From positions 682,001-746,000 of the forward strand of contig NZ_JAVDQF010000001.1 of assembly GCF_031454135.1 (NCBI RefSeq): a stretch of 64,000 bases of DNA, given 5' to 3'. Positions 1 to 64,000 of this stretch are shown piece after piece. Below the pieces are notes generated by a model. The model made no database searches, was not told where the DNA came from, and saw only the letters and a list, made by a program, of their open reading frames with translations. The first letter of the stretch is position 1. Each line of letters starts with the position of its first letter. Position numbers and translations under genes: made by a program. The stretch comes from Arthrobacter russicus. GTDB lineage: Bacteria > Actinomycetota > Actinomycetes > Actinomycetales > Micrococcaceae.

Positions 1-861
1 GTCGGTCCCCTCGGTTGCGCCGGCGCTGGCCCCACCGGAAGGACTGGCCCCACCGGAAGGACTGGGCTCACCGGAAGGGCTGGGCGGAGTCGCCGAGCCG
101 GACGGCGAAGAGTTGTTTGCGGCGAACGCCGGCGGGGCCTGCATCTGGCTGGCCGCGACCATTCCGGCGACCAGTACGACGGCGGCGGCCGCAGCGGCCC
201 GACGGCCGGATCCACCGTCTTTCTTCGAAGCGCCACGGCCGAAGATCAGGTACAGGACGGCGAGCAGGATCAACAGCGAGCCCACCACGATGAGCGGAAC
301 CGACCACGGCGTGGAGGTATCGTTCGGCACGGTGAGCGAAATGTCGGAAGCAGCCGCGGCTTTGCCGTCATTGGCCACCAGCAAGGACCAATCACCGGAG
401 CCGGGGGCACTGAACTCGTAGTTGAGCTCCCGGTTGCCGGTGCGCTCGTCGGTCCACAGATCCGATCCCGCCGGGTTCGCGGTAGCGCCGTCGCCGCCGA
501 TGAAACTGGCGTTGAGCGAACCGAAGTCATCCGCGGCGGATTGGACTTTCAGGTGCGGCGTCTTACCGACCCAGGCGTCGACGTCGTCGCTGCGTCCCTG
601 GGCCAGGAAGATCGGCCCGTCGCTGCGGACCGTCACGGTCACCGGGCCCGGACGTTGGCCGAGCGCTTGGGCGTCGATGACCGCCAAGGGGGCGGTTTGC
701 CCGGCGGCTGCCGAAGCCACCGAGACCTCGGCCGAAATCGTGGCGGGCGGTTGCCAGATGGTGCGTTGCGCGATGCCCAGACCCAACACCAGAAGGCCAA
801 TCACCAATACCAGCAGCGGAGCCGCCCAAGAGAGTCGTCGTTGCACGTGGTCAATCCTCAT
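1..861 (-). CDS. Membrane-anchored surface protein, partial (runs off left edge)
   Basis: Only the first 287 codons are visible, so the C-terminus is unknown, and I do not recognise the family. The protein starts with a hydrophobic anchor (about residues 11-31), followed by an Ala/Gly/Asp-rich extracytoplasmic part of about 155 residues. A clear membrane helix lies at residues 187-207 with a basic stretch after it, and a third hydrophobic Ala/Val segment at 221-238. It then becomes Ser/Pro/Gly-rich, with an 18-bp tandem repeat at the window edge. ATG at 861 is the first in-frame Met; GTG five codons on is an alternative. The gene is divergent from the AI-2E transporter gene, with a 241-bp gap between them. 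A cell-envelope protein is likely, but no function can be assigned. Confidence 0.6.
   Translation of the reverse strand, partial: MRIDHVQRRLSWAAPLLVLVIGLLVLGLGIAQRTIWQPPATISAEVSVASAAAGQTAPLAVIDAQALGQRPGPVTVTVRSDGPIFLAQGRSDDVDAWVGKTPHLKVQSAADDFGSLNASFIGGDGATANPAGSDLWTDERTGNRELNYEFSAPGSGDWSLLVANDGKAAAASDISLTVPNDTSTPWSVPLIVVGSLLILLAVLYLIFGRGASKKDGGSGRRAAAAAAVVLVAGMVAASQMQAPPAFAANNSSPSGSATPPSPSGEPSPSGGASPSGGASAGATEGTD
28..81. repeat. 18-bp tandem repeat, three copies, coding
   Basis: Three adjacent 18-bp units lie at 28-45, 46-63 and 64-81. The first two are identical and the third differs at a few bases. They encode a PSGGAS-like hexapeptide in the tail of the partial surface protein. Confidence 0.8.
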
Positions 862-1102
862 CGTTCATCGCTGCAGCAGAATTGCAAGGCCCGCTGCAGC
901 TGATTTGCGGCAGTTCCCCTGCCCGAACTTTGTCTGAATTTCCAACCGAAAATCCACTTTCCTACCTTCAAGAGTAACCGTTTTGTTATCTTTGGGCTCC
1001 CTGGAAGCTTCAGAAGTGGGCGGAATCACGGGTACCGAGGGGCCCGACTGGTAGGGTTTGGCTGAAACTAGGCGGTAGAGAATTGGCTGGAGGAAAGCAG
1101 TA

Positions 1103-2365
1103 GTGAGCACCGAAGCGACGCCCGAGGAGAACTCCGAGGCGTCCGGAACGCAAGCGGCGGAACCTGCTGCTCCGGCCGAGACGACCGGCTGGTGGACCCG
1201 GCTGAAGACCCGATTGACCAAACCGCTGCCCGGCTCGCAACCGAGGGTGAGGTTCGAAATGCCGCCGGAGGCCGAACCGGTTGCGGAATCCGAGACACCC
1301 CTCGACCCGCATCAGGCGGTCACCCCGATATCGTTCCAACGGCCGATCTATTTCGGTTTCATGGCGACGGTTGGCGTGGGCGCCGCCATCGGCCTGTATT
1401 TCGTCGCCGCGAACATCACCCAATTGCTGGTCTGGATGCTGACCGCGCTGTTCATCGCGCTGGGCCTGGACCCGGTGGTCCGCTGGTTCGAAAAACGCCG
1501 GATCCCGCGGCCCGCCGGCATCGTGATCGCGCTGCTGGCCTTGTTCGGGGCGATCGGCGGATTCTTCGCCACCCTGATCCCGACCATCGTGGACCAGACG
1601 ACCCAATTGGTCCAGCAAGCACCGACTTGGATCCGCCAGTTCCTCGATTCCGATTTTTTCGTCTCGATCGATTCGCAATTCCAAGTCCGCGACCGGATCA
1701 ATGAGGAGGTCGCGAAATTCTTCGCCAACTCACAGGCTGTGGGCGGGGTTTTCGGCGGCGTGGTCGGCGTCGGGTCGACCATTGCGAACGGTTTGTTCGG
1801 GACCTTGATCGTGCTGGTGCTGAGCCTGTATTTCCTGGCCTCGCTGCCCGCGATGAAACGTTGGGCCTACCGGCTGGCACCGCGCAGCCGACGGCCGCGG
1901 GTCGAGGCGCTCAGCGAAGAGATCACCCGTTCCGTGGGCAACTACGTGATCGGCCAGGCCTGCGTGGCACTGCTCAATGCGGCATTCGCTTTCATCGTGA
2001 TGACGATCGTCGGGGTGCCGTTCAGCATCCTGTTGGCCTTCGTGGTCGCCTTGCTCGCTTTCGTGCCGCTGGTCGGCGGCCTGATCGCCGGCATCGTCGT
2101 CACCCTGGTCGCGTTGTCCGACAACTGGCAGACCGCCCTGGTCTACGCGATCTTCTATTTCGCCTACCTGCAATTCGAGGCTTACTTCGTCTCGCCCCGG
2201 ATCATGCAACGCGCAGTCGCGGTTCCCGGCGCAGTCGCGGTGATCTCGGTGATCGCCGGCGGCAGTCTCCTGGGGGTGCTGGGCGCTTTGATCGCGATTC
2301 CGACCGCGGCAGCCATCATGCTGCTGATCAAGGAGATCTTCTTGGCCAGGCAGGACAAACATTGA
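1103..2365 (+). CDS. AI-2E family transporter (PerM/UPF0118 type)
   Basis: A 420-residue integral membrane protein of the AI-2E exporter-like family. Family members have been linked to autoinducer-2 or small-molecule/ion export, and the substrate here cannot be read from sequence. A polar, Glu/Ala/Pro-rich cytoplasmic N-terminus of about 80 residues precedes the first helices (about 90-165). A periplasmic-type loop with many Gln/Thr residues follows (about 170-220), then a C-terminal block of four to five helices (about 235-415) holding the family's Gly/Pro-rich PLVGGLIAG segment. The start is GTG at 1103, because GGAGGAAA at 1089-1096 sits at proper spacing. It converges with the hydrolase gene 21 bp downstream. 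Confidence 0.85.
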   Translation: MSTEATPEENSEASGTQAAEPAAPAETTGWWTRLKTRLTKPLPGSQPRVRFEMPPEAEPVAESETPLDPHQAVTPISFQRPIYFGFMATVGVGAAIGLYFVAANITQLLVWMLTALFIALGLDPVVRWFEKRRIPRPAGIVIALLALFGAIGGFFATLIPTIVDQTTQLVQQAPTWIRQFLDSDFFVSIDSQFQVRDRINEEVAKFFANSQAVGGVFGGVVGVGSTIANGLFGTLIVLVLSLYFLASLPAMKRWAYRLAPRSRRPRVEALSEEITRSVGNYVIGQACVALLNAAFAFIVMTIVGVPFSILLAFVVALLAFVPLVGGLIAGIVVTLVALSDNWQTALVYAIFYFAYLQFEAYFVSPRIMQRAVAVPGAVAVISVIAGGSLLGVLGALIAIPTAAAIMLLIKEIFLARQDKH

Positions 2366-2386
2366 GCCGTAGGCGTTGCGGCGCGG

Positions 2387-3208
2387 CTAGCCGGCCGAGG
2401 CCATCGGCCCCTGCCAGCTGGTCGGCAGCTCGGTAGGCTCGCCCAGTACCGCCGAAACGATTTCATTCAGCGCCCGCGCAGCGAATTTTTCGCCCACCCA
2501 GAGGTGCTGGGCACCGGAAACGTCGATCTGCTCGGCCTGCGGCACCCGGACGAATCGTTCCGCAGCCTCGGCCGGACGCAGGAATTTGTCCAGCTCCGGA
2601 ACCAGCACGGTCAGCGGTTTGCCGTAATCGGCCCAGCGGTCCAGATCCGCGTCATCGGCGCGTTTGAGCGGCGGAGACAGCAGCACCGCGCCTTCGATCT
2701 GTTCCGAGACCGGCGGCAGCGAACCGTACTTCAACACCAGCTCGGTGCCGAAAGACCAACCGAGCAGCCAACGGTTCGGCAAGGAACGGCGCACTGCGAA
2801 CTCGACCGCGGCCCGGACGTCGGCCTGCTCTCCGAGGCCTTCCTCGAAGGCCCCCTCGCTGGTGCCGCGCGGCGAGGAAGTGCCCCGGGTATTGAACCTC
2901 AGCACCGCGATGCCGGCGAGCGCCGGCAATCGGTAGGACGCTTTGCGGTAGACGTGCGAATCCATGAATCCGCCGTGCGTCGGCAGCGGGTGCAGCGTCA
3001 CCAGGGTCGCCTTAATCGGTCCGTCCTCCGGCGTCGCCAGTTCACCGACCAGGCGTAGGCCGTCATCGGTGTGCAATTCGATGTTCTCCCGGCGCGCCGG
3101 CAGCACCGAACCGGCCCGGATGGCTTCCGGGGCACCTGAGTCGACGAACTGGAAGCTGGCCGGATCGAAGTCTTGGGCGGCCGGAGAGGCAAAAGTCATA
3201 CTGCACAT
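2387..3208 (-). CDS. Alpha/beta hydrolase
   Basis: A roughly 273-residue serine hydrolase of the alpha/beta fold. The nucleophile elbow is G-W-S-F-G. An HPLPTHGG segment near the N-terminal third fits the oxyanion region, and the probable catalytic His is in the QHLWVGE segment near the C-terminus, which is a normal order for the family. It resembles the small COG2945-type hydrolases; the substrate is unknown. The start is not certain: ATG at 3208 and ATG at 3199 are both possible and neither has a good ribosome-binding site. It is followed on the same strand, upstream, by the short zinc-ribbon-like gene. Confidence 0.75.
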   Translation of the reverse strand: MCSMTFASPAAQDFDPASFQFVDSGAPEAIRAGSVLPARRENIELHTDDGLRLVGELATPEDGPIKATLVTLHPLPTHGGFMDSHVYRKASYRLPALAGIAVLRFNTRGTSSPRGTSEGAFEEGLGEQADVRAAVEFAVRRSLPNRWLLGWSFGTELVLKYGSLPPVSEQIEGAVLLSPPLKRADDADLDRWADYGKPLTVLVPELDKFLRPAEAAERFVRVPQAEQIDVSGAQHLWVGEKFAARALNEIVSAVLGEPTELPTSWQGPMASAG

Positions 3209-3237
3209 CTTAGGAGATCGGGACGGCTGGCCCGGGC

Positions 3238-3582
3238 TCAGCGACTGCGGTAGCTCCTCCCCCGCCAGCACGCGGTGTGCCAATGCCGGCGGCCGGCGAT
3301 CGCGTCGGCTTCGCCGAAAATCCAGTCTTCGCGCCAGACCACCAAATGCGGCGAACCGGTGAGTACCTTGTTTCCGCAGCCGGGGCACAGATACTCCTTG
3401 CGGGCCTGGGCGGCGCTGATCTGCCGGACCATCCATTCGCCGTCGCCCGCGCTCTCCACCCGGGCTGCGCCGGCGAAGACCCGGTCGACGTCGAGCTCCT
3501 GGGGCTCCGGCTTCGCGCCCCGCCCGGCACCGGCGCGCTTCCGGGCAGCGCCGTGGGACCGGGGACGATTGGAGCGGGGCAT
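3238..3582 (-). CDS. Conserved actinobacterial small protein with Cys/His metal motif
   Basis: A 114-residue protein with a basic, Arg/Lys-rich N-terminus and a conserved C-terminal half. It shows CPGC near residue 70 and an RRHWHTAC segment at the end, a spacing that would suit a single zinc site. Proteins of this type are common in Actinobacteria beside nucS and are often labelled ATP/GTP-binding without experimental support. No P-loop is visible, so I do not use that label. It is divergent from nucS with 78 bp between the start codons. Confidence 0.65.
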
Positions 3583-3647
3583 CTTCCTATTCTGCCGCAG
3601 CAGCGGCAGGTCCCGGCACCCGGCGCAGTTCCGGGCTCCGGGCAGGG

Positions 3648-3653
3648 TAGAGT
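3648..3653 (+). promoter_or_regulatory. Candidate -10 box of a leaderless nucS transcript
   Basis: TAGAGT lies exactly 7 nt before the GTG start of nucS. This is the spacing expected if transcription begins at the start codon. No strong -35 box and no ribosome-binding site are present. Confidence 0.45.
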
Positions 3654-3660
3654 TTTGGAC

Positions 3661-4347
3661 GTGCGTTTGGTGATAGCTCGTTGCTCAGTCGACTACGAAG
3701 GCCGGCTCAAAGCCCACCTTCCTTTGGCGACCCGTCTCCTCCTGGTCAAGGCCGATGGTTCCGTTCTGGTGCACTCGGACGGCGGATCCTACAAGCCTCT
3801 GAACTGGATGAGCCCGCCGGCCACGTTGCGCGTGCTGGACCAGGATCTGGATGACGGGCTGGTCGAACAGTGGGTCGTCCAGTCGAGCAAGACGGACGAT
3901 CGGCTGATTGTCAGCCTGCACGAAAAACTGCACGAATCCAGCCACGAGCTGGGCACCGATCCGGGCTTGATCAAGGACGGCGTCGAAGCCGATCTGCAGC
4001 GATTGCTGGCCGCGCAGATCGAGACCCTGGGCGAAGGCTATTCGCTGATCCGCCGGGAGTATTTCACCGCCATCGGTCCAGTCGACATCCTGGCCCGGGA
4101 CGCCCAAGGGGGCACTGTGGCGATCGAGCTGAAACGCCGTGGCGACATCGACGGAGTGGAACAGCTCACCCGGTACTTGGAATTGCTGAACCGCGATCCC
4201 CTGCTCGCTCCGGTCCGGGGGATCTTCGCGGCGCAGCAGATCAAACCGCAGGCCCGGGTGCTGGCCAATGACCGAGGTATCGACTGCGTGACCTTGGATT
4301 ACGACGCGCTCCGCGGTGTGGACGACAGCACCTCCAGGCTTTTCTGA
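3661..4347 (+). CDS. nucS: Endonuclease NucS (mismatch-specific)
   Basis: NucS cuts DNA at mismatches and is the core of the non-canonical mismatch repair used by Actinobacteria that lack MutS/MutL. The 228-residue protein matches the family length (about 226). The catalytic core reads as D142 in GPVDIL and E156-x-K158 in IELKR, the RecB-like D...ExK nuclease motif. The extreme C-terminus ends in RLF after acidic residues, as in mycobacterial NucS, where this tail binds the DnaN sliding clamp. GTG at 3661 was chosen because the conserved N-terminus (VRLVIARC) begins there and homologues start at the same point. Confidence 0.95.
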
Positions 4348-4377
4348 ACCAGTCTCCTTCCGGCCCGCAGCCCTGAC

Positions 4378-4383
4378 TAGAAT
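4378..4383 (+). promoter_or_regulatory. Candidate -10 box of a leaderless nagA transcript
   Basis: TAGAAT, a close match to the consensus, ends 7 nt before the nagA ATG. No Shine-Dalgarno at useful spacing is present (AAGG touches the start codon), which fits a leaderless mRNA. No good -35 box is seen. Confidence 0.45.
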
Positions 4384-4390
4384 CTAAGGC

Positions 4391-5614
4391 ATGACCACTC
4401 CCTCGGTTCCTCGGCAACGCGTCATCTTCGGCACTCTGGTCAGCGATGGCCAACGGATTCCGGACGGCGTCTTGGCCACCGTCGGGGACCGGATCAGCTA
4501 CGCCGGCCCGGCCGCCGGGTTCGTTCCGGATCCCGAGGCCGAAGAACTCCGCTTGGCCGAGGGGGCCTTGATCCTGCCGGGGCTGATCGATGTGCACAAC
4601 CACGGCGCGGTGGGCGGTGACTTCCCGGGAGCCGACGAAACCGCTGCTCGGCGTGCCATCGATTTCCTGCACCGCTCGGGCACCACGACGCTGCTGGCCT
4701 CGATGGTCACCGCTTCCGAGGCCGATCTGCTCCGCGGCGTCGAGCTCTATGCCCGATTGAGCAAGGAAGGGTTACTGGCCGGAATCCACTTGGAGGGCCC
4801 GTTCCTCTCCGCGGCGCGCTGCGGGGCCCAAGACCCGGCGTATCTGCTCGAGCCGGACCTCGCGCTGGCGGAACGGCTCATCGCAGCCGGCGAGGGGAAA
4901 ATCCTCACCATGACATATGCCCCGGAGCTCCCCGGTGCCGCCGCCCTGGTGGATCTGCTGACCGGGTACGGGGTGACTCCTTCACTCGGCCACACGGACG
5001 CGGATGCCGAAGTCGCTGCGGCTTCGCTGCAACAAGCCCGGGACGGACTGGATCCGGCCGGGTTCGACGGCAACAGCGGGCGGCCGACGATCACCCATCT
5101 CTTCAATGGCATGCCGCCGATGCACCATCGCTCGCCCGGGCCGGTATCCGCCTGTTTGCGAATCGCCCGGGCCGGCGCCGCAGCGGTGGAACTGATTGCG
5201 GACAATACCCATCTCGATCCGCAAACGGTATTGATGGTCTTCGAATTGGTCGGCGCGAAAAACATCATCCTGGTCTCGGATTCGATGGCGGCCACCGGCT
5301 TGGCGGACGGCAGCTACCGCCTCGGCCCTGCCCAGGTGACCGTGGCCGGCGGCGTAGCCACCTTGGATGCCACCGGTTCGATCGCCGGTGGCACCGCGAC
5401 TTTGTTCCAGATCCTGCAGCGTACCGCGGCCGCCGGGGTTCCGCTCGAGGACGCGGTGTTGAGTGCCACCGCAGTGCCTGCGCGGCTGCTCGGGCTCTCC
5501 GACGAGGTCGGCGGATTGCGTCGCGGGCTGCGCGCCGATGCCCTCGTGGTCAACCCGGACGGGCAGCTCGAATCAGTGCTCCGGGCCGGAATGTGGTTGG
5601 AATCACCCCGATAA
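4391..5614 (+). CDS. nagA: N-acetylglucosamine-6-phosphate deacetylase
   Basis: Removes the acetyl group from GlcNAc-6-phosphate in amino-sugar catabolism and cell-wall recycling. The 407-residue protein has the amidohydrolase layout: a small beta domain, the HNH motif in DVHNHG near residue 75, the metal-binding Glu in HLEGPF, His in SLGHTDA, His in THLFNGM, and the catalytic Asp in VSDSMAATG. It ends with the returning beta strands (RADALVV). It stands alone here, without nagB or a GntR regulator beside it. The ATG at 4391 is supported by a -10 box 7 nt upstream. Confidence 0.93.
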   Translation: MTTPSVPRQRVIFGTLVSDGQRIPDGVLATVGDRISYAGPAAGFVPDPEAEELRLAEGALILPGLIDVHNHGAVGGDFPGADETAARRAIDFLHRSGTTTLLASMVTASEADLLRGVELYARLSKEGLLAGIHLEGPFLSAARCGAQDPAYLLEPDLALAERLIAAGEGKILTMTYAPELPGAAALVDLLTGYGVTPSLGHTDADAEVAAASLQQARDGLDPAGFDGNSGRPTITHLFNGMPPMHHRSPGPVSACLRIARAGAAAVELIADNTHLDPQTVLMVFELVGAKNIILVSDSMAATGLADGSYRLGPAQVTVAGGVATLDATGSIAGGTATLFQILQRTAAAGVPLEDAVLSATAVPARLLGLSDEVGGLRRGLRADALVVNPDGQLESVLRAGMWLESPR

Positions 5615-5668
5615 TTTCCAAACCCAGAACAAAAGATTCAGATTTGCGCCAAATTTTGGCTTTCGACA

Positions 5669-5697
5669 TTGACCGGGATGATTTCACATGAAATGCT
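5669..5697 (+). promoter_or_regulatory. Candidate cspA promoter
   Basis: TTGACC at 5669-5674 is followed after 17 bp by the weak -10-like AATGCT at 5692-5697. If real, the cspA transcript would carry a leader of about 150 nt, as cold-shock genes often do. Confidence 0.35.
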
Positions 5698-5727
5698 TAG
5701 AGCAGTCTTTGTGTACGTGTTTTTCAT

Positions 5728-5749
5728 GCTCGCAAGACAAGTTGCGAGC
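5728..5749 (+). promoter_or_regulatory. Hairpin in the cspA leader
   Basis: GCTCGCAA and TTGCGAGC form a perfect 8-bp stem with a 6-nt loop, about 110 nt before the cspA start. No U tract follows, so a terminator is unlikely. A structural role in the cold-shock leader is inferred. Confidence 0.5.
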
Positions 5750-5858
5750 GTGAAGCGCCCGGACTGGCGGAAACGTCGATCAGGAATCTTCTCGCGCAGT
5801 AACTCCGGAGCTGCACATTCAGGTGCAGGTCCACAACGTTTCACACGAGGAGATATAA

Positions 5859-6062
5859 ATGGCTCAGGGAACCGTCAAGTGGTTCAACGCCGAAAAGGGC
5901 TTCGGCTTCATCACGCCTGATGATTCGGACAGTGACGTCTTCGTTCACTACTCCGAGATTCAGACCAAGGGTTTCCGTACCCTGGATGAGAACCAGCGCG
6001 TTGATTTCGAAATCGGTCAGGGTGCCAAAGGCCCCCAGGCTACCGGCGTCACCGTTATCTAA
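5859..6062 (+). CDS. cspA: Cold-shock protein CspA
   Basis: A 67-residue single cold-shock domain that binds single-stranded RNA/DNA and acts as an RNA chaperone. RNP1 (KGFGFI) is at residues 16-21 and RNP2 (VFVHY) near residue 30, and the protein starts with the usual [13 protein letters not shown]. The length is standard. A strong ribosome site (GAGGAG) precedes the ATG at correct distance, and a long leader with a hairpin lies upstream. It is monocistronic, since a clean intrinsic terminator follows 18 bp after the stop codon. Confidence 0.97.
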
Positions 6063-6079
6063 TTCGGCCTAGGCTCGAG

Positions 6080-6112
6080 AAAATGGCTTCCAGCTTGCTG
6101 GGGGCCATTTTT
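6080..6112 (+). terminator. Intrinsic terminator of cspA
   Basis: Nested arms AAAATGGC/GCCATTTT and CCAG/CTGG around a CTTG loop are followed by a run of T. The A-rich 5' arm makes it usable in both directions. Confidence 0.85.
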
Positions 6113-6125
6113 GTTGCCCAGACTG

Positions 6126-6190
6126 CCGTCGAGTGGCCAGCTCTGCAGGTAAAAAGCCGGTTCTAGCCTGCGGAGCTGGCCACTCGACGG
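6126..6190. repeat. 24-bp near-perfect palindrome between convergent genes
   Basis: Arms at 6126-6149 and 6167-6190 pair over 24 bp with a single T/G position, which is a wobble pair in RNA, around a 17-nt loop. It sits between the cspA terminator and the stop of the convergent MprF-like gene. It has no U tract. It may be a dispersed intergenic palindromic repeat or a back-up terminator for the minus-strand gene. Confidence 0.75.
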
Positions 6191-6201
6191 GATGGAATTA
6201 G

Positions 6202-8715
6202 CTAGCGACGGACCAAGCCGCGCAACAGCCGGGCCGTCTGCCGCAGCGAGAGTCCGGGCAAATACGCCTTGGAGAGCGCATTGCCGATCGCCGGCAGGTC
6301 CAGGGCATCGGGATAGACCAGGTACAGCGAGCGGTACTCGGGCTTGAACCGGTGCTTGAAGTGCGCCAGGGAACGGAACCCGTACACCGGCTCGATCGCA
6401 CGGCCGAGCAAATTGAGGAACCGGTCCAAGACCGGGCTTTCACCGGTCGCCGGCGTCGACTCGTCGGCCGCGTGCTTGGCCAAAGGCGAGCCGGAGAGCG
6501 AGAGCACTTCGACATCGGCCCGGAGTTCCAGGATCGCCGAGGCGATCAGGAATTCCGTCGCACCGGCAAACGCATCGGCGCGACGGCGCATCAGATCCAG
6601 CGTCCAGCTGACCACGACGCCGTCGCGGTACACCGGAAGCCAGCTGGTCGCGCCGACCAGGCGCCCGGCGTCGTCGATCGCGAGTGCGCACAGCACCTCG
6701 TCGTCCATCAGTTCTTCCAGGCCGCCCAGCGTGAAACCCATTTCCGGCATGGACTTGCGGGCCGCCCAATCCTCGGAAAGCTGCTCGAGTTGGTACCGCA
6801 ACGGAACGCTCAATTCGCTGTACCGGCTCCAGAGCACCGTGACTCCGAGCTTTTTCGCCTTGTTCACCGCGGTTCTGACGTTCTGCCACTCCTTGCCGAC
6901 GAATTCCAGCCCCTCGAGCCGCAATCTGGTTTCCTGAGCGACTTGCACGCGGCCGAACCCCTGGCCGACCAACCAGGCGCTTTCCGCGTCGGTCACCGAA
7001 TAGAAACACGGAATCAGGCCCTGCTGGCCGCAATACTCGACGAACCCGGCGGTTGCCGCCGCTGCGGCGGGTGGCTCGCCGAACGGCCCGGCCAAAGTCA
7101 AGGCGACCCCGCCGTGCAACTGGTAGGCCACTCCGGCCTTGCCGTCTTCGCTGAACCAATAGTGGTTGTTCTGCCATAAAGCCATCCAACTCAGCGAGCC
7201 GCCGCCCCGCCGGACCAGGGCCCGGGCGCGTTCCCGCTCCTGGCGGCCTTGCACGGTCTGGCTCCCCCGGACCCAGAACAACACCAGGACCCCGGACAAC
7301 AGCACGGTCCAGAACAGCGGACCGGAAAGATAGAAGAAGATCTGTTCCGCCGGCGGACTGTCCGCCAAGCTGTGCCGCAACGACGGCGAAATCGGCAAAG
7401 GCAGGAACTGCCGGCCCAGCCCGGCGAACAACATCCCGGGACCGCCGCGTTGCCACCCGTCATGCGCCAGCCAGACCGCTGCGTAACCAGCGGCCAGCAC
7501 CACGAACGAACTCGCTGCCACGAGCAGGAACCGGTTGCGGGCCCGGGCGGCAGTGAGCACGGTGAACCGCCGGCGCAGCAGCAACAACAACAGCACGATG
7601 GCCAATGGGGTCAACACGATCGGAAGCAGATGCACCGCAGCGACGTTCACCAGTCCGAGGTGCCGGCGAAGCCCGGAATGCGGGATCACCGCGAAAAGCG
7701 TCAGGTAGACAGTACCCACCGCCAAGACCAGGCACTGGATGAGCACGGTCAGCCACAAAGCCAGCCGGCGGCCGCGGCGCAGCCCTTCGGCACAGACCAA
7801 GAGCAGCAATGACGGCACCACCGCCAAGGCGAAGCCGATCGAACTGCCCAGCCCGCCGCCTTGGGCAAGTTGCAAACAGCTTTGGCTGACGTCATCGCCG
7901 CAGCTCGACTGCAATTGGCCAATCGTCGGGATCGGATTCAGCACCAATTCCCGGAAAATCGCCAGCGGACCAGATGGCGCCCGGACCAAAGCCGCAGCCA
8001 ACGGGCCGACCGCGAAAACCGCGACAACCACCGCCACGATGGTGCGGATCTCCCGGGTCGTGGACCGGTGGAAACTGGAAACACTGCTGACCTCGCGCAA
8101 CCACCAGGCGAGCAGCAAACCGATCAGCGCACCGCAGAGCAGGAACACGGTCGCGGCATGGCCGACGTAGGCGACCAGCATCGCGGTCACCGACAAGATC
8201 GCCACCCGGAACCGCCGCCGCCACAACGGCCCGAGATAGGCGGTGGCGGCGAGTCCGGCGCTGGCGAGCATCGCCCACGGACCGGAGAGCGGAACGTCGA
8301 CCATGCTGCCCAGCCAGCCGTCCCCAGTCTGCGCGGCGGCTTGCGAGAGCACGCCGAACAAGGTCAGCGCGCCCAGTTGCCCAGCGGCGCCGATCGCCAG
8401 CGTCCGCCAACTGCCGGCATGGTATTCGAGGGTCCCCAGCAACCCGGCGCTGAGCAGTACCGCGGTCAACCAGGCGACCGGGCTCGACACCGACAACACC
8501 CCGCTGAACACCGTCCACCATTGCCCGGACCGGAGGCCGGACAGCTGATAGCCGAGCGGCAGGTCCGGATGCAGCGCCGCGACCACGGCGGAGACCAGCA
8601 AGGCGAACAGGAAAACCAAGGTCAGCGGCAACCGCCCGGCAACTCTGCCGGACTTGGCCAGCCAGCCGTCGCCCGGTCCCGGCCAGCGGCGCTCCGTGCG
8701 GCTGCTCAGCGCCAT
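6202..8715 (-). CDS. MprF-like membrane protein with DUF2156 lysyltransferase-type domain
   Basis: An 837-residue protein. The N-terminal part (about 25-500) is a multi-helix membrane region with a rhomboid-like first section. The C-terminal part (about 510-830) is a DUF2156/phosphatidylglycerol lysyltransferase C-terminal domain with its GNAT-like core (NKAKKLGV, LVGATSWLPVY, and the SLSGSPLA segment). Family members attach lysine or other groups to phosphatidylglycerol, which lowers the negative surface charge and protects against cationic peptides. The exact substrate is not readable. It overlaps the DUF2550 gene by 10 bp and lies downstream of the ATP synthase operon on the same strand. 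Confidence 0.75.
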   Translation of the reverse strand: MALSSRTERRWPGPGDGWLAKSGRVAGRLPLTLVFLFALLVSAVVAALHPDLPLGYQLSGLRSGQWWTVFSGVLSVSSPVAWLTAVLLSAGLLGTLEYHAGSWRTLAIGAAGQLGALTLFGVLSQAAAQTGDGWLGSMVDVPLSGPWAMLASAGLAATAYLGPLWRRRFRVAILSVTAMLVAYVGHAATVFLLCGALIGLLLAWWLREVSSVSSFHRSTTREIRTIVAVVVAVFAVGPLAAALVRAPSGPLAIFRELVLNPIPTIGQLQSSCGDDVSQSCLQLAQGGGLGSSIGFALAVVPSLLLLVCAEGLRRGRRLALWLTVLIQCLVLAVGTVYLTLFAVIPHSGLRRHLGLVNVAAVHLLPIVLTPLAIVLLLLLLRRRFTVLTAARARNRFLLVAASSFVVLAAGYAAVWLAHDGWQRGGPGMLFAGLGRQFLPLPISPSLRHSLADSPPAEQIFFYLSGPLFWTVLLSGVLVLFWVRGSQTVQGRQERERARALVRRGGGSLSWMALWQNNHYWFSEDGKAGVAYQLHGGVALTLAGPFGEPPAAAAATAGFVEYCGQQGLIPCFYSVTDAESAWLVGQGFGRVQVAQETRLRLEGLEFVGKEWQNVRTAVNKAKKLGVTVLWSRYSELSVPLRYQLEQLSEDWAARKSMPEMGFTLGGLEELMDDEVLCALAIDDAGRLVGATSWLPVYRDGVVVSWTLDLMRRRADAFAGATEFLIASAILELRADVEVLSLSGSPLAKHAADESTPATGESPVLDRFLNLLGRAIEPVYGFRSLAHFKHRFKPEYRSLYLVYPDALDLPAIGNALSKAYLPGLSLRQTARLLRGLVRR

Positions 8716-9140
8716 GTTCCGACGCCGATGACCGGCCCGGCTTCCAACCAGGAACTCAATCCGGCATAGGCTTCGAATTTCATCGCCATCATGAAGTCTT
8801 TGCCTTCATAGCGCAGAAGCACGATGACCGAATCGGGCTGCACCAGGGGCCGTTCGGCCTCGCTCGGGTGCCGGCGGCCCAGGAGTTCGAGCGAACTGCG
8901 CCGGTAGCTGTAGCGCGGACGCGGGCTGAGCGAAAGCAGCCTGAACCATTCCAGATCCCGGTCCTGATAACGACAAACCCCCATCTGCCAGCGATCGTCG
9001 AGCTGGCAAATGGAGGCGTCTACCGTGCCCAGGGCACGGCGTAGTTGGAATCTTCGGATGCCGAATAGGCACAACGCGACGATCACCAACGTGAAAAGTG
9101 CTGCAATGATGATGAACGGAGTTCCAGGGTCGTTCATCAA
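8706..9140 (-). CDS. DUF2550 family membrane protein
   Basis: A 144-residue protein with one N-terminal membrane helix (about 9-28) followed by a soluble Arg-rich domain. The family is characteristic of Actinobacteria and is usually encoded straight after atpC, as here (8-bp gap to atpC). Its function is unknown. The coupling with atpC and the 10-bp overlap with the following MprF-like gene suggest co-transcription with the ATP synthase operon. Confidence 0.85.
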   Translation of the reverse strand: MMNDPGTPFIIIAALFTLVIVALCLFGIRRFQLRRALGTVDASICQLDDRWQMGVCRYQDRDLEWFRLLSLSPRPRYSYRRSSLELLGRRHPSEAERPLVQPDSVIVLLRYEGKDFMMAMKFEAYAGLSSWLEAGPVIGVGTWR

Positions 9141-9148
9141 CGGAGTGA

Positions 9149-9436
9149 CTATCGAGTCCCTGCGGAGGTTGCACCGGAGGTGATCTGCGCATTGTCTGCG
9201 ACGATCACCACACGGTTGCTGTCGACCGAGAAGAAACCACCGTCGACGGTCACTTCGATCCGGCTGCCCTCCACCGGCACGATGGAGAGGTCTCCGGCAG
9301 CCAGGATCGCCAGGACTGGCGAGTGGCCCGGCATGATGCCGATCTCGCCGTCAGCGGTCTTGGCTTTGACCAAACTCGCCGCGCCGGACCACACGAAGTG
9401 GTCCGCCGCGACGATTTCAACCTGGAGCTCAGCCAT
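9149..9436 (-). CDS. atpC: F1 ATP synthase epsilon subunit
   Basis: A 95-residue epsilon subunit of the F1 central stalk, which links gamma to the c-ring and can inhibit hydrolysis. The beta-sandwich signature (ADGEIGIMPGHSP) is intact. The protein is short: the C-terminal helical hairpin seen in E. coli epsilon (about 138 residues) is almost absent, so inhibition by that hairpin would not operate. It begins directly after the atpD stop codon. Confidence 0.95.
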   Translation of the reverse strand: MAELQVEIVAADHFVWSGAASLVKAKTADGEIGIMPGHSPVLAILAAGDLSIVPVEGSRIEVTVDGGFFSVDSNRVVIVADNAQITSGATSAGTR

Positions 9437-10933
<1,497 letters not shown>

Positions 10934-11004
10934 CTAGCTATGGACTTAATTCTATCGGTCTCAGGCACCGTGGGATCCCTGGCCGTGGTGCTGTTTCAAC
11001 TCGG

Positions 11005-11898
11005 CTATGACGCGTTCAGCGAATCGGCGCCGGCCACGATCTCGGAGAGCTCCTGGGTGATTTCCGCCTGACGGGCCGTATTGGCCAGCCGGGTGAACTT
11101 CTTGACCAAGTCGCGGGCATTGTCGCTCGCCGATTTCATCGCGCGCTGGCGGGCGGCAAGTTCGCTGGCCGCCGCCTGGAGCATCGCATTGAAGATCCGG
11201 GCTTCGATGTAGCGCGGCAGCAGAGCGTCCAAAACCGCTTCCGGTTCCGGCTCGTACTCGTACAACGGCAGCAACTCCGAGGATTCGCTGACCTGCTCTT
11301 CGGAGACTTCCAAAGGCAGCAGGCGGATCACGGTTGGCTCTTGCACCACCATCGACTTGAAGCGCGTGTAGACCACGTGGATCTCGTCCACGCCGTCCTT
11401 CTCGAACTCTTCGGCGAAGTCTTCCAGCAGGACTTTGCTGATCTCCTGCGCGGTGGCGAAGTCCGGGGCATCGGTGGCCTCGGTCCAGGCCCGGGCGAAA
11501 CTACGGTTCCGGAACTGGAAGTAGCTCTGTGCCTTGTTGCCCACCAAATAGGTCTTGACCTGCTTGCCTTCTCCTTGGAGGAGGGTGTTGAGCTGCTCCG
11601 CCTGCTTGAGCACGCTGGCCGAGTAGGAACCCGCCAGACCGCGGTTGGAGGTCATCACCAGAACCGCAGCACGGCGGATCTGTTCGGGCTCAGTGGTCAG
11701 CGGGTGGTCGATCTCCGACTGAGAAGCCACCGCGGAAACAGCGCGGGTGATCGCATTGGCATAAGGCAGCGATGCCTGTACGCGTGAGCGGGCCTTGCTG
11801 ATGCGCGAGGTGGCAATCAGTTCCATCGCCTTGAAGAGCTTTCCCATCGACTGCGTCGATTTGATTCTCTGGCGGTAGACCCGAAGCTGGGCTCCCAT
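11005..11898 (-). CDS. atpG: F1 ATP synthase gamma subunit
   Basis: The 297-residue gamma subunit forms the rotating central shaft. The conserved N-terminal helix ([18 protein letters not shown]) and C-terminal helix ([16 protein letters not shown]) that make the coiled coil are intact, and the SNRGLAGSY segment is recognisable. It lies between atpA and atpD. Confidence 0.96.
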
Positions 11899-11982
11899 TC
11901 TTTTCCTTTCCTAAACGTCGGCGACGGGGTGAGTGCTGCGGTTCCGGCCGGGCAAACCGGCCGGAACCGCAGCCGCACTCAC

Positions 11983-13620
11983 TCAGCGCTTCTGTTTGAC
12001 GATCTTCTCTTGATCGACGTCGGACTCGGACAAGGAGTCGAACTCCTCGTGGCCGGCGCCGACCAAACGATCGTCGCCCTCACCGAAGAAGCCCTTCTTG
12101 AACTCGACGATCGAGGCCTTGAGCGCCTCGACGGTGTCGTCTTCGAGCTTGTTCGTCTGAGCCAACGTGGTCAGGATTCCGGAACTGTGCCGCAAGTGCT
12201 CCAAGAACTCGGATTCGAACCGGTTGACGTCCTCGACCGGCACGTCGTCCAGGTAACCGTTGGTGCCGGCCCAGATCGAAACGACCTGGTCCTCGACCGG
12301 GTACGGGGTGTACTGGGGCTGCTTGAGCAGTTCCATGAGCCGGGCGCCGCGGGTCAGCTGCTGGCGGGATGCCGCATCCAAGTCGGAAGCGAACATCGCG
12401 AAAGCCTGCATATCGCGGTACTGGGCCAAGTCCAGCTTCAAGGTGCCGGAAACCTTCTTCATCGACTTCACCTGGGCGGAACCGCCGACGCGGGACACCG
12501 AGATGCCGACGTCGACCGCGGGGCGCTGGTTGGCGTTGAAGAGGTCGGACTGCAGGAAGATCTGGCCGTCGGTGATCGAGATCACGTTGGTCGGGATGAA
12601 CGCGCCGACGTCGTTGGCCTTGGTCTCGATGATCGGCAGGCCGGTCATCGAACCGGCACCGAGCTCGTCGGAGAGCTTGGCGCAACGTTCCAGCAGGCGG
12701 GAGTGCAAGTAGAAGACGTCGCCGGGGTAGGCTTCACGGCCCGGCGGGCGGCGCAGCAACAACGAAACCGCGCGGTAGGCTTCGGCCTGCTTGGAGAGAT
12801 CATCGAAAATGATCAGCACGTGCTTGCCGCCGTACATCCAGTGCTGGCCGATGGCCGAGCCCGCGTACGGGGCCAAGTACTTGAAGCCGGCCGGGTCGGA
12901 AGCCGGCGAGGCGACGATCGTGGTGTATTCCAGGGCGCCGTTGTCCTCAAGGGTCTGGCGCACCTCCGCGATGGTCGAAGCCTTCTGGCCGATTGCCACG
13001 TAGATGCAGCGGACCTGCTTCTTCACGTCGCCGGATTCCCAGTTGGCTTTCTGGTTCAAGATCGTGTCCACCGCGATCGCGGTTTTGCCGGTCTTGCGGT
13101 CACCGATGATCAGCTGGCGCTGGCCGCGGCCGATCGGGATCATCGCGTCGATGGCCTTCAGGCCGGTCTGCATCGGCTCGCCGACCGACTGGCGCTGGGT
13201 GACCCCGGGGGCCTGGAGTTCCAGTGCACGGGTGGTCTCGGCAGCGATCTCGCCCAAACCGTCGATCGGGGCGCCCAAGGGATCCACGACGCGGCCCAGG
13301 AAGGCGTCGCCCACCGGAACCGAGAGGATCTCGCCGGTACGGTGGACTTCCTGGCCTTCTTCGATGCCGGTGAAGTCACCCAGGATGATGACGCCGATTT
13401 CCCGGACGTCGAGGTTCTGGGCCAGGCCCAGCGTGCCGTCTTCGAACCGCAGCAACTCGTTCGCCATGACCGAGGGAAGCCCCTCGACCCGGGCGATGCC
13501 GTCGCTGGCGGTGGTAACCCGGCCAACTTCGACACGTTCTGCGTTGCCAGGCTCGTAGGACGCCGCGAACTCGTTCAACGCATTACGCACGTCGTCGGCG
13601 TTGATGGTCAATTCGGCCAT
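11983..13620 (-). CDS. atpA: F1 ATP synthase alpha subunit
   Basis: The 545-residue non-catalytic alpha subunit. The nucleotide-binding loop GDRKTGKT and the [11 protein letters not shown] segment with the arginine finger are intact. A charged C-terminal extension of roughly 30 residues (Asp/Glu/Lys-rich) follows the conserved fold, as is common in Actinobacteria, where such tails have been linked to suppression of ATP hydrolysis. The start is ATG at 13620. Confidence 0.97.
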
Positions 13621-13712
13621 CTGCAGTCCCTGCTCTCCTCAATCATGATCACCGCGAGTTGCGGCAAATCTTTGTACTTGTTTAGGTACGTTTTAATACT
13701 TTGGTCTTGCGC

Positions 13713-14527
13713 TTAACCGGCCAGTTGCCGGCGAAGTTCTCCGAGGCGGGTGAGCACCGAAGCATCCACCACCTCATCGCCCACTCGGACGCGCACGCCG
13801 CCGATCAGCGCCGGATCGACGCTGATGTTGACTTTGAGCTCGCGTCCGTAGAGGTTGTTCAAACCGGCGGCCAAACGGGACTCCTGGGTTTCGCTCAACG
13901 GCTGACCGACGGTCACCGTGGCGATCCAGCGTTCCTGGCGGGCAGCGGCCAGGGTGGCGAACTGTTCGACCAACTTGGCCGGACGGGCGCCGCGCGGTTC
14001 GGAAACGGCCTGGCCGATCAGAAGCTGCGCTGCTTGCCCGGCACCCGGGACCAGGGCGAGTGCCAGCTTGCGCTTGGCTTCCGCACTGGCTTGCGGTTCG
14101 CTCAAGGCCCGCTGCACTTGGTGATCCGACTCGACGGTCTTGTTGAAGCTGAACAAATCGTTCTCCAGCTGCTCCAGACCGGCCGCTCCGGGGCCCTGGT
14201 TCTCGGCGACCGCGACGGCTACCGTGGTGGCCACGGTCTCCAGAGCATCGCCGAAGTCCCGGGCATTCGCCCAGCGCTCATTCGCCAACGAGTCGACGAT
14301 CTGAGCCGCTTCGGCGGACACCTTGCCCCGGACCAGCGAGCCGATCAGAGCCGCCTTTTCCGCGCCCTGACGGGACGGATCGGTCAACGCGCGGCGCAAG
14401 GCCGCCGAGCTGTCCACGATCGCCAGGACCGAGAACAGCTCCTGGGCCAGCGGCAGCGACGCAGCGGCGAGTTTTGGCTCCAGCTCAGCCAGGACCTTGG
14501 CCCGGGAGTCGCTCGAAATTCCTGCCA

Positions 14528-14528
<1 letters not shown>
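13713..14528 (-). CDS. atpH: ATP synthase delta subunit
   Basis: The delta subunit forms the top of the peripheral stalk. At 271 residues it is longer than the E. coli protein (about 177) but normal for Actinobacteria of this family. It is not fused to subunit b as in mycobacteria. The conserved C-terminal beta domain (GGVRVRVGDEVVDAS) is present. Its ATG shares one base with the TAA stop of atpF, so translation is coupled. Confidence 0.94.
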
Positions 14529-15100
<572 letters not shown>

Positions 15101-15139
15101 TTATCTACGTGGACTAGGTCCAGTGGTTTGGGCTTGGGT

Positions 15140-15346
15140 CTACTGAATGACGAAAGCGAAGACCAAACCGAGGATCGCGAGCGCTTCGGTCAGGGCCAGA
15201 CCCAAGAAGGCGATCGGCTGCAGCACGCGCTGTGCTTCCGGCTGCCGGGCAACGCCGTTGATGTAGGCGGCGAAGACCAGACCCACGCCGACACCGCCAC
15301 CAATTGCGGAGAGGCCGTAACCGATCATGTTGAGAGAGCCAGTCAT
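15140..15346 (-). CDS. atpE: ATP synthase subunit c
   Basis: A 68-residue proteolipid of the rotating c-ring. It has two hydrophobic helices joined by the RQPE polar loop (residues 34-37). The proton-binding carboxylate is Glu54 in ALTEAL, and the glycine-rich first helix (GGGVGVG) allows tight ring packing. No sodium-site pattern is seen, so the enzyme is probably proton-driven. Confidence 0.97.
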
Positions 15347-15428
15347 GATGTTCCTTTCAAGATACCGCCACGGTGACGGTAGGTTGTTGGAGTTATCCCG
15401 GGTGGGAATCCTTCGATGATGAAAATAT

Positions 15429-16229
15429 TTAGTGCGAGTCCGCGTGGACCGCGCCCTCGATGTAGATAGCGGTCAAGAGCGTGAAAACGTAAGCCTGCAG
15501 CGCCATGATCAAGAACTCCAGCATGTACATGGCCACGAATCCGACCACCACGAGCAAGGATGTGCCCTTGAGCAAGACATTTTCCTGCATGATCAAGAAT
15601 TCCACCGAATAGCCGGCGATCAGCACGATCATGTGGCCGGCCAGCATGGTGGCGAACAAACGCAGCGAGTGCGTCATCGGCCGGACGATGAAGTTCGAGA
15701 TGATTTCAATCGGGATGACCAAAGGCAGGATGTACCACGGAACCCCGGACGGCACCACGGCCAGCTTGAAGTACCGGATGCCGTTCTTCTGGATGCCGAT
15801 GACGATCCAGGTGAAGTAGACGATGCCGGCCAGCACGTACGCTCCCCCGACATGGGAGAAGGTGGGGATTTCGAAGAACGGCAGGGCTCCGAAAATGTTG
15901 TTGATCAGGATGAAGAAGAACAACGTAAACAGCAGTGGGACGTATTTGATGAAGTCCCGGCCACCGATGATGTCTTTGCCGATCGAGTTCCGGACGAATC
16001 CGTAGGCCAGTTCACCGGCGAACTGCAGGCGGCCGGGCACCATCTTTCCCTTGCGTGCTGCCAGCAGGAAAAATACCGCAATCAACACTACGGAAAGAAC
16101 GACCAAAACATGGTATTTGGAGATTCCATCCCATTGGAACCACGGGCCAGACAGGCCAGCCTCGCCGATTCCGGGCGGGTTGAAGCCGCCATCCGATGAT
16201 CCTTCGGCGGGGAGCATAAGCGCGTTCAA
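15429..16229 (-). CDS. atpB: ATP synthase subunit a
   Basis: The 266-residue membrane stator subunit with the two proton half-channels. The essential Arg is in [12 protein letters not shown], and the C-terminal helix is present ([14 protein letters not shown]). There are five to six membrane helices. The 83-bp gap to atpE and 104-bp gap to the upstream AtpZ/I-like gene are typical of the operon. Confidence 0.96.
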
Positions 16230-16332
16230 CGCGTTTCCTCTCTGCTGTGTCCTTCATTGGGCAAATGTCGGCGGGCCGGTTTCGGCCTGCCGACGCTGAA
16301 CTTGTTCGAAACTTGCCTGGCATCGGTACGGT

Positions 16333-16665
16333 TCACGATTGATCCGTGGTTTTGCCGGCAGAACCCTCGGCCTCAGCCAGGTCTTCTTTGACCTGCCGAT
16401 GGCGAAACCTTGGTGCGAAGGAGAGGTACATTCCGCCGATCAAACCGAGCAGAGCTCCCCCGACAACCATCCATTGGGTTTTGAACAAATTGTCCAGCCC
16501 CCACCCTATCAAACTCCAGACCAGGATTCCGCCTGCAATATAGCCGAATACCGCCATTCCGGCGCTAGAGGTAGAGCTTCCTTCGGCATTGTCGCTGCCA
16601 CCGGCAGCCACCGAAATCTTGGCCTTGCCCGGCGGTCCGGACGGCGAGGCGGAACTTTTAGCCAC
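16333..16665 (-). CDS. AtpZ/AtpI-like small membrane protein
   Basis: A 110-residue protein with a Ser/Gly/Ala-rich N-terminus and two membrane helices (about 37-58 and 66-85) around the GWGLDNLFKT segment typical of AtpZ/AtpI family proteins. Such proteins help assemble the c-ring or handle divalent cations next to F-ATPase. It overlaps the upstream 160-residue gene by 8 bp, and atpB follows. Confidence 0.8.
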   Translation of the reverse strand: MAKSSASPSGPPGKAKISVAAGGSDNAEGSSTSSAGMAVFGYIAGGILVWSLIGWGLDNLFKTQWMVVGGALLGLIGGMYLSFAPRFRHRQVKEDLAEAEGSAGKTTDQS

Positions 16666-17140
16666 GCGAGTCGCCGTCCGGCGCCGGATCGTTGAAAATC
16701 TGCAGCCGCAATCGGGAGAACGTCACCATTTCGACGGTGAGCCAGATCAGCACCGCAGCCAGCGCCGAAATGAAGAACCAGGTTCGATCGAGCCAGTCCG
16801 GCGAGCCCAAGACGATCAGGACCCCGGCAAATCCCACGAACTTCACCACATAGCCGACGGCGAAGGCACCGAACATGGCGCTGGCGCCTTTGCTTCCCAT
16901 CCGGTGGCCGATGAGCAGCGAAATTCCGAAGAAGACCAGCACCAATCCGCCGCTGAACAGCGCGCTCAGAGCGGCGAAGCCACCGGCGAAGATCCAAGCG
17001 GCGACCACGATCAGCACTATTGCCGGAGCGGCGAAGAGCAAGCAACGTTGCAGGATCCCCAGCCAGGGCGACTCGGTCGGGCCCGAAACCGCGAGCGGTG
17101 CCGGTACGGCAGATCCGTTCGAGTTCTGGGAGTCAGTCAT
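16658..17140 (-). CDS. ATP synthase protein I-like membrane protein
   Basis: A 160-residue protein with four membrane helices (about 30-52, 55-75, 85-108 and 118-138) and the GHRMGSKGASAMFGAF segment. Position and topology fit AtpI, the assembly factor at the head of atp operons. The start ATG at 17140 lies 111 bp after the stop of the WecA-like gene, so a promoter for the whole atp operon may lie in that gap. Confidence 0.75.
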   Translation of the reverse strand: MTDSQNSNGSAVPAPLAVSGPTESPWLGILQRCLLFAAPAIVLIVVAAWIFAGGFAALSALFSGGLVLVFFGISLLIGHRMGSKGASAMFGAFAVGYVVKFVGFAGVLIVLGSPDWLDRTWFFISALAAVLIWLTVEMVTFSRLRLQIFNDPAPDGDSRG

Positions 17141-17219
17141 GGAGAGCCAATCTTAAGTCAGGCTTTGGTCTGGAAGCCAGCGAAACAGAGCACGGCACAC
17201 TGTCGTTACCGCGAAATAA

Positions 17220-17225
17220 ATTCTA
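17220..17225 (-). promoter_or_regulatory. Candidate -10 box upstream of the atp operon
   Basis: On the minus strand TAGAAT lies about 80 nt before the first atp-operon start codon, in the 111-bp gap after the WecA-like gene. No convincing -35 element is visible. Confidence 0.3.
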
Positions 17226-17251
17226 CACGAGATAGAACAGTGCTTGTGACG

Positions 17252-18289
17252 CTACTGTGCCAGGCCTGAGACCCGGGAATTCCGGCGTCGGATCAGGCGC
17301 TGGAAAATCGTCGGCGTGCGCAAATACAACAACACGACCAGAATGCACAGTACCGCCGCGATCAACAAACCCACCGGGCCGTTGGCCACCGCGAAAATGC
17401 CGAGCAGACTGGTCAGGACCGTGGCCGAGGTGACCACTGCTGCAGCTTGGAGATGGCTCAGTCCGACGATCACCAATCGCTGGTAGGCGTGCTGCCGGTG
17501 CGCGACGTACCAACGCTCTCCGGCGGCTATCCGCCGGAGCAGCGTGACGAAGGCGTCGGCCAAGTAGATCAGGACTGGCGCGAACAGATACTCGACCGGG
17601 ACGCCGGCCAAAAACGCCGCCACTGCGGTGATCGCGATCGACGCGCCGAGCAGATACGATCCGACATCGCCCAAAAACACCGGCTTGCCACTCAGGTTCC
17701 AGGGCAGGAACCCGGCGAACCCGGCCGCGATCACGGCACCGGCGATCACCAGCCAGTGAATATCGGTCAACGCTCCGGCAATCGCATAGGCCAAACCCAC
17801 CACCAAGCCGTGCAGACCGGAAATCCCGTTGATCCCGTCCATGAAGTTGGCCACGTTGATGTACGCCGCGACGGCCACCGCCCCGGCCGGCGTCCACCAA
17901 TAGCCGATGCCGCCGGCCAGCCAGGCCAGCACTGCGGTGCCGGCAGCGCCCACGGCCAGATGGCAGAGCGCCCGGGTCACCACACGCAAGCCGCGGAGGT
18001 CTTCGATCCAACCCACCAACGACGCCGCGAGCAGCACCACCAGAATGGTCAACAGAATCGCCTTCTGCGTGGCGCTCAGCGGCGCGAACAAAGCCACGAA
18101 CAATGCCAGGACCACCGCGGAAAGCACCGAGATGCCCATACCCCGGATGGTCGGCTCGCTGTGCGAGGAGCGGTCGGAGGGCATGTCCAAGACCGCCATC
18201 CGGCGCAGCCACGGCTTGAAGGCCAAGGGCAGCAAAAGGCTGGCCAACAACGCGGTTGCGGCACAGAGTGACACGAAAGCCCAGGGCAT
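17252..18289 (-). CDS. WecA/MraY-type phospho-sugar transferase
   Basis: A 345-residue polytopic membrane enzyme of the polyprenyl-phosphate sugar-1-phosphate transferase family, which starts synthesis of cell-wall glycans by loading a sugar phosphate onto undecaprenyl/decaprenyl phosphate. The DMPSDRSSH opening motif, the catalytic NVANFMDGINGI loop, the FLGDVGSY loop and a HRQHAYQRL C-terminal cytoplasmic loop are all present. A WecA homologue between sua5 and atpI is the usual place in Actinobacteria. Its start abuts the CapD-like stop, sharing one base (18289). Confidence 0.88.
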   Translation of the reverse strand: MPWAFVSLCAATALLASLLLPLAFKPWLRRMAVLDMPSDRSSHSEPTIRGMGISVLSAVVLALFVALFAPLSATQKAILLTILVVLLAASLVGWIEDLRGLRVVTRALCHLAVGAAGTAVLAWLAGGIGYWWTPAGAVAVAAYINVANFMDGINGISGLHGLVVGLAYAIAGALTDIHWLVIAGAVIAAGFAGFLPWNLSGKPVFLGDVGSYLLGASIAITAVAAFLAGVPVEYLFAPVLIYLADAFVTLLRRIAAGERWYVAHRQHAYQRLVIVGLSHLQAAAVVTSATVLTSLLGIFAVANGPVGLLIAAVLCILVVLLYLRTPTIFQRLIRRRNSRVSGLAQ

Positions 18290-20151
18290 CAGGCCCCCTT
18301 GGCCAGCGGGTCATCGTCGGCGATACTGCTTTCCAAATCGATCACCGGCCCGCCCGCTTCGTCCAGGCAGCGTTGCCGCCAGGCCCGGTACTCCAGCAAG
18401 GCGGGGTCCAAGGTCTTCGCCGATGTGTGCGAAATCTTCGGGTGCAGCGGCCGGGCATCCACTTCGAGATAACCCACCAGTTCCTCATGGAGTTTCTCCC
18501 CGGGCCGCAAACCGGTGAACACGATCTCGATGTCTTTGCCGGAGGTGGCAATCATCTGCCTGGCCACATCGAGGATCCGGACCGGCTCCCCCATGTCCAG
18601 GAGCATCACTTCGCCCCCGGTGCCGATCGCCCCGGCCTGGATGACCAATTGGCAGGCTTCCGGAATGGTCATGAAGAACCTCGTCGCATCCGGATGGGTG
18701 ACCGTGATCGGACCGCCATTGCGGATCTGCTGGCTGAACAGCGGCAGCATCGAGCCGCGGCTGCCCAGGACGTTGCCGAATCGGACCGAAACGTAGGTCT
18801 TCCCGGTCTGCTGCGCCATCCAAGCGGTCAGTTTCTCCGCCACCCGCTTCGAGTGCCCCAACGCCGTCGTCGGGTTGGCTGCCTTGTCGGTGGAAATGTT
18901 GACCAGGGTGTCCACTCCGGCGTCGCGGGCTGCGCGGAGCACATTCAGAGTGCCGATGACATTGGTCTTCCAGGCCTCTTCCGGGTACTGCTGGAGCAGC
19001 GGTGCGTGCTTGAGCGCCGCAGCATGGAACACCACTTGCGGGGCCCGTTCGTTGAAAATCTCTTTGAGCGCGTGCTCATCGCGGATATCGGCCAAAATCG
19101 TGTCCCGGCCGTTGAGCAGGCCGTGCCCGGAGATGCTCAGTTGGGTGGCTTGCAAGCCGGACTCGTCTCGGTCCAGCATCATCAATTCAGAGGGTGCGAA
19201 GGCGGTCAATTGCCGGCACAGTTCGGAACCGATCGACCCCCCGGCGCCGGTGACCAGAACCCGTTTCCCGGTCACGTACCCGGCGATCCGCTCCACCTCG
19301 ATGTCGACCGGGCGGCGCCCGATCAGGTCTTCCACCGCGATGTCCCGGAAGTCCGCGAATCCGCCCTCGAGCATTTTCTTCAGTGGCGGCAGCACCAAGA
19401 CCCGGACCCGCAGCCCGGATACCGCATCGGAGATCTCCCGGACCTTCCCGGACTCGACGTCGGCAAAAGCCAGCACCAGCACTTTGGCATGGGTGCGCCG
19501 CACGATCTCCGGCAAGTCCTCGCCACGGCCCAGCACCGACACCGACGAAAGGTGCAGGTGCTTCTTCGCCGGGTCGTCGTCGATCAAACCGACCGGGAAG
19601 AACGGGGAGTGCGGGTCTTGCAACATCCGGTTGACCAGGGAATTCCCGAGGAATCCGGCACCATAGACCAAAGTTCGCTGCGCCGCTTCGTCGGGGCGCG
19701 GCTTGCCTTCAACGTAAAGCCGTTTGAGATAGCGGATCGCCGCCATGAACATGCAGGCGAACGGAAAGGCGATGGCGCCGATGCTACGGCCGATTCCAGT
19801 CTGGTTGATGAACACGAACAGGAAAATCGACGTGGTGACCGCCACGATCAGCGTCACCACGACCAGGAGCCGGGCTTCCTGGAAGCTGCCGAAGCTGTAC
19901 CGTCCGCGGTACAGCGAGAACGAATATCCGGCCACGATCTGGGTCAGCACCGCCACGGCCATGACGCTCAGTGCGGCCAACCAGGAGATCCGGCTGACAT
20001 CGAGTTCATAACGCAGAAGCAGCGCCAGCAGAATCGCCACGATCCAGCTGAACGCGTCCAGGAAATATTGGGACCACAGCCACAATCGGGGCTTGGGCTC
20101 AGTTTCCTTACCTTCTGACAATGGCCTACCTTGCTTCGTCGTGGAGCTCAA
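18289..20151 (-). CDS. CapD/FlaA1-like nucleotide-sugar 4,6-dehydratase, membrane-anchored
   Basis: A 620-residue polysaccharide-biosynthesis protein. Four membrane helices (about 30-130) carry a first Rossmann-like CoA-binding domain (about 140-270), then the SDR domain beginning at VLVTGAGGSIGS (about 290). The active-site segment NISTDKAANPTTALGHSKR replaces the usual SDR Tyr, as in WbpM/PglF-type dehydratases. It probably makes a UDP-4-keto-6-deoxy-HexNAc for the glycan loaded by the neighbouring WecA-like enzyme. Confidence 0.88.
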   Translation of the reverse strand: MSSTTKQGRPLSEGKETEPKPRLWLWSQYFLDAFSWIVAILLALLLRYELDVSRISWLAALSVMAVAVLTQIVAGYSFSLYRGRYSFGSFQEARLLVVVTLIVAVTTSIFLFVFINQTGIGRSIGAIAFPFACMFMAAIRYLKRLYVEGKPRPDEAAQRTLVYGAGFLGNSLVNRMLQDPHSPFFPVGLIDDDPAKKHLHLSSVSVLGRGEDLPEIVRRTHAKVLVLAFADVESGKVREISDAVSGLRVRVLVLPPLKKMLEGGFADFRDIAVEDLIGRRPVDIEVERIAGYVTGKRVLVTGAGGSIGSELCRQLTAFAPSELMMLDRDESGLQATQLSISGHGLLNGRDTILADIRDEHALKEIFNERAPQVVFHAAALKHAPLLQQYPEEAWKTNVIGTLNVLRAARDAGVDTLVNISTDKAANPTTALGHSKRVAEKLTAWMAQQTGKTYVSVRFGNVLGSRGSMLPLFSQQIRNGGPITVTHPDATRFFMTIPEACQLVIQAGAIGTGGEVMLLDMGEPVRILDVARQMIATSGKDIEIVFTGLRPGEKLHEELVGYLEVDARPLHPKISHTSAKTLDPALLEYRAWRQRCLDEAGGPVIDLESSIADDDPLAKGA

Positions 20152-20264
20152 CTACGGTGAATCAGCGCCGCATTCCATGATGCGTGCACTCTTGACAGCT
20201 TAGCTTGGCTACAGTGGGACTGCCCGGTTTTGCGATCGTACACGCCCTAAGGAGGCTCGGAACC

Positions 20265-21209
20265 GTGAAGATTCTACTGACCGGAGCCACCGGATTCGTC
20301 GGACGCGAAGTTGTTTCGGCGCTTCAGGCCCAGGGCCACCAAGTCGTTGCCGCAGTACGCTCGACCGCTGCGTTGCCGCCCGGGGTCGAACAACGGGTGG
20401 TCGGTGATATCAGCGGCCCAGTCGCCTGGGCGGAAGCCCTCGACGGGATCGACACGGTGCTCCACCTGGCCGCCCGGGTCCATCAGATGAACGACTCGGC
20501 AGTGGACCCGCTGGCGAGCTTCCGGGCCGTGAACACCGAGCCGACTGCCCGCTTGGCCCAGGCTGCGGAAGCTGCCGGCGTCAAACGTTTCGTCTTCTTG
20601 AGTTCGATCAAGGTCAATGGCGAGTCGACTCCACTGAACCCTTCGCAGCCGTTTTCAGTTGATTCGGCGCCGGCTCCAGCCGACCCCTACGGCAGCTCGA
20701 AGTTCGAGGCCGAAGCAGCTCTGGCGGCCATCAGCGCCTCCGGTGCGATGAAAATCGCCACGGTGCGATCACCGATGGTTTACGGCCCCGAGGGGAGGGG
20801 CAATGTGCAGCGGCTCTCGAATTTGGCCCGCAAAGGGTTTCCGGTGCCGTTCGGCTCGATTCGGAATCGGCGGACCATGATCGCGGTCCAGAATCTCGCA
20901 GACTTGCTGGTGGCCCTTTGCCCGGCGGCACCGGACACTCCCCCGTATTCGCTGGTGCTGGCCGGGGATGCGCACAGCCCGTCCACGGCGGAACTCTATC
21001 GGGAACTGGCCGACGCCCTCGGCGTGCCGGCCCGGATACTGCCGTTCCCAGTGGCTCTGCTGCGCTTGGCCGGCCGGTTGACCGGCCGTGCTGCGGAGAT
21101 CGCCCGGTTGACCGAATCCCTGGAAATCCGGGTCGGCAGCACCGACCCGGATTTCGACTGGACGCCGCCGTTGAGTTTCCACGAGGGCATCGCCCGCATG
21201 GCACGCTGA
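20265..21209 (+). CDS. NAD-dependent epimerase/dehydratase (extended SDR)
   Basis: A 314-residue extended SDR. It has the dinucleotide-binding TGATGFVG at residues 7-14, the HLAARVH strand, an active-site Ser in SSIKVNG, and the YGSSK motif (catalytic Tyr and Lys). It belongs to the UDP-galactose/GlcNAc epimerase-like group; the exact sugar is unknown. GTG at 20265 was chosen because AAGGAGG lies 9 nt upstream and the Rossmann strand (KILLTGATG) begins immediately. It is divergent from the CapD-like gene, and TTGACA at 20192-20197 may be part of its promoter. Confidence 0.85.
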   Translation: MKILLTGATGFVGREVVSALQAQGHQVVAAVRSTAALPPGVEQRVVGDISGPVAWAEALDGIDTVLHLAARVHQMNDSAVDPLASFRAVNTEPTARLAQAAEAAGVKRFVFLSSIKVNGESTPLNPSQPFSVDSAPAPADPYGSSKFEAEAALAAISASGAMKIATVRSPMVYGPEGRGNVQRLSNLARKGFPVPFGSIRNRRTMIAVQNLADLLVALCPAAPDTPPYSLVLAGDAHSPSTAELYRELADALGVPARILPFPVALLRLAGRLTGRAAEIARLTESLEIRVGSTDPDFDWTPPLSFHEGIARMAR

Positions 21210-21232
21210 TTCCTGCGCCCGTCCGATTCAAG

Positions 21233-21268
21233 GTTTCACTGGGCAGGGACGTCTGAGTCCACTGAAAC
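21233..21268. terminator. Possible bidirectional terminator between convergent genes
   Basis: GTTTCACTGG and CCACTGAAAC pair with one C/C mismatch around a 16-nt loop. It sits midway between the convergent epimerase and glycosyltransferase stops. No clear U tract follows on either strand. Confidence 0.3.
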
Positions 21269-21301
21269 TGCTGATTGGACGAGCCGGCAAGGGGACGGAG
21301 C

Positions 21302-23110
21302 TCAGCGTTTGCTGGTGAATGCGGCCCGGTAACCGGTGCGTCGGATCCCGGTCGGGACCAGCCGGTAGCCGCACCTGACCGCTACGTTGCGCAGCCATTG
21401 CGCGGATGAGATGTAACCGGCCCGGCGCAATCTGCCCTGCAAGCGGAACTCCGCGGCGAGCAGGCCCAAACCACCACGACGCCGGTAGGCTCCTTCGCTG
21501 ACCCGGTAGCGGACCAGCGCCTCCGGAACGTTGGCGGCCTTCGCGCCGCTGCGCAGCATCCGCAGCCACAACCAGAAATCCTCGATCTTGAGCAGGTCGC
21601 CGTAACCGCCGACCGCGAGCACGCGGCTTTTGCGGTAGACCACCGAAGGGTGGTGGAACGGACTGCGGAATCCGGAATTGGCGGCGAGCGCGGCTTGGTC
21701 GGTGACTATCGGCCGGTATGCGAGCGGCTGCGAATCGTCGTCGCCGATCTCTTCGATCGCGGAGCCGACAATGTCGTACCCGGCTTCCAGGTACGGAACC
21801 TGGACCTCGAACCGGCGCGGCAGGGAGACGTCGTCGGCATCCATTCTGGCCACGATGTCGTAGCGGCACTCGAGCAAGCCGGCGTCCAACGCCCCGGCCA
21901 GGCCCAGGGCCTGCGGCAGTCGCAGGACCCGGACCTTTCCAGCTGCCTGTTGCTCTGCAGCGAGCAGGATCTTTTCGATCCCGGGCGGGACTGCGCCGTC
22001 TTGCACGATCACGATTTCGGCCGGCTTGCGCGTCTGCTGATCGGAGACCGAAGCCAGCGCCCGTCGGAACAGCTCCGGATCGTCACCGGCGTAGACCGGC
22101 AGCAAGACGGAGAAATCCTGCGCTTCGGCGACTGCGGCACTGGCCGGCAATTGGCGGCCGAGCTTCCACTCCGGAAGCCGGTGGATTCCGGCCAAAGCCG
22201 TATCGTTGTCCCGCGGCGCCGTGCGCAAACCATCGCGGAGACCGCGCAGACCTGCGCGGAGCACCACGCGCTTCCGGGAACTCCGGGAAACCATCAAAGC
22301 CCAGCGCCGGATCGTGGAGGCCCCATAGAGGAGCTTCTCGCCGCCGCGCAATGCCCTGGACCGGCTGAACAGCCAAAGCTTGTTCCGGACTTCGAAATAG
22401 AACCGTTCCCCGACGTCCACGGTATTCGAATCGAAGACTTTGGTGTGATGGCTGACTGCCGACTTCTGGCTGGCCAGACCGAAGCTCTCCCGGACCAACC
22501 GGGTGCTGAATTCGAAGTCGTCGTTCCAGAGGAAGTAGTCGACGATCGGCAAACCGTTTTCCCGGATCGCCTCGGCATCGATGAAAAGCGAGACGAAGGA
22601 GGCCGAACGAACCGGACGGGCAGCGGACTTCGCGGCAGCGGCCAGTTCCGAGGCAGTCGCACCGGGCTTGGTGCGCGGCGTGTTCATCGGATGGTCCCGG
22701 CCATCGGTCCAGAGCACCCGGCTGGCGATGAGCGCCGGCTTCGCCCCGGACGGGTACTGTGCCCAGAGCCGCAGGGCCTCGCTGAGCGTATCCGCGTGCG
22801 GCTCCGTGTCGTCGTCCATGATCCAGACCAGATCCGGATCATGGTTGGCCAGGGCGTGCGCCATGCCCACGGCGAAACCACCGGCCCCTCCGGTGTTGCT
22901 GGACAGTTCGACCAGCTCGTAGTCGAAGGGCAGCTGCAGCGCACGGAGCCATTCGACCGCCCCGTCGGTGGACGCGTTGTCCACGACGACCAAAGCATCC
23001 GGCAATCGATCAGCGGACAGCAAACCGGCGACGGCCTTGGTCAGCAGCTCTTTTCGGTTGTAGCTGACCAACACCGCCACGGTCCGGCAGACTGGACCGG
23101 CTCCGGTCAT
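21302..23110 (-). CDS. Fused double family-2 glycosyltransferase
   Basis: A 602-residue protein with two GT-A glycosyltransferase domains. The first (about 10-300) resembles rhamnosyl/galactofuranosyl transferases: VDNASTDG, SNTGGAGGF, and an acidic DDD metal-binding motif at 99-101 in WIMDDDTEP. The second (about 345-590) has LLPVYAGDD, VIVQDGA and a DADD motif in RMDADDVSLPRR near residue 430. Both domains keep their metal-binding acids, so two sequential sugar additions by one chain are plausible. Its ATG overlaps the sua5 stop by 4 bp (23107-23110), so the two are translationally coupled. Confidence 0.85.
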   Translation of the reverse strand: MTGAGPVCRTVAVLVSYNRKELLTKAVAGLLSADRLPDALVVVDNASTDGAVEWLRALQLPFDYELVELSSNTGGAGGFAVGMAHALANHDPDLVWIMDDDTEPHADTLSEALRLWAQYPSGAKPALIASRVLWTDGRDHPMNTPRTKPGATASELAAAAKSAARPVRSASFVSLFIDAEAIRENGLPIVDYFLWNDDFEFSTRLVRESFGLASQKSAVSHHTKVFDSNTVDVGERFYFEVRNKLWLFSRSRALRGGEKLLYGASTIRRWALMVSRSSRKRVVLRAGLRGLRDGLRTAPRDNDTALAGIHRLPEWKLGRQLPASAAVAEAQDFSVLLPVYAGDDPELFRRALASVSDQQTRKPAEIVIVQDGAVPPGIEKILLAAEQQAAGKVRVLRLPQALGLAGALDAGLLECRYDIVARMDADDVSLPRRFEVQVPYLEAGYDIVGSAIEEIGDDDSQPLAYRPIVTDQAALAANSGFRSPFHHPSVVYRKSRVLAVGGYGDLLKIEDFWLWLRMLRSGAKAANVPEALVRYRVSEGAYRRRGGLGLLAAEFRLQGRLRRAGYISSAQWLRNVAVRCGYRLVPTGIRRTGYRAAFTSKR

Positions 23111-24015
23111 GCGTCCGGCTTCGATGCGCGCTCCGGCTCGGCCGCAGCGGCCCCCGCCGCTGGTGCCACGGGCCCTGCGTCCGGAGCCGGCTCTGCGTCC
23201 TTGGTTGCCGCAACCATGGGCTCGGCATCCGCGACCGGTTCCGCTGGCTCGACCGGTTCCGCATCCGTGACTGGTTCCGCTGGCTCGACGACGGCGGCAT
23301 CTGGGACTTCCGCGGGCTCCGGGTTCCCCTCCGGAACCGGATCCGCGGCTTCCTCCCCGACGTCGAGCACCGAGGGCACTATCGAGCGCAGCCGCTCGAT
23401 GCTGATCGCACCCGAGCGCACGACTTTGAGCCGCTCGCCGGTGGCATCGACGATCGTCGAGGGCAGACTCGCTTCGGCACCGGCCGGCCGGTCGCCTTCA
23501 CCGAGATAGACCTCCACCGCTTCGCCGAGCTGTTCCCGGGCCTCGGCCACGCTCCGACCGGTCGGTTGCCCGGTCCGGTTGGCCGAAGAGACCGCCAGCG
23601 GTCCGGTCAGGGTCAGCAGGTCCAAAGCGAGTTCGTCGTCCGGCATGCGCAATGCCACCGTGCCGAAAGCGTCGCCGAGGTCCCAGTCCAAGGACGGCTG
23701 GGCATGGAAAATAATAGTCAGTCCGCCCGGCCAGAATGCCTCTGCGAGCTTCCTCGCATCATCGGTGATGTCCACCGCCAGCCCGTCCATGGTTTGCACC
23801 CGTTGGATCAGCACCGGCGGCGGCATGGAGCGGCCGCGGCCTTTCGCCGCCAACAGGGTGGCCACCGCGACCGGGGAAAACGCATCGGCGGCAATGCCGT
23901 AAACGGTATCCGTAGGCAGCACGATGGTCTGCTTTTGCGCAATGGCTTTTTTGGCGTGCGCCAGCCCTTCGGCTCGCTGGGACGCTATGCTGCAGTCGTA
24001 GACAACGGTACTCAC
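23107..24015 (-). CDS. L-threonylcarbamoyladenylate synthase (YrdC/Sua5 domain)
   Basis: Makes threonylcarbamoyl-AMP from threonine, bicarbonate and ATP, the first step of t6A37 modification of ANN-decoding tRNAs. The YrdC domain occupies about residues 1-215, with LPTDTVYGIAADA, the GRG segment and SSANRTGQPTG. The last 85 residues are an Ala/Glu/Pro/Val-rich disordered tail with repeated AEPV-type units. It is neither the normal Sua5 C-terminal domain nor the bare TsaC end. It lies 12 bp downstream of prmC. Confidence 0.9.
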   Translation of the reverse strand: MSTVVYDCSIASQRAEGLAHAKKAIAQKQTIVLPTDTVYGIAADAFSPVAVATLLAAKGRGRSMPPPVLIQRVQTMDGLAVDITDDARKLAEAFWPGGLTIIFHAQPSLDWDLGDAFGTVALRMPDDELALDLLTLTGPLAVSSANRTGQPTGRSVAEAREQLGEAVEVYLGEGDRPAGAEASLPSTIVDATGERLKVVRSGAISIERLRSIVPSVLDVGEEAADPVPEGNPEPAEVPDAAVVEPAEPVTDAEPVEPAEPVADAEPMVAATKDAEPAPDAGPVAPAAGAAAAEPERASKPDA

Positions 24016-24027
24016 TGGGTTATTCTT

Positions 24028-24924
24028 TCATTTCTTGCTCGGCGAGGCCGCATCGGCCAAGTATCCACTGGTGGCGCGCGCTTTGCCGGCCAAGTCGCGA
24101 TGGCTCGAAACTCCGGTGAACCCGCTCTGCCGGAACCGTCCGAGCATCGCTGCAGCCTGGACTTCGGCGTGTTCCATCACGAAATAACCGCCGGGCCGGA
24201 GCAGCCTGGCCGCACTGCGCAACGCGGCCGAAGGCAGCAACATCCCATCACCGCCGCCGCCGTAGAGCGCGAGCTCGGGATCATGCTCGGCCACTTCGGG
24301 CTCGTTCGGCACCGCATCATCCGGGATGTACGGCGGATTGCTCACCACGACGTCGGCCTGTCCATCCAGGTCGTCGAAAGCGGTGCGCAAATCGCCCAGA
24401 CGCAAGCTGACTCGGTCCCCGTAATCGCGCAGATTCCGGCTCGCCCAGGCATGCGCCAGCTCCGAGAGTTCCACCGCATAGACCCGCGAATGCGGCACTT
24501 CAGCAGCAATCGAAGCCGCCAGAGCACCCGATCCGGTGCCCAAGTCGATCGCCACCGGACGGTCGGTTCCAGCTGCCGGACCGGTCAGCAGGTAGTCGAT
24601 CACCAACTGCGCGACGCCTTCGGTTTCCGGTCGCGGAATGAACACTCCGGGGCCGACGGCGAGTTCCAGACGGCGGAAGTGCGCCACTCCGGTCAAGTGC
24701 TGCAGCGGAATGCGCCGGGCCCGCTCGGCGACCAGATCGGCGAACCCGTCCGGCACCCCGGCGCCCAGCAAAGCAGCTACCCGCAGCTCGCCCAACCCGA
24801 TTCCGAGCAGGTGCGCGGCGAGCAGCTCGGCATCGGCCCGCGGCGAAGGCACGCCTGCGGCGGTAAGCTCGGCAGCGGCAGCGCGCAATGCCGCGGCGAG
24901 GTCGGCCGGATCATCATTCAGCAC
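24028..24924 (-). CDS. prmC: Release-factor glutamine methyltransferase
   Basis: Methylates the Gln of the GGQ motif of release factors. The 298-residue protein has an N-terminal helical domain (about 1-75) and a Rossmann methyltransferase domain with the SAM loop DLGTGSGALA and the catalytic NPPY in VVSNPPYIP. It directly follows prfA, its substrate gene, with 12 bp between them. Confidence 0.95.
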   Translation of the reverse strand: MLNDDPADLAAALRAAAAELTAAGVPSPRADAELLAAHLLGIGLGELRVAALLGAGVPDGFADLVAERARRIPLQHLTGVAHFRRLELAVGPGVFIPRPETEGVAQLVIDYLLTGPAAGTDRPVAIDLGTGSGALAASIAAEVPHSRVYAVELSELAHAWASRNLRDYGDRVSLRLGDLRTAFDDLDGQADVVVSNPPYIPDDAVPNEPEVAEHDPELALYGGGGDGMLLPSAALRSAARLLRPGGYFVMEHAEVQAAAMLGRFRQSGFTGVSSHRDLAGKARATSGYLADAASPSKK

Positions 24925-24936
24925 GGCGGGACCGGG

Positions 24937-26019
<1,083 letters not shown>

Positions 26020-26055
26020 TGTGTACTACCTTTCGCAAAACCTGTTTTGACGAAC

Positions 26056-26127
26056 AAAAAAAACCGTTGGGGAGGCAGTTCACGGTCGGTGTCGCTCCGA
26101 AAAGCCCGTGACCTGCCGCCCCAACGG
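26056..26127 (-). terminator. Strong intrinsic terminator after rho
   Basis: Arms at 26064-26085 and 26106-26127 pair over about 20 of 22 positions, read on the minus strand just after the rho stop codon. Eight U residues (26056-26063) follow. It separates rho from prfA. Confidence 0.9.
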
Positions 26128-26135
26128 TGGCGAAG

Positions 26136-28253
<2,118 letters not shown>

Positions 28254-28554
28254 GAAGGATCCTTCCCCCTCGATACCGATCCCATGGCGTCCATGGGATC
28301 GCATTGATTGGTCTCAATCCGCAGGCTGTCCGGTTCGACTGAACCGGTTCCGGCATCTTGATTGGTAGCAACAGCACACGACGGCGCTGGCGCTAGTAGG
28401 TGAAACGACTCCCACGGACATACGCGTTCCGAGCCTGAGGTCTGCCACAAAATTACTTGTTATGGGGAAAAGCCTCGAGCGTGACGGTTCCGCAGCTCCG
28501 GGAAGTTTTGCATCTCAAGTGGCTAACCGACAATAGCGGTCCCATTCGGGCAGG
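28254..28554 (-). promoter_or_regulatory. rho leader region with two perfect hairpins
   Basis: No gene lies in these 301 bp between the thrB stop and the rho start. Two perfect stems fall in the probable rho 5' leader: 11 bp with a 3-nt loop (28277-28301) and 7 bp with a 4-nt loop (28330-28347). Neither has a U tract. The rho promoter must lie upstream of them. The layout would suit autogenous control of rho, as known in other bacteria. Confidence 0.55.
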
Positions 28555-29490
28555 CTATGACTGCCGATGCAAGATCATTTTAGCACCTTCGATGTCGATT
28601 TCGAGTTCTTGGACGCGCCACGCCGCGTCGGCAGCCAATTGCCGGGACTTTTCCACTTGGTCCGGGCCTTCCGCCAAGACCAGGACGGTGGGCCCGGCGC
28701 CGGAAATCACCGCGGCCAGGCCGGCACCGCGCCACAGTTCCAGCAGTTGCGCACTGGACGCCATCGCCTGCGCCCGGTATTCCTGGTGCAGGTAATCCTC
28801 GGTGCCGGCGAAAAGGTATTCCGGGGCAGCGGTCATCGCGTGGACCAAAAGCGCGGTCCGTCCCGAGTTCGCCGCTGCGCTCTGGTGCGAAATCGACGAA
28901 GGCAGCATCGCCCGGGCGGTTTCGGTCGACAATTCGGTTTCCGGAACCGCGATCACCGGACGGATCGAAGGGTCGACCGCGAGCTTGGCGCTGCGATAAC
29001 CCGCGTCGTCGTGCCAGGAGACTGCCAATCCGCCGAACAGTGCCGGAGCCACATTGTCGGGGTGCCCTTCGAGCTCCGAAGCGAACTGGAAGACCCAGTC
29101 CGAATCCGGGCGCTCGGCTTCCGGGAGCAAGGCCGTGGCCGCGAGCAGCGCCGCGACGATGGCGGCTGCCGAGGAACCCAGTCCCCTGCCGTGCGGAATC
29201 ACGTTGTCGGCTTCGATCCGCAAACCGGCCCGGTCGAATCCGAGCTTCGCCAGAGCCGCATCGATGGTGCGCACAGTCAAGTGCGAGGCATCGCGGGGCA
29301 GGGAGTCCGCTCCCTCGCCGCCCAGCACGAACTCCAGTTCGTCCGAAGCCAAGGTCAGCACGGTCAACGTGTCGTGCAGCCGGAGGGCCAGGCCCAAGGA
29401 ATCGAACCCGGGTCCCAGATTCGCACTGGTCGCGGGGACGTGCACGGTGACGCTCTGCCCGGCGGCCAGCAACGGCCGTTTCTGGCTCAT
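28555..29490 (-). CDS. thrB: Homoserine kinase
   Basis: Phosphorylates homoserine before threonine synthase. The 311-residue protein belongs to the GHMP kinase family. The ATP-binding loop is PHGRGLGSSAAA, the N-terminus is typical (VTVHVPATSANLGPGFD), and the C-terminal SGAGPTVLVL motif is present. ATG at 29490 lies one base after the thrC stop and matches the start of homologues; a longer open frame upstream lies inside thrC. It is the last gene of the argS-lysA-hom-thrC-thrB operon. Confidence 0.96.
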   Translation of the reverse strand: MSQKRPLLAAGQSVTVHVPATSANLGPGFDSLGLALRLHDTLTVLTLASDELEFVLGGEGADSLPRDASHLTVRTIDAALAKLGFDRAGLRIEADNVIPHGRGLGSSAAAIVAALLAATALLPEAERPDSDWVFQFASELEGHPDNVAPALFGGLAVSWHDDAGYRSAKLAVDPSIRPVIAVPETELSTETARAMLPSSISHQSAAANSGRTALLVHAMTAAPEYLFAGTEDYLHQEYRAQAMASSAQLLELWRGAGLAAVISGAGPTVLVLAEGPDQVEKSRQLAADAAWRVQELEIDIEGAKMILHRQS

Positions 29491-29491
29491 T

Positions 29492-30580
29492 TCAGTCTTC
29501 CAGACCCAGTTCGCGGGCCACACTGACCACGTCGAACTCGACTTTGCGCGGTTCAACCGGGCTGCCGTCCGGGTTCTGCAGCGCCCACTCCGGATCCTTC
29601 AAGCCGTGTCCGGTGACGGTGACCACGATGCTCTGCCCCGGGGCCAGCTCGCCGGCCCGGAACTTCTTCAGGATCCCGGCGGCCCCGGCTGCCGAGGCGG
29701 GTTCGACGAAAACCCCTTCCTTCGCGGAAAGCCAACGGTGCGCTTCCAGGATCTCGGCATCGGTGACCGCCTCGATCACGCCCTGCGATTCGTCTCTGGC
29801 CGCCACGGCCTGTTCCCACGACGCCGGATTGCCGATCCGGATCGCGGTCGCCAAAGTCTCCGGTTCGGTGATCGGGTGTCCGGCGACGATCGGCGCGGAC
29901 CCGGCAGCTTGGAATCCCCACATTTTCGGCAGCTTCGAGGCCAGCGCGGGCTGGCCTTGGAACGGCTCCGCATACTCCCGGTAGCCTTTCCAATACGCCG
30001 TGATGTTGCCGGCGTTGCCCACCGGCAGGGCATGGATGTCCGGCGCATCGCCCAAGACGTCGACCACTTCGAAAGCACCGGTCTTCTGGCCTTCGATCCG
30101 GGCCGGATTGACCGAGTTCACCAAGAACACCGGGTAAGCGTCGGCGAGCTTGCGCGCCACCTCGAGGCAGTTGTCGAAATTGCCGTCGACCTGGAGCAGC
30201 GTGGCGCCGTGCGCGACCGCTTGGCTGAGTTTGCCCATCGCGATCTTGCCGGCCGGAACCAGCACCGCGCAGGTCAGCCCGGCCGCGGTGGCATAAGCCG
30301 CCGCGGATGCCGAAGTGTTCCCGGTCGAAGCACAGACCACGGCTTTCGCTCCGGCTTCCACCGCGGCGGTGATCGCCATGGTCATCCCCCGGTCTTTGAA
30401 GCTGCCGGTGGGGTTCATGCCCTCCACTTTGATCTGGATCCGGCAACCGGTCAGCTCCGACAACGCCCGCGCGGGGACGAGCGGCGTGCCGCCCTCGCCC
30501 AGGGTGATCACCCGGGTGGTTTCGGAAACCGGCAAACGTTCGGCGTATTCGCGGATCACTCCGCGCCATTGCTGGGCCAT
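29492..30580 (-). CDS. thrC: Threonine synthase
   Basis: A PLP enzyme that turns O-phosphohomoserine into threonine. The 362-residue protein has the PLP lysine in [11 protein letters not shown] and the phosphate-binding GNAGN loop. It is the short bacterial form without the long N-terminal domain. It lies 8 bp after hom and one base before thrB. Confidence 0.96.
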
Positions 30581-30588
30581 ATCTGTCC

Positions 30589-31941
30589 TCAGACTCCTTC
30601 TACCCTCAGGACCGAGGTCACCGAAGTGATCACGTCCAGATCTCGGATTTGGGCCACCGTGGCGGCGAGTGCGGATTCGATTGCGCGGTGCGTCACGATG
30701 CGCAATTCGGCATAGCGCGCGGTGCTGCCGGTTGCCTCGGCTGCCGGGTGGATGGTCTGCCGCATGGTCTCGATCGAGACGCCGTGCGCCGCGAAGATCT
30801 GGGCGACTTTGGCGAGCACCCCCGGCTGGTCTGCGACCTCGAGGCCGATGCTGTAGCTCGTCTGCACCGCGTCGATGCCCAAAGCAGGAACTGAGCCTTT
30901 CGTGGTTTCGGTCCGGCCCGGACCGCCCAACACGATCCGCCGGGCGGCCGAGACCAGGTCGCCCAGGACTGCCGAAGCCGTGGCCAGCCCGCCGGCGCCC
31001 TGCCCGTAGAACATCAGTTCGCCGGCATATTCCGCTTCGACGAAAACCGCATTGAACGCCCCGCGCACCGAAGCCAGCGGATGTTCCCGCGGCAACAACG
31101 TCGGATGCACCCGGACGTTCACGCCGGCCTGGCCCGCGCCGTCGAGCTCGACTTTTTCCGCGATGGCCAGCAGTTTGATCACCAGCCCCGAGGCGCGGGC
31201 CGCCTCGATATCCGCTGCGCTGATCGTCCGGATCCCCTCACAATGCACGTTCTCCAGGGCAAACCGGGTATGGAAGGACAACGAAGCCAGAATCGCGGCT
31301 TTGGCCGCGGCATCGTGTCCGTCGACGTCGGCGGTCGGGTCCGCCTCGGCATAACCCAGCCGCTGCGCCTCGGCCAGGGCCGATTCGAAATCCGCGCCGG
31401 TGGAGTCCATCTGGTCCAAGATGTAGTTCGTGGTGCCGTTGACGATGCCGAGCACCCGGGTGATCTTATCGCCGGCCAGGCTGTCCCGGATCGGTCGCAG
31501 GATCGGGATCGCGCCGGCCACTGCGGCCTCATAGGAGAGCTGCACTCCGGTGGCGTCCGCGAGTTCGTACAGTGCCGGACCCTCGGCGGCCAGCAGGGCC
31601 TTGTTCCCACTCACCACCGATGCGCCGTGCTCGAGCGCCGATCGGATCAGTTCCCGGGCCGGCTCGATTCCGCCGAGCAGCTCGATCACCAGATCCGCCG
31701 AGCGGACCAGGGCCCGGGCGTCATCGGTGAACAAAGCCGCGGGGATTGCGGGGTCCCGGGCCAGTTCCAGATCGCGTACCGCGATGCCGATCAGTTCCAA
31801 CCGGGCGCCGGTCCGGGCCGCCAACGAGTCGGCATCGCGCAACAGGATGCGGGCCACTTGGCTGCCGACGTTGCCGCAACCCAACAATGCGACTTTGAGC
31901 GTGTCCGGGTTCGGGCTGGTGGCGCTATTTAACTCAGTCAA
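30589..31941 (-). CDS. hom: Homoserine dehydrogenase
   Basis: Reduces aspartate semialdehyde to homoserine. The 450-residue protein has an N-terminal dinucleotide-binding loop (GCGNVGSQV), the catalytic domain (about 130-320), and a C-terminal ACT domain (about 350-445, [15 protein letters not shown]), which indicates feedback inhibition by threonine. It is monofunctional, not fused to aspartokinase. It lies 4 bp downstream of lysA. Confidence 0.96.
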
Positions 31942-31945
31942 GAAA

Positions 31946-33376
31946 TCAGGCTCCTGGATCGCGGGACAACAAATCTTCTTCGGTCTCGGCCCGGACGATC
32001 ACCCGTGCCGCACCGTCCCGGACGGCGACCACGGCAGGCCGGGGCAGGTAGTTGTAGTTGCTCGCCAGAACCCAGCAATAGGCACCGGTCGCCGGCACCG
32101 CCAACAGGTCTCCGGCCCGGACATCTCCTGGCAGGTAGGCGTCCCGGACCACGATGTCGCCGGACTCGCAATGTTTGCCCACCACCCGGGAAAGCACCGG
32201 GGCGGCAGAGCTGGCCCGGTTCGCCAGGACCGCGGAATAGTCGGCGTCGTAAAGCACCGGCCTCGGGTTGTCGCTCATTCCGCCGTCCACCGAAAGGTAA
32301 CGGCGTTCGGCCGGACCGGCCGCACCGTCCACGACGACGGTCTTGACCGTGCCCACCCGATAAAGCGTGAAGGTGCTCGGCCCGACGATCGCACGGCCGG
32401 GCTCGATCGAAATCCGCGGTGCCGGCAAGGCCAGCCGGGTGCATTCTTCGGCCACCACGGCAGCCATCTCGCGGGCGATTTCCGCGGTGGGCCGCGGGTT
32501 ATCGGCTTCGGTGTAGGCGATTCCGTATCCGCCGCCCAGATCCAATTCGCCAAGTTCGACCCCGTGCCGGGACTTCATTTTCGCGCTGAAGCCGAGCAGC
32601 CGTTGCGCCGCGACCGCGAACCCTTCGGACTCGAAGATCTGCGAACCGATGTGGCAGTGGATGCCGAGCAGCTCGATGTGTTCGGCGGCGGTTGCCGCCA
32701 GCACCGCTTGTTCGGCTGGGCTGGGCCCGTCCGATCCAGCCAGCGAGAGGCCGAATTTCTGATCCTCATGCGCGGTGGCGATGAACTCGTGGGTGTGCGC
32801 ATGGACCCCGGGGGTCAAGCGCAACATCACTTTGGCGATCCGGCCCGAAGCCGCGGCGATCGATTCGATCCGCTGGATTTCCGGCAGCGAATCCGCCACG
32901 ATCCGGCCGACGCCGAGGTCCAACGCACGCCGGATCTCCGCATCGGATTTGTTGTTGCCGTGCAGACCCAGCTTCACTCCCGGCACCCCGGCCCGCTGCG
33001 CCACGAGCAGCTCGCCGCCGGAACAGGTGTCCAACCGCAGTCCCTCGTCCATCACCCAACGCGCGACCTCGGTGCAGAGAAAGGATTTGCCCGCGTAGTA
33101 GACGTCCACGCCGCCGCCGAGCTCGGCGAACGCCTCGTCGAAGGCGTTCCGGAACTCTCGGGCGCGCCGCCGGAAGTCCGCTTCGGACAGCACGAACAGC
33201 GGCGAACCGAATTCCTCGGCGAGTTGCTGGACACTGAGCCCGTCGATCGCCAATTCGCCTGCCGGATGCCTGACCACGTCGTGCGCCCACTCCTGCGCCC
33301 GCAGCGCATTCGGGTCGACCGGCAAACTCAACCAGTCCGGGGCCAGAGGCGACGGACCTGAGGTCGGAGAAAGCAC
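31946..33376 (-). CDS. lysA: Diaminopimelate decarboxylase
   Basis: The last step of lysine synthesis, a PLP-dependent fold-type III decarboxylase. The 476-residue protein has the PLP lysine in VDVYYAGKSF, the HCHIGSQI segment, the GGGYGI phosphate-binding loop, and the C-terminal CESGD motif with its active-site Cys. It starts 2 bp after the argS stop, so the two are almost certainly co-translated. Confidence 0.96.
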   Translation of the reverse strand: MLSPTSGPSPLAPDWLSLPVDPNALRAQEWAHDVVRHPAGELAIDGLSVQQLAEEFGSPLFVLSEADFRRRAREFRNAFDEAFAELGGGVDVYYAGKSFLCTEVARWVMDEGLRLDTCSGGELLVAQRAGVPGVKLGLHGNNKSDAEIRRALDLGVGRIVADSLPEIQRIESIAAASGRIAKVMLRLTPGVHAHTHEFIATAHEDQKFGLSLAGSDGPSPAEQAVLAATAAEHIELLGIHCHIGSQIFESEGFAVAAQRLLGFSAKMKSRHGVELGELDLGGGYGIAYTEADNPRPTAEIAREMAAVVAEECTRLALPAPRISIEPGRAIVGPSTFTLYRVGTVKTVVVDGAAGPAERRYLSVDGGMSDNPRPVLYDADYSAVLANRASSAAPVLSRVVGKHCESGDIVVRDAYLPGDVRAGDLLAVPATGAYCWVLASNYNYLPRPAVVAVRDGAARVIVRAETEEDLLSRDPGA

Positions 33377-33378
33377 TG

Positions 33379-35028
33379 CTACATCCTTTCGGGGGCGCTG
33401 ACGCCGAGCAGATCCAGGCCATTGGCCAAGACCTGCCCGGTAGCGTCATTGAGCCAAAGCCGGGTCCGGTTCAACGCCGTCACCGGATCGCCCGACAACG
33501 GAGTCACCCGGCAAGCGTCGTACCAGCGGTGATAAGCGCCCGCGATGACCTCCAGATGCCGGGCGATGCGGTGCGGTTCGCGGAATTTCGCGGCTTCGGC
33601 GACCACTGAGGGGAAGGCACCCAGCTGGGCCAGCAGATTGGACTCGGTCGGATGGACCAGGGCCGCGGCGTCGAATTCGCTCCGGTCCACGCCCGCTGCC
33701 TCCGCATTCCGGTCCACCGCTTTGGTCCGGGCATGGGCGTATTGCACGTAGAACACCGGATTGTCGTTGGTGGCTTTCTGCAGCTGTTCCGGTTCCAAAG
33801 CGAGCGGCGAGTTGGCCGGCGAACGGCCGAGCGAATAGCGCAATGCATCGGCACCGAGCCAATTGAGCAAATCCCGGAGTTCGACGATGTTGCCGGCCCG
33901 CTTGGACAACCGCGCGCCGTTGACCGAGACCATCTGGCCGATCAGGACTTCGATATTGCGTTCCGGGTCGTCGCCGGCGCAGGCGGCGATCGCCTTGAGC
34001 CGACCGATGTAACCATGGTGGTCAGCGCCGAGGAGGTAGATCTTCTCCACGAATCCGCGGTCTTTTTTGGACAGGTAATATGCGGCATCGGCCGCGAAAT
34101 AGGTGGGCTCGCCATTCGCCCGGATCAGCACCCGGTCCTTGTCGTCGGTGAAATCCGTGGTGCGCAACCAGATCGCGCCGTCCTGGTCGAAGACATGGCC
34201 TTGTTCCCGAAGCCGTTCCACGGCTTGCCCGACCGCGCCGCCGCTGTGCAGTTCCTGTTCCGAGAAGAACACGTCGAAGTGCACACCGAAATCGTTCAGG
34301 GTCTCCTTGATGTCGGCGAGCTGCGCCGCGTAAGCCGCCGCCCGCACCACCGGCAATGCGGCCTCATCGGTTAGCTCCCGAACCGCGGGATGGTCTTTGA
34401 GCACCTGCTGCGCCAACTCCGAGATGTATGCCCCGGGGTAACCGCCTTCCGGGGTCGGCTCGCCTTTGATCGCGGCCAGCACCGAGGCACCGAAATTGTT
34501 CATCTGCGAACCGGCGTCGTTGATGTAATATTCGCTGGTCACCGTGGCGCCGCTGGCCTTGAGCAGCCGCGCGATCGAATCGCCCACCGCCGCCCAGCGG
34601 GTATGCGCCAAGTGCAACGGCCCGGTCGGATTGGCCGAGACGAATTCGACGTTCACCACATGGCCGGCCAGCACCTGGTTCTCGCCGTAGTGCGCCCCGG
34701 CTTCGACGATGTTCTTGGCCAGGGCGCCGGCGGCCGCCGCGTCCAGGGTGATGTTCAGGAACCCCGGGCCGGCAATCTGCACCTGGGCGATCCCGCTGAT
34801 CGCTTCGATCCGGGCTTTGAGCAGTTCCGCGACGGCCCGCGGATTGAGTCCGGCTGGTTTGGCCAGCTGCAAGGCGATATTCGTGGCCCAATCGCCGTGT
34901 TCCCGATTCTTCGGTCGCTCCACCCGCACCTCGGCGGGCACCGCCTCGGTCGGAACCGCAAGCTCGCCGGCTTCGACGGCGGCCTGCAAAGAGGCGGTCA
35001 GGGCAACGGAAAGTTCGTCAGGAGTCAC
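33379..35028 (-). CDS. argS: Arginyl-tRNA synthetase
   Basis: A class I synthetase of 549 residues. The N-terminal Add-1 domain is followed by the HIGH-equivalent HLAHTRWA and an ARLSKRAGN segment in the KMSKS position. The C-terminal DALR anticodon-binding domain is intact. GTG at 35028 (MTPDELS) matches homologues. The open frame extends upstream but is Arg-rich non-family sequence antisense to the next gene. It is first in the aspartate-family operon, as in many Actinobacteria. Confidence 0.95.
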   Translation of the reverse strand: MTPDELSVALTASLQAAVEAGELAVPTEAVPAEVRVERPKNREHGDWATNIALQLAKPAGLNPRAVAELLKARIEAISGIAQVQIAGPGFLNITLDAAAAGALAKNIVEAGAHYGENQVLAGHVVNVEFVSANPTGPLHLAHTRWAAVGDSIARLLKASGATVTSEYYINDAGSQMNNFGASVLAAIKGEPTPEGGYPGAYISELAQQVLKDHPAVRELTDEAALPVVRAAAYAAQLADIKETLNDFGVHFDVFFSEQELHSGGAVGQAVERLREQGHVFDQDGAIWLRTTDFTDDKDRVLIRANGEPTYFAADAAYYLSKKDRGFVEKIYLLGADHHGYIGRLKAIAACAGDDPERNIEVLIGQMVSVNGARLSKRAGNIVELRDLLNWLGADALRYSLGRSPANSPLALEPEQLQKATNDNPVFYVQYAHARTKAVDRNAEAAGVDRSEFDAAALVHPTESNLLAQLGAFPSVVAEAAKFREPHRIARHLEVIAGAYHRWYDACRVTPLSGDPVTALNRTRLWLNDATGQVLANGLDLLGVSAPERM

Positions 35029-35034
35029 CGTCCA

Positions 35035-35040
35035 AGCATA
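35035..35040 (-). promoter_or_regulatory. Candidate -10 box of a leaderless argS operon transcript
   Basis: TATGCT on the minus strand ends 6 nt before the argS GTG, and there is no Shine-Dalgarno. This would make the argS-lysA-hom-thrC-thrB mRNA leaderless at its 5' end. Confidence 0.4.
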
Positions 35041-35083
35041 GTTGGAAGGACTGGCAGCCCCCAATGTGACAAAACCGGTGGAA

Positions 35084-36613
35084 TCAGAACGGTGCCGTCG
35101 GAATCGGCGGCGCCCCCGGCGCGGGTGCCGACGGGGTCCCGGGCGCCGTGGCCGGCGGCTGCGACTGGCCGAAGTCGCTGCTCGGCACTGTGGGGATTGG
35201 AACCGTGGGAACCGGCGCGGGCGGACCGGGGATCGCCGGGTTCGGCGGGAGCCCGGATCCGTCGATTCCGGGAAGCAACGGAAGTTCCGGTGGCCCGACC
35301 GGCAGCTGCGACCAATCACCGGGACCGTTGCTCCACGGCCCGAAGGGCGGATCCAGCGGTGGTGGCACCGGGAAATAGTTCGGCGGCCAGGGCTGGTCGC
35401 CCGACGGCGGCAACGGTGGCAGCCACGGAATCGACGGCTTCGTGGGGACCGGCGGAACGACGACCGGCGGCTTCGGCCCGGAGTCCTTCTGAGCGGGCTT
35501 CTTTTCGCTGGCGTTCATTTGGTCGGTGTTCTTCTGAGCCGGCGGTTTCTGGCCGGTGCCCTGCGGAGCCGGTGCCGCCGGCGCGGAATCCGGACTCGGT
35601 CCGGCGGCGATCCCGGTATCGGCTGGACGCTGGTTGGTGGGGACCGTCGTCGTCGGGCAAGCCTGAAGCACTGCGGCCATGGCATCGCGTTCTTCCTGGG
35701 TCACCCACAACCCGTAGGTCGCCTTCACGCTGATCTGGCGGGCCACATAAGCGCACCTGAACTCGGCATTCGGCGGCAGCCATCCGGCGGCATCGGCAGA
35801 ATGCTTCTGAATGCTCGTCACGGCATCGACGGCGAGCAGGTTCAACGCGTCATTGGCAAAGCCGACCCGTTGCGCCGCAGACAACGATTGGGCTCCGGTC
35901 TGCCAAGCATTGGCAAGCGAAACCACTTCGTCGATCTGGATCATCGAGGCGGCCGCCCGATCGAAAACCAGCCGCCCGCCGGAATACGGGTCTTTCAGCT
36001 CCCCGGCCTGCACGATGCATTGGTTGTTTCCTTGCGCTAAGACCACGCCGCCGAGGTCCCGTTTGAGCGTGGCGTTGCGCGAATCGCAACCCACGCCCAG
36101 ATCCAACCAGGAGGGTCCGAAATTGCTCCGTGCGTACCCGGCCGACGGCGCGGCGGGTTGCACCGGGATCCGGGCCAGCAAATCGAGCGCCAAGGTGCCG
36201 AAAACCGGTTGCGGATTCGGAGCGACGGCACCGCTGGGCACCACAGTGGATGCCGGCGCCGGCTCCACGGGAGCCTGGTCGCCCGGGTCCGTCGCCGGCC
36301 CGGGCGGTGGCGGATCGGTGACGTAGACGGTGGGGATACCGTTCGGCGTCGGCAGCACCATGGAGCCGGAGGATGCCAGCGCGCCGCGGATCAGGCCGCC
36401 CAAGGTGACGATCAAGGAAATCGCCAAAACCACGACGATCAGGAGGATCCACTGCTTCGCGCGTTTGGTGGAGGCCAGGGTTGGCGCATCCGCATCGCCG
36501 CGCCCGGCAGCAGCTGGTGCGAAGTCAGCTTCTGACTCGACTGATGGTCTTCTGCCCACCGGTTCCTCCGGATCCCCAAATGTTAATTGGACAGGCCCTC
36601 CCCGCACGGACAT
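35084..36613 (-). CDS. Membrane-anchored protein with degenerate HNH/DUF1524-type domain and Pro-rich tail
   Basis: A 509-residue protein. A polar N-terminus and one membrane helix (about 52-75) lead to a Pro-rich linker. The central domain (about 155-325) resembles actinobacterial exported DUF1524/HNH nucleases: YARSNFGPSWLDLGVGCDSRN, FANDALNLLAVD and WLPPNAEFRCAYV. The stretch that normally reads D-H at the catalytic site is IQIDEVVSLANAW, so the general-base His is Glu, and the later Asn of the NxxK segment is Ser. The last 180 residues are a Pro/Gly/Ser/Trp-rich tail. Domain assignment is by recalled motifs; loss of activity is inferred. Confidence 0.6.
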   Translation of the reverse strand: MSVRGGPVQLTFGDPEEPVGRRPSVESEADFAPAAAGRGDADAPTLASTKRAKQWILLIVVVLAISLIVTLGGLIRGALASSGSMVLPTPNGIPTVYVTDPPPPGPATDPGDQAPVEPAPASTVVPSGAVAPNPQPVFGTLALDLLARIPVQPAAPSAGYARSNFGPSWLDLGVGCDSRNATLKRDLGGVVLAQGNNQCIVQAGELKDPYSGGRLVFDRAAASMIQIDEVVSLANAWQTGAQSLSAAQRVGFANDALNLLAVDAVTSIQKHSADAAGWLPPNAEFRCAYVARQISVKATYGLWVTQEERDAMAAVLQACPTTTVPTNQRPADTGIAAGPSPDSAPAAPAPQGTGQKPPAQKNTDQMNASEKKPAQKDSGPKPPVVVPPVPTKPSIPWLPPLPPSGDQPWPPNYFPVPPPLDPPFGPWSNGPGDWSQLPVGPPELPLLPGIDGSGLPPNPAIPGPPAPVPTVPIPTVPSSDFGQSQPPATAPGTPSAPAPGAPPIPTAPF

Positions 36614-36726
36614 CCGGTCGCAATTCGACCACCGATAGGAAGAAGGCCTCTCTATTTATCCAGATTAGGGATCATTCCTGAAAGTTTGCAGAATGTTTCC
36701 ACTTGTTTTCCAACGAGCGTCCGGGA

Positions 36727-38067
36727 TCAGGCCTGCTGGTCTTCCAGGTAAGCCGGTCTGCAGGCGAAAAAAGCCCCTACGCCAAGCAGCGCCAGGGTTG
36801 CGAACAGGAAACCGAAGCCCGCAGTCCAGTTCCCAGTGCCCTGATGCAGCAGGCCGAAAAGCACCGGCCCGATGCAGGCGATCGCATAGCCCACCCCCTG
36901 GGTGAACCCGGAAAGCGCCCCGGCAGCCTCCCGGCCACGGGTGCGCAGATTGATCAACAACAGCGCCAGCGGGAAGGTCCCCGGACCGATTCCGGCCAGC
37001 ACTACCCAGAGCCAGGTCAGCTGGGCCGGGCTCAGCCACAAGCCGAGGTACCCGACCACGAAGGCCACCAACAGCACCGCGACAATCGGGAACTGGTTGC
37101 GCATCCGGCTGGCCAGCAGCGGAACCAGCAGGCTCAACGGCAAGCCGAGGATCGCGAACAGCGCCAACATCGAGCCGGCATCGGCCCGGCTCAGCCCGGC
37201 TTCGCTGAGGATCACCGGCAACCAGGCGAACATGGCATAGGTGTTCAACGAAGTGCAGCCGAACATCACGGTCAAGCCGATCGCCATCGGCGAACGCCAG
37301 ACGCTGATCTTCTGCGGCGCAGCGGACTCTTGCCGCGCACTTGACCCTTGCGCCGCCCCGGCCGGCGGTACTCCCGCGTGCGCCGGGGGTTGCGGTCCGG
37401 TGATCTGGTCGCTGCGGGGCGGGCCGGAACGGCCCAGCAGGGTCAGTACCCAAGGCAATGCCGCCACCAGATTGGCCGCCGCCCACACGACGAGTGAGGT
37501 CTGCCAACCGAAACCGTCGGCCACCGGGACCGCCGATTGCGCCGGAATCGCGGTACCGAGGCTGAGCATCGTCACGTAGAGCGCGGTGACCAATCCCACC
37601 CGGTCCGGGAAATAGTGCTTCACCAATGGCGGCAGCAACACGTTGCCGGCGCCCAGGCCGGCCAAGCCGACCACGGTGAACACCAGGAACAAAGGAGTGT
37701 TCGGAGCGAAGACCCTGGCCACCTGGCCGAACACCGCCACCGCCATGGCCAGGATCGTGAGCTTCTCCAGACTGGCCCAGCGCAGCACGAACGGGGTCAG
37801 GAATCCGAAAACGGCGAAGGCCAAGGTCGGCAGCATGCCCAGCAGGCCGATGGTGAGCGAATCGATCGGCAGCGTATTGCTGATTTCGGAGACCACGGGC
37901 GGCACCACGGTCACCGCAGAACGCAATGTCGCCGCAACCAGGAGGATCCCGGCCAAAACGAGGATCCGGCCCTTGAAAGTCGCTGATTTCACCACTCGCC
38001 CGACTCTACCGGCATTGTCCGGGCGGGAACCCGGAATCGTGCGAATCGTTCTTGTTCGATTGCTCAC
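36727..38067 (-). CDS. MFS transporter, CynX/NimT-like
   Basis: A 446-residue major facilitator with about 12 helices. The first half starts near residue 33, a charged central loop with Pro/Ala/Gly lies near residues 228-260, and the second half follows. The sequence resembles the CynX/NimT (cyanate or 2-nitroimidazole permease) group, so it is more likely an exporter or permease of small organics than of sugars; the substrate is unknown. GTG at 38067 and GTG at 37992 are both possible starts. It is divergent from the FMN-binding lipoprotein gene, sharing an upstream region that holds a 15-bp palindrome. Confidence 0.75.
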   Translation of the reverse strand: MSNRTRTIRTIPGSRPDNAGRVGRVVKSATFKGRILVLAGILLVAATLRSAVTVVPPVVSEISNTLPIDSLTIGLLGMLPTLAFAVFGFLTPFVLRWASLEKLTILAMAVAVFGQVARVFAPNTPLFLVFTVVGLAGLGAGNVLLPPLVKHYFPDRVGLVTALYVTMLSLGTAIPAQSAVPVADGFGWQTSLVVWAAANLVAALPWVLTLLGRSGPPRSDQITGPQPPAHAGVPPAGAAQGSSARQESAAPQKISVWRSPMAIGLTVMFGCTSLNTYAMFAWLPVILSEAGLSRADAGSMLALFAILGLPLSLLVPLLASRMRNQFPIVAVLLVAFVVGYLGLWLSPAQLTWLWVVLAGIGPGTFPLALLLINLRTRGREAAGALSGFTQGVGYAIACIGPVLFGLLHQGTGNWTAGFGFLFATLALLGVGAFFACRPAYLEDQQA

Positions 38068-38094
38068 AGCAGATCCCCAGGCGCTAATCCCCGA

Positions 38095-38109
38095 ATCGGT
38101 TGAACCGAT
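38095..38109. promoter_or_regulatory. 15-bp perfect palindrome, candidate operator
   Basis: ATCGGTT and AACCGAT flank a single central G. It lies 28 bp before the MFS start and 112 bp before the lipoprotein start, in a divergent control region. No regulator gene is next to it in the window. Confidence 0.45.
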
Positions 38110-38142
38110 CCGGCTCGGATCCCGTCTGATTTAACGTAATCC

Positions 38143-38155
38143 TAAGGAAACCTTA
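38143..38155. promoter_or_regulatory. Short inverted repeat upstream of the lipoprotein gene
   Basis: TAAGG and CCTTA separated by AAA. It might be an operator or part of the promoter of the flavin operon. It does not match the long DtxR/IdeR box. Confidence 0.25.
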
Positions 38156-38220
38156 ATCCCGGGAGAAGAGTCCGGGCGGGCATGGGCCCGATTGATCGCC
38201 TGAACGAAATGGAGACCACT

Positions 38221-38679
38221 ATGAAAGCCAGAACCCCTACGACCTTGTTCGTATCGGTCGCCGGAATCGCCCTCATGGGAGCGGTCGCCGGTTGTGCTCC
38301 GAACGCCACGAGCGGCAGCTCCGCCAGCGGCGCCGCCTCGCCGAGCGCCTCAGCCGAAACCAGCGGTACCAGTTCGGCCGGCAGCTACCAAGACGGCACC
38401 TACAGCGCCGACGGGAATTACGTTTCGCCCAATGGCCAGGAAAAAATCGGCGTCACCCTGACGTTGAGCTCGGGTGTGGTTTCCGACCTCAAGCTCACCC
38501 CCTACCCGAGCAACCCGTCCACCGAGAAGTTCCAGGGCGAATTCATCAACGGCGTGAACGCGATCGTCGTCGGCAAACCCATCGACGAACTCCAGGTCAG
38601 CAAAGTCTCGGGATCTTCGCTCACCAGCGGCGGGTTCAATGCCGCGATCGACCAGATCAAGAAAGAAGCCACGAACTGA
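38221..38679 (+). CDS. FMN-binding domain lipoprotein
   Basis: A 152-residue exported protein. It has a signal peptide with lipobox VAG-C (Cys near residue 22), a Ser/Ala/Thr-rich linker, and a small FMN-binding domain (YQDGTYSADGNYVSPNGQ to the end). The segment VSGSSLTSGGF sits where related proteins carry the SGAT-type flavinylation motif, but with Ser in place of the usual Thr. It is likely an ApbE substrate that carries electrons at the cell surface. The ATG at 38221 has GGAG upstream. Its stop overlaps the apbE start. Confidence 0.8.
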   Translation: MKARTPTTLFVSVAGIALMGAVAGCAPNATSGSSASGAASPSASAETSGTSSAGSYQDGTYSADGNYVSPNGQEKIGVTLTLSSGVVSDLKLTPYPSNPSTEKFQGEFINGVNAIVVGKPIDELQVSKVSGSSLTSGGFNAAIDQIKKEATN

Positions 38680-39554
38680 CCGGCACCGCGGGTGCGGCCG
38701 CCGCAGCGTACCGGTTCGAAGCCATCGGCACGCAATGGCAGATCGACACCATCGAGCAGCTCTCCGCATCCGCCCGGGCATCGATCGCCGCGGTGGTCGA
38801 AGACTACGATCGCGGGTTCTCGCGATTCCGCAGCGATTCGGCGGTCCGCCGGGCCGCGCTGCCCGGGCAGCACGAGCTGCCCGGGCCAGCGGCGCAGTTG
38901 GAACCCCTGTACCGCAGCCTCTACCGGCTGACTTCGGGTGCGATGACGCCCTTGGTCGCCGAATCACTCGAGCACCTAGGCTACGGCGCGGAATATTCGT
39001 TGCGGCCCGGGCCCGGGTTCCACGCCGCGCCTGCCTGGTCCGACGCCATCGACTGGCGGGGCACTTCATTACAGACGAAACTTCCAGTGGTCCTCGACCT
39101 GGGCGGCGCCGGCAAAGGGCAATTGGTCGATTTGATCGGCGATGAACTCGCGGCACTCGGGATCCCGGGTTCGGTGATCGACGCGAGCGGGGATTTGCGG
39201 GTCCGCGGTTTGCCCGCCGAACGGGTCGCATTGGAACACCCCTATGCTCCGGAGCAGGCGATCGGCGTCGTCGAATTGGTGTCCGGAGCGTTGTGCGGTT
39301 CGGCTTCGAACCGGCGCGCCTGGGGTGACGGGCTGCACCATGTACTCGATGGAGCCACCGGGAAACCCGTGCAGACCGTGGTTGCGAGCTGGGCCATGGC
39401 CGAGTCCGCGATGCTCGCCGACGGCTTGGCCACGGCGTTGTTCTTCGTCGACCACGACGTGCTGGCCACGGAATTCGATTTCGCCAGTGTCCGGGTATTC
39501 TCAGACGGCCGTGCCGAAACCTCGGCCAACTTCAACGGGGAGATTTTTCAATGA
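38676..39554 (+). CDS. apbE: FAD:protein FMN transferase, CTG start likely
   Basis: Transfers FMN from FAD to a Ser/Thr of target proteins. The 292-residue protein has FEAIGTQW near the start, the DYDRGFSRFRSDS segment, LDLGGAGKGQLVD, VIDASGDLRVRG and the SGALCGSASNRRAWGDGLHHVLD motif. In-frame ATG, GTG or TTG codons do not occur between the family-specific N-terminus and a point far upstream inside the lipoprotein gene. The natural start is CTG at 38676, overlapping the TGA stop of the lipoprotein (CTGA). Coupled translation would explain the weak start. Confidence 0.85.
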   Translation: MTGTAGAAAAAYRFEAIGTQWQIDTIEQLSASARASIAAVVEDYDRGFSRFRSDSAVRRAALPGQHELPGPAAQLEPLYRSLYRLTSGAMTPLVAESLEHLGYGAEYSLRPGPGFHAAPAWSDAIDWRGTSLQTKLPVVLDLGGAGKGQLVDLIGDELAALGIPGSVIDASGDLRVRGLPAERVALEHPYAPEQAIGVVELVSGALCGSASNRRAWGDGLHHVLDGATGKPVQTVVASWAMAESAMLADGLATALFFVDHDVLATEFDFASVRVFSDGRAETSANFNGEIFQ

Positions 39555-40963
39555 GATCCTGGCTGGACACCCAATTGGGCCGCTTCACCATGTACCGGCT
39601 GGTGCTGGTGGTGCTGGCCGTGCTCGCCGGCTATGCGGCGGTCCTGGACCTGCTCGGCTGGATCAGCTTCGGCATCGCCGCGATCGGACTCAGCCTCGTG
39701 GTCAGCCTGTCGGTCACGGTGGCCGTGAGTTGGCTGACAGCCAAGCTCTTCCGGGCCCATACCCACCTGGAATCAAGCCTGATCACCGGGCTGCTGCTGT
39801 TTTTCCTGTTCACCCCCAGCACCAGCGCTCGGCCGCTCACCGTCTTGGCGATCGCCGCCGCCATCGCCGGAGCATCCAAGTTCCTGTTCGCAGTACGCGG
39901 CCGGCACCTGTTCAATCCGGCCGCAATCGGCGCACTGCTGGTCTCGTTCCTGGGGCCGGGCCTGGTCAGCACCGAACGGGCGAGTTGGTGGGTGGCCACG
40001 CCGGCCATGCTCTGGCTCGTGCTGCCGGCGATCCTCCTGGTGCTCTTCCGCACCTCGAAACTGGTCTTCGCCGGAATCTTCCTGCTGGTGTCCAGCAGCA
40101 TCATCGTCGCCCGCCTGCTCGGCTCCGGGTTCTACGAGCCCGCGGCCGCGTTTGCGCTGCCATTCACGTCCTATCCCGGGTTGTTCCTGGTCGGCTTCAT
40201 GCTTTCCGAACCGTTGACGCTGCCCCCGCGGCGCTGGCAGCAATGGGGGCTGGCGGGGATCGTCGCCGTATTGTTCTCGGTCCCGTTCGCACTGCCCCCG
40301 GTCTATTCCTCCCCGGAGCTCGCCCTGGTCGTGGGCAATCTCATCGCGTTCGCGCTCGGCCAGCGGCGCGGCCTCCGCTTGACCTACCTCGGGGCCAAGG
40401 CGTTGACCCCGAGCAGCAAGGAGTTCAGCTTCACGCTGCCCCGTCCGGCCCGGTTCAAGGCCGGCCAGTACATGGAACTCTCCCTGCCGCACCGCGGATC
40501 AGACGGGCGGGGCATCCGCCGGGTGTTCAGCCTCACCTCGGACCCGCACGACGGCGGCAAGGTCGCCTTCGGCCTGCGGCTCTCCGAACCGTCCAGCAGC
40601 TTCAAACGCGAATTGAATTCGTTGTCCCCGGGAACCGTGGTCTCCGCCACCGGGGTGTGGGGCGATTTCGTGCTGCCGCGCGGTCATGCGCCGCTGTTGT
40701 TCCTGGCCGCCGGCGTAGGCATCACACCGTTCATGAGCCATTTGCGTTCCGTGCAGAAGCACAGTTCCGAAACCCGTGACGTGGTCCTGGTGTACACCGT
40801 CAACTCGGTCGAAGAATTCGGCTACCGGGACGAACTGGCCCGGTTGTGCGCAGCCGAGGGCGTCCGACTCGTGACCTTCTGCCCGGACGATCCGCAGCTC
40901 GGTGAACACCTGGGTTCCGGGTACCCGGAAGCGGAAGTTCCCAAATGCACCACAGGCTCCTGA
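39551..40963 (+). CDS. RnfD/NqrB-like membrane flavin reductase, C-terminus apparently truncated
   Basis: A 470-residue protein overlapping apbE by 4 bp. The N-terminal half (about 15-275) has about ten membrane helices and an NqrB/RnfD-like FNPAAIGALL segment, which may be a covalent flavin site region. The C-terminal part is ferredoxin-NADP reductase-like: FAD-binding RRVFSLTS, then the NAD-binding LLFLAAGVGITPF. Only about 85 residues follow that loop. The usual SGPPALV-type motif and terminal aromatic residues are missing, replaced by an unrelated end (EVPKCTTGS). The gene probably lost about 45-50 residues where the accessory element begins. Confidence 0.75.
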   Translation: MRSWLDTQLGRFTMYRLVLVVLAVLAGYAAVLDLLGWISFGIAAIGLSLVVSLSVTVAVSWLTAKLFRAHTHLESSLITGLLLFFLFTPSTSARPLTVLAIAAAIAGASKFLFAVRGRHLFNPAAIGALLVSFLGPGLVSTERASWWVATPAMLWLVLPAILLVLFRTSKLVFAGIFLLVSSSIIVARLLGSGFYEPAAAFALPFTSYPGLFLVGFMLSEPLTLPPRRWQQWGLAGIVAVLFSVPFALPPVYSSPELALVVGNLIAFALGQRRGLRLTYLGAKALTPSSKEFSFTLPRPARFKAGQYMELSLPHRGSDGRGIRRVFSLTSDPHDGGKVAFGLRLSEPSSSFKRELNSLSPGTVVSATGVWGDFVLPRGHAPLLFLAAGVGITPFMSHLRSVQKHSSETRDVVLVYTVNSVEEFGYRDELARLCAAEGVRLVTFCPDDPQLGEHLGSGYPEAEVPKCTTGS

Positions 40964-41388
40964 TCTAGGCCACCTCGCTCTGCGGCTCTGCCGCCCCGTA
41001 ATTCCGGGCAACTTCGCTGCTTTGCGGCGGTGCTTCCGTCAGTCTACAACGTCGTCGATCTGCACGGATCTGCGGCGGAATCGGGTCGGTTTGTACGTTT
41101 CTCCGTCGTTTCTCCGTTGACCGCAGGAGCGATAACTGCCGTCGCGTCTAGCGGTGGTGTCACGTCTCCGGCGATGGCGACGGCCGGGGTCACCGGATCA
41201 GGTCCGGACGCTCGGCGCCGATGCGCCTGAGCAGACCCGACTTTCTCGCAACCACGACCAACGACAGGCAGTTCGCGCGACCGCGCTCACCGATCGGAGA
41301 GGCGGAGCTAAGTGCACGACCGTCGAGGATCACGCCATCGGTCATGACGTCACCGGGCTCGTCTACCACTCAGATGTCAGCGATCTAG
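40964..41388. other. 425-bp gene-free junction of core and accessory DNA
   Basis: No convincing coding sequence, tRNA or integrase attachment site is visible. The sequence lies between the truncated reductase gene and the stop of the PHP/SMC-like ATPase. Its codon-like periodicity is weak in every frame, and it is probably a remnant at the element boundary. Confidence 0.4.
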
Positions 41389-44028
41389 CTAGAAGTCGTA
41401 CAGGCGCTTACGGGCATCGAATGCCGTGCGTCCACCTTCCAACAGGTCTTCGGCGTACTTTCGCACCTTCGGGTTGTCGAGCGATCCGACGCCGTCGGTC
41501 GCTGTGCGGCCGTGCTGACCGTCAGCTTCGAGAGTTACGACCAACTCGGCGTCGCCCAGGACGGGCACGTTCGCGTTGTGCGTGCTCACAATTAGCTGTC
41601 GGGTGCCTTTGAGGGATCGCAGCTTTTGAACGACGCCGTCGTATACGAATCGGTTGTCGAGGTCATCTTCTGGTTGGTCGATGACAAGCGGACTCATTGA
41701 TGCGCCGAGTAAGAGCAGCAACAGTGCAGTCGCTCGCTGGCCTTTTGAGAGATCCTCAAGGCGGCGCCACTCCACCGGCGCACCCTTGGAGGCAACGTTG
41801 AGTTGCACCTCGACAGCGAGGCCGACTGACTGCTCTTCCAGTTCTCTGAACAACGGTTCTCCGGTGTCCACGATGGCCTTCGCTTGTGCGCCAGTGATGC
41901 TCAGCCCCGTTAGCGCGTCCAACCCCGACCGCGCGGCAGTTACGAACGTCGCCACATTGAAGTCATCGCGATCGATGGCGGCGAACACCTGGCCGCGCTG
42001 GGTTGTGAAGTGGTGGGAGATCACGGCCTTGATATGGCTGCGATCGGGTGATGCGATCGGCTTAACAATCACAGCTCCCGTCGTAGCGGCGTTGGATGCC
42101 TTGATGGCGTCCTTGAGTTGGTTCGCGATCTGCTTGTCAATGTCAGCCAGCGAGCGAAGCAACTTCGTTCTCTCGCCGGTCAGCTTCTTGTACGCCTTCT
42201 CGAAGACGGTTCGCTTCTCGGCACGTTTTGTGAGCCGATTGAGGTTGGCCTGCAGAGTCAGGTACTCATCTGGCTTGTGTCCTTGCTCGACCAGTTCGCG
42301 CAGCACCGCAGAGACACCGTTGCTCTCGGTCTTTGTCGTAGACTCCCACGACTGCCTGGTCGCCTCGATCTGCGTCTTGGTGTCAGCAATGGCGGCCTGC
42401 ACGGATGAGGTTGCCTGCTCAAGAGCAGTGGCGAGTTGCCCGAGTACCGGAGCGAGTTGCTCCAGAGTCGTCTTGCGGGGGGAGTCCTTGACGTCGGCCA
42501 GCTCGGCGCGAAGCTCCTCGACAACCGCTTCGATACCCCACTCGCTCACCAGATTCTCAACGGTTTGCACCCGTTCGGAGGCATCAGTCAGGACGGCGCC
42601 ATCCTTGTCCAATCGAGTCTTCTGGTCAAGCTTCGCCGCAAGATCGGTCTTGTCGAACGCTTCCATGCTTTCGGAGAGGCGGGGGATGTCCGCGAGTTCG
42701 GTCTCAAGCGCCTCCCGGTCTCGTTCGTGCTTGGCGAGTGCATCACGGTTATCCGCCAGATCCTTTAGGACGTCGTCTCGCTCGGCAGGCGACGCTGGCC
42801 TGCCGGCGACGCGTGCGACAAGCTCAGCCATCAGGTCTTTGTCCTGAGCGAGCTCGGCCAATTCGTGCTGACCGAAGATCTCGAGGTTACCGACGATGTC
42901 GCGTGGGCGCTGGTTCGTCTGCGTGCCGCTGGAGTCACGAACGATCGCCGGGCTGTTCGTTGTGCGTTCGATAGTAAAACGCGCCGGGCTAGGTGACACC
43001 ACGTCGACGACGAGCGAGATGACCGTTCCCGCGCCAAGCACGTTCTTGACCATCTCCTTGTGGTCTTTGCTGGATGCTTCGCCGATGGGCGGGATCTCCA
43101 GCACGTACCGGAGACTCTCGATAGCGGTGGATTTTCCGGTTCCACGTCCGCCGATGAGGGCCGTGAGATCCTCCGCAAGGTGGAGCTTCTGACCGTCGAG
43201 GTAGCCGCCGTCCCAAGCGATCTCGCGAAGCAGAACACGAGAAGTCGATGATGGATCGGTCGTGCTCACTCGGGTCTCCGGCGTCTTAACTGCATGACGG
43301 AGCCCCAACAGGCTGGGGGTACTCATCTTGAACCAGGTGCTCGCACCGGGAGAGGCGAGCGTCGCCGGGTCGCAGATGTCGTCGGCATGGATCGCCACCA
43401 GCGGATGGCGGCGATCGTAGGGCTTGGTCCCTTTGAGGATCTTGGCCTGGTCACCCAGTTCAGCGACAGATGGCGTGATGCCAATAGCCAGCAGTTCGCG
43501 GTGCTTGATCATCTCGGCGAGCGAGTCACCCTTCGCTCGACTCAGCAGTCCAGCGTTGGCGACGTTGGCGTGCGCCGGGATCACCAACGCGCCGCGGGCA
43601 CACATGTCGGTCAGGATATCGCCGTACGACTTCGTCGTCGTGCCCTTCGCGGCTCCGGGCGTCAAACCGCATGCACCGATCGCGGCAGTGACCTGCTCAG
43701 TTGAGGTGCCGCGCTCGAACATAACCAGCAGGTGGATGCCCTCAGACGTGTTTGCCTCGAAGCCCGGGAGCGCCGCGATGCCGGCAGCTTCCGCGTCGGC
43801 AATCAGCTGGGACGCGCTGCTGGCATTCCAGTGATCGGTGACCGCTATCAACTCAATCTTCTGCGCCTGAAACTCGGCGATCAAGGCGGCGTTGTACGTT
43901 GCTTCATCCGCGTAGGTCTTGGAGGGGGATGGGTTGCCGACGTAACCGAAGGGGTTCACCTGGAGGGCTGCGCGAATCCAGCGGGCGCCATGGTGATCAT
44001 CAGCTGCGGGTATGACGTTCTTCACCAT
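41389..44028 (-). CDS. PHP-domain/SMC-like ATPase, TrlF family
   Basis: An 879-residue protein. The N-terminal PHP-like phosphoesterase region (about 1-270) has VTDHWN, PGFEAN, PAHAN and HADD motifs, but the first HxH motif is replaced in the ALQVNPFGY segment. An ABC/SMC-type ATPase follows: Walker A GGRGTGKST (about 292-300), Q-loop region IFGQHEL, a long coiled coil (about 430-690), signature LSKGQ, Walker B DQPEDDLDN (about 780) and the H-loop STHNANVP. This resembles TrlF-family ATPases, often found in variable genome regions and suspected of roles in defence against mobile DNA. Family naming is from recall; function is inference. Confidence 0.75.
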   Translation of the reverse strand: MVKNVIPAADDHHGARWIRAALQVNPFGYVGNPSPSKTYADEATYNAALIAEFQAQKIELIAVTDHWNASSASQLIADAEAAGIAALPGFEANTSEGIHLLVMFERGTSTEQVTAAIGACGLTPGAAKGTTTKSYGDILTDMCARGALVIPAHANVANAGLLSRAKGDSLAEMIKHRELLAIGITPSVAELGDQAKILKGTKPYDRRHPLVAIHADDICDPATLASPGASTWFKMSTPSLLGLRHAVKTPETRVSTTDPSSTSRVLLREIAWDGGYLDGQKLHLAEDLTALIGGRGTGKSTAIESLRYVLEIPPIGEASSKDHKEMVKNVLGAGTVISLVVDVVSPSPARFTIERTTNSPAIVRDSSGTQTNQRPRDIVGNLEIFGQHELAELAQDKDLMAELVARVAGRPASPAERDDVLKDLADNRDALAKHERDREALETELADIPRLSESMEAFDKTDLAAKLDQKTRLDKDGAVLTDASERVQTVENLVSEWGIEAVVEELRAELADVKDSPRKTTLEQLAPVLGQLATALEQATSSVQAAIADTKTQIEATRQSWESTTKTESNGVSAVLRELVEQGHKPDEYLTLQANLNRLTKRAEKRTVFEKAYKKLTGERTKLLRSLADIDKQIANQLKDAIKASNAATTGAVIVKPIASPDRSHIKAVISHHFTTQRGQVFAAIDRDDFNVATFVTAARSGLDALTGLSITGAQAKAIVDTGEPLFRELEEQSVGLAVEVQLNVASKGAPVEWRRLEDLSKGQRATALLLLLLGASMSPLVIDQPEDDLDNRFVYDGVVQKLRSLKGTRQLIVSTHNANVPVLGDAELVVTLEADGQHGRTATDGVGSLDNPKVRKYAEDLLEGGRTAFDARKRLYDF

Positions 44029-44326
44029 CGATGTGCCTCGGTTCTTTCCTCAGTGTGAAGACTTAGGTCGAGTCAGCAAGCGCAAGCGACACTGCTCAGG
44101 CTGCTCGGGACCATCTTGCCCTGTGCCCGCGGCGCTACGTCAACCTGCGGCGATCGGTGCAGCGGGAGGGTTAGGCGCACTCGAAGACCACATCGCGCGG
44201 CACCAGGCTGCGAATGGCAGAGACCAGCGCGGTCGAGAGCCAGAGCCGACTGCAGGCAACGCGGCGTGGGGTTGTTCCGTGTGCCACGCTCCCCAGTTGC
44301 ATTGACGCTCCAGTTGAAGTGGATCA
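44029..44326. other. 298-bp gene-free spacer
   Basis: Lies between the relaxase stop and the ATPase start, both on the minus strand. It must hold the ATPase promoter. No clear promoter, repeat or small gene stands out. Confidence 0.4.
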
Positions 44327-47300
44327 TCACAGGCTCCGCGATGGGCTGGCCTGTGGTTGCTGCCGGTGCGGCATCGTGTGAGTTGCGCGTTCGGAGCGAG
44401 ACTGTGCACGGCGCAGCGCGGCGTATGCGATCCGGTACTCGGCGGCCTGTTGGGCCTTGGTGATGTCCTTCGGGTTCCCCAATGGCGCGGACCCGGCGAT
44501 CTCGTATCGGCTCCGGTAGAGCGCCACGGTCGCGACCCGTTCGAGCCATGCGTTCTGGGCACGCTGATCGCTGGGCGGCCGGAGCTTGCTCGTCCACGCC
44601 TCGGCGGAGCGCAGCGCATGCTGCGCGCTTCGCCGTGCGGCGATTTCGATGAGGACGCGGCGCGCGTCGAGCGCTGCCTGCACATCGTCCGGCGCCGGGG
44701 CATCGGGGATGGGGATGAGCCCGGCGACGCGACGGGGCCGCTTGCCTCGCCCTGCGGCGAGGTTCATCGTCGCTGAGTCCAGTGCTGTGGCGAGGCGTGC
44801 TGCCGGGTCGGCTTGCTCTTCTCCGAGGCTGATCGTCGGTGCGAGGGACGTCAGGGTGGCGTTCACATCGTGGCCCGCGGCCTCATGCCGGGCAAGGGCC
44901 CCTTCAAGGTGCTCGTAGTAGGGGCTGGTGAACACGTCGTCAGCGACGTCCTCCGGGAACGGCGCGACATCGAGAAGCACGGCCCAGCGTTCGGCGCGTG
45001 CTTCGCGGGCCAGGAGGTCGAATTCGTCCAGCAGCGTCGCGAGGGATGCGTGCCGGTCGACTTCGCGGGCGAGAGTCTCGGTGGCGGACGGGTCAGCGTC
45101 GCTGCGTGCCAGCACCCGCGCGAGGTGTCCGGTGACGGTCTTCTCCTCCGGCGGGTCAAGGTGTGGCTCGACCTCATGCGGGTCGGGCTGGATCACATAC
45201 GCCTCGTTGCGTGCTCGGCCGCGGGTCATCGCGACGTAGAACAGTTCTCGGGATGCCTTCTCGGGGTCGATGAGCGCGTGCGCGGTGTCCACGGTGGAGC
45301 CCTGCGCCCGATGCGCGGTCGCCGCGTATCCGAGCTCCACCTCGTCGGCGACGTACCCGGCCGGCAGTACGAGCGCTTTTCCGTGGGGGCCATCGCCTTT
45401 CCCGACGCGGCGGACGGCCAATGAGCCATCGTCGTAGCGGTGGGCGACGTGCCATCTGTCGCCGTTCTTCACCCATGACCGCCCTGTAGAGAGAGTGCGG
45501 TCGTTGAGGCGGGTGACGACGAGATCCCCGACTCCCGCTGTCGTCCCATCGTGAAGGAGCACTCCCTCGGCGTCGACGTGACCGGCGTCTATGAGGTCGG
45601 CGCGGGCGCGCTGGTTCAGTTCCGCGACGGCTTCACCGTTCCCGGCGATCATCAGCGTGGACAGGCCCGCCGCGCGGTCTTCCTGCCACGCGGCGTAGAG
45701 GACGTCGAGCATCTGGTCGAGCCCGCCGCCGTGCAGCCGGCCCTGCTCGTCGTAGACGTCCAGCACGCCGGGCTCGCCACGGCGCAGCGCGAGGCTGGCG
45801 GTCTTCTCCCACTCGTTGGTGAAACGGCGCACATCGGTCAGCTCGGGCACGCCGTGGCGGTGGCGTACGAGCATCCCGAACGCGCCACCGGTCTCGATCG
45901 CTGACAGCTGCGCCCAGTCGCCGATCAGCACGACCTTCGCCCCGACCTCTGCCGCGTGCGCGGTGATGCGATCCAGCGCCAGCGTGCCCGCGAGGGACGC
46001 CTCGTCGATCAGCACGAGCTGCCCGGCCTGAAGGCTCCAACGGCCTATGCCGTGCTCCCAGAGGAACTTCGCCGTGTTCTCTGCCCGCACCCCCAAGCTG
46101 TCGCCGAGAACCTCGGCAGCAGCGGCCGAAGGCGCCAGCCCGATCACGGAGTCCCTACCGTGCGCGGCCGTCCACGCCCTGTGCAGTGCGCGCAGCGCAG
46201 TCGTCTTCCCCGCGCCGGCCGGTCCGACGAGCAGATCGAGAGTGAGACCGGAGCCCGCGATCGCCGTGATCGCCGCCGCCTGATCCGGGGCAAGGGCCAC
46301 TCCGCCGATCTTGCGGGTCACGTGCCGGGAGACGAGACGCGCCGTGAGCCGCGGCGCGTCCTCGGCCTCAGCGTGCTGGAGGAGCCGTGTCTCGGCGTCG
46401 AGGATGTCCTGACTCGAGTACGCGATCTGATCGGCCGGCTGGAACCGGTTCGTCCCGTCCGTGCGCATGTACGTGTCGGGCACGGGTCGGTCGTAGTCGG
46501 GGGTGAGTCGCAGGGAATGCGCCTCGGCGTGCTGCACGATCTGGTCGAGAGCGGTGATCCGATCGCGGGTAGAGACGAAGCGCAGACCCATCAGCTGCCG
46601 CATCGCTTCGGCGTGCAGGTTCCAGCGTCCCCAGGTCGCCCGCCGGTTCGCGACCTCCATGAGCACTACCGCCGCGATGCTCTCCACCTGCCCAGCATTC
46701 AGATCATCGGCCCGCAGGCGCACCTGTCCGGCCCCGCGGGCGAGGAGATGTGCAGCCCAGGTGGTGGCGTCTTCGCCGAGCACGGCGGTCGCCCGCTCGC
46801 GCCACTGCGCGGTCAGCTCGGCGAGCGAGTGCGGATCCTTCTCCGGCCGTGTCTCCAGCGTCGCTTGCTGCCGCAGCTTCGCCACCGTCGTGCGCGACGG
46901 GGTGCGCCCGTACTCGGCGACGAAATCGTCGATCAGCCGTTGCGTGGCCTCCGCGATCCCCGCGCCGTCATCGCCGCCGCCGGTTGTGCGGCGGGAGAAC
47001 TCTGCGAGCAACCCGGCCGGGACGCCCTCGATCTCCCAGCCGGTGTTGCGGTCCTTCCCGCGGTCCACCGGCACCCACACCACGTCCAGTAGCCGGGCGG
47101 TGTGATCGGTGAGGAACGCGTTGTACGACGCCGACAGCGCCACCGTGGCTCGGTGCAGTGTCCGGGAGTCCAGCGACCGCCAGTGCCCGTCCTCGCCCTG
47201 CACCTTGTTCGACACGACCAGGTGCGTGTGCAGCTGTGGGTCGGCGGCGCGGGAGTCGTAGTGATCGAATGCCGTCGCGATGACGCCGACCACCGGCATG

Positions 47301-47899
47301 CGGGCGATCCCGCCATGCCCGACCCGAGTCGCGGCGACCCGCTGCTCGAGATGCGCGAGCGTGTCGCGCATCGCGGCATGATGAGCCTGGGCGATCAGCG
47401 ACTGCGTGCCCGCGTCGGCGACACCCCAGATCGCGCTCAGCGACTTCGGCGGCGAGAACGTCAGATCGAACCCCGCAACCGCGGTGCGAGGCTTCTTCGC
47501 CAGCTCCTCCGCGCGGATGCGGTCGATCGCTTCGTCTCGGTGCCCGCCAGTGAGCGATGCGTCGAGCTTCGCAACCCGGGTTGCGATGCGCTCGCGCGGG
47601 GGTTGCAGCCGCGGATACCGCAACCCCAGCGGCGCGCCGGTCACCGGATGAACGCCGTCACCCAGGAGGCGTGCGAGCTGTTCCTCGGTCACCTGATCAC
47701 CATCTGCGAGAGCTGGGCCCTGTCCAGTGTCCAGACTCGTGAGCCCGGCGCCGAGCCAAAGGCCCGGCGGGCTACCCGTCTCGGTGTAATAGCGGGTCAG
47801 GGCGGTGCCCATGTCGCGGTCTCCGTCGCCCGCGACGACCGACTTGAGGAGATACTCGTAGCCGCGACCGGACGACATCACGCGGATCGTCATCACCAC
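44327..47899 (-). CDS. MobF-type conjugative relaxase-helicase (TraA/TrwC-like)
   Basis: A 1190-residue protein that nicks one strand at oriT and unwinds it during conjugation. The N-terminal TrwC-type relaxase domain (about 1-330) has a candidate catalytic Tyr in GYEYLLKSV, FDLTFSPPKSLSA, and the metal-binding HTH at residues 224-226 in DPQLHTHLVVSN. A RecD-like helicase follows, with Walker A GPAGAGKTT near 560, LIDEASLAG, and the C-terminal TAHRAQGSTVD and YVAMTRGR motifs. The basic C-terminal tail may bind partners. The start is GTG at 47899 (GGAGGGG upstream), with ATG at 47893 as alternative. No T4SS genes are in the window. Confidence 0.92.
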   Translation of the reverse strand: MVMTIRVMSSGRGYEYLLKSVVAGDGDRDMGTALTRYYTETGSPPGLWLGAGLTSLDTGQGPALADGDQVTEEQLARLLGDGVHPVTGAPLGLRYPRLQPPRERIATRVAKLDASLTGGHRDEAIDRIRAEELAKKPRTAVAGFDLTFSPPKSLSAIWGVADAGTQSLIAQAHHAAMRDTLAHLEQRVAATRVGHGGIARMPVVGVIATAFDHYDSRAADPQLHTHLVVSNKVQGEDGHWRSLDSRTLHRATVALSASYNAFLTDHTARLLDVVWVPVDRGKDRNTGWEIEGVPAGLLAEFSRRTTGGGDDGAGIAEATQRLIDDFVAEYGRTPSRTTVAKLRQQATLETRPEKDPHSLAELTAQWRERATAVLGEDATTWAAHLLARGAGQVRLRADDLNAGQVESIAAVVLMEVANRRATWGRWNLHAEAMRQLMGLRFVSTRDRITALDQIVQHAEAHSLRLTPDYDRPVPDTYMRTDGTNRFQPADQIAYSSQDILDAETRLLQHAEAEDAPRLTARLVSRHVTRKIGGVALAPDQAAAITAIAGSGLTLDLLVGPAGAGKTTALRALHRAWTAAHGRDSVIGLAPSAAAAEVLGDSLGVRAENTAKFLWEHGIGRWSLQAGQLVLIDEASLAGTLALDRITAHAAEVGAKVVLIGDWAQLSAIETGGAFGMLVRHRHGVPELTDVRRFTNEWEKTASLALRRGEPGVLDVYDEQGRLHGGGLDQMLDVLYAAWQEDRAAGLSTLMIAGNGEAVAELNQRARADLIDAGHVDAEGVLLHDGTTAGVGDLVVTRLNDRTLSTGRSWVKNGDRWHVAHRYDDGSLAVRRVGKGDGPHGKALVLPAGYVADEVELGYAATAHRAQGSTVDTAHALIDPEKASRELFYVAMTRGRARNEAYVIQPDPHEVEPHLDPPEEKTVTGHLARVLARSDADPSATETLAREVDRHASLATLLDEFDLLAREARAERWAVLLDVAPFPEDVADDVFTSPYYEHLEGALARHEAAGHDVNATLTSLAPTISLGEEQADPAARLATALDSATMNLAAGRGKRPRRVAGLIPIPDAPAPDDVQAALDARRVLIEIAARRSAQHALRSAEAWTSKLRPPSDQRAQNAWLERVATVALYRSRYEIAGSAPLGNPKDITKAQQAAEYRIAYAALRRAQSRSERATHTMPHRQQPQASPSRSL

Positions 47900-47946
47900 G
47901 GCGCGCCCCTCCCGAGCCGGTCTCAGGAGGGGGCCGCCTCAGCGGC

Positions 47947-47978
47947 AAGGTGCGCGCAGCGCGCCCGCTCGCACCCTT
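47947..47978 (-). other. Candidate oriT (inverted repeat upstream of relaxase)
   Basis: AAGGTGCG at 47947-47954 and CGCACCCTT at 47970-47978 form an imperfect inverted repeat with one extra base. Inside it, GCGCG-CAG-CGCGC forms a second small hairpin. It lies 48 bp before the relaxase start, where origins of transfer usually sit. No nic site can be fixed from sequence alone. Confidence 0.35.
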
Positions 47979-48238
47979 GGTGCCAACAGTGTGTGTGCTC
48001 TTCGTCGACGGAGTAGCTCGTGTCGGCGATCATCACTGCCAGTGGCCAATCGGGCCAAGCTCACTGTGAAGCGGGCGGAGAACAGCAGCCGTGCGACGCG
48101 TCTTCAGCCGGCTGAGGGGATGCTCGATGTTCCGCTTCCGATGAATCAAAGGGGCGCAGTCAACGGAGATATCACGAGTGCGGCGATAGAGGATCGTGAA
48201 ACCGATCGCATCTCCCATTATCTGCGTAACTGCGTAGG

Positions 48239-48244
48239 TATGAT
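48239..48244 (+). promoter_or_regulatory. Candidate -10 box and dyad of the hisD-arsR operon
   Basis: TATGAT matches the -10 consensus at five of six bases and lies inside the dyad GGTA-N6-TACC (48237-48250). An ArsR repressor site overlapping the promoter would fit. It is about 200 bp before hisD, and the -35 is poor. Confidence 0.3.
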
Positions 48245-48443
48245 GCTACCATGAGGTGTGGCACTTCCTTCGACGAGGAACATGCCACAGGCCGTCGGGT
48301 CTGCACTGCCTCGCCCGGATCGGCGTGGTTCTCGTTATGAGAGGAACGATCATCTCCATCATCTCCATCACCTTCGAGCCGATCATGGCTTCTGCAACTT
48401 TGCGTGTCGCCCCCGCAGGGCCTGTGGCTCGGGGGATCGGGCG

Positions 48444-49811
48444 ATGACTCACGCGTTCGGAAGTGTTGCTGTGCGCGTGATCGGTTTTCGTGGAAGCTCT
48501 GCCACCCGGGATGAGGTGCGCCGTGCCGTGCCGCGCGCGGTCGTGGATTTGGCGGGGGCGATTCCTGCGGCGTCTTCGACCATTGCTGACGTGCGACGCG
48601 ACGGGTTTCCTGCAGTTGCGGAGCTCGCTGCCCGATTCGATCGGGTTGAGCAACAGATGCTGCGGGTGCCGGCGGAGGCTTTGGCGGAAGCATCCTCCGC
48701 GCTTGCGCCGGAGCTTCGTGGTGCGTTGGAGGAGGTGATCGAGCGGACCCGTCGGTTCGCGAGCTCACAGTTACCCGCCCCGGTCGTGGTGGGCTTCGAA
48801 GGGGACGCCCAAGTGTCGTTGAACTGGTTCCCCATCGAGCGGGCTGGTGTATACGTTCCTGGAGGGAAGGCGGTGTACCCGTCGTCCGTGGTGATGAACG
48901 TGGTTCCCGCTCAAGTCGCCGGTGTGCGCTCGATCGCGTTGGCGAGCCCCCCGCAGGTCGAACACGGCGGTTTGCCACACCCGACGATCCTCGCGACGGC
49001 GGCGATGCTGGGCATCGACGAGGTCTATGCCATCGGGGGCGCCCAGGCGGTCGCTGCTCTCGCGTACGGCATCGAGGACCCGGCGCAAGAACGTCGCGTC
49101 CAGCCGGTGGATCTGATCACGGGGCCTGGGAATGTGTACGTCGCGGCCGCGAAGCGTCTGGTCCGCGACACGGTCGCGGTGGACATGGAGGCCGGCGCGA
49201 CAGAGGTGATGATCCTGGCGGACTCGCTCGCCGACCCGATGCTGATTGCTGCCGACATGATCTGCCAGGCCGAGCACGACGAGTACGCCGCCGCCGTCTT
49301 GGTCACCGATTCCACCTCCCTGGCCCTTGCCGTGCAGACGGAACTGGATCGACAGGTCGCCTTCACGCCCCATGCGGATCGGGTGCGGGCTGCTCTGACG
49401 GGTCAGCAGTCGGCGATCGTGATCGTCGACGACATCGAGCACGGCATCGAGGTCTGCGATGCATACGCCCCTGAGCATCTCGAGATCCATTGCGACGACG
49501 CTGACGGGGTGGCCGGGCATGTGCGTAACGCTGGCGCGATCTTCATCGGCGCGTCCACGCCGGTGAGTCTTGGGGACTACTGCGCCGGCTCCAACCATGT
49601 ACTGCCCACCGGAGGCACGGCCACGTTCTCCTCCGGACTCACGGTGCACACGTTCCTACGGGCGGTGCAGACCGTGCGCTACCCGGCCGCTGCCCTCAGC
49701 CACGTGCGGGAGACGGTGCGCGTGCTCAGCGCCGCGGAGGATCTCCCCGCGCACGGCGCGGCCTTGGAGGCCCGCTTTGCCCACTCCCGGACGAACATCC
49801 AGCAAGGCTGA
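48444..49811 (+). CDS. hisD: Histidinol dehydrogenase, on accessory element
   Basis: A zinc enzyme that oxidises L-histidinol to L-histidine in two NAD steps. The 455-residue protein has every expected residue: zinc ligands Q275 and H278 in CQAEHDEY, catalytic E344-H345 in YAPEHLEI, D378 in GDYCAGSNH, and H437 near the C-terminus (LPAHG). It should therefore be active. The ATG at 48444 was chosen as first Met near the family N-terminus. It lies 7 bp before an ArsR gene and a metal ATPase, away from any other his gene, so a role in metal tolerance rather than housekeeping histidine synthesis is suggested. Confidence 0.93.
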   Translation: MTHAFGSVAVRVIGFRGSSATRDEVRRAVPRAVVDLAGAIPAASSTIADVRRDGFPAVAELAARFDRVEQQMLRVPAEALAEASSALAPELRGALEEVIERTRRFASSQLPAPVVVGFEGDAQVSLNWFPIERAGVYVPGGKAVYPSSVVMNVVPAQVAGVRSIALASPPQVEHGGLPHPTILATAAMLGIDEVYAIGGAQAVAALAYGIEDPAQERRVQPVDLITGPGNVYVAAAKRLVRDTVAVDMEAGATEVMILADSLADPMLIAADMICQAEHDEYAAAVLVTDSTSLALAVQTELDRQVAFTPHADRVRAALTGQQSAIVIVDDIEHGIEVCDAYAPEHLEIHCDDADGVAGHVRNAGAIFIGASTPVSLGDYCAGSNHVLPTGGTATFSSGLTVHTFLRAVQTVRYPAAALSHVRETVRVLSAAEDLPAHGAALEARFAHSRTNIQQG

Positions 49812-49818
49812 CGTGTCG

Positions 49819-50163
49819 ATGGTTCAGATGACGGCGGAAAGTGAGGATCGCGCGATCGCGGGAGCCGTGGATGTTTTCCGTACTCTCGCCGAGGGGACAC
49901 GGATCCGGATCATCCTTGCACTCGCGCAACACCCCGAGAGTTCAGTTGGCCAGCTCGCGAGCCGAGTGGGTCGGCCCGCGCCGGCGGTTTCCCAGCATCT
50001 GAACCGGCTGCAGCGGAGCGGGATGGTCCGCCGTCGGCGAGATGGTCAACGCATGCTCTATCACCTCGTCGATGAACACGCCGCAGACCTCGCCAACACC
50101 GCACTGCACTACGCGGCGGTGCATCTGGAGGATCGGCCGACGCATCACGCACAGACCCGATAG
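49819..50163 (+). CDS. ArsR/SmtB-family metal-sensing repressor
   Basis: A 114-residue winged-helix repressor. The HTH recognition region reads SVGQLASRVGRPAPAVSQHLNRLQRSG, the wing is RRRRDGQRML, and the C-terminal helix has D-E-H followed ten residues later by His, then H-L-E and a THH tail. This resembles the alpha-5 D-x-H...H zinc/nickel/cobalt sites of SmtB, CzrA and NmtR/KmtR, but the spacing is one residue short of SmtB. No alpha-3 CxC (arsenic/cadmium) pair is present. ATG 49819 or GTG 49813 is the start. Its position between hisD and the P-type ATPase points to control of both. Confidence 0.88.
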   Translation: MVQMTAESEDRAIAGAVDVFRTLAEGTRIRIILALAQHPESSVGQLASRVGRPAPAVSQHLNRLQRSGMVRRRRDGQRMLYHLVDEHAADLANTALHYAAVHLEDRPTHHAQTR

Positions 50164-50200
50164 ACCTCCGATCATCCTGCTGAGAGATAGGAACCCGCCC

Positions 50201-52123
50201 ATGACCGACCCCATTGCCGCGGACACCGCGGCCCGCCCCGCGGGAAACCGCACAACGTTCATGTCCTTGATGACGCGCGAGCGCTGGATCGAGGTCGCTC
50301 GTATCCTTCTGACCGGGTTGGTGGCCTTCCTATACTGGCAGCAGCTCATCCCGGTTCCCGTGCTGTGGGTGGCCGTCGCCGTCGGTCTGTATCCGCTGGT
50401 GAAGACGGGCCTGATCGATCTGTTCACCGAACGGAAGATCGGAACCGAGTTGTTCGTCACCGTCGCGACGATTTTCGCGCTGGTCGGAGGCGAAGAGGTC
50501 GCGGGAAGTGTGCTCATGGTGATCATCCTCATCGCTGAGTTCATCGCCGACCTCAACACCGACCGCGCGCGTGCGTCCATCCAGGGACTGATCGGCGCGG
50601 TCCCTACTATTGCGCGGGTCCGTGACAACGGGCAGGAGCGCGTGGTCCCGATCGCGGAGCTGCACGTCGATGACGTTGTCCTGGTCCGCGCGGGTGACAG
50701 CATCCCCGTCGACGGCACGGTCGTCGCCGGAGATGGGGCGGCGGATGAGGCGTCCGTCACGGGCGAAAGCGTCCCGAAGGACAAGTCCGCTGGCTCGCGC
50801 GTGTTCGCCGGCACGATCCTCAAGTCCGGGGCACTGGACGTGCGCACCGAAGCGGTCGGGGAGCAGACCACGTTCGCGCGGATCGTGGCCCTCGTCGAGG
50901 ACGCTGAGGATTCCCGCGCCCCCGTGCAAAAACTCGCGGACAAGGTCGCTGCCTGGCTCATCCCGTTGATCATCGTGTTCCTTGTGGTTGTGTTCCTCGT
51001 CACGCGGGATGTGAGCATGATCGTTACACTCATGATCTTCACATCGCCCGCGGAACTGGCGCTGGCGACCCCGATGGTGATCATCGCCGCCATCGCGCGC
51101 GCCGCACGCAGCGGCATCCTGATCAAGGGCGGAATCTACTTGGAAAGCCTCGCCCGGGCGACCACCGTCGTATTCGACAAGACCGGAACCCTGACCGTCG
51201 GTAGCCCGAAGGTCAGCGCCGTCCGCATCGCTGACGCCTCCGTCGAACGTGATGAGCTGCTCCGGCTCACCGCGGGCCTGGACCGCCGCTCCAGCCACCC
51301 CCTCGCCGAAGCCATCGTCACCTATGTGCGCGAGGCCGGCGTAGAGATCCCCGAGCCGACCGATTTCCAGGTCGTCCCCGGCCGAGGCGTCACCGGAACG
51401 GTCGAAGGACGTGCCCTGCTTGTCGGCAACGCTGCCCTGCTCGCCGAGGCGGGGATCGACGTGCCATCCACTGCGGAGGCGACGACGGTCATCCACGTTG
51501 CCGCGGACGGACGTCTGATCGGCAGCTTCGAACTCGAGGACCAGATCCGGCCCGGCGCGAAAGAAGCCATCGCCGGGCTCCGTGTGAACGGTGTCAAGCG
51601 GATCGCGATGCTCACCGGTGACAATGCCGCCGTCGCCGGTCGTGTCGCAGAGAACCTCGGCATCGACGAGGTCTACGCCGATCTGCTCCCGGAGGACAAG
51701 GTCGACGTCATCTCACAGATGCAAGCCCGTGGTGAGCGGGTCGCGATGGTCGGCGACGGCATCAACGATGCCCCCGCTCTTGCCCTCGCCGAGACCGGGA
51801 TCGCGATGGGTGCAGGCGGCACTCAGGCCGCGATCGAGGCCGCCGATGTCGCCCTCATGACCGACGATCTCAGCAAGATCGTCGGCGTGCGCGCGATCGC
51901 CCGCCGGGCCTACCGCACGATCCAGGAGAACTTGTTCGTCGGCGTCGGCGTCGTGCATGTGCTCGGCATCACCGCTGCCCTGTTGGGCTGGATCGGCCCG
52001 ATCCAGGCCGCTATCATCCACCTCGGTCCCGACATTCTCGTGTTCTTGAACTCCACCAAGCTGCTCAGCGTCCGCATCAAGACCGGTCCGGACACTGCTC
52101 TTGAGCCATTGCGGCGCGACTAG
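50201..52123 (+). CDS. Heavy-metal P-type ATPase with SPA instead of CPC membrane motif
   Basis: A 640-residue P1B-like ATPase without an N-terminal metal-binding domain. It has the TGES phosphatase loop, the phosphorylation site D326-KTGTLT, the H366-P dipeptide in SSHPLAEA, GDGINDAPA, and about eight helices. In the metal-binding helix where CPC or SPC is normal, the sequence is T-S282-P-A-E-L, with no Cys. The last helix carries H607-L-G-P-D611 instead of the usual D or HEG motif. The ion is therefore unlikely to be copper; a divalent metal bound by O/N ligands is inferred. It starts 37 bp after the arsR stop. Confidence 0.85.
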   Translation: MTDPIAADTAARPAGNRTTFMSLMTRERWIEVARILLTGLVAFLYWQQLIPVPVLWVAVAVGLYPLVKTGLIDLFTERKIGTELFVTVATIFALVGGEEVAGSVLMVIILIAEFIADLNTDRARASIQGLIGAVPTIARVRDNGQERVVPIAELHVDDVVLVRAGDSIPVDGTVVAGDGAADEASVTGESVPKDKSAGSRVFAGTILKSGALDVRTEAVGEQTTFARIVALVEDAEDSRAPVQKLADKVAAWLIPLIIVFLVVVFLVTRDVSMIVTLMIFTSPAELALATPMVIIAAIARAARSGILIKGGIYLESLARATTVVFDKTGTLTVGSPKVSAVRIADASVERDELLRLTAGLDRRSSHPLAEAIVTYVREAGVEIPEPTDFQVVPGRGVTGTVEGRALLVGNAALLAEAGIDVPSTAEATTVIHVAADGRLIGSFELEDQIRPGAKEAIAGLRVNGVKRIAMLTGDNAAVAGRVAENLGIDEVYADLLPEDKVDVISQMQARGERVAMVGDGINDAPALALAETGIAMGAGGTQAAIEAADVALMTDDLSKIVGVRAIARRAYRTIQENLFVGVGVVHVLGITAALLGWIGPIQAAIIHLGPDILVFLNSTKLLSVRIKTGPDTALEPLRRD

Positions 52124-52149
52124 CCAGCATGCACGACAGCGCCCACGCC

Positions 52150-52194
52150 GTCGATGGGCTGCGCAGATCTCGGTCTCTGCACAGCCCGTCGACG
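52150..52194. repeat. Long hairpin between the P-type ATPase and VIT genes
   Basis: A 12-bp outer stem (GTCGATGGGCTG with CAGCCCGTCGAC, one G-U) continues after a single mismatch into a 5-bp inner stem (GCAGA/TCTGC) with an 8-nt loop. No U tract follows. It could be a Rho-independent terminator lacking a U tract, or an RNA stability element. Confidence 0.6.
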
Positions 52195-52248
52195 ACGCGG
52201 TCTCCACTTGATCGCGCTAGCGACGCATACGATTTGGAAGAAGGACCC

Positions 52249-52947
52249 ATGACCACTCCCACGTCCTCCGCTGCCCGCGTCCAGCGTCTCAACAGGCTGC
52301 GTGCCGGAGTCCTCGGCGCCAACGACGGGATCGTGTCCGTCGCGACTGTCGTCGTCGGCGTCGCCAGCGCCGCTGCAGGGGAACCCGCCCTTCTCTCCGC
52401 TGGCGTTGCCGCTCTCGTCGGCGGCGCCATCTCGATGGCCCTGGGCGAATACGTCTCCGTCAGCAGCCAGCGTGACAGCCAACGCTCCGCGATCGACGAG
52501 GAACGCGGACACCTCGCCGCCGACCCCGATGCCGAGTTCCAGGAACTGATCGCGTCGTATCAGGCTCGCGGTCTCACCGAAGCCACGGCCCGGAGGGTCG
52601 CCGACGAGCTCTCCGCTCACGACGCGCTGGCCGCCCACATCGACATCGAGCACCGCCTGGCCGAGGATGAGGTCGTCAGCGCATGGGGTGCAGCGACCGC
52701 GTCCGCGATCGCCTTCCTCGTCGGCGGCGTCGTGCCCTTCCTCGCGATCCTCCTGCTGCCCACAGGTATCCGCATCCCGGCCACCTTCGTGCTGGTGCTC
52801 TTCGCCCTCGCCGTCACCGGCGCACTCGGCGCCCGACTCGGCAACGCCCGACCGGGACGGGCGGCCGTGCGTGTCGTCGTCGGCGGCACCATCGCCCTAG
52901 CCGCGACATACGGAATCGGCACCCTGCTGGGGACCGGAACGGTCTAG
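52249..52947 (+). CDS. VIT/CCC1-family Fe2+/Mn2+ transporter
   Basis: A 232-residue membrane protein of the vacuolar iron transporter family, which moves Fe2+ or Mn2+ out of the cytoplasm. The family start (LRAGVLGANDGIVSVATVVVGVASA) is clear. The GAISMALGEYVSVSSQRDSQ helix carries the conserved metal-path Met/Glu/Tyr. A cytoplasmic helical hairpin rich in Glu (about 80-125) forms the metal-collecting domain, and three C-terminal helices follow. AAGGA precedes the ATG at 52249. It is the last metal gene of the hisD cassette. Confidence 0.88.
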   Translation: MTTPTSSAARVQRLNRLRAGVLGANDGIVSVATVVVGVASAAAGEPALLSAGVAALVGGAISMALGEYVSVSSQRDSQRSAIDEERGHLAADPDAEFQELIASYQARGLTEATARRVADELSAHDALAAHIDIEHRLAEDEVVSAWGAATASAIAFLVGGVVPFLAILLLPTGIRIPATFVLVLFALAVTGALGARLGNARPGRAAVRVVVGGTIALAATYGIGTLLGTGTV

Positions 52948-53008
52948 GACCCACCCCCGCGCACCAGTCCGGAAACCCTGCGTCCGCTCGACCTGCGAAG
53001 AGACCCCT

Positions 53009-54187
53009 ATGCCTCACACCGACCGACCGCGCAGTCCCGGCTCCCAAGACGCACGGACTCCGCTCCGCGAGCGCTTTGCTGTGAACTGGGCGCGCCTGCA
53101 CGCGGAAGACCGCATCCCCGGCATCGACCTCGCGCGAGGCATGGCCGTGGTGGGGATGTTCGCCGCGCACCTGCTGTGGATTACGCCGCTGGTCTGGAGC
53201 GACCCGGGAACCTGGACGGGCATCGTGCAGGGCCGCTCCTCGATCCTGTTCGCCACACTCGCCGGAGTCTCCCTGGGGGTGATGGCTGGCGGGGCCCGGC
53301 GGCCCAGCCCCGCGGAACTGCCGGCGCTACGGGCACGACTGGTCTACCGGTCCCTGCTGCTCTGGCTACTGGGCGTCGTCCTCCTCGGCCTCGGTATCCC
53401 GGTCTACATCATCCTGCCCGCCTACGCGATCCTGTTCCTCCTCGCGCTGCCATTCTTGCCCCTCCGCCCGCGGCAGGTGCTGATCGTTGCGGGAGGGATC
53501 GGGCTTCTCGCCCCTTTCCTGCAGGCATGGGTCGACGCCCTCCCGTGGTGGGAGACCGGCAGCGGTCGCATGGCGGCGTGGCTGCTCGGGTGGCACTACC
53601 CGTTCCCGGTCTGGATCGCGTTCGTGCTCGCCGGCCTCGGACTCGCCCGCACCGACATTCGCCGGTTGCGCACCCAGCTGGCGATGCTCGGTGCTGGCAT
53701 TGCCCTCGCGGTCCTCGGGTACGGCCTCGACGCCGTCTCCGGCACGCGGGACGTCCCCGACGATGGGGCGTTCTGGGACGTGCTGTGGACTGCCGAACCA
53801 CACTCCAGCGGGCTTCTCGAGGTGATCGGCTCCGGTGGGTTCGCCATCGCCGCGATCAGTGTGTGCCTGCTCGCCTGCCGCACACCACTGATTTGGATCA
53901 CCCTGCCGCTGCGGGCCACCGGCAGCATGCCGCTCACCGCCTATGTCACACAGCTCCTCCTGTGGGCGGTGCTCGCCAGCATCGGCCTTGGCACCACCGG
54001 CGACCTCGGCGCGTTCCGTGACACGGCCCCGTTCTGGCCTCTGACCATCGCAACCATTACAGGCTGCACCGTCTGGGCGCTACTGATCGGGCGTGGACCG
54101 CTCGAGCGGGCGATGACCCACCTGCCCGCCCGTCGCTCGACGTCATCGGGGCGGTCCATCCCGCGAGACGATGCGCACCGCCCCTAA
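53009..54187 (+). CDS. DUF418/DUF1624-type membrane protein
   Basis: A 392-residue polytopic protein with about ten helices. It has the opening RIPGIDLARGMAVVGMFAAHLL, a segment with RSSILFATLAGVSLG, and RATGSMPLTAYVTQ near the end. These are marks of the DUF418/heparan-alpha-glucosaminide acetyltransferase-like membrane acyltransferases. The substrate is unknown. It sits between the VIT gene and the convergent copper module; whether it serves metal resistance is unclear. Confidence 0.75.
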   Translation: MPHTDRPRSPGSQDARTPLRERFAVNWARLHAEDRIPGIDLARGMAVVGMFAAHLLWITPLVWSDPGTWTGIVQGRSSILFATLAGVSLGVMAGGARRPSPAELPALRARLVYRSLLLWLLGVVLLGLGIPVYIILPAYAILFLLALPFLPLRPRQVLIVAGGIGLLAPFLQAWVDALPWWETGSGRMAAWLLGWHYPFPVWIAFVLAGLGLARTDIRRLRTQLAMLGAGIALAVLGYGLDAVSGTRDVPDDGAFWDVLWTAEPHSSGLLEVIGSGGFAIAAISVCLLACRTPLIWITLPLRATGSMPLTAYVTQLLLWAVLASIGLGTTGDLGAFRDTAPFWPLTIATITGCTVWALLIGRGPLERAMTHLPARRSTSSGRSIPRDDAHRP

Positions 54188-54231
54188 CGTTCGGTTCCGA
54201 TCCCTCCGGAGCAAACGGCGCCGAGGCGGTG

Positions 54232-54852
54232 TCAGCCGTTCATCAAGACGAGCATCACGCCCATGCCGGCGGCCATCACGGCGTGGCAGGCGGCATGCAG
54301 GCGATGGTGGCCGCTGCGGATCAGCCGGGAGAGCCACCACAGCATGGTCGCGGCGCTAAGCACGATGAAGGCCACGTTGACGACGTCAACCCATATCGGA
54401 GTTGCCATCATCATCGGGGCGGCATCGCCCATCGGCATCTGCCCGTCCATACCCATCTCGGAGCCGTCACCCATGTCCATGGGCATGTCGGCCATCAGCA
54501 GCGGCATCGCGGCGAGCATCCAGATCATCGCGGCGTTCAGAACGAGGTGCCCCGCCACGTCGACGCGCGCCGTGGCGGCACGGGCGCGGACCAGCAACGG
54601 CACGAGGACGATGGTGAGCATCGCGAACACCCCGACCTGCACCCATAGCGCGAGCGCGGACTCCATTGACCAGGACATCCAGATCATCGCCGCCGACATC
54701 AGGATGTGGTTGATGTCGATCAGGATCTCCCCGTCGAACGGCTTCCCGTTCCGACGCGTCCTCCTCAACCGGGGCGTGAGGTCGATCAGGCAGACCAGAC
54801 CGGTGAACACGAAGGCGACGGTCAGGATGATGTTCCACGGAGCAGCGATCAC
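54232..54852 (-). CDS. DUF5134 membrane protein with Met-rich loop
   Basis: A 206-residue protein with five to six helices. Between helices 4 and 5 lies an extracytoplasmic-type loop (about residues 120-150) with many Met in M-x-M and MPM patterns, typical of Cu(I)-binding segments, and there are His/Met pairs in DINHILMSAAMIWM and HAACHAVMAAGM. I use DUF5134 from recall of similar actinobacterial proteins. GTG at 54852 was chosen because a -10 box (TAGTCT) lies 6 nt upstream; TTG at 54858 is in frame. It follows copA on the same strand, separated by a palindromic operator. Confidence 0.75.
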   Translation of the reverse strand: MIAAPWNIILTVAFVFTGLVCLIDLTPRLRRTRRNGKPFDGEILIDINHILMSAAMIWMSWSMESALALWVQVGVFAMLTIVLVPLLVRARAATARVDVAGHLVLNAAMIWMLAAMPLLMADMPMDMGDGSEMGMDGQMPMGDAAPMMMATPIWVDVVNVAFIVLSAATMLWWLSRLIRSGHHRLHAACHAVMAAGMGVMLVLMNG

Positions 54853-54858
54853 ACCCAA

Positions 54859-54864
54859 AGACTA
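54859..54864 (-). promoter_or_regulatory. Candidate -10 box of the DUF5134 gene
   Basis: TAGTCT on the minus strand ends 6 nt before the GTG start, giving a leaderless layout. It abuts the palindromic operator at 54865-54877. Confidence 0.4.
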
Positions 54865-54877
54865 CTACAACTTGTAG
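54865..54877. promoter_or_regulatory. BlaI/CopY-type operator (13-bp palindrome)
   Basis: CTACAA-C-TTGTAG is a perfect dyad containing TACA-N3-TGTA, the core of sites bound by MecI/BlaI/CopY repressors. It lies directly upstream of the DUF5134 promoter. The module encodes a repressor of this family at 60563-60940. Confidence 0.65.
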
Positions 54878-54898
54878 ATATGGGGGGACTTGCGGGGG

Positions 54899-57175
54899 TC
54901 AGCGACGGTCGCTCCGCGGGGTGGTGGTGCGGCGGAAGTTCTGCAACCGGAGGCTGTTGTAGACCACAAGGACGGAGGAGAGCGCCATCGCACCGGCGGC
55001 GATGAGCGGATTGAGCAGTCCGGCGGCGGCGATGGGGATCGCGGCGATGTTGTACCCGAATGCCCAGCCGAGATTGGTCTTGATGGTGCGCAAGGTGCGG
55101 CGGGACAGGGCGATGGCGTCGGGGATGACAGCGAGGTCGTCGCGGACGAGGATGATGTCGGCGGATTTCAGGGCGATGTCGGAGCCGGAGACCATGGCAA
55201 GCCCAAGGTCGGCGGCGGCAAGGGCCACGGCATCATTGATACCATCGCCGACCATCGCGACCCGATCACCGCTGTCCTGCAGGCTGCGGATCGCGTCGGC
55301 CTTCTGGGCGGGCAGCACCCCGGCGAGCACCGTGTCGATACCGAGGCGGGCGGCCACGCTCGCGGCCGCTGCGGGGGTGTCGCCGGTGAGCAGGACGGTC
55401 TTCATGCCTTGGGCGTGCAGTGCGGCGACTGCGGTGCGGGCGTCGCGTTTGATCGTGTCCCGGAGCCCGATCCGCCCCAGGAGCAGGCGGCCGCGTGCCA
55501 CGAGCACGGATGTCTCCGCGGCCTGACCCGTACTGTTGTCGAGATTATCGGCGGCGTCTGGCTCGTCGGGCACGTCGATGGCGTGGTCGAGGAGGAACGC
55601 CCGGCTGCCGACGAGGACCGGCTCGCCGTGGAGCTGTCCGGACGCACCGCGCCCGGGGTGGGCGGTGAGCCCGGCGACGGGGGCGATCTCGATGCCTCGG
55701 TTCTCGGCGGCGGTGAGGATGGCTCGGGCGATGATGTGCTCGGAGCCGCGCTCGACAGCCGCGGCGACGGCGAGGAGCTCCTGTTCGGTGACGCCGTCAA
55801 CGGGGGCGAGGCGGTGGGCGGTCATCGAGCCGGTGGTGAGGGTGCCGGTCTTGTCCAGGACGACGGTGGTGATGGTGCCGCTGGCTTCGAGCGCGTCCTG
55901 ACCTTTGACGAGGATGCCCAGAGTCGCTCCTCGGCCGATGCCGACCATCAGCGCGGTCGGTGTCGCAAGCCCCAGGGCGCAGGGGCAGGCGATGATGAGC
56001 ACCGAGATCCCGATCCCGAATGCCTGCTCGAACGACGTCCCGGCGATCATCCACCCGGCGGCGACGAGGACGGCCAGGACGATCACGGCGGGCACGAAGT
56101 AGCTGGTGACCTTGTCGACGAGGGTCTGTACCCGCGCCTTACGCGCCTGGGCCTGCTCCGCCAGCGCCGCCATTTGCGCGAGCTGAGTATGCGCACCCAC
56201 CAACGTCGCCCGTACCTCTAGCCGGCCGTCCATGCTGATCGTGCCGCCGACCACTCCATCTCCCGGTGTCAGGTCGGCGGGGACGGGTTCGCCGGTGAGC
56301 ATGCTGGCGTCCACCGCCGCGGCCCCCTCGATGATCACGCCGTCCGCGGGGATGGTCTCGCCCGGCAGTACTACGAAGACGTCCCCGGCGCGCAGTGCGG
56401 TCGCCGGCTGGATCTCCTCGGTGTTGTCGGTGCGGATGCGGACGTGGGTGGCGGCGAGCTGGTTCAGCGCGCCGAGCACGTCGCCGGCTTTGCGGCGGGA
56501 GCGGGTCTCGAAGTAGCGGCCGGCGAGCTGGAAGGTGGTCATCCCGGCGGCGACATCCAGGTAGACGGAGTTCGCGCCTTCCGGGGTCACGCCGAACCCG
56601 AGCCAGTACCCGGTGCCCTCCTGACCGAGGCCGAACAGGAGGGTGGCGACGGCCCACCCGAACGAGGCCGCGATGCCGAGGGAGACGAGGGTGTCCATGC
56701 TGACCGTGCCGTGCCGCAAGTTGCGCAGGGTCGCCTTGTGGAACGGCCAGGCCGCCCACGCAACGATCGGCAGCGCCAACAGCACGCACACCCACTCCCA
56801 CCCCGGGAACCGCCACCCCGGCACTAGCGCCAGGACGATAGTGATGTCCATCAAGGGAACGGTGAGGATCGCCGAGACCAACAGCCGGCGCCGCAACGAG
56901 CTGATCCGCACTTCGGTGGCTCGCCGAGACCAGGCGTCGTCTGCGTCATCATGCGGGTGCGCCCCGTACCCGGCCTTTTCCACCCGCCGGACCGCCTCGT
57001 CGACCCGGTCTGGGGAGAGTCCAGTGACGAGGGCGCGTTCGGTGGCGTAGTTCACGCTCGCGCTCACCCCCTCCAGCCCATTCAAGGCACGCTCGACGCG
57101 GCCCGCGCAGGCCGCGCAGGTCATCCCGGACACATCCAGCTGCACCGCCTCGAGCATCGGCGTGGTGGTCGTCAT
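54899..57175 (-). CDS. copA: Copper-exporting P-type ATPase
   Basis: A 758-residue P1B-1 ATPase that pumps Cu(I) out of the cytoplasm. It has an N-terminal HMA domain with C20-x-x-C23 (GMTCAACAG), eight helices, the membrane site C397-P-C399 (ACPCALGLATP), DKTGTLTTGS and GDGINDAVAL. The ATP-domain His-Pro dipeptide is altered to His-Ile (GSEHIIARA), an unusual change at a conserved place. ATG at 57175 overlaps the ctaG stop (ATGA), so translation is coupled to the membrane protein upstream. Confidence 0.95.
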   Translation of the reverse strand: MTTTTPMLEAVQLDVSGMTCAACAGRVERALNGLEGVSASVNYATERALVTGLSPDRVDEAVRRVEKAGYGAHPHDDADDAWSRRATEVRISSLRRRLLVSAILTVPLMDITIVLALVPGWRFPGWEWVCVLLALPIVAWAAWPFHKATLRNLRHGTVSMDTLVSLGIAASFGWAVATLLFGLGQEGTGYWLGFGVTPEGANSVYLDVAAGMTTFQLAGRYFETRSRRKAGDVLGALNQLAATHVRIRTDNTEEIQPATALRAGDVFVVLPGETIPADGVIIEGAAAVDASMLTGEPVPADLTPGDGVVGGTISMDGRLEVRATLVGAHTQLAQMAALAEQAQARKARVQTLVDKVTSYFVPAVIVLAVLVAAGWMIAGTSFEQAFGIGISVLIIACPCALGLATPTALMVGIGRGATLGILVKGQDALEASGTITTVVLDKTGTLTTGSMTAHRLAPVDGVTEQELLAVAAAVERGSEHIIARAILTAAENRGIEIAPVAGLTAHPGRGASGQLHGEPVLVGSRAFLLDHAIDVPDEPDAADNLDNSTGQAAETSVLVARGRLLLGRIGLRDTIKRDARTAVAALHAQGMKTVLLTGDTPAAAASVAARLGIDTVLAGVLPAQKADAIRSLQDSGDRVAMVGDGINDAVALAAADLGLAMVSGSDIALKSADIILVRDDLAVIPDAIALSRRTLRTIKTNLGWAFGYNIAAIPIAAAGLLNPLIAAGAMALSSVLVVYNSLRLQNFRRTTTPRSDRR

Positions 57176-59247
57176 GTCTCGTTCTCCTCGACGGTTCGGG
57201 GCGCGGGACGGGCGGCTCCGCGTGCGGCCAGCTGTTCGAGCATCCGGTTGTACTGGTCGAACTCGTCGTCGCGGCCGGTGTCCAGGTGCCGATCCTTGCG
57301 ACGGGCATCCTTCGCGTCCTGTCGGGACCATTGGATTCCGAGGGCGATGATGACCAGCAGCAGCGGGATCTCACCCCCAGCCCACGCGACCCCGCCTGCG
57401 AAGTACTGTGCGGCGGGCAGGTCTGACCAGGGCAGTGCGAAATTGCGGTAGAAGTCCTCGGCGATGAGCATGTTCCCGGTCATGAGGATCACCCCGAAGA
57501 ACGCGTGGAACGGCATCGCGGCGAGAACAAAGCCGAGCTTGCCGATGTGCGGCAGAGGACGCGGTGGCCGGTCAACGCCGATCACGAGCGCGTAGAACAG
57601 GTACCCGGCGATCAGGAAGTGCACGTTCATCAGCTGATGCGCCCAATGGAAACGCATGAACTCCCCGAAGATACCGGTGAAGTACAGGCCGTAGTACGAC
57701 CCGACGAACAGGATGAAAACGATCAGCGGGTTGAACACGAACCGCAGCACCGGCCAGTGCAGCACCCACGTGATCCAGTCGTGCGCTCCGGCCGGGCGCG
57801 TGGGGTCGGAGCGGGTCGCTCGCAGCAGCAGCGTGATCACGCCGCCGAGCACCAGCAGAATCGGGGCAGCCATATTCAGACTCATGTGCACGATCATGTG
57901 CACTCCAAAGTCCGGAGCGGAGTACTTCCCGAACCCCGAGCTGGTGACGAAGACCACCACCGCCCACCCGGCGACCCAGGCGGCCGTCCGCCCCGTCGGC
58001 CACGCGTCGCCACGTAGCCGCACACGCCGCACCGCCCACAGGTACACCGTCACCGCGGCGATCGCGACGACGAGGAACAGGATGTTCGGCCGCCACTGCG
58101 TGAACAGCACCAGCACTGTCGGCGGGTCGGGGACCTCGAACCCGAGGAACACCTGGGAGATGCTTGTCGGCGCGAAATACTGTGGCGGCGGAATCCGGGT
58201 CATCGCCGCGGTGCCCCCGAGCCATCCGCCGATCAGGACCGTCGCGAGCACCAGCAGCCCGCTGATCCGGCGCGCGGTCAACCGTCCGCGCCGCCCCCAC
58301 ACGCACCCGGTCGCGATCACGGCCACAACACCCAGCAGGCAGATACCACGGACCAGAATCTGCCAACCGGTGACCGACTCCAGCAGCCCGGACCCGGCGA
58401 GCTTGAACCACGCCAGCAGCAGGTCGCTGGCCACGATCACCGGCAGCAGCACCACCAGCGTCTTCCCCAACCGCCACAGAATGATCGGGTCGATGAGTCG
58501 GCCCGTCAGGGTGCGGACGGCGCCGACCAGCACCAGCCCGAATGCCGCGCTGGTCAGCAGCGCTTGGTAGATGCCCGCGTCGCTGCCGAAGTCGTGGTTC
58601 GGGCCGACCAGGATCTGTCCGACGACCACCGGCGCAAGGATCCCGAACGCTGATGCCCACAGCGGGATCAGCAGCCCCGTCCACCGGTCGGTGAACATAC
58701 TCGCCCCGAACGTCACCAGCGCCGCGACGAACGCGACCGTCCAGGCTCGCGGGAATGCGCTCGCGTCGTACAGGAACGACATCGCACCCGGCTCGCCGAG
58801 TCGGGAGAAAGGGATGCCGCTGCTGTCTAGCATCTCCAACACGACCATCGCGCCGGCCGATGTCGCCCACGCCGCGGACGCGACCTGCAGCACGGTCAGC
58901 TCGATCGACCCGCCCACCCGGGACGCATCTCGCCCGCGCACATTGCGGAAGAACAGAATCCATAGCACCGCACCGACCGTGACCGTCGAGGACAGGTCCG
59001 CGATCCCCTGTCCGGCCGCGGTGGAGATCCCCACATCCAGCCCCGGGAAGCTGACGAAGATCCGGTCGTATGGGGCTTCGCCGGCCAGGATCGTGGTCGC
59101 GACCGCCGGTGCCACCGACAACATCACCACGAGGACGGTGAGCAGAATCAGCGGCCACCGGCTGAGATGCTTGACCGGCGGGTCGGACACCGGTGCGACG
59201 TCGGGTGCGGGCGGGGGTGCGACGGTCACAACTGGTCGGTCGTCCAT
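57172..59247 (-). CDS. CopD-CtaG fusion membrane protein (copper import/oxidase assembly type)
   Basis: A 691-residue protein with two halves. The first (about 30-340) has eight helices and resembles the CopD copper-resistance domain. The second (about 370-640) is a CtaG-type (caa3 assembly factor-like) domain with conserved His residues in FGVHMIVHMSLNMAAP, HWAHQLMNVHFLIAGY and MPFHAFFGV. A charged cytoplasmic tail follows. Such fusions move or hand over copper at the membrane. It overlaps copZ by 22 bp and copA by 4 bp, forming a tight copZ-ctaG-copA operon. Confidence 0.85.
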   Translation of the reverse strand: MDDRPVVTVAPPPAPDVAPVSDPPVKHLSRWPLILLTVLVVMLSVAPAVATTILAGEAPYDRIFVSFPGLDVGISTAAGQGIADLSSTVTVGAVLWILFFRNVRGRDASRVGGSIELTVLQVASAAWATSAGAMVVLEMLDSSGIPFSRLGEPGAMSFLYDASAFPRAWTVAFVAALVTFGASMFTDRWTGLLIPLWASAFGILAPVVVGQILVGPNHDFGSDAGIYQALLTSAAFGLVLVGAVRTLTGRLIDPIILWRLGKTLVVLLPVIVASDLLLAWFKLAGSGLLESVTGWQILVRGICLLGVVAVIATGCVWGRRGRLTARRISGLLVLATVLIGGWLGGTAAMTRIPPPQYFAPTSISQVFLGFEVPDPPTVLVLFTQWRPNILFLVVAIAAVTVYLWAVRRVRLRGDAWPTGRTAAWVAGWAVVVFVTSSGFGKYSAPDFGVHMIVHMSLNMAAPILLVLGGVITLLLRATRSDPTRPAGAHDWITWVLHWPVLRFVFNPLIVFILFVGSYYGLYFTGIFGEFMRFHWAHQLMNVHFLIAGYLFYALVIGVDRPPRPLPHIGKLGFVLAAMPFHAFFGVILMTGNMLIAEDFYRNFALPWSDLPAAQYFAGGVAWAGGEIPLLLVIIALGIQWSRQDAKDARRKDRHLDTGRDDEFDQYNRMLEQLAARGAARPAPRTVEENET

Positions 59248-59456
59248 GACAGCACCGTGTAGCCGGCCTCCGTGACCGCCGACTCGACGGCGGCGCGTTC
59301 CACCGGGCTCGTGTGCTGTAGCCGGACCCGGCCGGACGTGGCGTCCGCGTCTACCCCGACGACCCCCGGCACCTCGCTCAGCTCGGTTCGCAGCGTCCGC
59401 TCGCAGTGTGCGCAGGTCATCCCGTTCACCACGAGCTCGGACTCATCCATACCCAT
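59226..59456 (-). CDS. copZ: Copper chaperone (HMA domain)
   Basis: A 76-residue single heavy-metal-associated domain with the Cu(I)-binding C-x-x-C in NGMTCAHCERTL. It would deliver copper to the HMA domain of CopA. GGAAGGA precedes ATG 59456 at good spacing; a GTG one codon earlier and an ATG two codons later are alternatives. Its C-terminal 22 bp overlap ctaG. A TACA-type box with a -10 sequence lies about 30 bp upstream. Confidence 0.88.
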   Translation of the reverse strand: MGMDESELVVNGMTCAHCERTLRTELSEVPGVVGVDADATSGRVRLQHTSPVERAAVESAVTEAGYTVLSWTTDQL

Positions 59457-59484
59457 CACGTCCTTCCCGTCACGCACCCCACTA

Positions 59485-59500
59485 ACTCTACAAGATGTCC
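59485..59500 (-). promoter_or_regulatory. Promoter and BlaI-type box of the copZ operon
   Basis: On the minus strand GGACATCTTGTAG (59488-59500) matches the perfect palindrome at 54865-54877 at 9 of 13 positions. A TAGAGT -10 box (59485-59490) overlaps it. Binding of the repressor here would block copZ-ctaG-copA. Confidence 0.5.
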
Positions 59501-59738
59501 AAGATCGTTCGGTCAGGACGAAACCTGGAGCCGGCGGATTCGACAGGCGTTCTCGGCCGGACCGAGTCGATCGCTGCCACCTCACCGGAACCGGTGGCGC
59601 GAGGGTGAGTTGCGGACAGTCGCGCCTGCCGCGGTGCTTGTCTGGACGTCCGCGCGACCACGCCACCGATGGCGGGTTTCCCTCCGAGCGCTGCCACTGT
59701 CGTCCGGAGCTGTTCGATGCGATCTGCTGCGTCCTTCG

Positions 59739-60566
59739 TCAGGTGGGAAGGATCCGAATCGCCTGCGGCAATCGCCGCCGCCCTGCGGACGGCCATCGGC
59801 GAGCAGTGAGGCGCACGGCACGCAGGTGCATACTTTCATCGCCGGTCGTGTTCGCGAGCACAGTCAGCGCGTTGGCAAGATGCGCGGCGCCCGCCTGCCG
59901 GGCGGCCGCGTCATCTGCGGCCAACTCGATGAGCAGTACGGTGGCGCGCTGGAGTGCGCGCCCCGGCAGCACGCGGGGCAGGCACAACGCATTGATCTGC
60001 GCGATCCGGACCGCCCACCCGTGCCATTGCCGCAGATGCGCGTACTCATGTGCGAGGACCGCCTGCAGCTGCGATACGGTGAGCGTCTCCTCCATCGCGG
60101 TGGAGAGGAGGATCTCCGGGTGCTTCCCGGGGACAGCGCACGCGATGGGCTGGTCGCAGCGGAACCGTACCAGGGTGAACCCGCCCCGCTCCTCCCGCGA
60201 TTTGGCCAGCGCCGCCGCTACTTGACTCGACTGTTCGGCGCCGGTCGAATCCGCAGCCGATGTGGCCACGAACGCGATCACGGCCCCGAAAGCCCCCAGG
60301 CCCAACCACCCGCCCGCCGTCACCAGCACAGCCTGGCCGTGCGATGCCACCTCCGAGACGGTCACGGCCGCCATGACGCTACCCGCCACTGCGGCGGCGG
60401 CCAAGCTCAGCCCGAGGAAGAACGCCACGAACCACGCGGTCAGCGCGGCCCGCGGGTGCAGCAACTGCCACCGTCCCACCGTCAGCACCAGCGGGCTCAA
60501 CACCGCCGTCAACACCGCGGCGCCCGCGGACGCTGCCGTGAAAAGCAGCAGGCCTTCGCCCGTCAC
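59739..60566 (-). CDS. M56-family membrane metallopeptidase (BlaR1-like sensor)
   Basis: A 275-residue membrane protease. It has helices at about 5-30, 40-65 and 75-105, then a gluzincin domain with H173-E-Y-A-H177 (AHEYAHLRQWH) and the downstream zinc Glu in ELAADDAA. It lacks the C-terminal penicillin-binding sensor of staphylococcal BlaR1, so the signal is not beta-lactam binding to such a domain. Paired with BlaI, it would cleave or release the repressor on a membrane or metal signal. It overlaps the BlaI gene by 4 bp. Confidence 0.88.
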   Translation of the reverse strand: MTGEGLLLFTAASAGAAVLTAVLSPLVLTVGRWQLLHPRAALTAWFVAFFLGLSLAAAAVAGSVMAAVTVSEVASHGQAVLVTAGGWLGLGAFGAVIAFVATSAADSTGAEQSSQVAAALAKSREERGGFTLVRFRCDQPIACAVPGKHPEILLSTAMEETLTVSQLQAVLAHEYAHLRQWHGWAVRIAQINALCLPRVLPGRALQRATVLLIELAADDAAARQAGAAHLANALTVLANTTGDESMHLRAVRLTARRWPSAGRRRLPQAIRILPT

Positions 60567-60940
60567 CGTGGGCGGCCGGTGTCGGGGAACACGGACCGCA
60601 ACAGTGCGATGTCCTGTGCGTCCAGGTTGCCTGCGAATGCCAGCAACGCGGCCTTCCGATCCTCCGCCTGGTCGAGCGTGGAGATCATCGACGCGCCCGC
60701 GTCCTTGCCATCCGGTCGCGGTACTGAGAAACGCACCTTCCGAGGCGACTGCTCGATGCGCAGCACTTGTCCCTTGCGCTCCAGTCGGGTGAGTGCGGTC
60801 ATCAACGTCGTGTATGCAGGTACGGGCCCCGAGAACAACTCCTGCAGCTGGCGAGCGCTAACGAGTTCCCCTTGTCCCCGCAGCAGTCGCAGCAACTCAC
60901 GTTCGAGCTCGCCCCACTCCCTGGTCCGTGCACCCGTCAT
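60563..60940 (-). CDS. BlaI/MecI/CopY-family transcriptional repressor
   Basis: A 125-residue winged-helix repressor of the penicillinase-repressor family. The N-terminal HTH (EWGELERELLRLLRGQG to YTTLMTALTRLERKG) and the C-terminal dimerisation helices (AGNLDAQDIALLRSVF) are clear. CopY of lactic-acid bacteria, which represses copper genes, belongs to the same family, but the Cys cluster of CopY is absent. Release therefore probably depends on the coupled M56 protease. Half sites upstream suggest autoregulation. Confidence 0.9.
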   Translation of the reverse strand: MTGARTREWGELERELLRLLRGQGELVSARQLQELFSGPVPAYTTLMTALTRLERKGQVLRIEQSPRKVRFSVPRPDGKDAGASMISTLDQAEDRKAALLAFAGNLDAQDIALLRSVFPDTGRPR

Positions 60941-60998
60941 CGCTCACCTCCGCACCAACGCTAATGCACAGCAGGCGCGTACGGCCATGCCGGAGACG

Positions 60999-61038
60999 GT
61001 ACAACTGGCAGAGAGGACGAGTTGTCGACTATGTAGCG
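60999..61038 (-). promoter_or_regulatory. Control region of the BlaI-M56 operon with operator half sites
   Basis: GTACAAC at 60999-61005 and a TATGTAG half site at 61029-61035 resemble arms of the 54865-54877 palindrome, though no full dyad is present. They lie 60-100 bp before the repressor start. Confidence 0.3.
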
Positions 61039-61184
61039 GACCGGGTGGCGTCGCACCTGGCAGGAATGCGCGGGGGCGACGAGGACACACTCATCCAACC
61101 AGGAGCGATGCTGATCAGTCATCGCAACGTGCAGCGCGAGCGCATGACTACGGCTCATTCAAAGGAAGCGCCAGAGCAAATGAC

Positions 61185-61190
61185 TACAAT
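61185..61190 (+). promoter_or_regulatory. Candidate -10 box of the 61198 gene, overlapping a CTACAA half site
   Basis: TACAAT lies 7 nt before GTG at 61198. The overlapping CTACAA (61184-61189) equals one arm of the copper-module operator, so this gene may share the regulator. Confidence 0.4.
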
Positions 61191-61197
61191 CGAAGCG

Positions 61198-61658
61198 TGT
61201 TCCGCTCACTCCGATTCGCCTGTGCCGGGCGACTGGAACGCAGTGAGATGATGATGCGGCTTATTGGCATGATCGGTCTCACGCTTCTGCTGATCTTCGC
61301 CATTGGTGCCGCCGACTACTGCAGCGCCGACGTCGCCGCTGCGTCGACTTCAGCCGGGTCGTCTCTTGAAACCGATGTCGCAGGTTCGGATGCAACCAGT
61401 GCGGGATCGGCGGGCATGGTGACGCAGTTTGCGACGGGCGTAGCACAGGCGGACCCGGTCGCGGGGGCTGTGCTGTGCGTCCTTGGTGTTCTCTGCGGGC
61501 TCGTCGCCGCGGTCATGCTGTACCGGTTACTCGGGCGCGCGACAGCAGTGGTGGCGGAGAGCGGCCTCGCTCATTCGCGGACGAGTGCTATTTCGAAGCC
61601 CGATGCGCTGAGGCGGACCTCGCTGACTCTGGCGACTCTCAGCATCTCGCGGACCTGA
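61198..61658 (+). CDS. Small membrane protein, unknown
   Basis: A 153-residue protein if the leaderless GTG at 61198 is used, or 136 if ATG at 61248. It has a basic N-terminus, one hydrophobic segment after the MMMRL stretch (IGLTLLLIFAIG), a Ser/Ala/Thr/Asp-rich extracytoplasmic stretch, a second helix (AVLCVLGVLCGLVAAVML) and a basic tail. It loosely resembles short actinobacterial DUF6153-like proteins found near copper genes. It is divergent from the BlaI operon. No function is assigned. Confidence 0.5.
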
Positions 61659-61745
61659 CATCTCGGAGTGCCGCGCCTCGCGGGCGTGCACCCCATCGAG
61701 CGTTCGCTCGATCTTCGACCGTGTCAACAGTCCTTGGAGTACCTG

Positions 61746-62411
61746 ATGAAACCCGCCGTGAAAGCCGGTCTCGTCGCCCTTGCCGCCGCCATCGTTCTGA
61801 TCATCGTCGCGGTGATCGTCGTCCTCATCAACCAGCGAAACGGTTCGCCGCCAGGATCTGAGGACGGAGGTTCCAGGGCACAGGTCCTGCGAGAGAACTC
61901 ACGCGTTCTCGACGATGGGGGAGACGGCTCGGTGACGGTCGTCGAGTTCCTCGACTTCGAATGCGAGGCTTGCGGTGCCTTCTACCCCGTGGTTGAAGAC
62001 CTTCGGGAGCGATACGACGGCGAGATCACCTACGTCATCCGCTACTTCCCTCTGCCGGGGCACCTGAACTCCAGGAACGCCGCATTCGCCGCCGAAGCGG
62101 CGGCGCAGCAGGGACGCCTGGAAGAGATGTATCGCAAGCTCTTCGAGACGCAGGCCGAGTGGGGTGAAGCCCCGGAATCGCGGGCGAGCCTGTTCCGAGG
62201 CTTCGCGGAGGAGATGGGCCTGGACATGGCCGCTTACGATTCCGCGATCTCGGATCCCGCAACGGTCGCACGAGTCGATCTCGACTACAACGACGGTCGG
62301 GCACTGGGAGTGAGCGGAACTCCGACGTTCTTCGTGAACGGCGACGCCATCACGCTCGAGCGCTACGACGACCTGGAGACTGCGATTGTCTCAGCGGGCG
62401 AGCGAACATGA
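61746..62411 (+). CDS. DsbA-like membrane-anchored thioredoxin-fold protein
   Basis: A 221-residue protein anchored by one N-terminal helix (about 5-27). The thioredoxin fold starts near VTVVEFLDFECEAC, with the redox-active pair C73-x-x-C76 (C-E-A-C) and the cis-Pro loop SGTPTFFVNG near the end. It would act outside the membrane on thiols of secreted proteins, as oxidase, reductase or isomerase. GGAG lies 7 nt before ATG 61746. Its stop overlaps the next start by 4 bp. Confidence 0.88.
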   Translation: MKPAVKAGLVALAAAIVLIIVAVIVVLINQRNGSPPGSEDGGSRAQVLRENSRVLDDGGDGSVTVVEFLDFECEACGAFYPVVEDLRERYDGEITYVIRYFPLPGHLNSRNAAFAAEAAAQQGRLEEMYRKLFETQAEWGEAPESRASLFRGFAEEMGLDMAAYDSAISDPATVARVDLDYNDGRALGVSGTPTFFVNGDAITLERYDDLETAIVSAGERT

Positions 62412-63421
62412 AACTCCGGGGGCTCTCTCACCGTCGAGTGATCATCGTCGGCTCCGGCCATGCCGGTCTCTCTGTCGCCGCCGAACTCTCACGTTCGGGC
62501 CTGCAGCCGCAACGGGATTTTGCCGTGATCGACAGCAACCCCGACGGGCAACGCTCGTGGGCCTTCCGCTGGTCGTCCATGGAACTCCTGACCGAGGCCG
62601 GCCGCAGCACGGTCGCCGGCCAGCATCTCACCGGTGACCCCTATCGACGCCCGTCACCGCGCGAGATCGAACAGCATCTCCTCGACGTCGAGTCGAGTTT
62701 GGGGGTCACGACGATGTGGGGCATCAGAGCGACAGGTGTGGAACGTCTGGGAGACGGTTCGACTCTCCTCCTGTCAACGAATGAAGGGCCGGTACAGACG
62801 CGCAACGTCGTCTGCGCGACGGGGGCGGCGGCTCGACCTCGGACTCTGGGGTGGGCGGTGGGTGCCGCGGTGCCGGGGATCATGGTTCACAGCGCGGACT
62901 ATCACGGACCAGGTCAGATTCCCCGCGGCGACGTTCTGGTCGTCGGAGCCGGTCACAGCGGCCAGCAGATCGCACGCGAACTCAGCAGCACGCACCGCGT
63001 CACGCTGTCCTCCCGACCGACGTATGCCTCGGCAGGTCGACCGATACGGCGCCTCGTCGGGCGACGTCGTACAGACGCGAGAGGCGCGGCGGCCCTCTCG
63101 CTGGATCCAGAATGGGCGCAGCTTGGTATCGACGTGGTGTCTGCGGCGGTCGCCGCGGACGGAGCGCACATCGTCTTCGACGACGGCCGGCGAATCGCTC
63201 CGCAATCGATCATCTTCGCGACCGGATACCGGCCCGCGGACGGATGGCTTCCCCGCAGGGTACTCGATGCTACATCCGGTCGTGGGAAGCGCGGGACCAC
63301 GGGCGTCCCGGGTTTGTTCGTTGTGGGTATGCCGACCTACGGCAGCCGGGACGCCGACACCTTCGCCGGCGCACGCCGTGACGCGATCTCGATAGCGCGT
63401 CACATCATGAAGCGCCCCTGA
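62408..63421 (+). CDS. FAD/NAD(P)-dependent flavoprotein oxidoreductase
   Basis: A 337-residue two-dinucleotide-domain flavoprotein. GSGHAGLS (residues 15-22) binds FAD, GAGHSGQQ near 178 binds NAD(P)H, and an ATGYRP motif lies near 270. It resembles the CzcO/YpdA-like group of thiol-related or monooxygenase flavoproteins, but no CxxC pair is present, so it is not a classical thioredoxin reductase. Coupling with the DsbA-like gene (ATGA overlap) suggests that it supplies or senses reducing power for that protein. Confidence 0.82.
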   Translation: MKLRGLSHRRVIIVGSGHAGLSVAAELSRSGLQPQRDFAVIDSNPDGQRSWAFRWSSMELLTEAGRSTVAGQHLTGDPYRRPSPREIEQHLLDVESSLGVTTMWGIRATGVERLGDGSTLLLSTNEGPVQTRNVVCATGAAARPRTLGWAVGAAVPGIMVHSADYHGPGQIPRGDVLVVGAGHSGQQIARELSSTHRVTLSSRPTYASAGRPIRRLVGRRRTDARGAAALSLDPEWAQLGIDVVSAAVAADGAHIVFDDGRRIAPQSIIFATGYRPADGWLPRRVLDATSGRGKRGTTGVPGLFVVGMPTYGSRDADTFAGARRDAISIARHIMKRP

Positions 63422-63462
63422 ACACGCTCGCACGACACCACTAACCGAAACGAGGATCACAC

Positions 63463-63846
63463 ATGAAACATCCGATAGCCGTGAGGATGTATGCGTGGGT
63501 CACCGTCGCGTGCGTGCTGCCGATCGCCGCGACGGTTCTGCTGGTGTCGCCTGCTGCTTCAGCGTCCGCCGCTGGGGATGTCGCACCAGCGACCACGTCC
63601 TCCGCTCCCGGGCCGACCTCACCCCCCTCGCCGTCGCCGACGGTCGAAGAGACGGAGTCCGACGACCACCCCCAACGGCAGAATGGGGAGCGGCCGGTGG
63701 AGCGAGACGATCTCGGGTTCCTCGGCATCCTGTTTGTGACCGGCATGGGGTTCGTCCTCGTGGCTGGTGCTGTCGGTGTCGCCGTCGCCGGATGCAAGCG
63801 CCGCCGCCGGGACCGTGCCGTGGCCAAGACGGACAGGGGAGCGTGA
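63463..63846 (+). CDS. Small exported/membrane protein, unknown
   Basis: A 127-residue protein with a signal peptide-like N-terminus (about 10-36), a Thr/Ser/Pro-rich linker of about 30 residues, an acidic/basic segment, a membrane helix (about 84-107) and a basic end (CKRRRRDR). I do not recognise a family. The topology would place the Pro-rich region outside. Its stop overlaps a possible GTG start of lspA, so it is in the same operon. Confidence 0.6.
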   Translation: MKHPIAVRMYAWVTVACVLPIAATVLLVSPAASASAAGDVAPATTSSAPGPTSPPSPSPTVEETESDDHPQRQNGERPVERDDLGFLGILFVTGMGFVLVAGAVGVAVAGCKRRRRDRAVAKTDRGA

Positions 63847-63848
63847 CG

Positions 63849-64000
63849 ATGGGCGCACGGGTGCCGAAGTACGCCTTTGCATTCGCCGTCGCCGGCGCGA
63901 CGGTCATCATAGACCAGGTGTCGAAGGCTGTCGCCTTGGCGCAATTGAGTACCACGGAGCGCATTCCGCTGCTGGGAGACCTCCTCGGGCTGCAACTCGC
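63849..64000 (+). CDS. lspA: Lipoprotein signal peptidase (start only)
   Basis: Only the first 50 codons are in the window. They carry the LspA box 1 (IIDQVSKAVAL) after a short hydrophobic helix, and continue as LGDLLGLQLA. The two catalytic Asp residues would lie beyond the right edge. ATG 63849 or GTG 63843 (overlapping the previous stop) is the start. Extra lspA copies beside metal-resistance genes are known in mobile elements; here it follows thiol and copper genes. Confidence 0.8.
   Translation, partial: MGARVPKYAFAFAVAGATVIIDQVSKAVALAQLSTTERIPLLGDLLGLQL

Follow-up and report, generated by a model that had tools for sequence, protein, structure and literature searches.

Why does a gene for histidinol dehydrogenase (hisD) lie directly beside the gene of an ArsR-type metal sensor, and close to genes for a P-type ATPase and a VIT transporter, in Arthrobacter russicus? 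The question arose from an initial annotation of this locus, which placed the four genes on what looked like a mobile element and suggested that the ATPase could represent a little-studied P1B subtype tied to histidine chemistry. We analysed a window of 64,000 nucleotides (contig positions 682001-746000) of the 3.82 Mb chromosome. The reading to which we give an even chance is that the locus is a Ni(II)/Co(II)-type resistance operon on an integrated conjugative element, in which a metal-controlled exporter and a histidine enzyme would be co-expressed. All four genes were recovered by profile matches, and the features on which the argument depends are as follows (window positions).

44327-47899, minus strand: MobF relaxase of the carrying element (NF041492, 226 bits against a cut-off of 100)
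48218-48241, plus strand: putative operator of the KmtR type, TTATCTGCGTAACTGCGTAGGTAT, which overlaps the promoter (half-sites at the correct N8 spacing, the left one perfect and the right one matching at 4 of 6 positions)
48251-48447, plus strand: two short upstream open reading frames (48251-48340, 29 aa; 48337-48447, 36 aa; read from the sequence)
48444-49811, plus strand: hisD2, extra histidinol dehydrogenase, 455 aa (TIGR00069 / PF00815; motifs intact)
49819-50163, plus strand: ArsR/SmtB repressor, diverged and probably KmtR-type, 114 aa (NF033788, 80.9 bits against a cut-off of 55)
50201-52123, plus strand: Cys-free P1B ATPase, 640 aa (TIGR01525, 537.5 bits against a cut-off of 346; FTSPAELALATP in TM4, IHLGPDILVFLNS in TM6)
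52249-52947, plus strand: VIT1/CCC1 family membrane protein, Fe/Mn-type transporter family (PF01988, 203.1 bits against a gathering score of 28.1)
53009-54187, plus strand: DUF418/HGSNAT-type membrane protein (PF04235 and PF07786)
54232-60940, opposite strand to the cassette: copper-type module (CopA-like ATPase with HMA domain, DUF5134, CtaG-like protein, M48/M56 peptidase, BlaI-type repressor)

The carrying island

Chromosomal genes end and an accessory island begins approximately 41 kb into the window. The island carries, in this order, a TrlF-type ATPase, the MobF relaxase, the hisD cassette and the copper module, and genes for Prim-Pol, ParB and an M23 peptidase follow 3' of the window end. 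Comparison of positions 41000-60900 with another genome of the same species (G398) returned only matches to distant paralogues (64-80%). The proposed mobile element is borne out by the relaxase, the absence from G398 and the genes beyond the window, and the data support a conjugative-type island that is missing from the same-species genome. The TrlF-family AAA ATPase (41389-44028, 450 bits), whose gene adjoins that of the relaxase, also resembles the anti-phage protein Ppl, though less strongly.

Just past the window, about 18 kb downstream of the cassette, the same island contains a canonical nreB-kmtR operon (contig 747852-749515), in which a KmtR-type operator covers the nreB start codon. 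Its kmtR gene (contig 747852-748196) rules out that the window arsR is the sole KmtR-like gene of the genome. Beside this operon, on the other strand, lies a gamma-glutamyltranspeptidase (GGT) gene that is 72% identical to the GGT of a cluster in Microbacterium sp. SA39 (see below). A second DUF418 gene nearby (L185:5341-6215, where L185:2852-4515 equals contig 747852-749515) was recovered by tblastn as two pieces in different frames and is probably frameshifted.

The extra histidinol dehydrogenase

Although the hisD2 reading frame is open from 48258, conservation of the protein begins with the ATG at 48444. The product matches TIGR00069 over the full domain with 446.6 bits (curated cut-off 243.8), and the motifs for zinc binding and catalysis (QAEH, APEHLE, GDYCAGSNH and EDLPAH) are all present, in agreement with the initial description of a full-length gene with intact catalytic motifs. 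The spacing to arsR is indeed 7 bp (49812-49818), and hisD, arsR and the genes for the P1B ATPase, VIT and DUF418 proteins all run in the same direction. The genome holds three other HisD-family genes, i.e., a dnaE-linked housekeeping copy (56-57% identical to hisD2) and two distant homologues (35-37%; contig 2082460 and 2089263, 7 kb apart on opposite strands), and hisD2 is therefore a spare copy. A similar pair of distant HisD-family genes occurs in SA39. The housekeeping HisD shares 99% identity with its counterpart in Renibacterium sp. MAG RGIG571, and an Arthrobacter-type hisD was also encountered beside dnaE on a contig of Sporosarcina beigongshangi, which is probably due to contamination or mislabelling.

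In a tree of 116 HisDs, the hisD2 protein groups with one from Microbacterium SA39 (64% identity; SH-aLRT 100) in a clade with a long stem (0.99), apart from the housekeeping copies, while the HisD of an Arthrobacter FB24 plasmid forms a separate long branch. Like the dnaE-linked actinobacterial enzymes, hisD2 is full-length with all active-site motifs, but it falls in its own clade, lies outside the dnaE-hisD locus and has a putative metal-type operator. Both members of the window/SA39 clade have Cys adjoining the zinc-ligand Gln, where all 112 others have Ser, along with other substitutions, including G245A and I246V, at positions that do not vary elsewhere.

HisD is a zinc enzyme, and these substitutions, together with the long stem, could be read differently: the housekeeping HisD might be poisoned or mis-metallated by Ni, Co or Cd, and hisD2 would be an inducible, metal-proof stand-in whose changed active-site neighbourhood restores histidine prototrophy under stress. 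We consider this doubtful. All zinc and catalytic ligands of hisD2 are kept, so that it should be poisoned too, and the FB24 enzyme lacks the changes.

The regulator and a putative operator ahead of hisD

The ArsR protein is 41-48% identical to ArsRs whose genes are followed by those of MFS or CDF exporters. In seven of eight sampled plasmids with the closest ArsRs, the gene immediately after arsR encodes an MFS or CDF protein, and in genomes of the family a His-rich CDF gene comes next. A C-terminal EH...QAEH...HH pattern is common among these relatives, and gene context and this His pattern argue for assigning these ArsRs to the KmtR type. The C-terminal His and Glu residues of KmtR reportedly have ligand roles, as described by Campbell et al. 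in 2007. The window protein scores above the NF033788 cut-off but departs from the full pattern (EH, QAEH, HH): the first His and the HH are kept, the Glu-His of QAEH, a pair conserved in most relatives, is replaced by Ala-Val, new His residues occur at other positions, and the MxAD N-terminus of the relatives is lacking. Given these losses, the metal may differ or the sensor may be poor; either the window ArsR senses differently, or the canonical KmtR of the island would act in trans.

KmtR controls a CDF in M. tuberculosis (PMC5315480, PMC7689651), and kmtR and nreB confer Ni resistance in Streptomyces (PMC9195940). The cassette shares with such modules (M. tuberculosis KmtR-Rv2025c; Streptomyces mirabilis kmtR-nreB) a related ArsR, whose relatives have an exporter gene directly downstream, and a putative operator of the same type, and a canonical copy is present on the host island. 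In the cassette, however, hisD is the first gene, the predicted exporters are a P1B ATPase and a VIT protein, the ligand pattern of the ArsR is partly lost, and the putative operator lies not over the arsR start but in the promoter of hisD.

The common operator of KmtR-type arsR genes, ATCTGC-N8-GCAGAT, overlaps their start codon. A matrix was built from the operators of 12 relatives and the 64-kb window was scanned on both strands. The best site on both strands (13.8 / 12.4) starts at 48218, in the promoter/operator region of hisD (approximately 48214-48241). Its both-strand score was matched in one of 300 shuffled windows and its single-strand score in 37 of 300; with a matrix of four sites, none of 200 shuffled windows matched it. 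With one mismatch allowed, TTATCTGCGTA has a single occurrence in the window, against a chance mean of 0.16. The score of 13.8 is nevertheless low compared with 24-41 for the sites of relatives (leave-one-out), and the right half of the site is degenerate. When the whole genome was searched with a pattern fitted to this site, two sequences matched exactly, i.e., the site itself and one 21 kb downstream, near the nreB-kmtR operon of the island.

Between the putative operator and hisD, two tiny open reading frames are chained to each other and to hisD by ATGA overlaps and could possibly encode leader peptides. An Rfam search upstream of hisD for a riboswitch or attenuator returned nothing above the gathering score, and the predicted folding of the leader did not differ significantly from shuffled sequences (z-score -0.62). 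A his-type leader read from a His-rich frame (LHHLHHL) upstream of hisD was dropped for lack of support.

A P1B ATPase free of cysteine

The ATPase (start ATG at 50201) has TSPAE at residues 281-285 and HLGPD at residues 607-611, so that the T-S-P-A and HLGPD noted initially are confirmed. It contains no cysteine at all and lacks an N-terminal metal-binding domain. The AlphaFold2 model (pLDDT 78.6) has a P1B fold, with P1B pumps as the top Foldseek matches, and among solved structures the P1B-4 pump sCoaT (PDB 7qbz) is closest by sequence. P1B-4 pumps are characterized by SPC in TM4 and HEGxT in TM6 (PMC8880997). With this group (CoaT/CtpD; sCoaT) the window protein shares the lack of an N-terminal metal-binding domain, eight predicted TM helices and a His at the HEGxT position of TM6, but SPC is replaced by SPA-E and HEGxT by HLGPD. 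Neither does it carry the CPC or CPH in TM4 of P1B-1, -2 and -3 pumps. A P1B ATPase with another unusual TM4 motif, CPD (TCPDALGLATP), is encoded elsewhere in the genome (contig 3433957-3435717).

Three plasmid-encoded proteobacterial proteins, from Cupriavidus, Shinella and Rhizobium, are 66-68% identical to the window ATPase, and FTSPAELxLATP, a TM5 stretch with VVHVLG, and IHLGPDxxVFLNS are invariant across the four. The protein was not seen in 395 other genomes of the phylum (E<=1e-180) or in six genomes of the genus (E<=1e-120), and viral contigs contained no close ATPase (33-43% identity over long matches). Four members in two phyla with invariant TM4, TM5 and TM6 motifs support a distinct and rare Cys-less P1B subtype. 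This part of the initial proposal therefore stands, but the tie to histidine chemistry finds no support, since hisD is absent beside the three plasmid relatives and elsewhere pairs with MFS and CDF genes. A divalent metal that takes O/N ligands would be the likely cargo, with Ni, Co, Mn, Fe or Zn more plausible than Cu(I) or Cd.

VIT proteins are classically Fe/Mn transporters. Genes for a P-type ATPase and a VIT protein also adjoin each other on two plasmids, one from Bosea and one from Roseateles, whose ATPases are 35-42% identical, and the ATPase-VIT pairing thus recurs. The cassette probably reaches on to the DUF418 gene, whose product is 56.6% identical to the DUF418 protein encoded directly upstream of arsR-nreB-hisD in SA39.

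The nature of the VIT protein and the hard-ligand site of the ATPase, the conserved positions lost from the ArsR and the neighbouring copper module (CopA, CtaG, BlaI/M56) would all suit an operon that responds to another metal (Mn, Fe, Zn or Cu), with the Ni/Co reading deriving solely from relatives of the regulator. This explanation, which partly overlaps the others, seems unlikely to us, as the operator resembles the KmtR type, a canonical nreB-kmtR operon is present on the same island, and the Cupriavidus relative of the ATPase is encoded near dmeF and nccXHC.

Association of hisD with metal genes in other genomes

The initial annotation linked hisD to the SPAE-type ATPase, but this pairing was found in no other genome in everything searched. 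A recurring linkage does hold for hisD with a KmtR-type ArsR and a metal-type exporter, as observed in SA39 and FB24. In SA39 the order is DUF418, arsR, MFS (nreB), hisD; the MFS protein is of the TIGR00900 type, though below the cut-off of that model, the stop codon of nreB overlaps the start codon of hisD (GTGA), and a second hisD of the housekeeping type is present separately. The FB24 plasmid carries hisD, a hypothetical gene, arsR, a His-rich CDF, an MFS (60% identical to that of SA39) and a second arsR. There, hisD and arsR are 577 bp apart, and hisD has no clear operator; the sole shared 9-mer also occurs inside hisD and was not counted.

The cassette and the SA39 cluster share the HisD clade, the KmtR-type ArsR and DUF418 but differ in gene order and in the exporter, an MFS protein in SA39 and a P1B ATPase with VIT in the window. 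Since nreB-kmtR, DUF418 and the GGT gene were found near the second operator site, the island as a whole has five genes in common with SA39 (KmtR, NreB, HisD, DUF418 and GGT), in a different order. Judged by gene neighbourhood, it is the KmtR-type regulator that recurs beside hisD, and not the ATPase, and because hisD, DUF418, an MFS exporter of the metal type and a related ArsR come together in an independent operon of SA39, the grouping in the cassette appears to be more than chance.

It might still be argued that hisD is passenger cargo without a metal role, which has repeatedly become attached to metal-resistance islands, either by chance or because an amino-acid gene adds to fitness. Such pairings are indeed rare: nothing close to HisD2 was detected in 245 genomes of the family (FB24 query) or in 299 from a different family of the order (SA39 query), both sets being without a positive control, or among 72,556 plasmids. 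Matches to 'plasmid' hisD genes in Tsukamurella and Microbacterium turned out to be ordinary loci (hisD-hisC-hisB; hisD-nrdR). We nonetheless regard a passenger role as improbable in view of the operon structure in two distant genera, the translational coupling in SA39, the putative operator ahead of hisD and the intact enzyme motifs. A link of hisD with NreB-type determinants was not found in the literature searched.

A possible mechanism

The Ni/Co-type resistance operon draws its support from the gene order, the intact motifs of a spare enzyme, its recurrence with KmtR-type regulators and NreB/CDF-type exporters, and the operator match. From these we infer metal identity, expression, repression, transport and histidine benefit as follows. 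At low metal, a KmtR-type ArsR (the cassette's own and/or the canonical KmtR of the island) on the operator would silence hisD-arsR-ATPase-VIT(-DUF418), and it would leave the operator once the level of Ni/Co or a similar divalent metal increases. The Cys-free ATPase would then export the metal through an O/N-ligand site formed by the Glu of SPAE, the His and Asp of HLGPD and the TM5 His, and the VIT protein may deal with an Fe/Mn imbalance or with the same metal. The extra HisD would raise or protect the last step of histidine synthesis and thereby provide enough free histidine as chelator.

Histidine binds Ni, Co, Cu and Zn. HisD is the last enzyme of the his pathway, but the flux-controlling one is HisG, so that more HisD alone may not raise histidine. 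In E. coli, Ni plus Cu induces the his operon and histidine rescues growth, although in long exposures a lasting benefit of more histidine synthesis could not be shown (PMC12724342). Brucella his mutants, including hisD, are Cu-sensitive (PMC13001215). The link between histidine and nickel offered initially is supported by the literature and by the recurrence of hisD beside KmtR-type ArsRs and NreB/CDF-type exporters. A more elaborate scheme would have HisD, GGT and the DUF418/HGSNAT-type proteins produce a metal ligand derived from histidine and carry it out of the cell, or would have the Cys-free ATPase pump a metal-histidine complex via its Glu/His/Asp site; in our opinion this is very improbable.

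Implications

Reports on animals, yeast and fungi describe metal tolerance based on free histidine, and the same is suspected for bacteria. Our results suggest that extra histidine synthesis belongs to the metal-resistance kit of this island. If true, histidine-based tolerance would gain direct genetic support from a mobile resistance determinant that brings along a histidine gene under metal control. The ATPase group would, in addition, add a P1B subtype with a cysteine-free transport site, which bears on how these pumps choose their metals.
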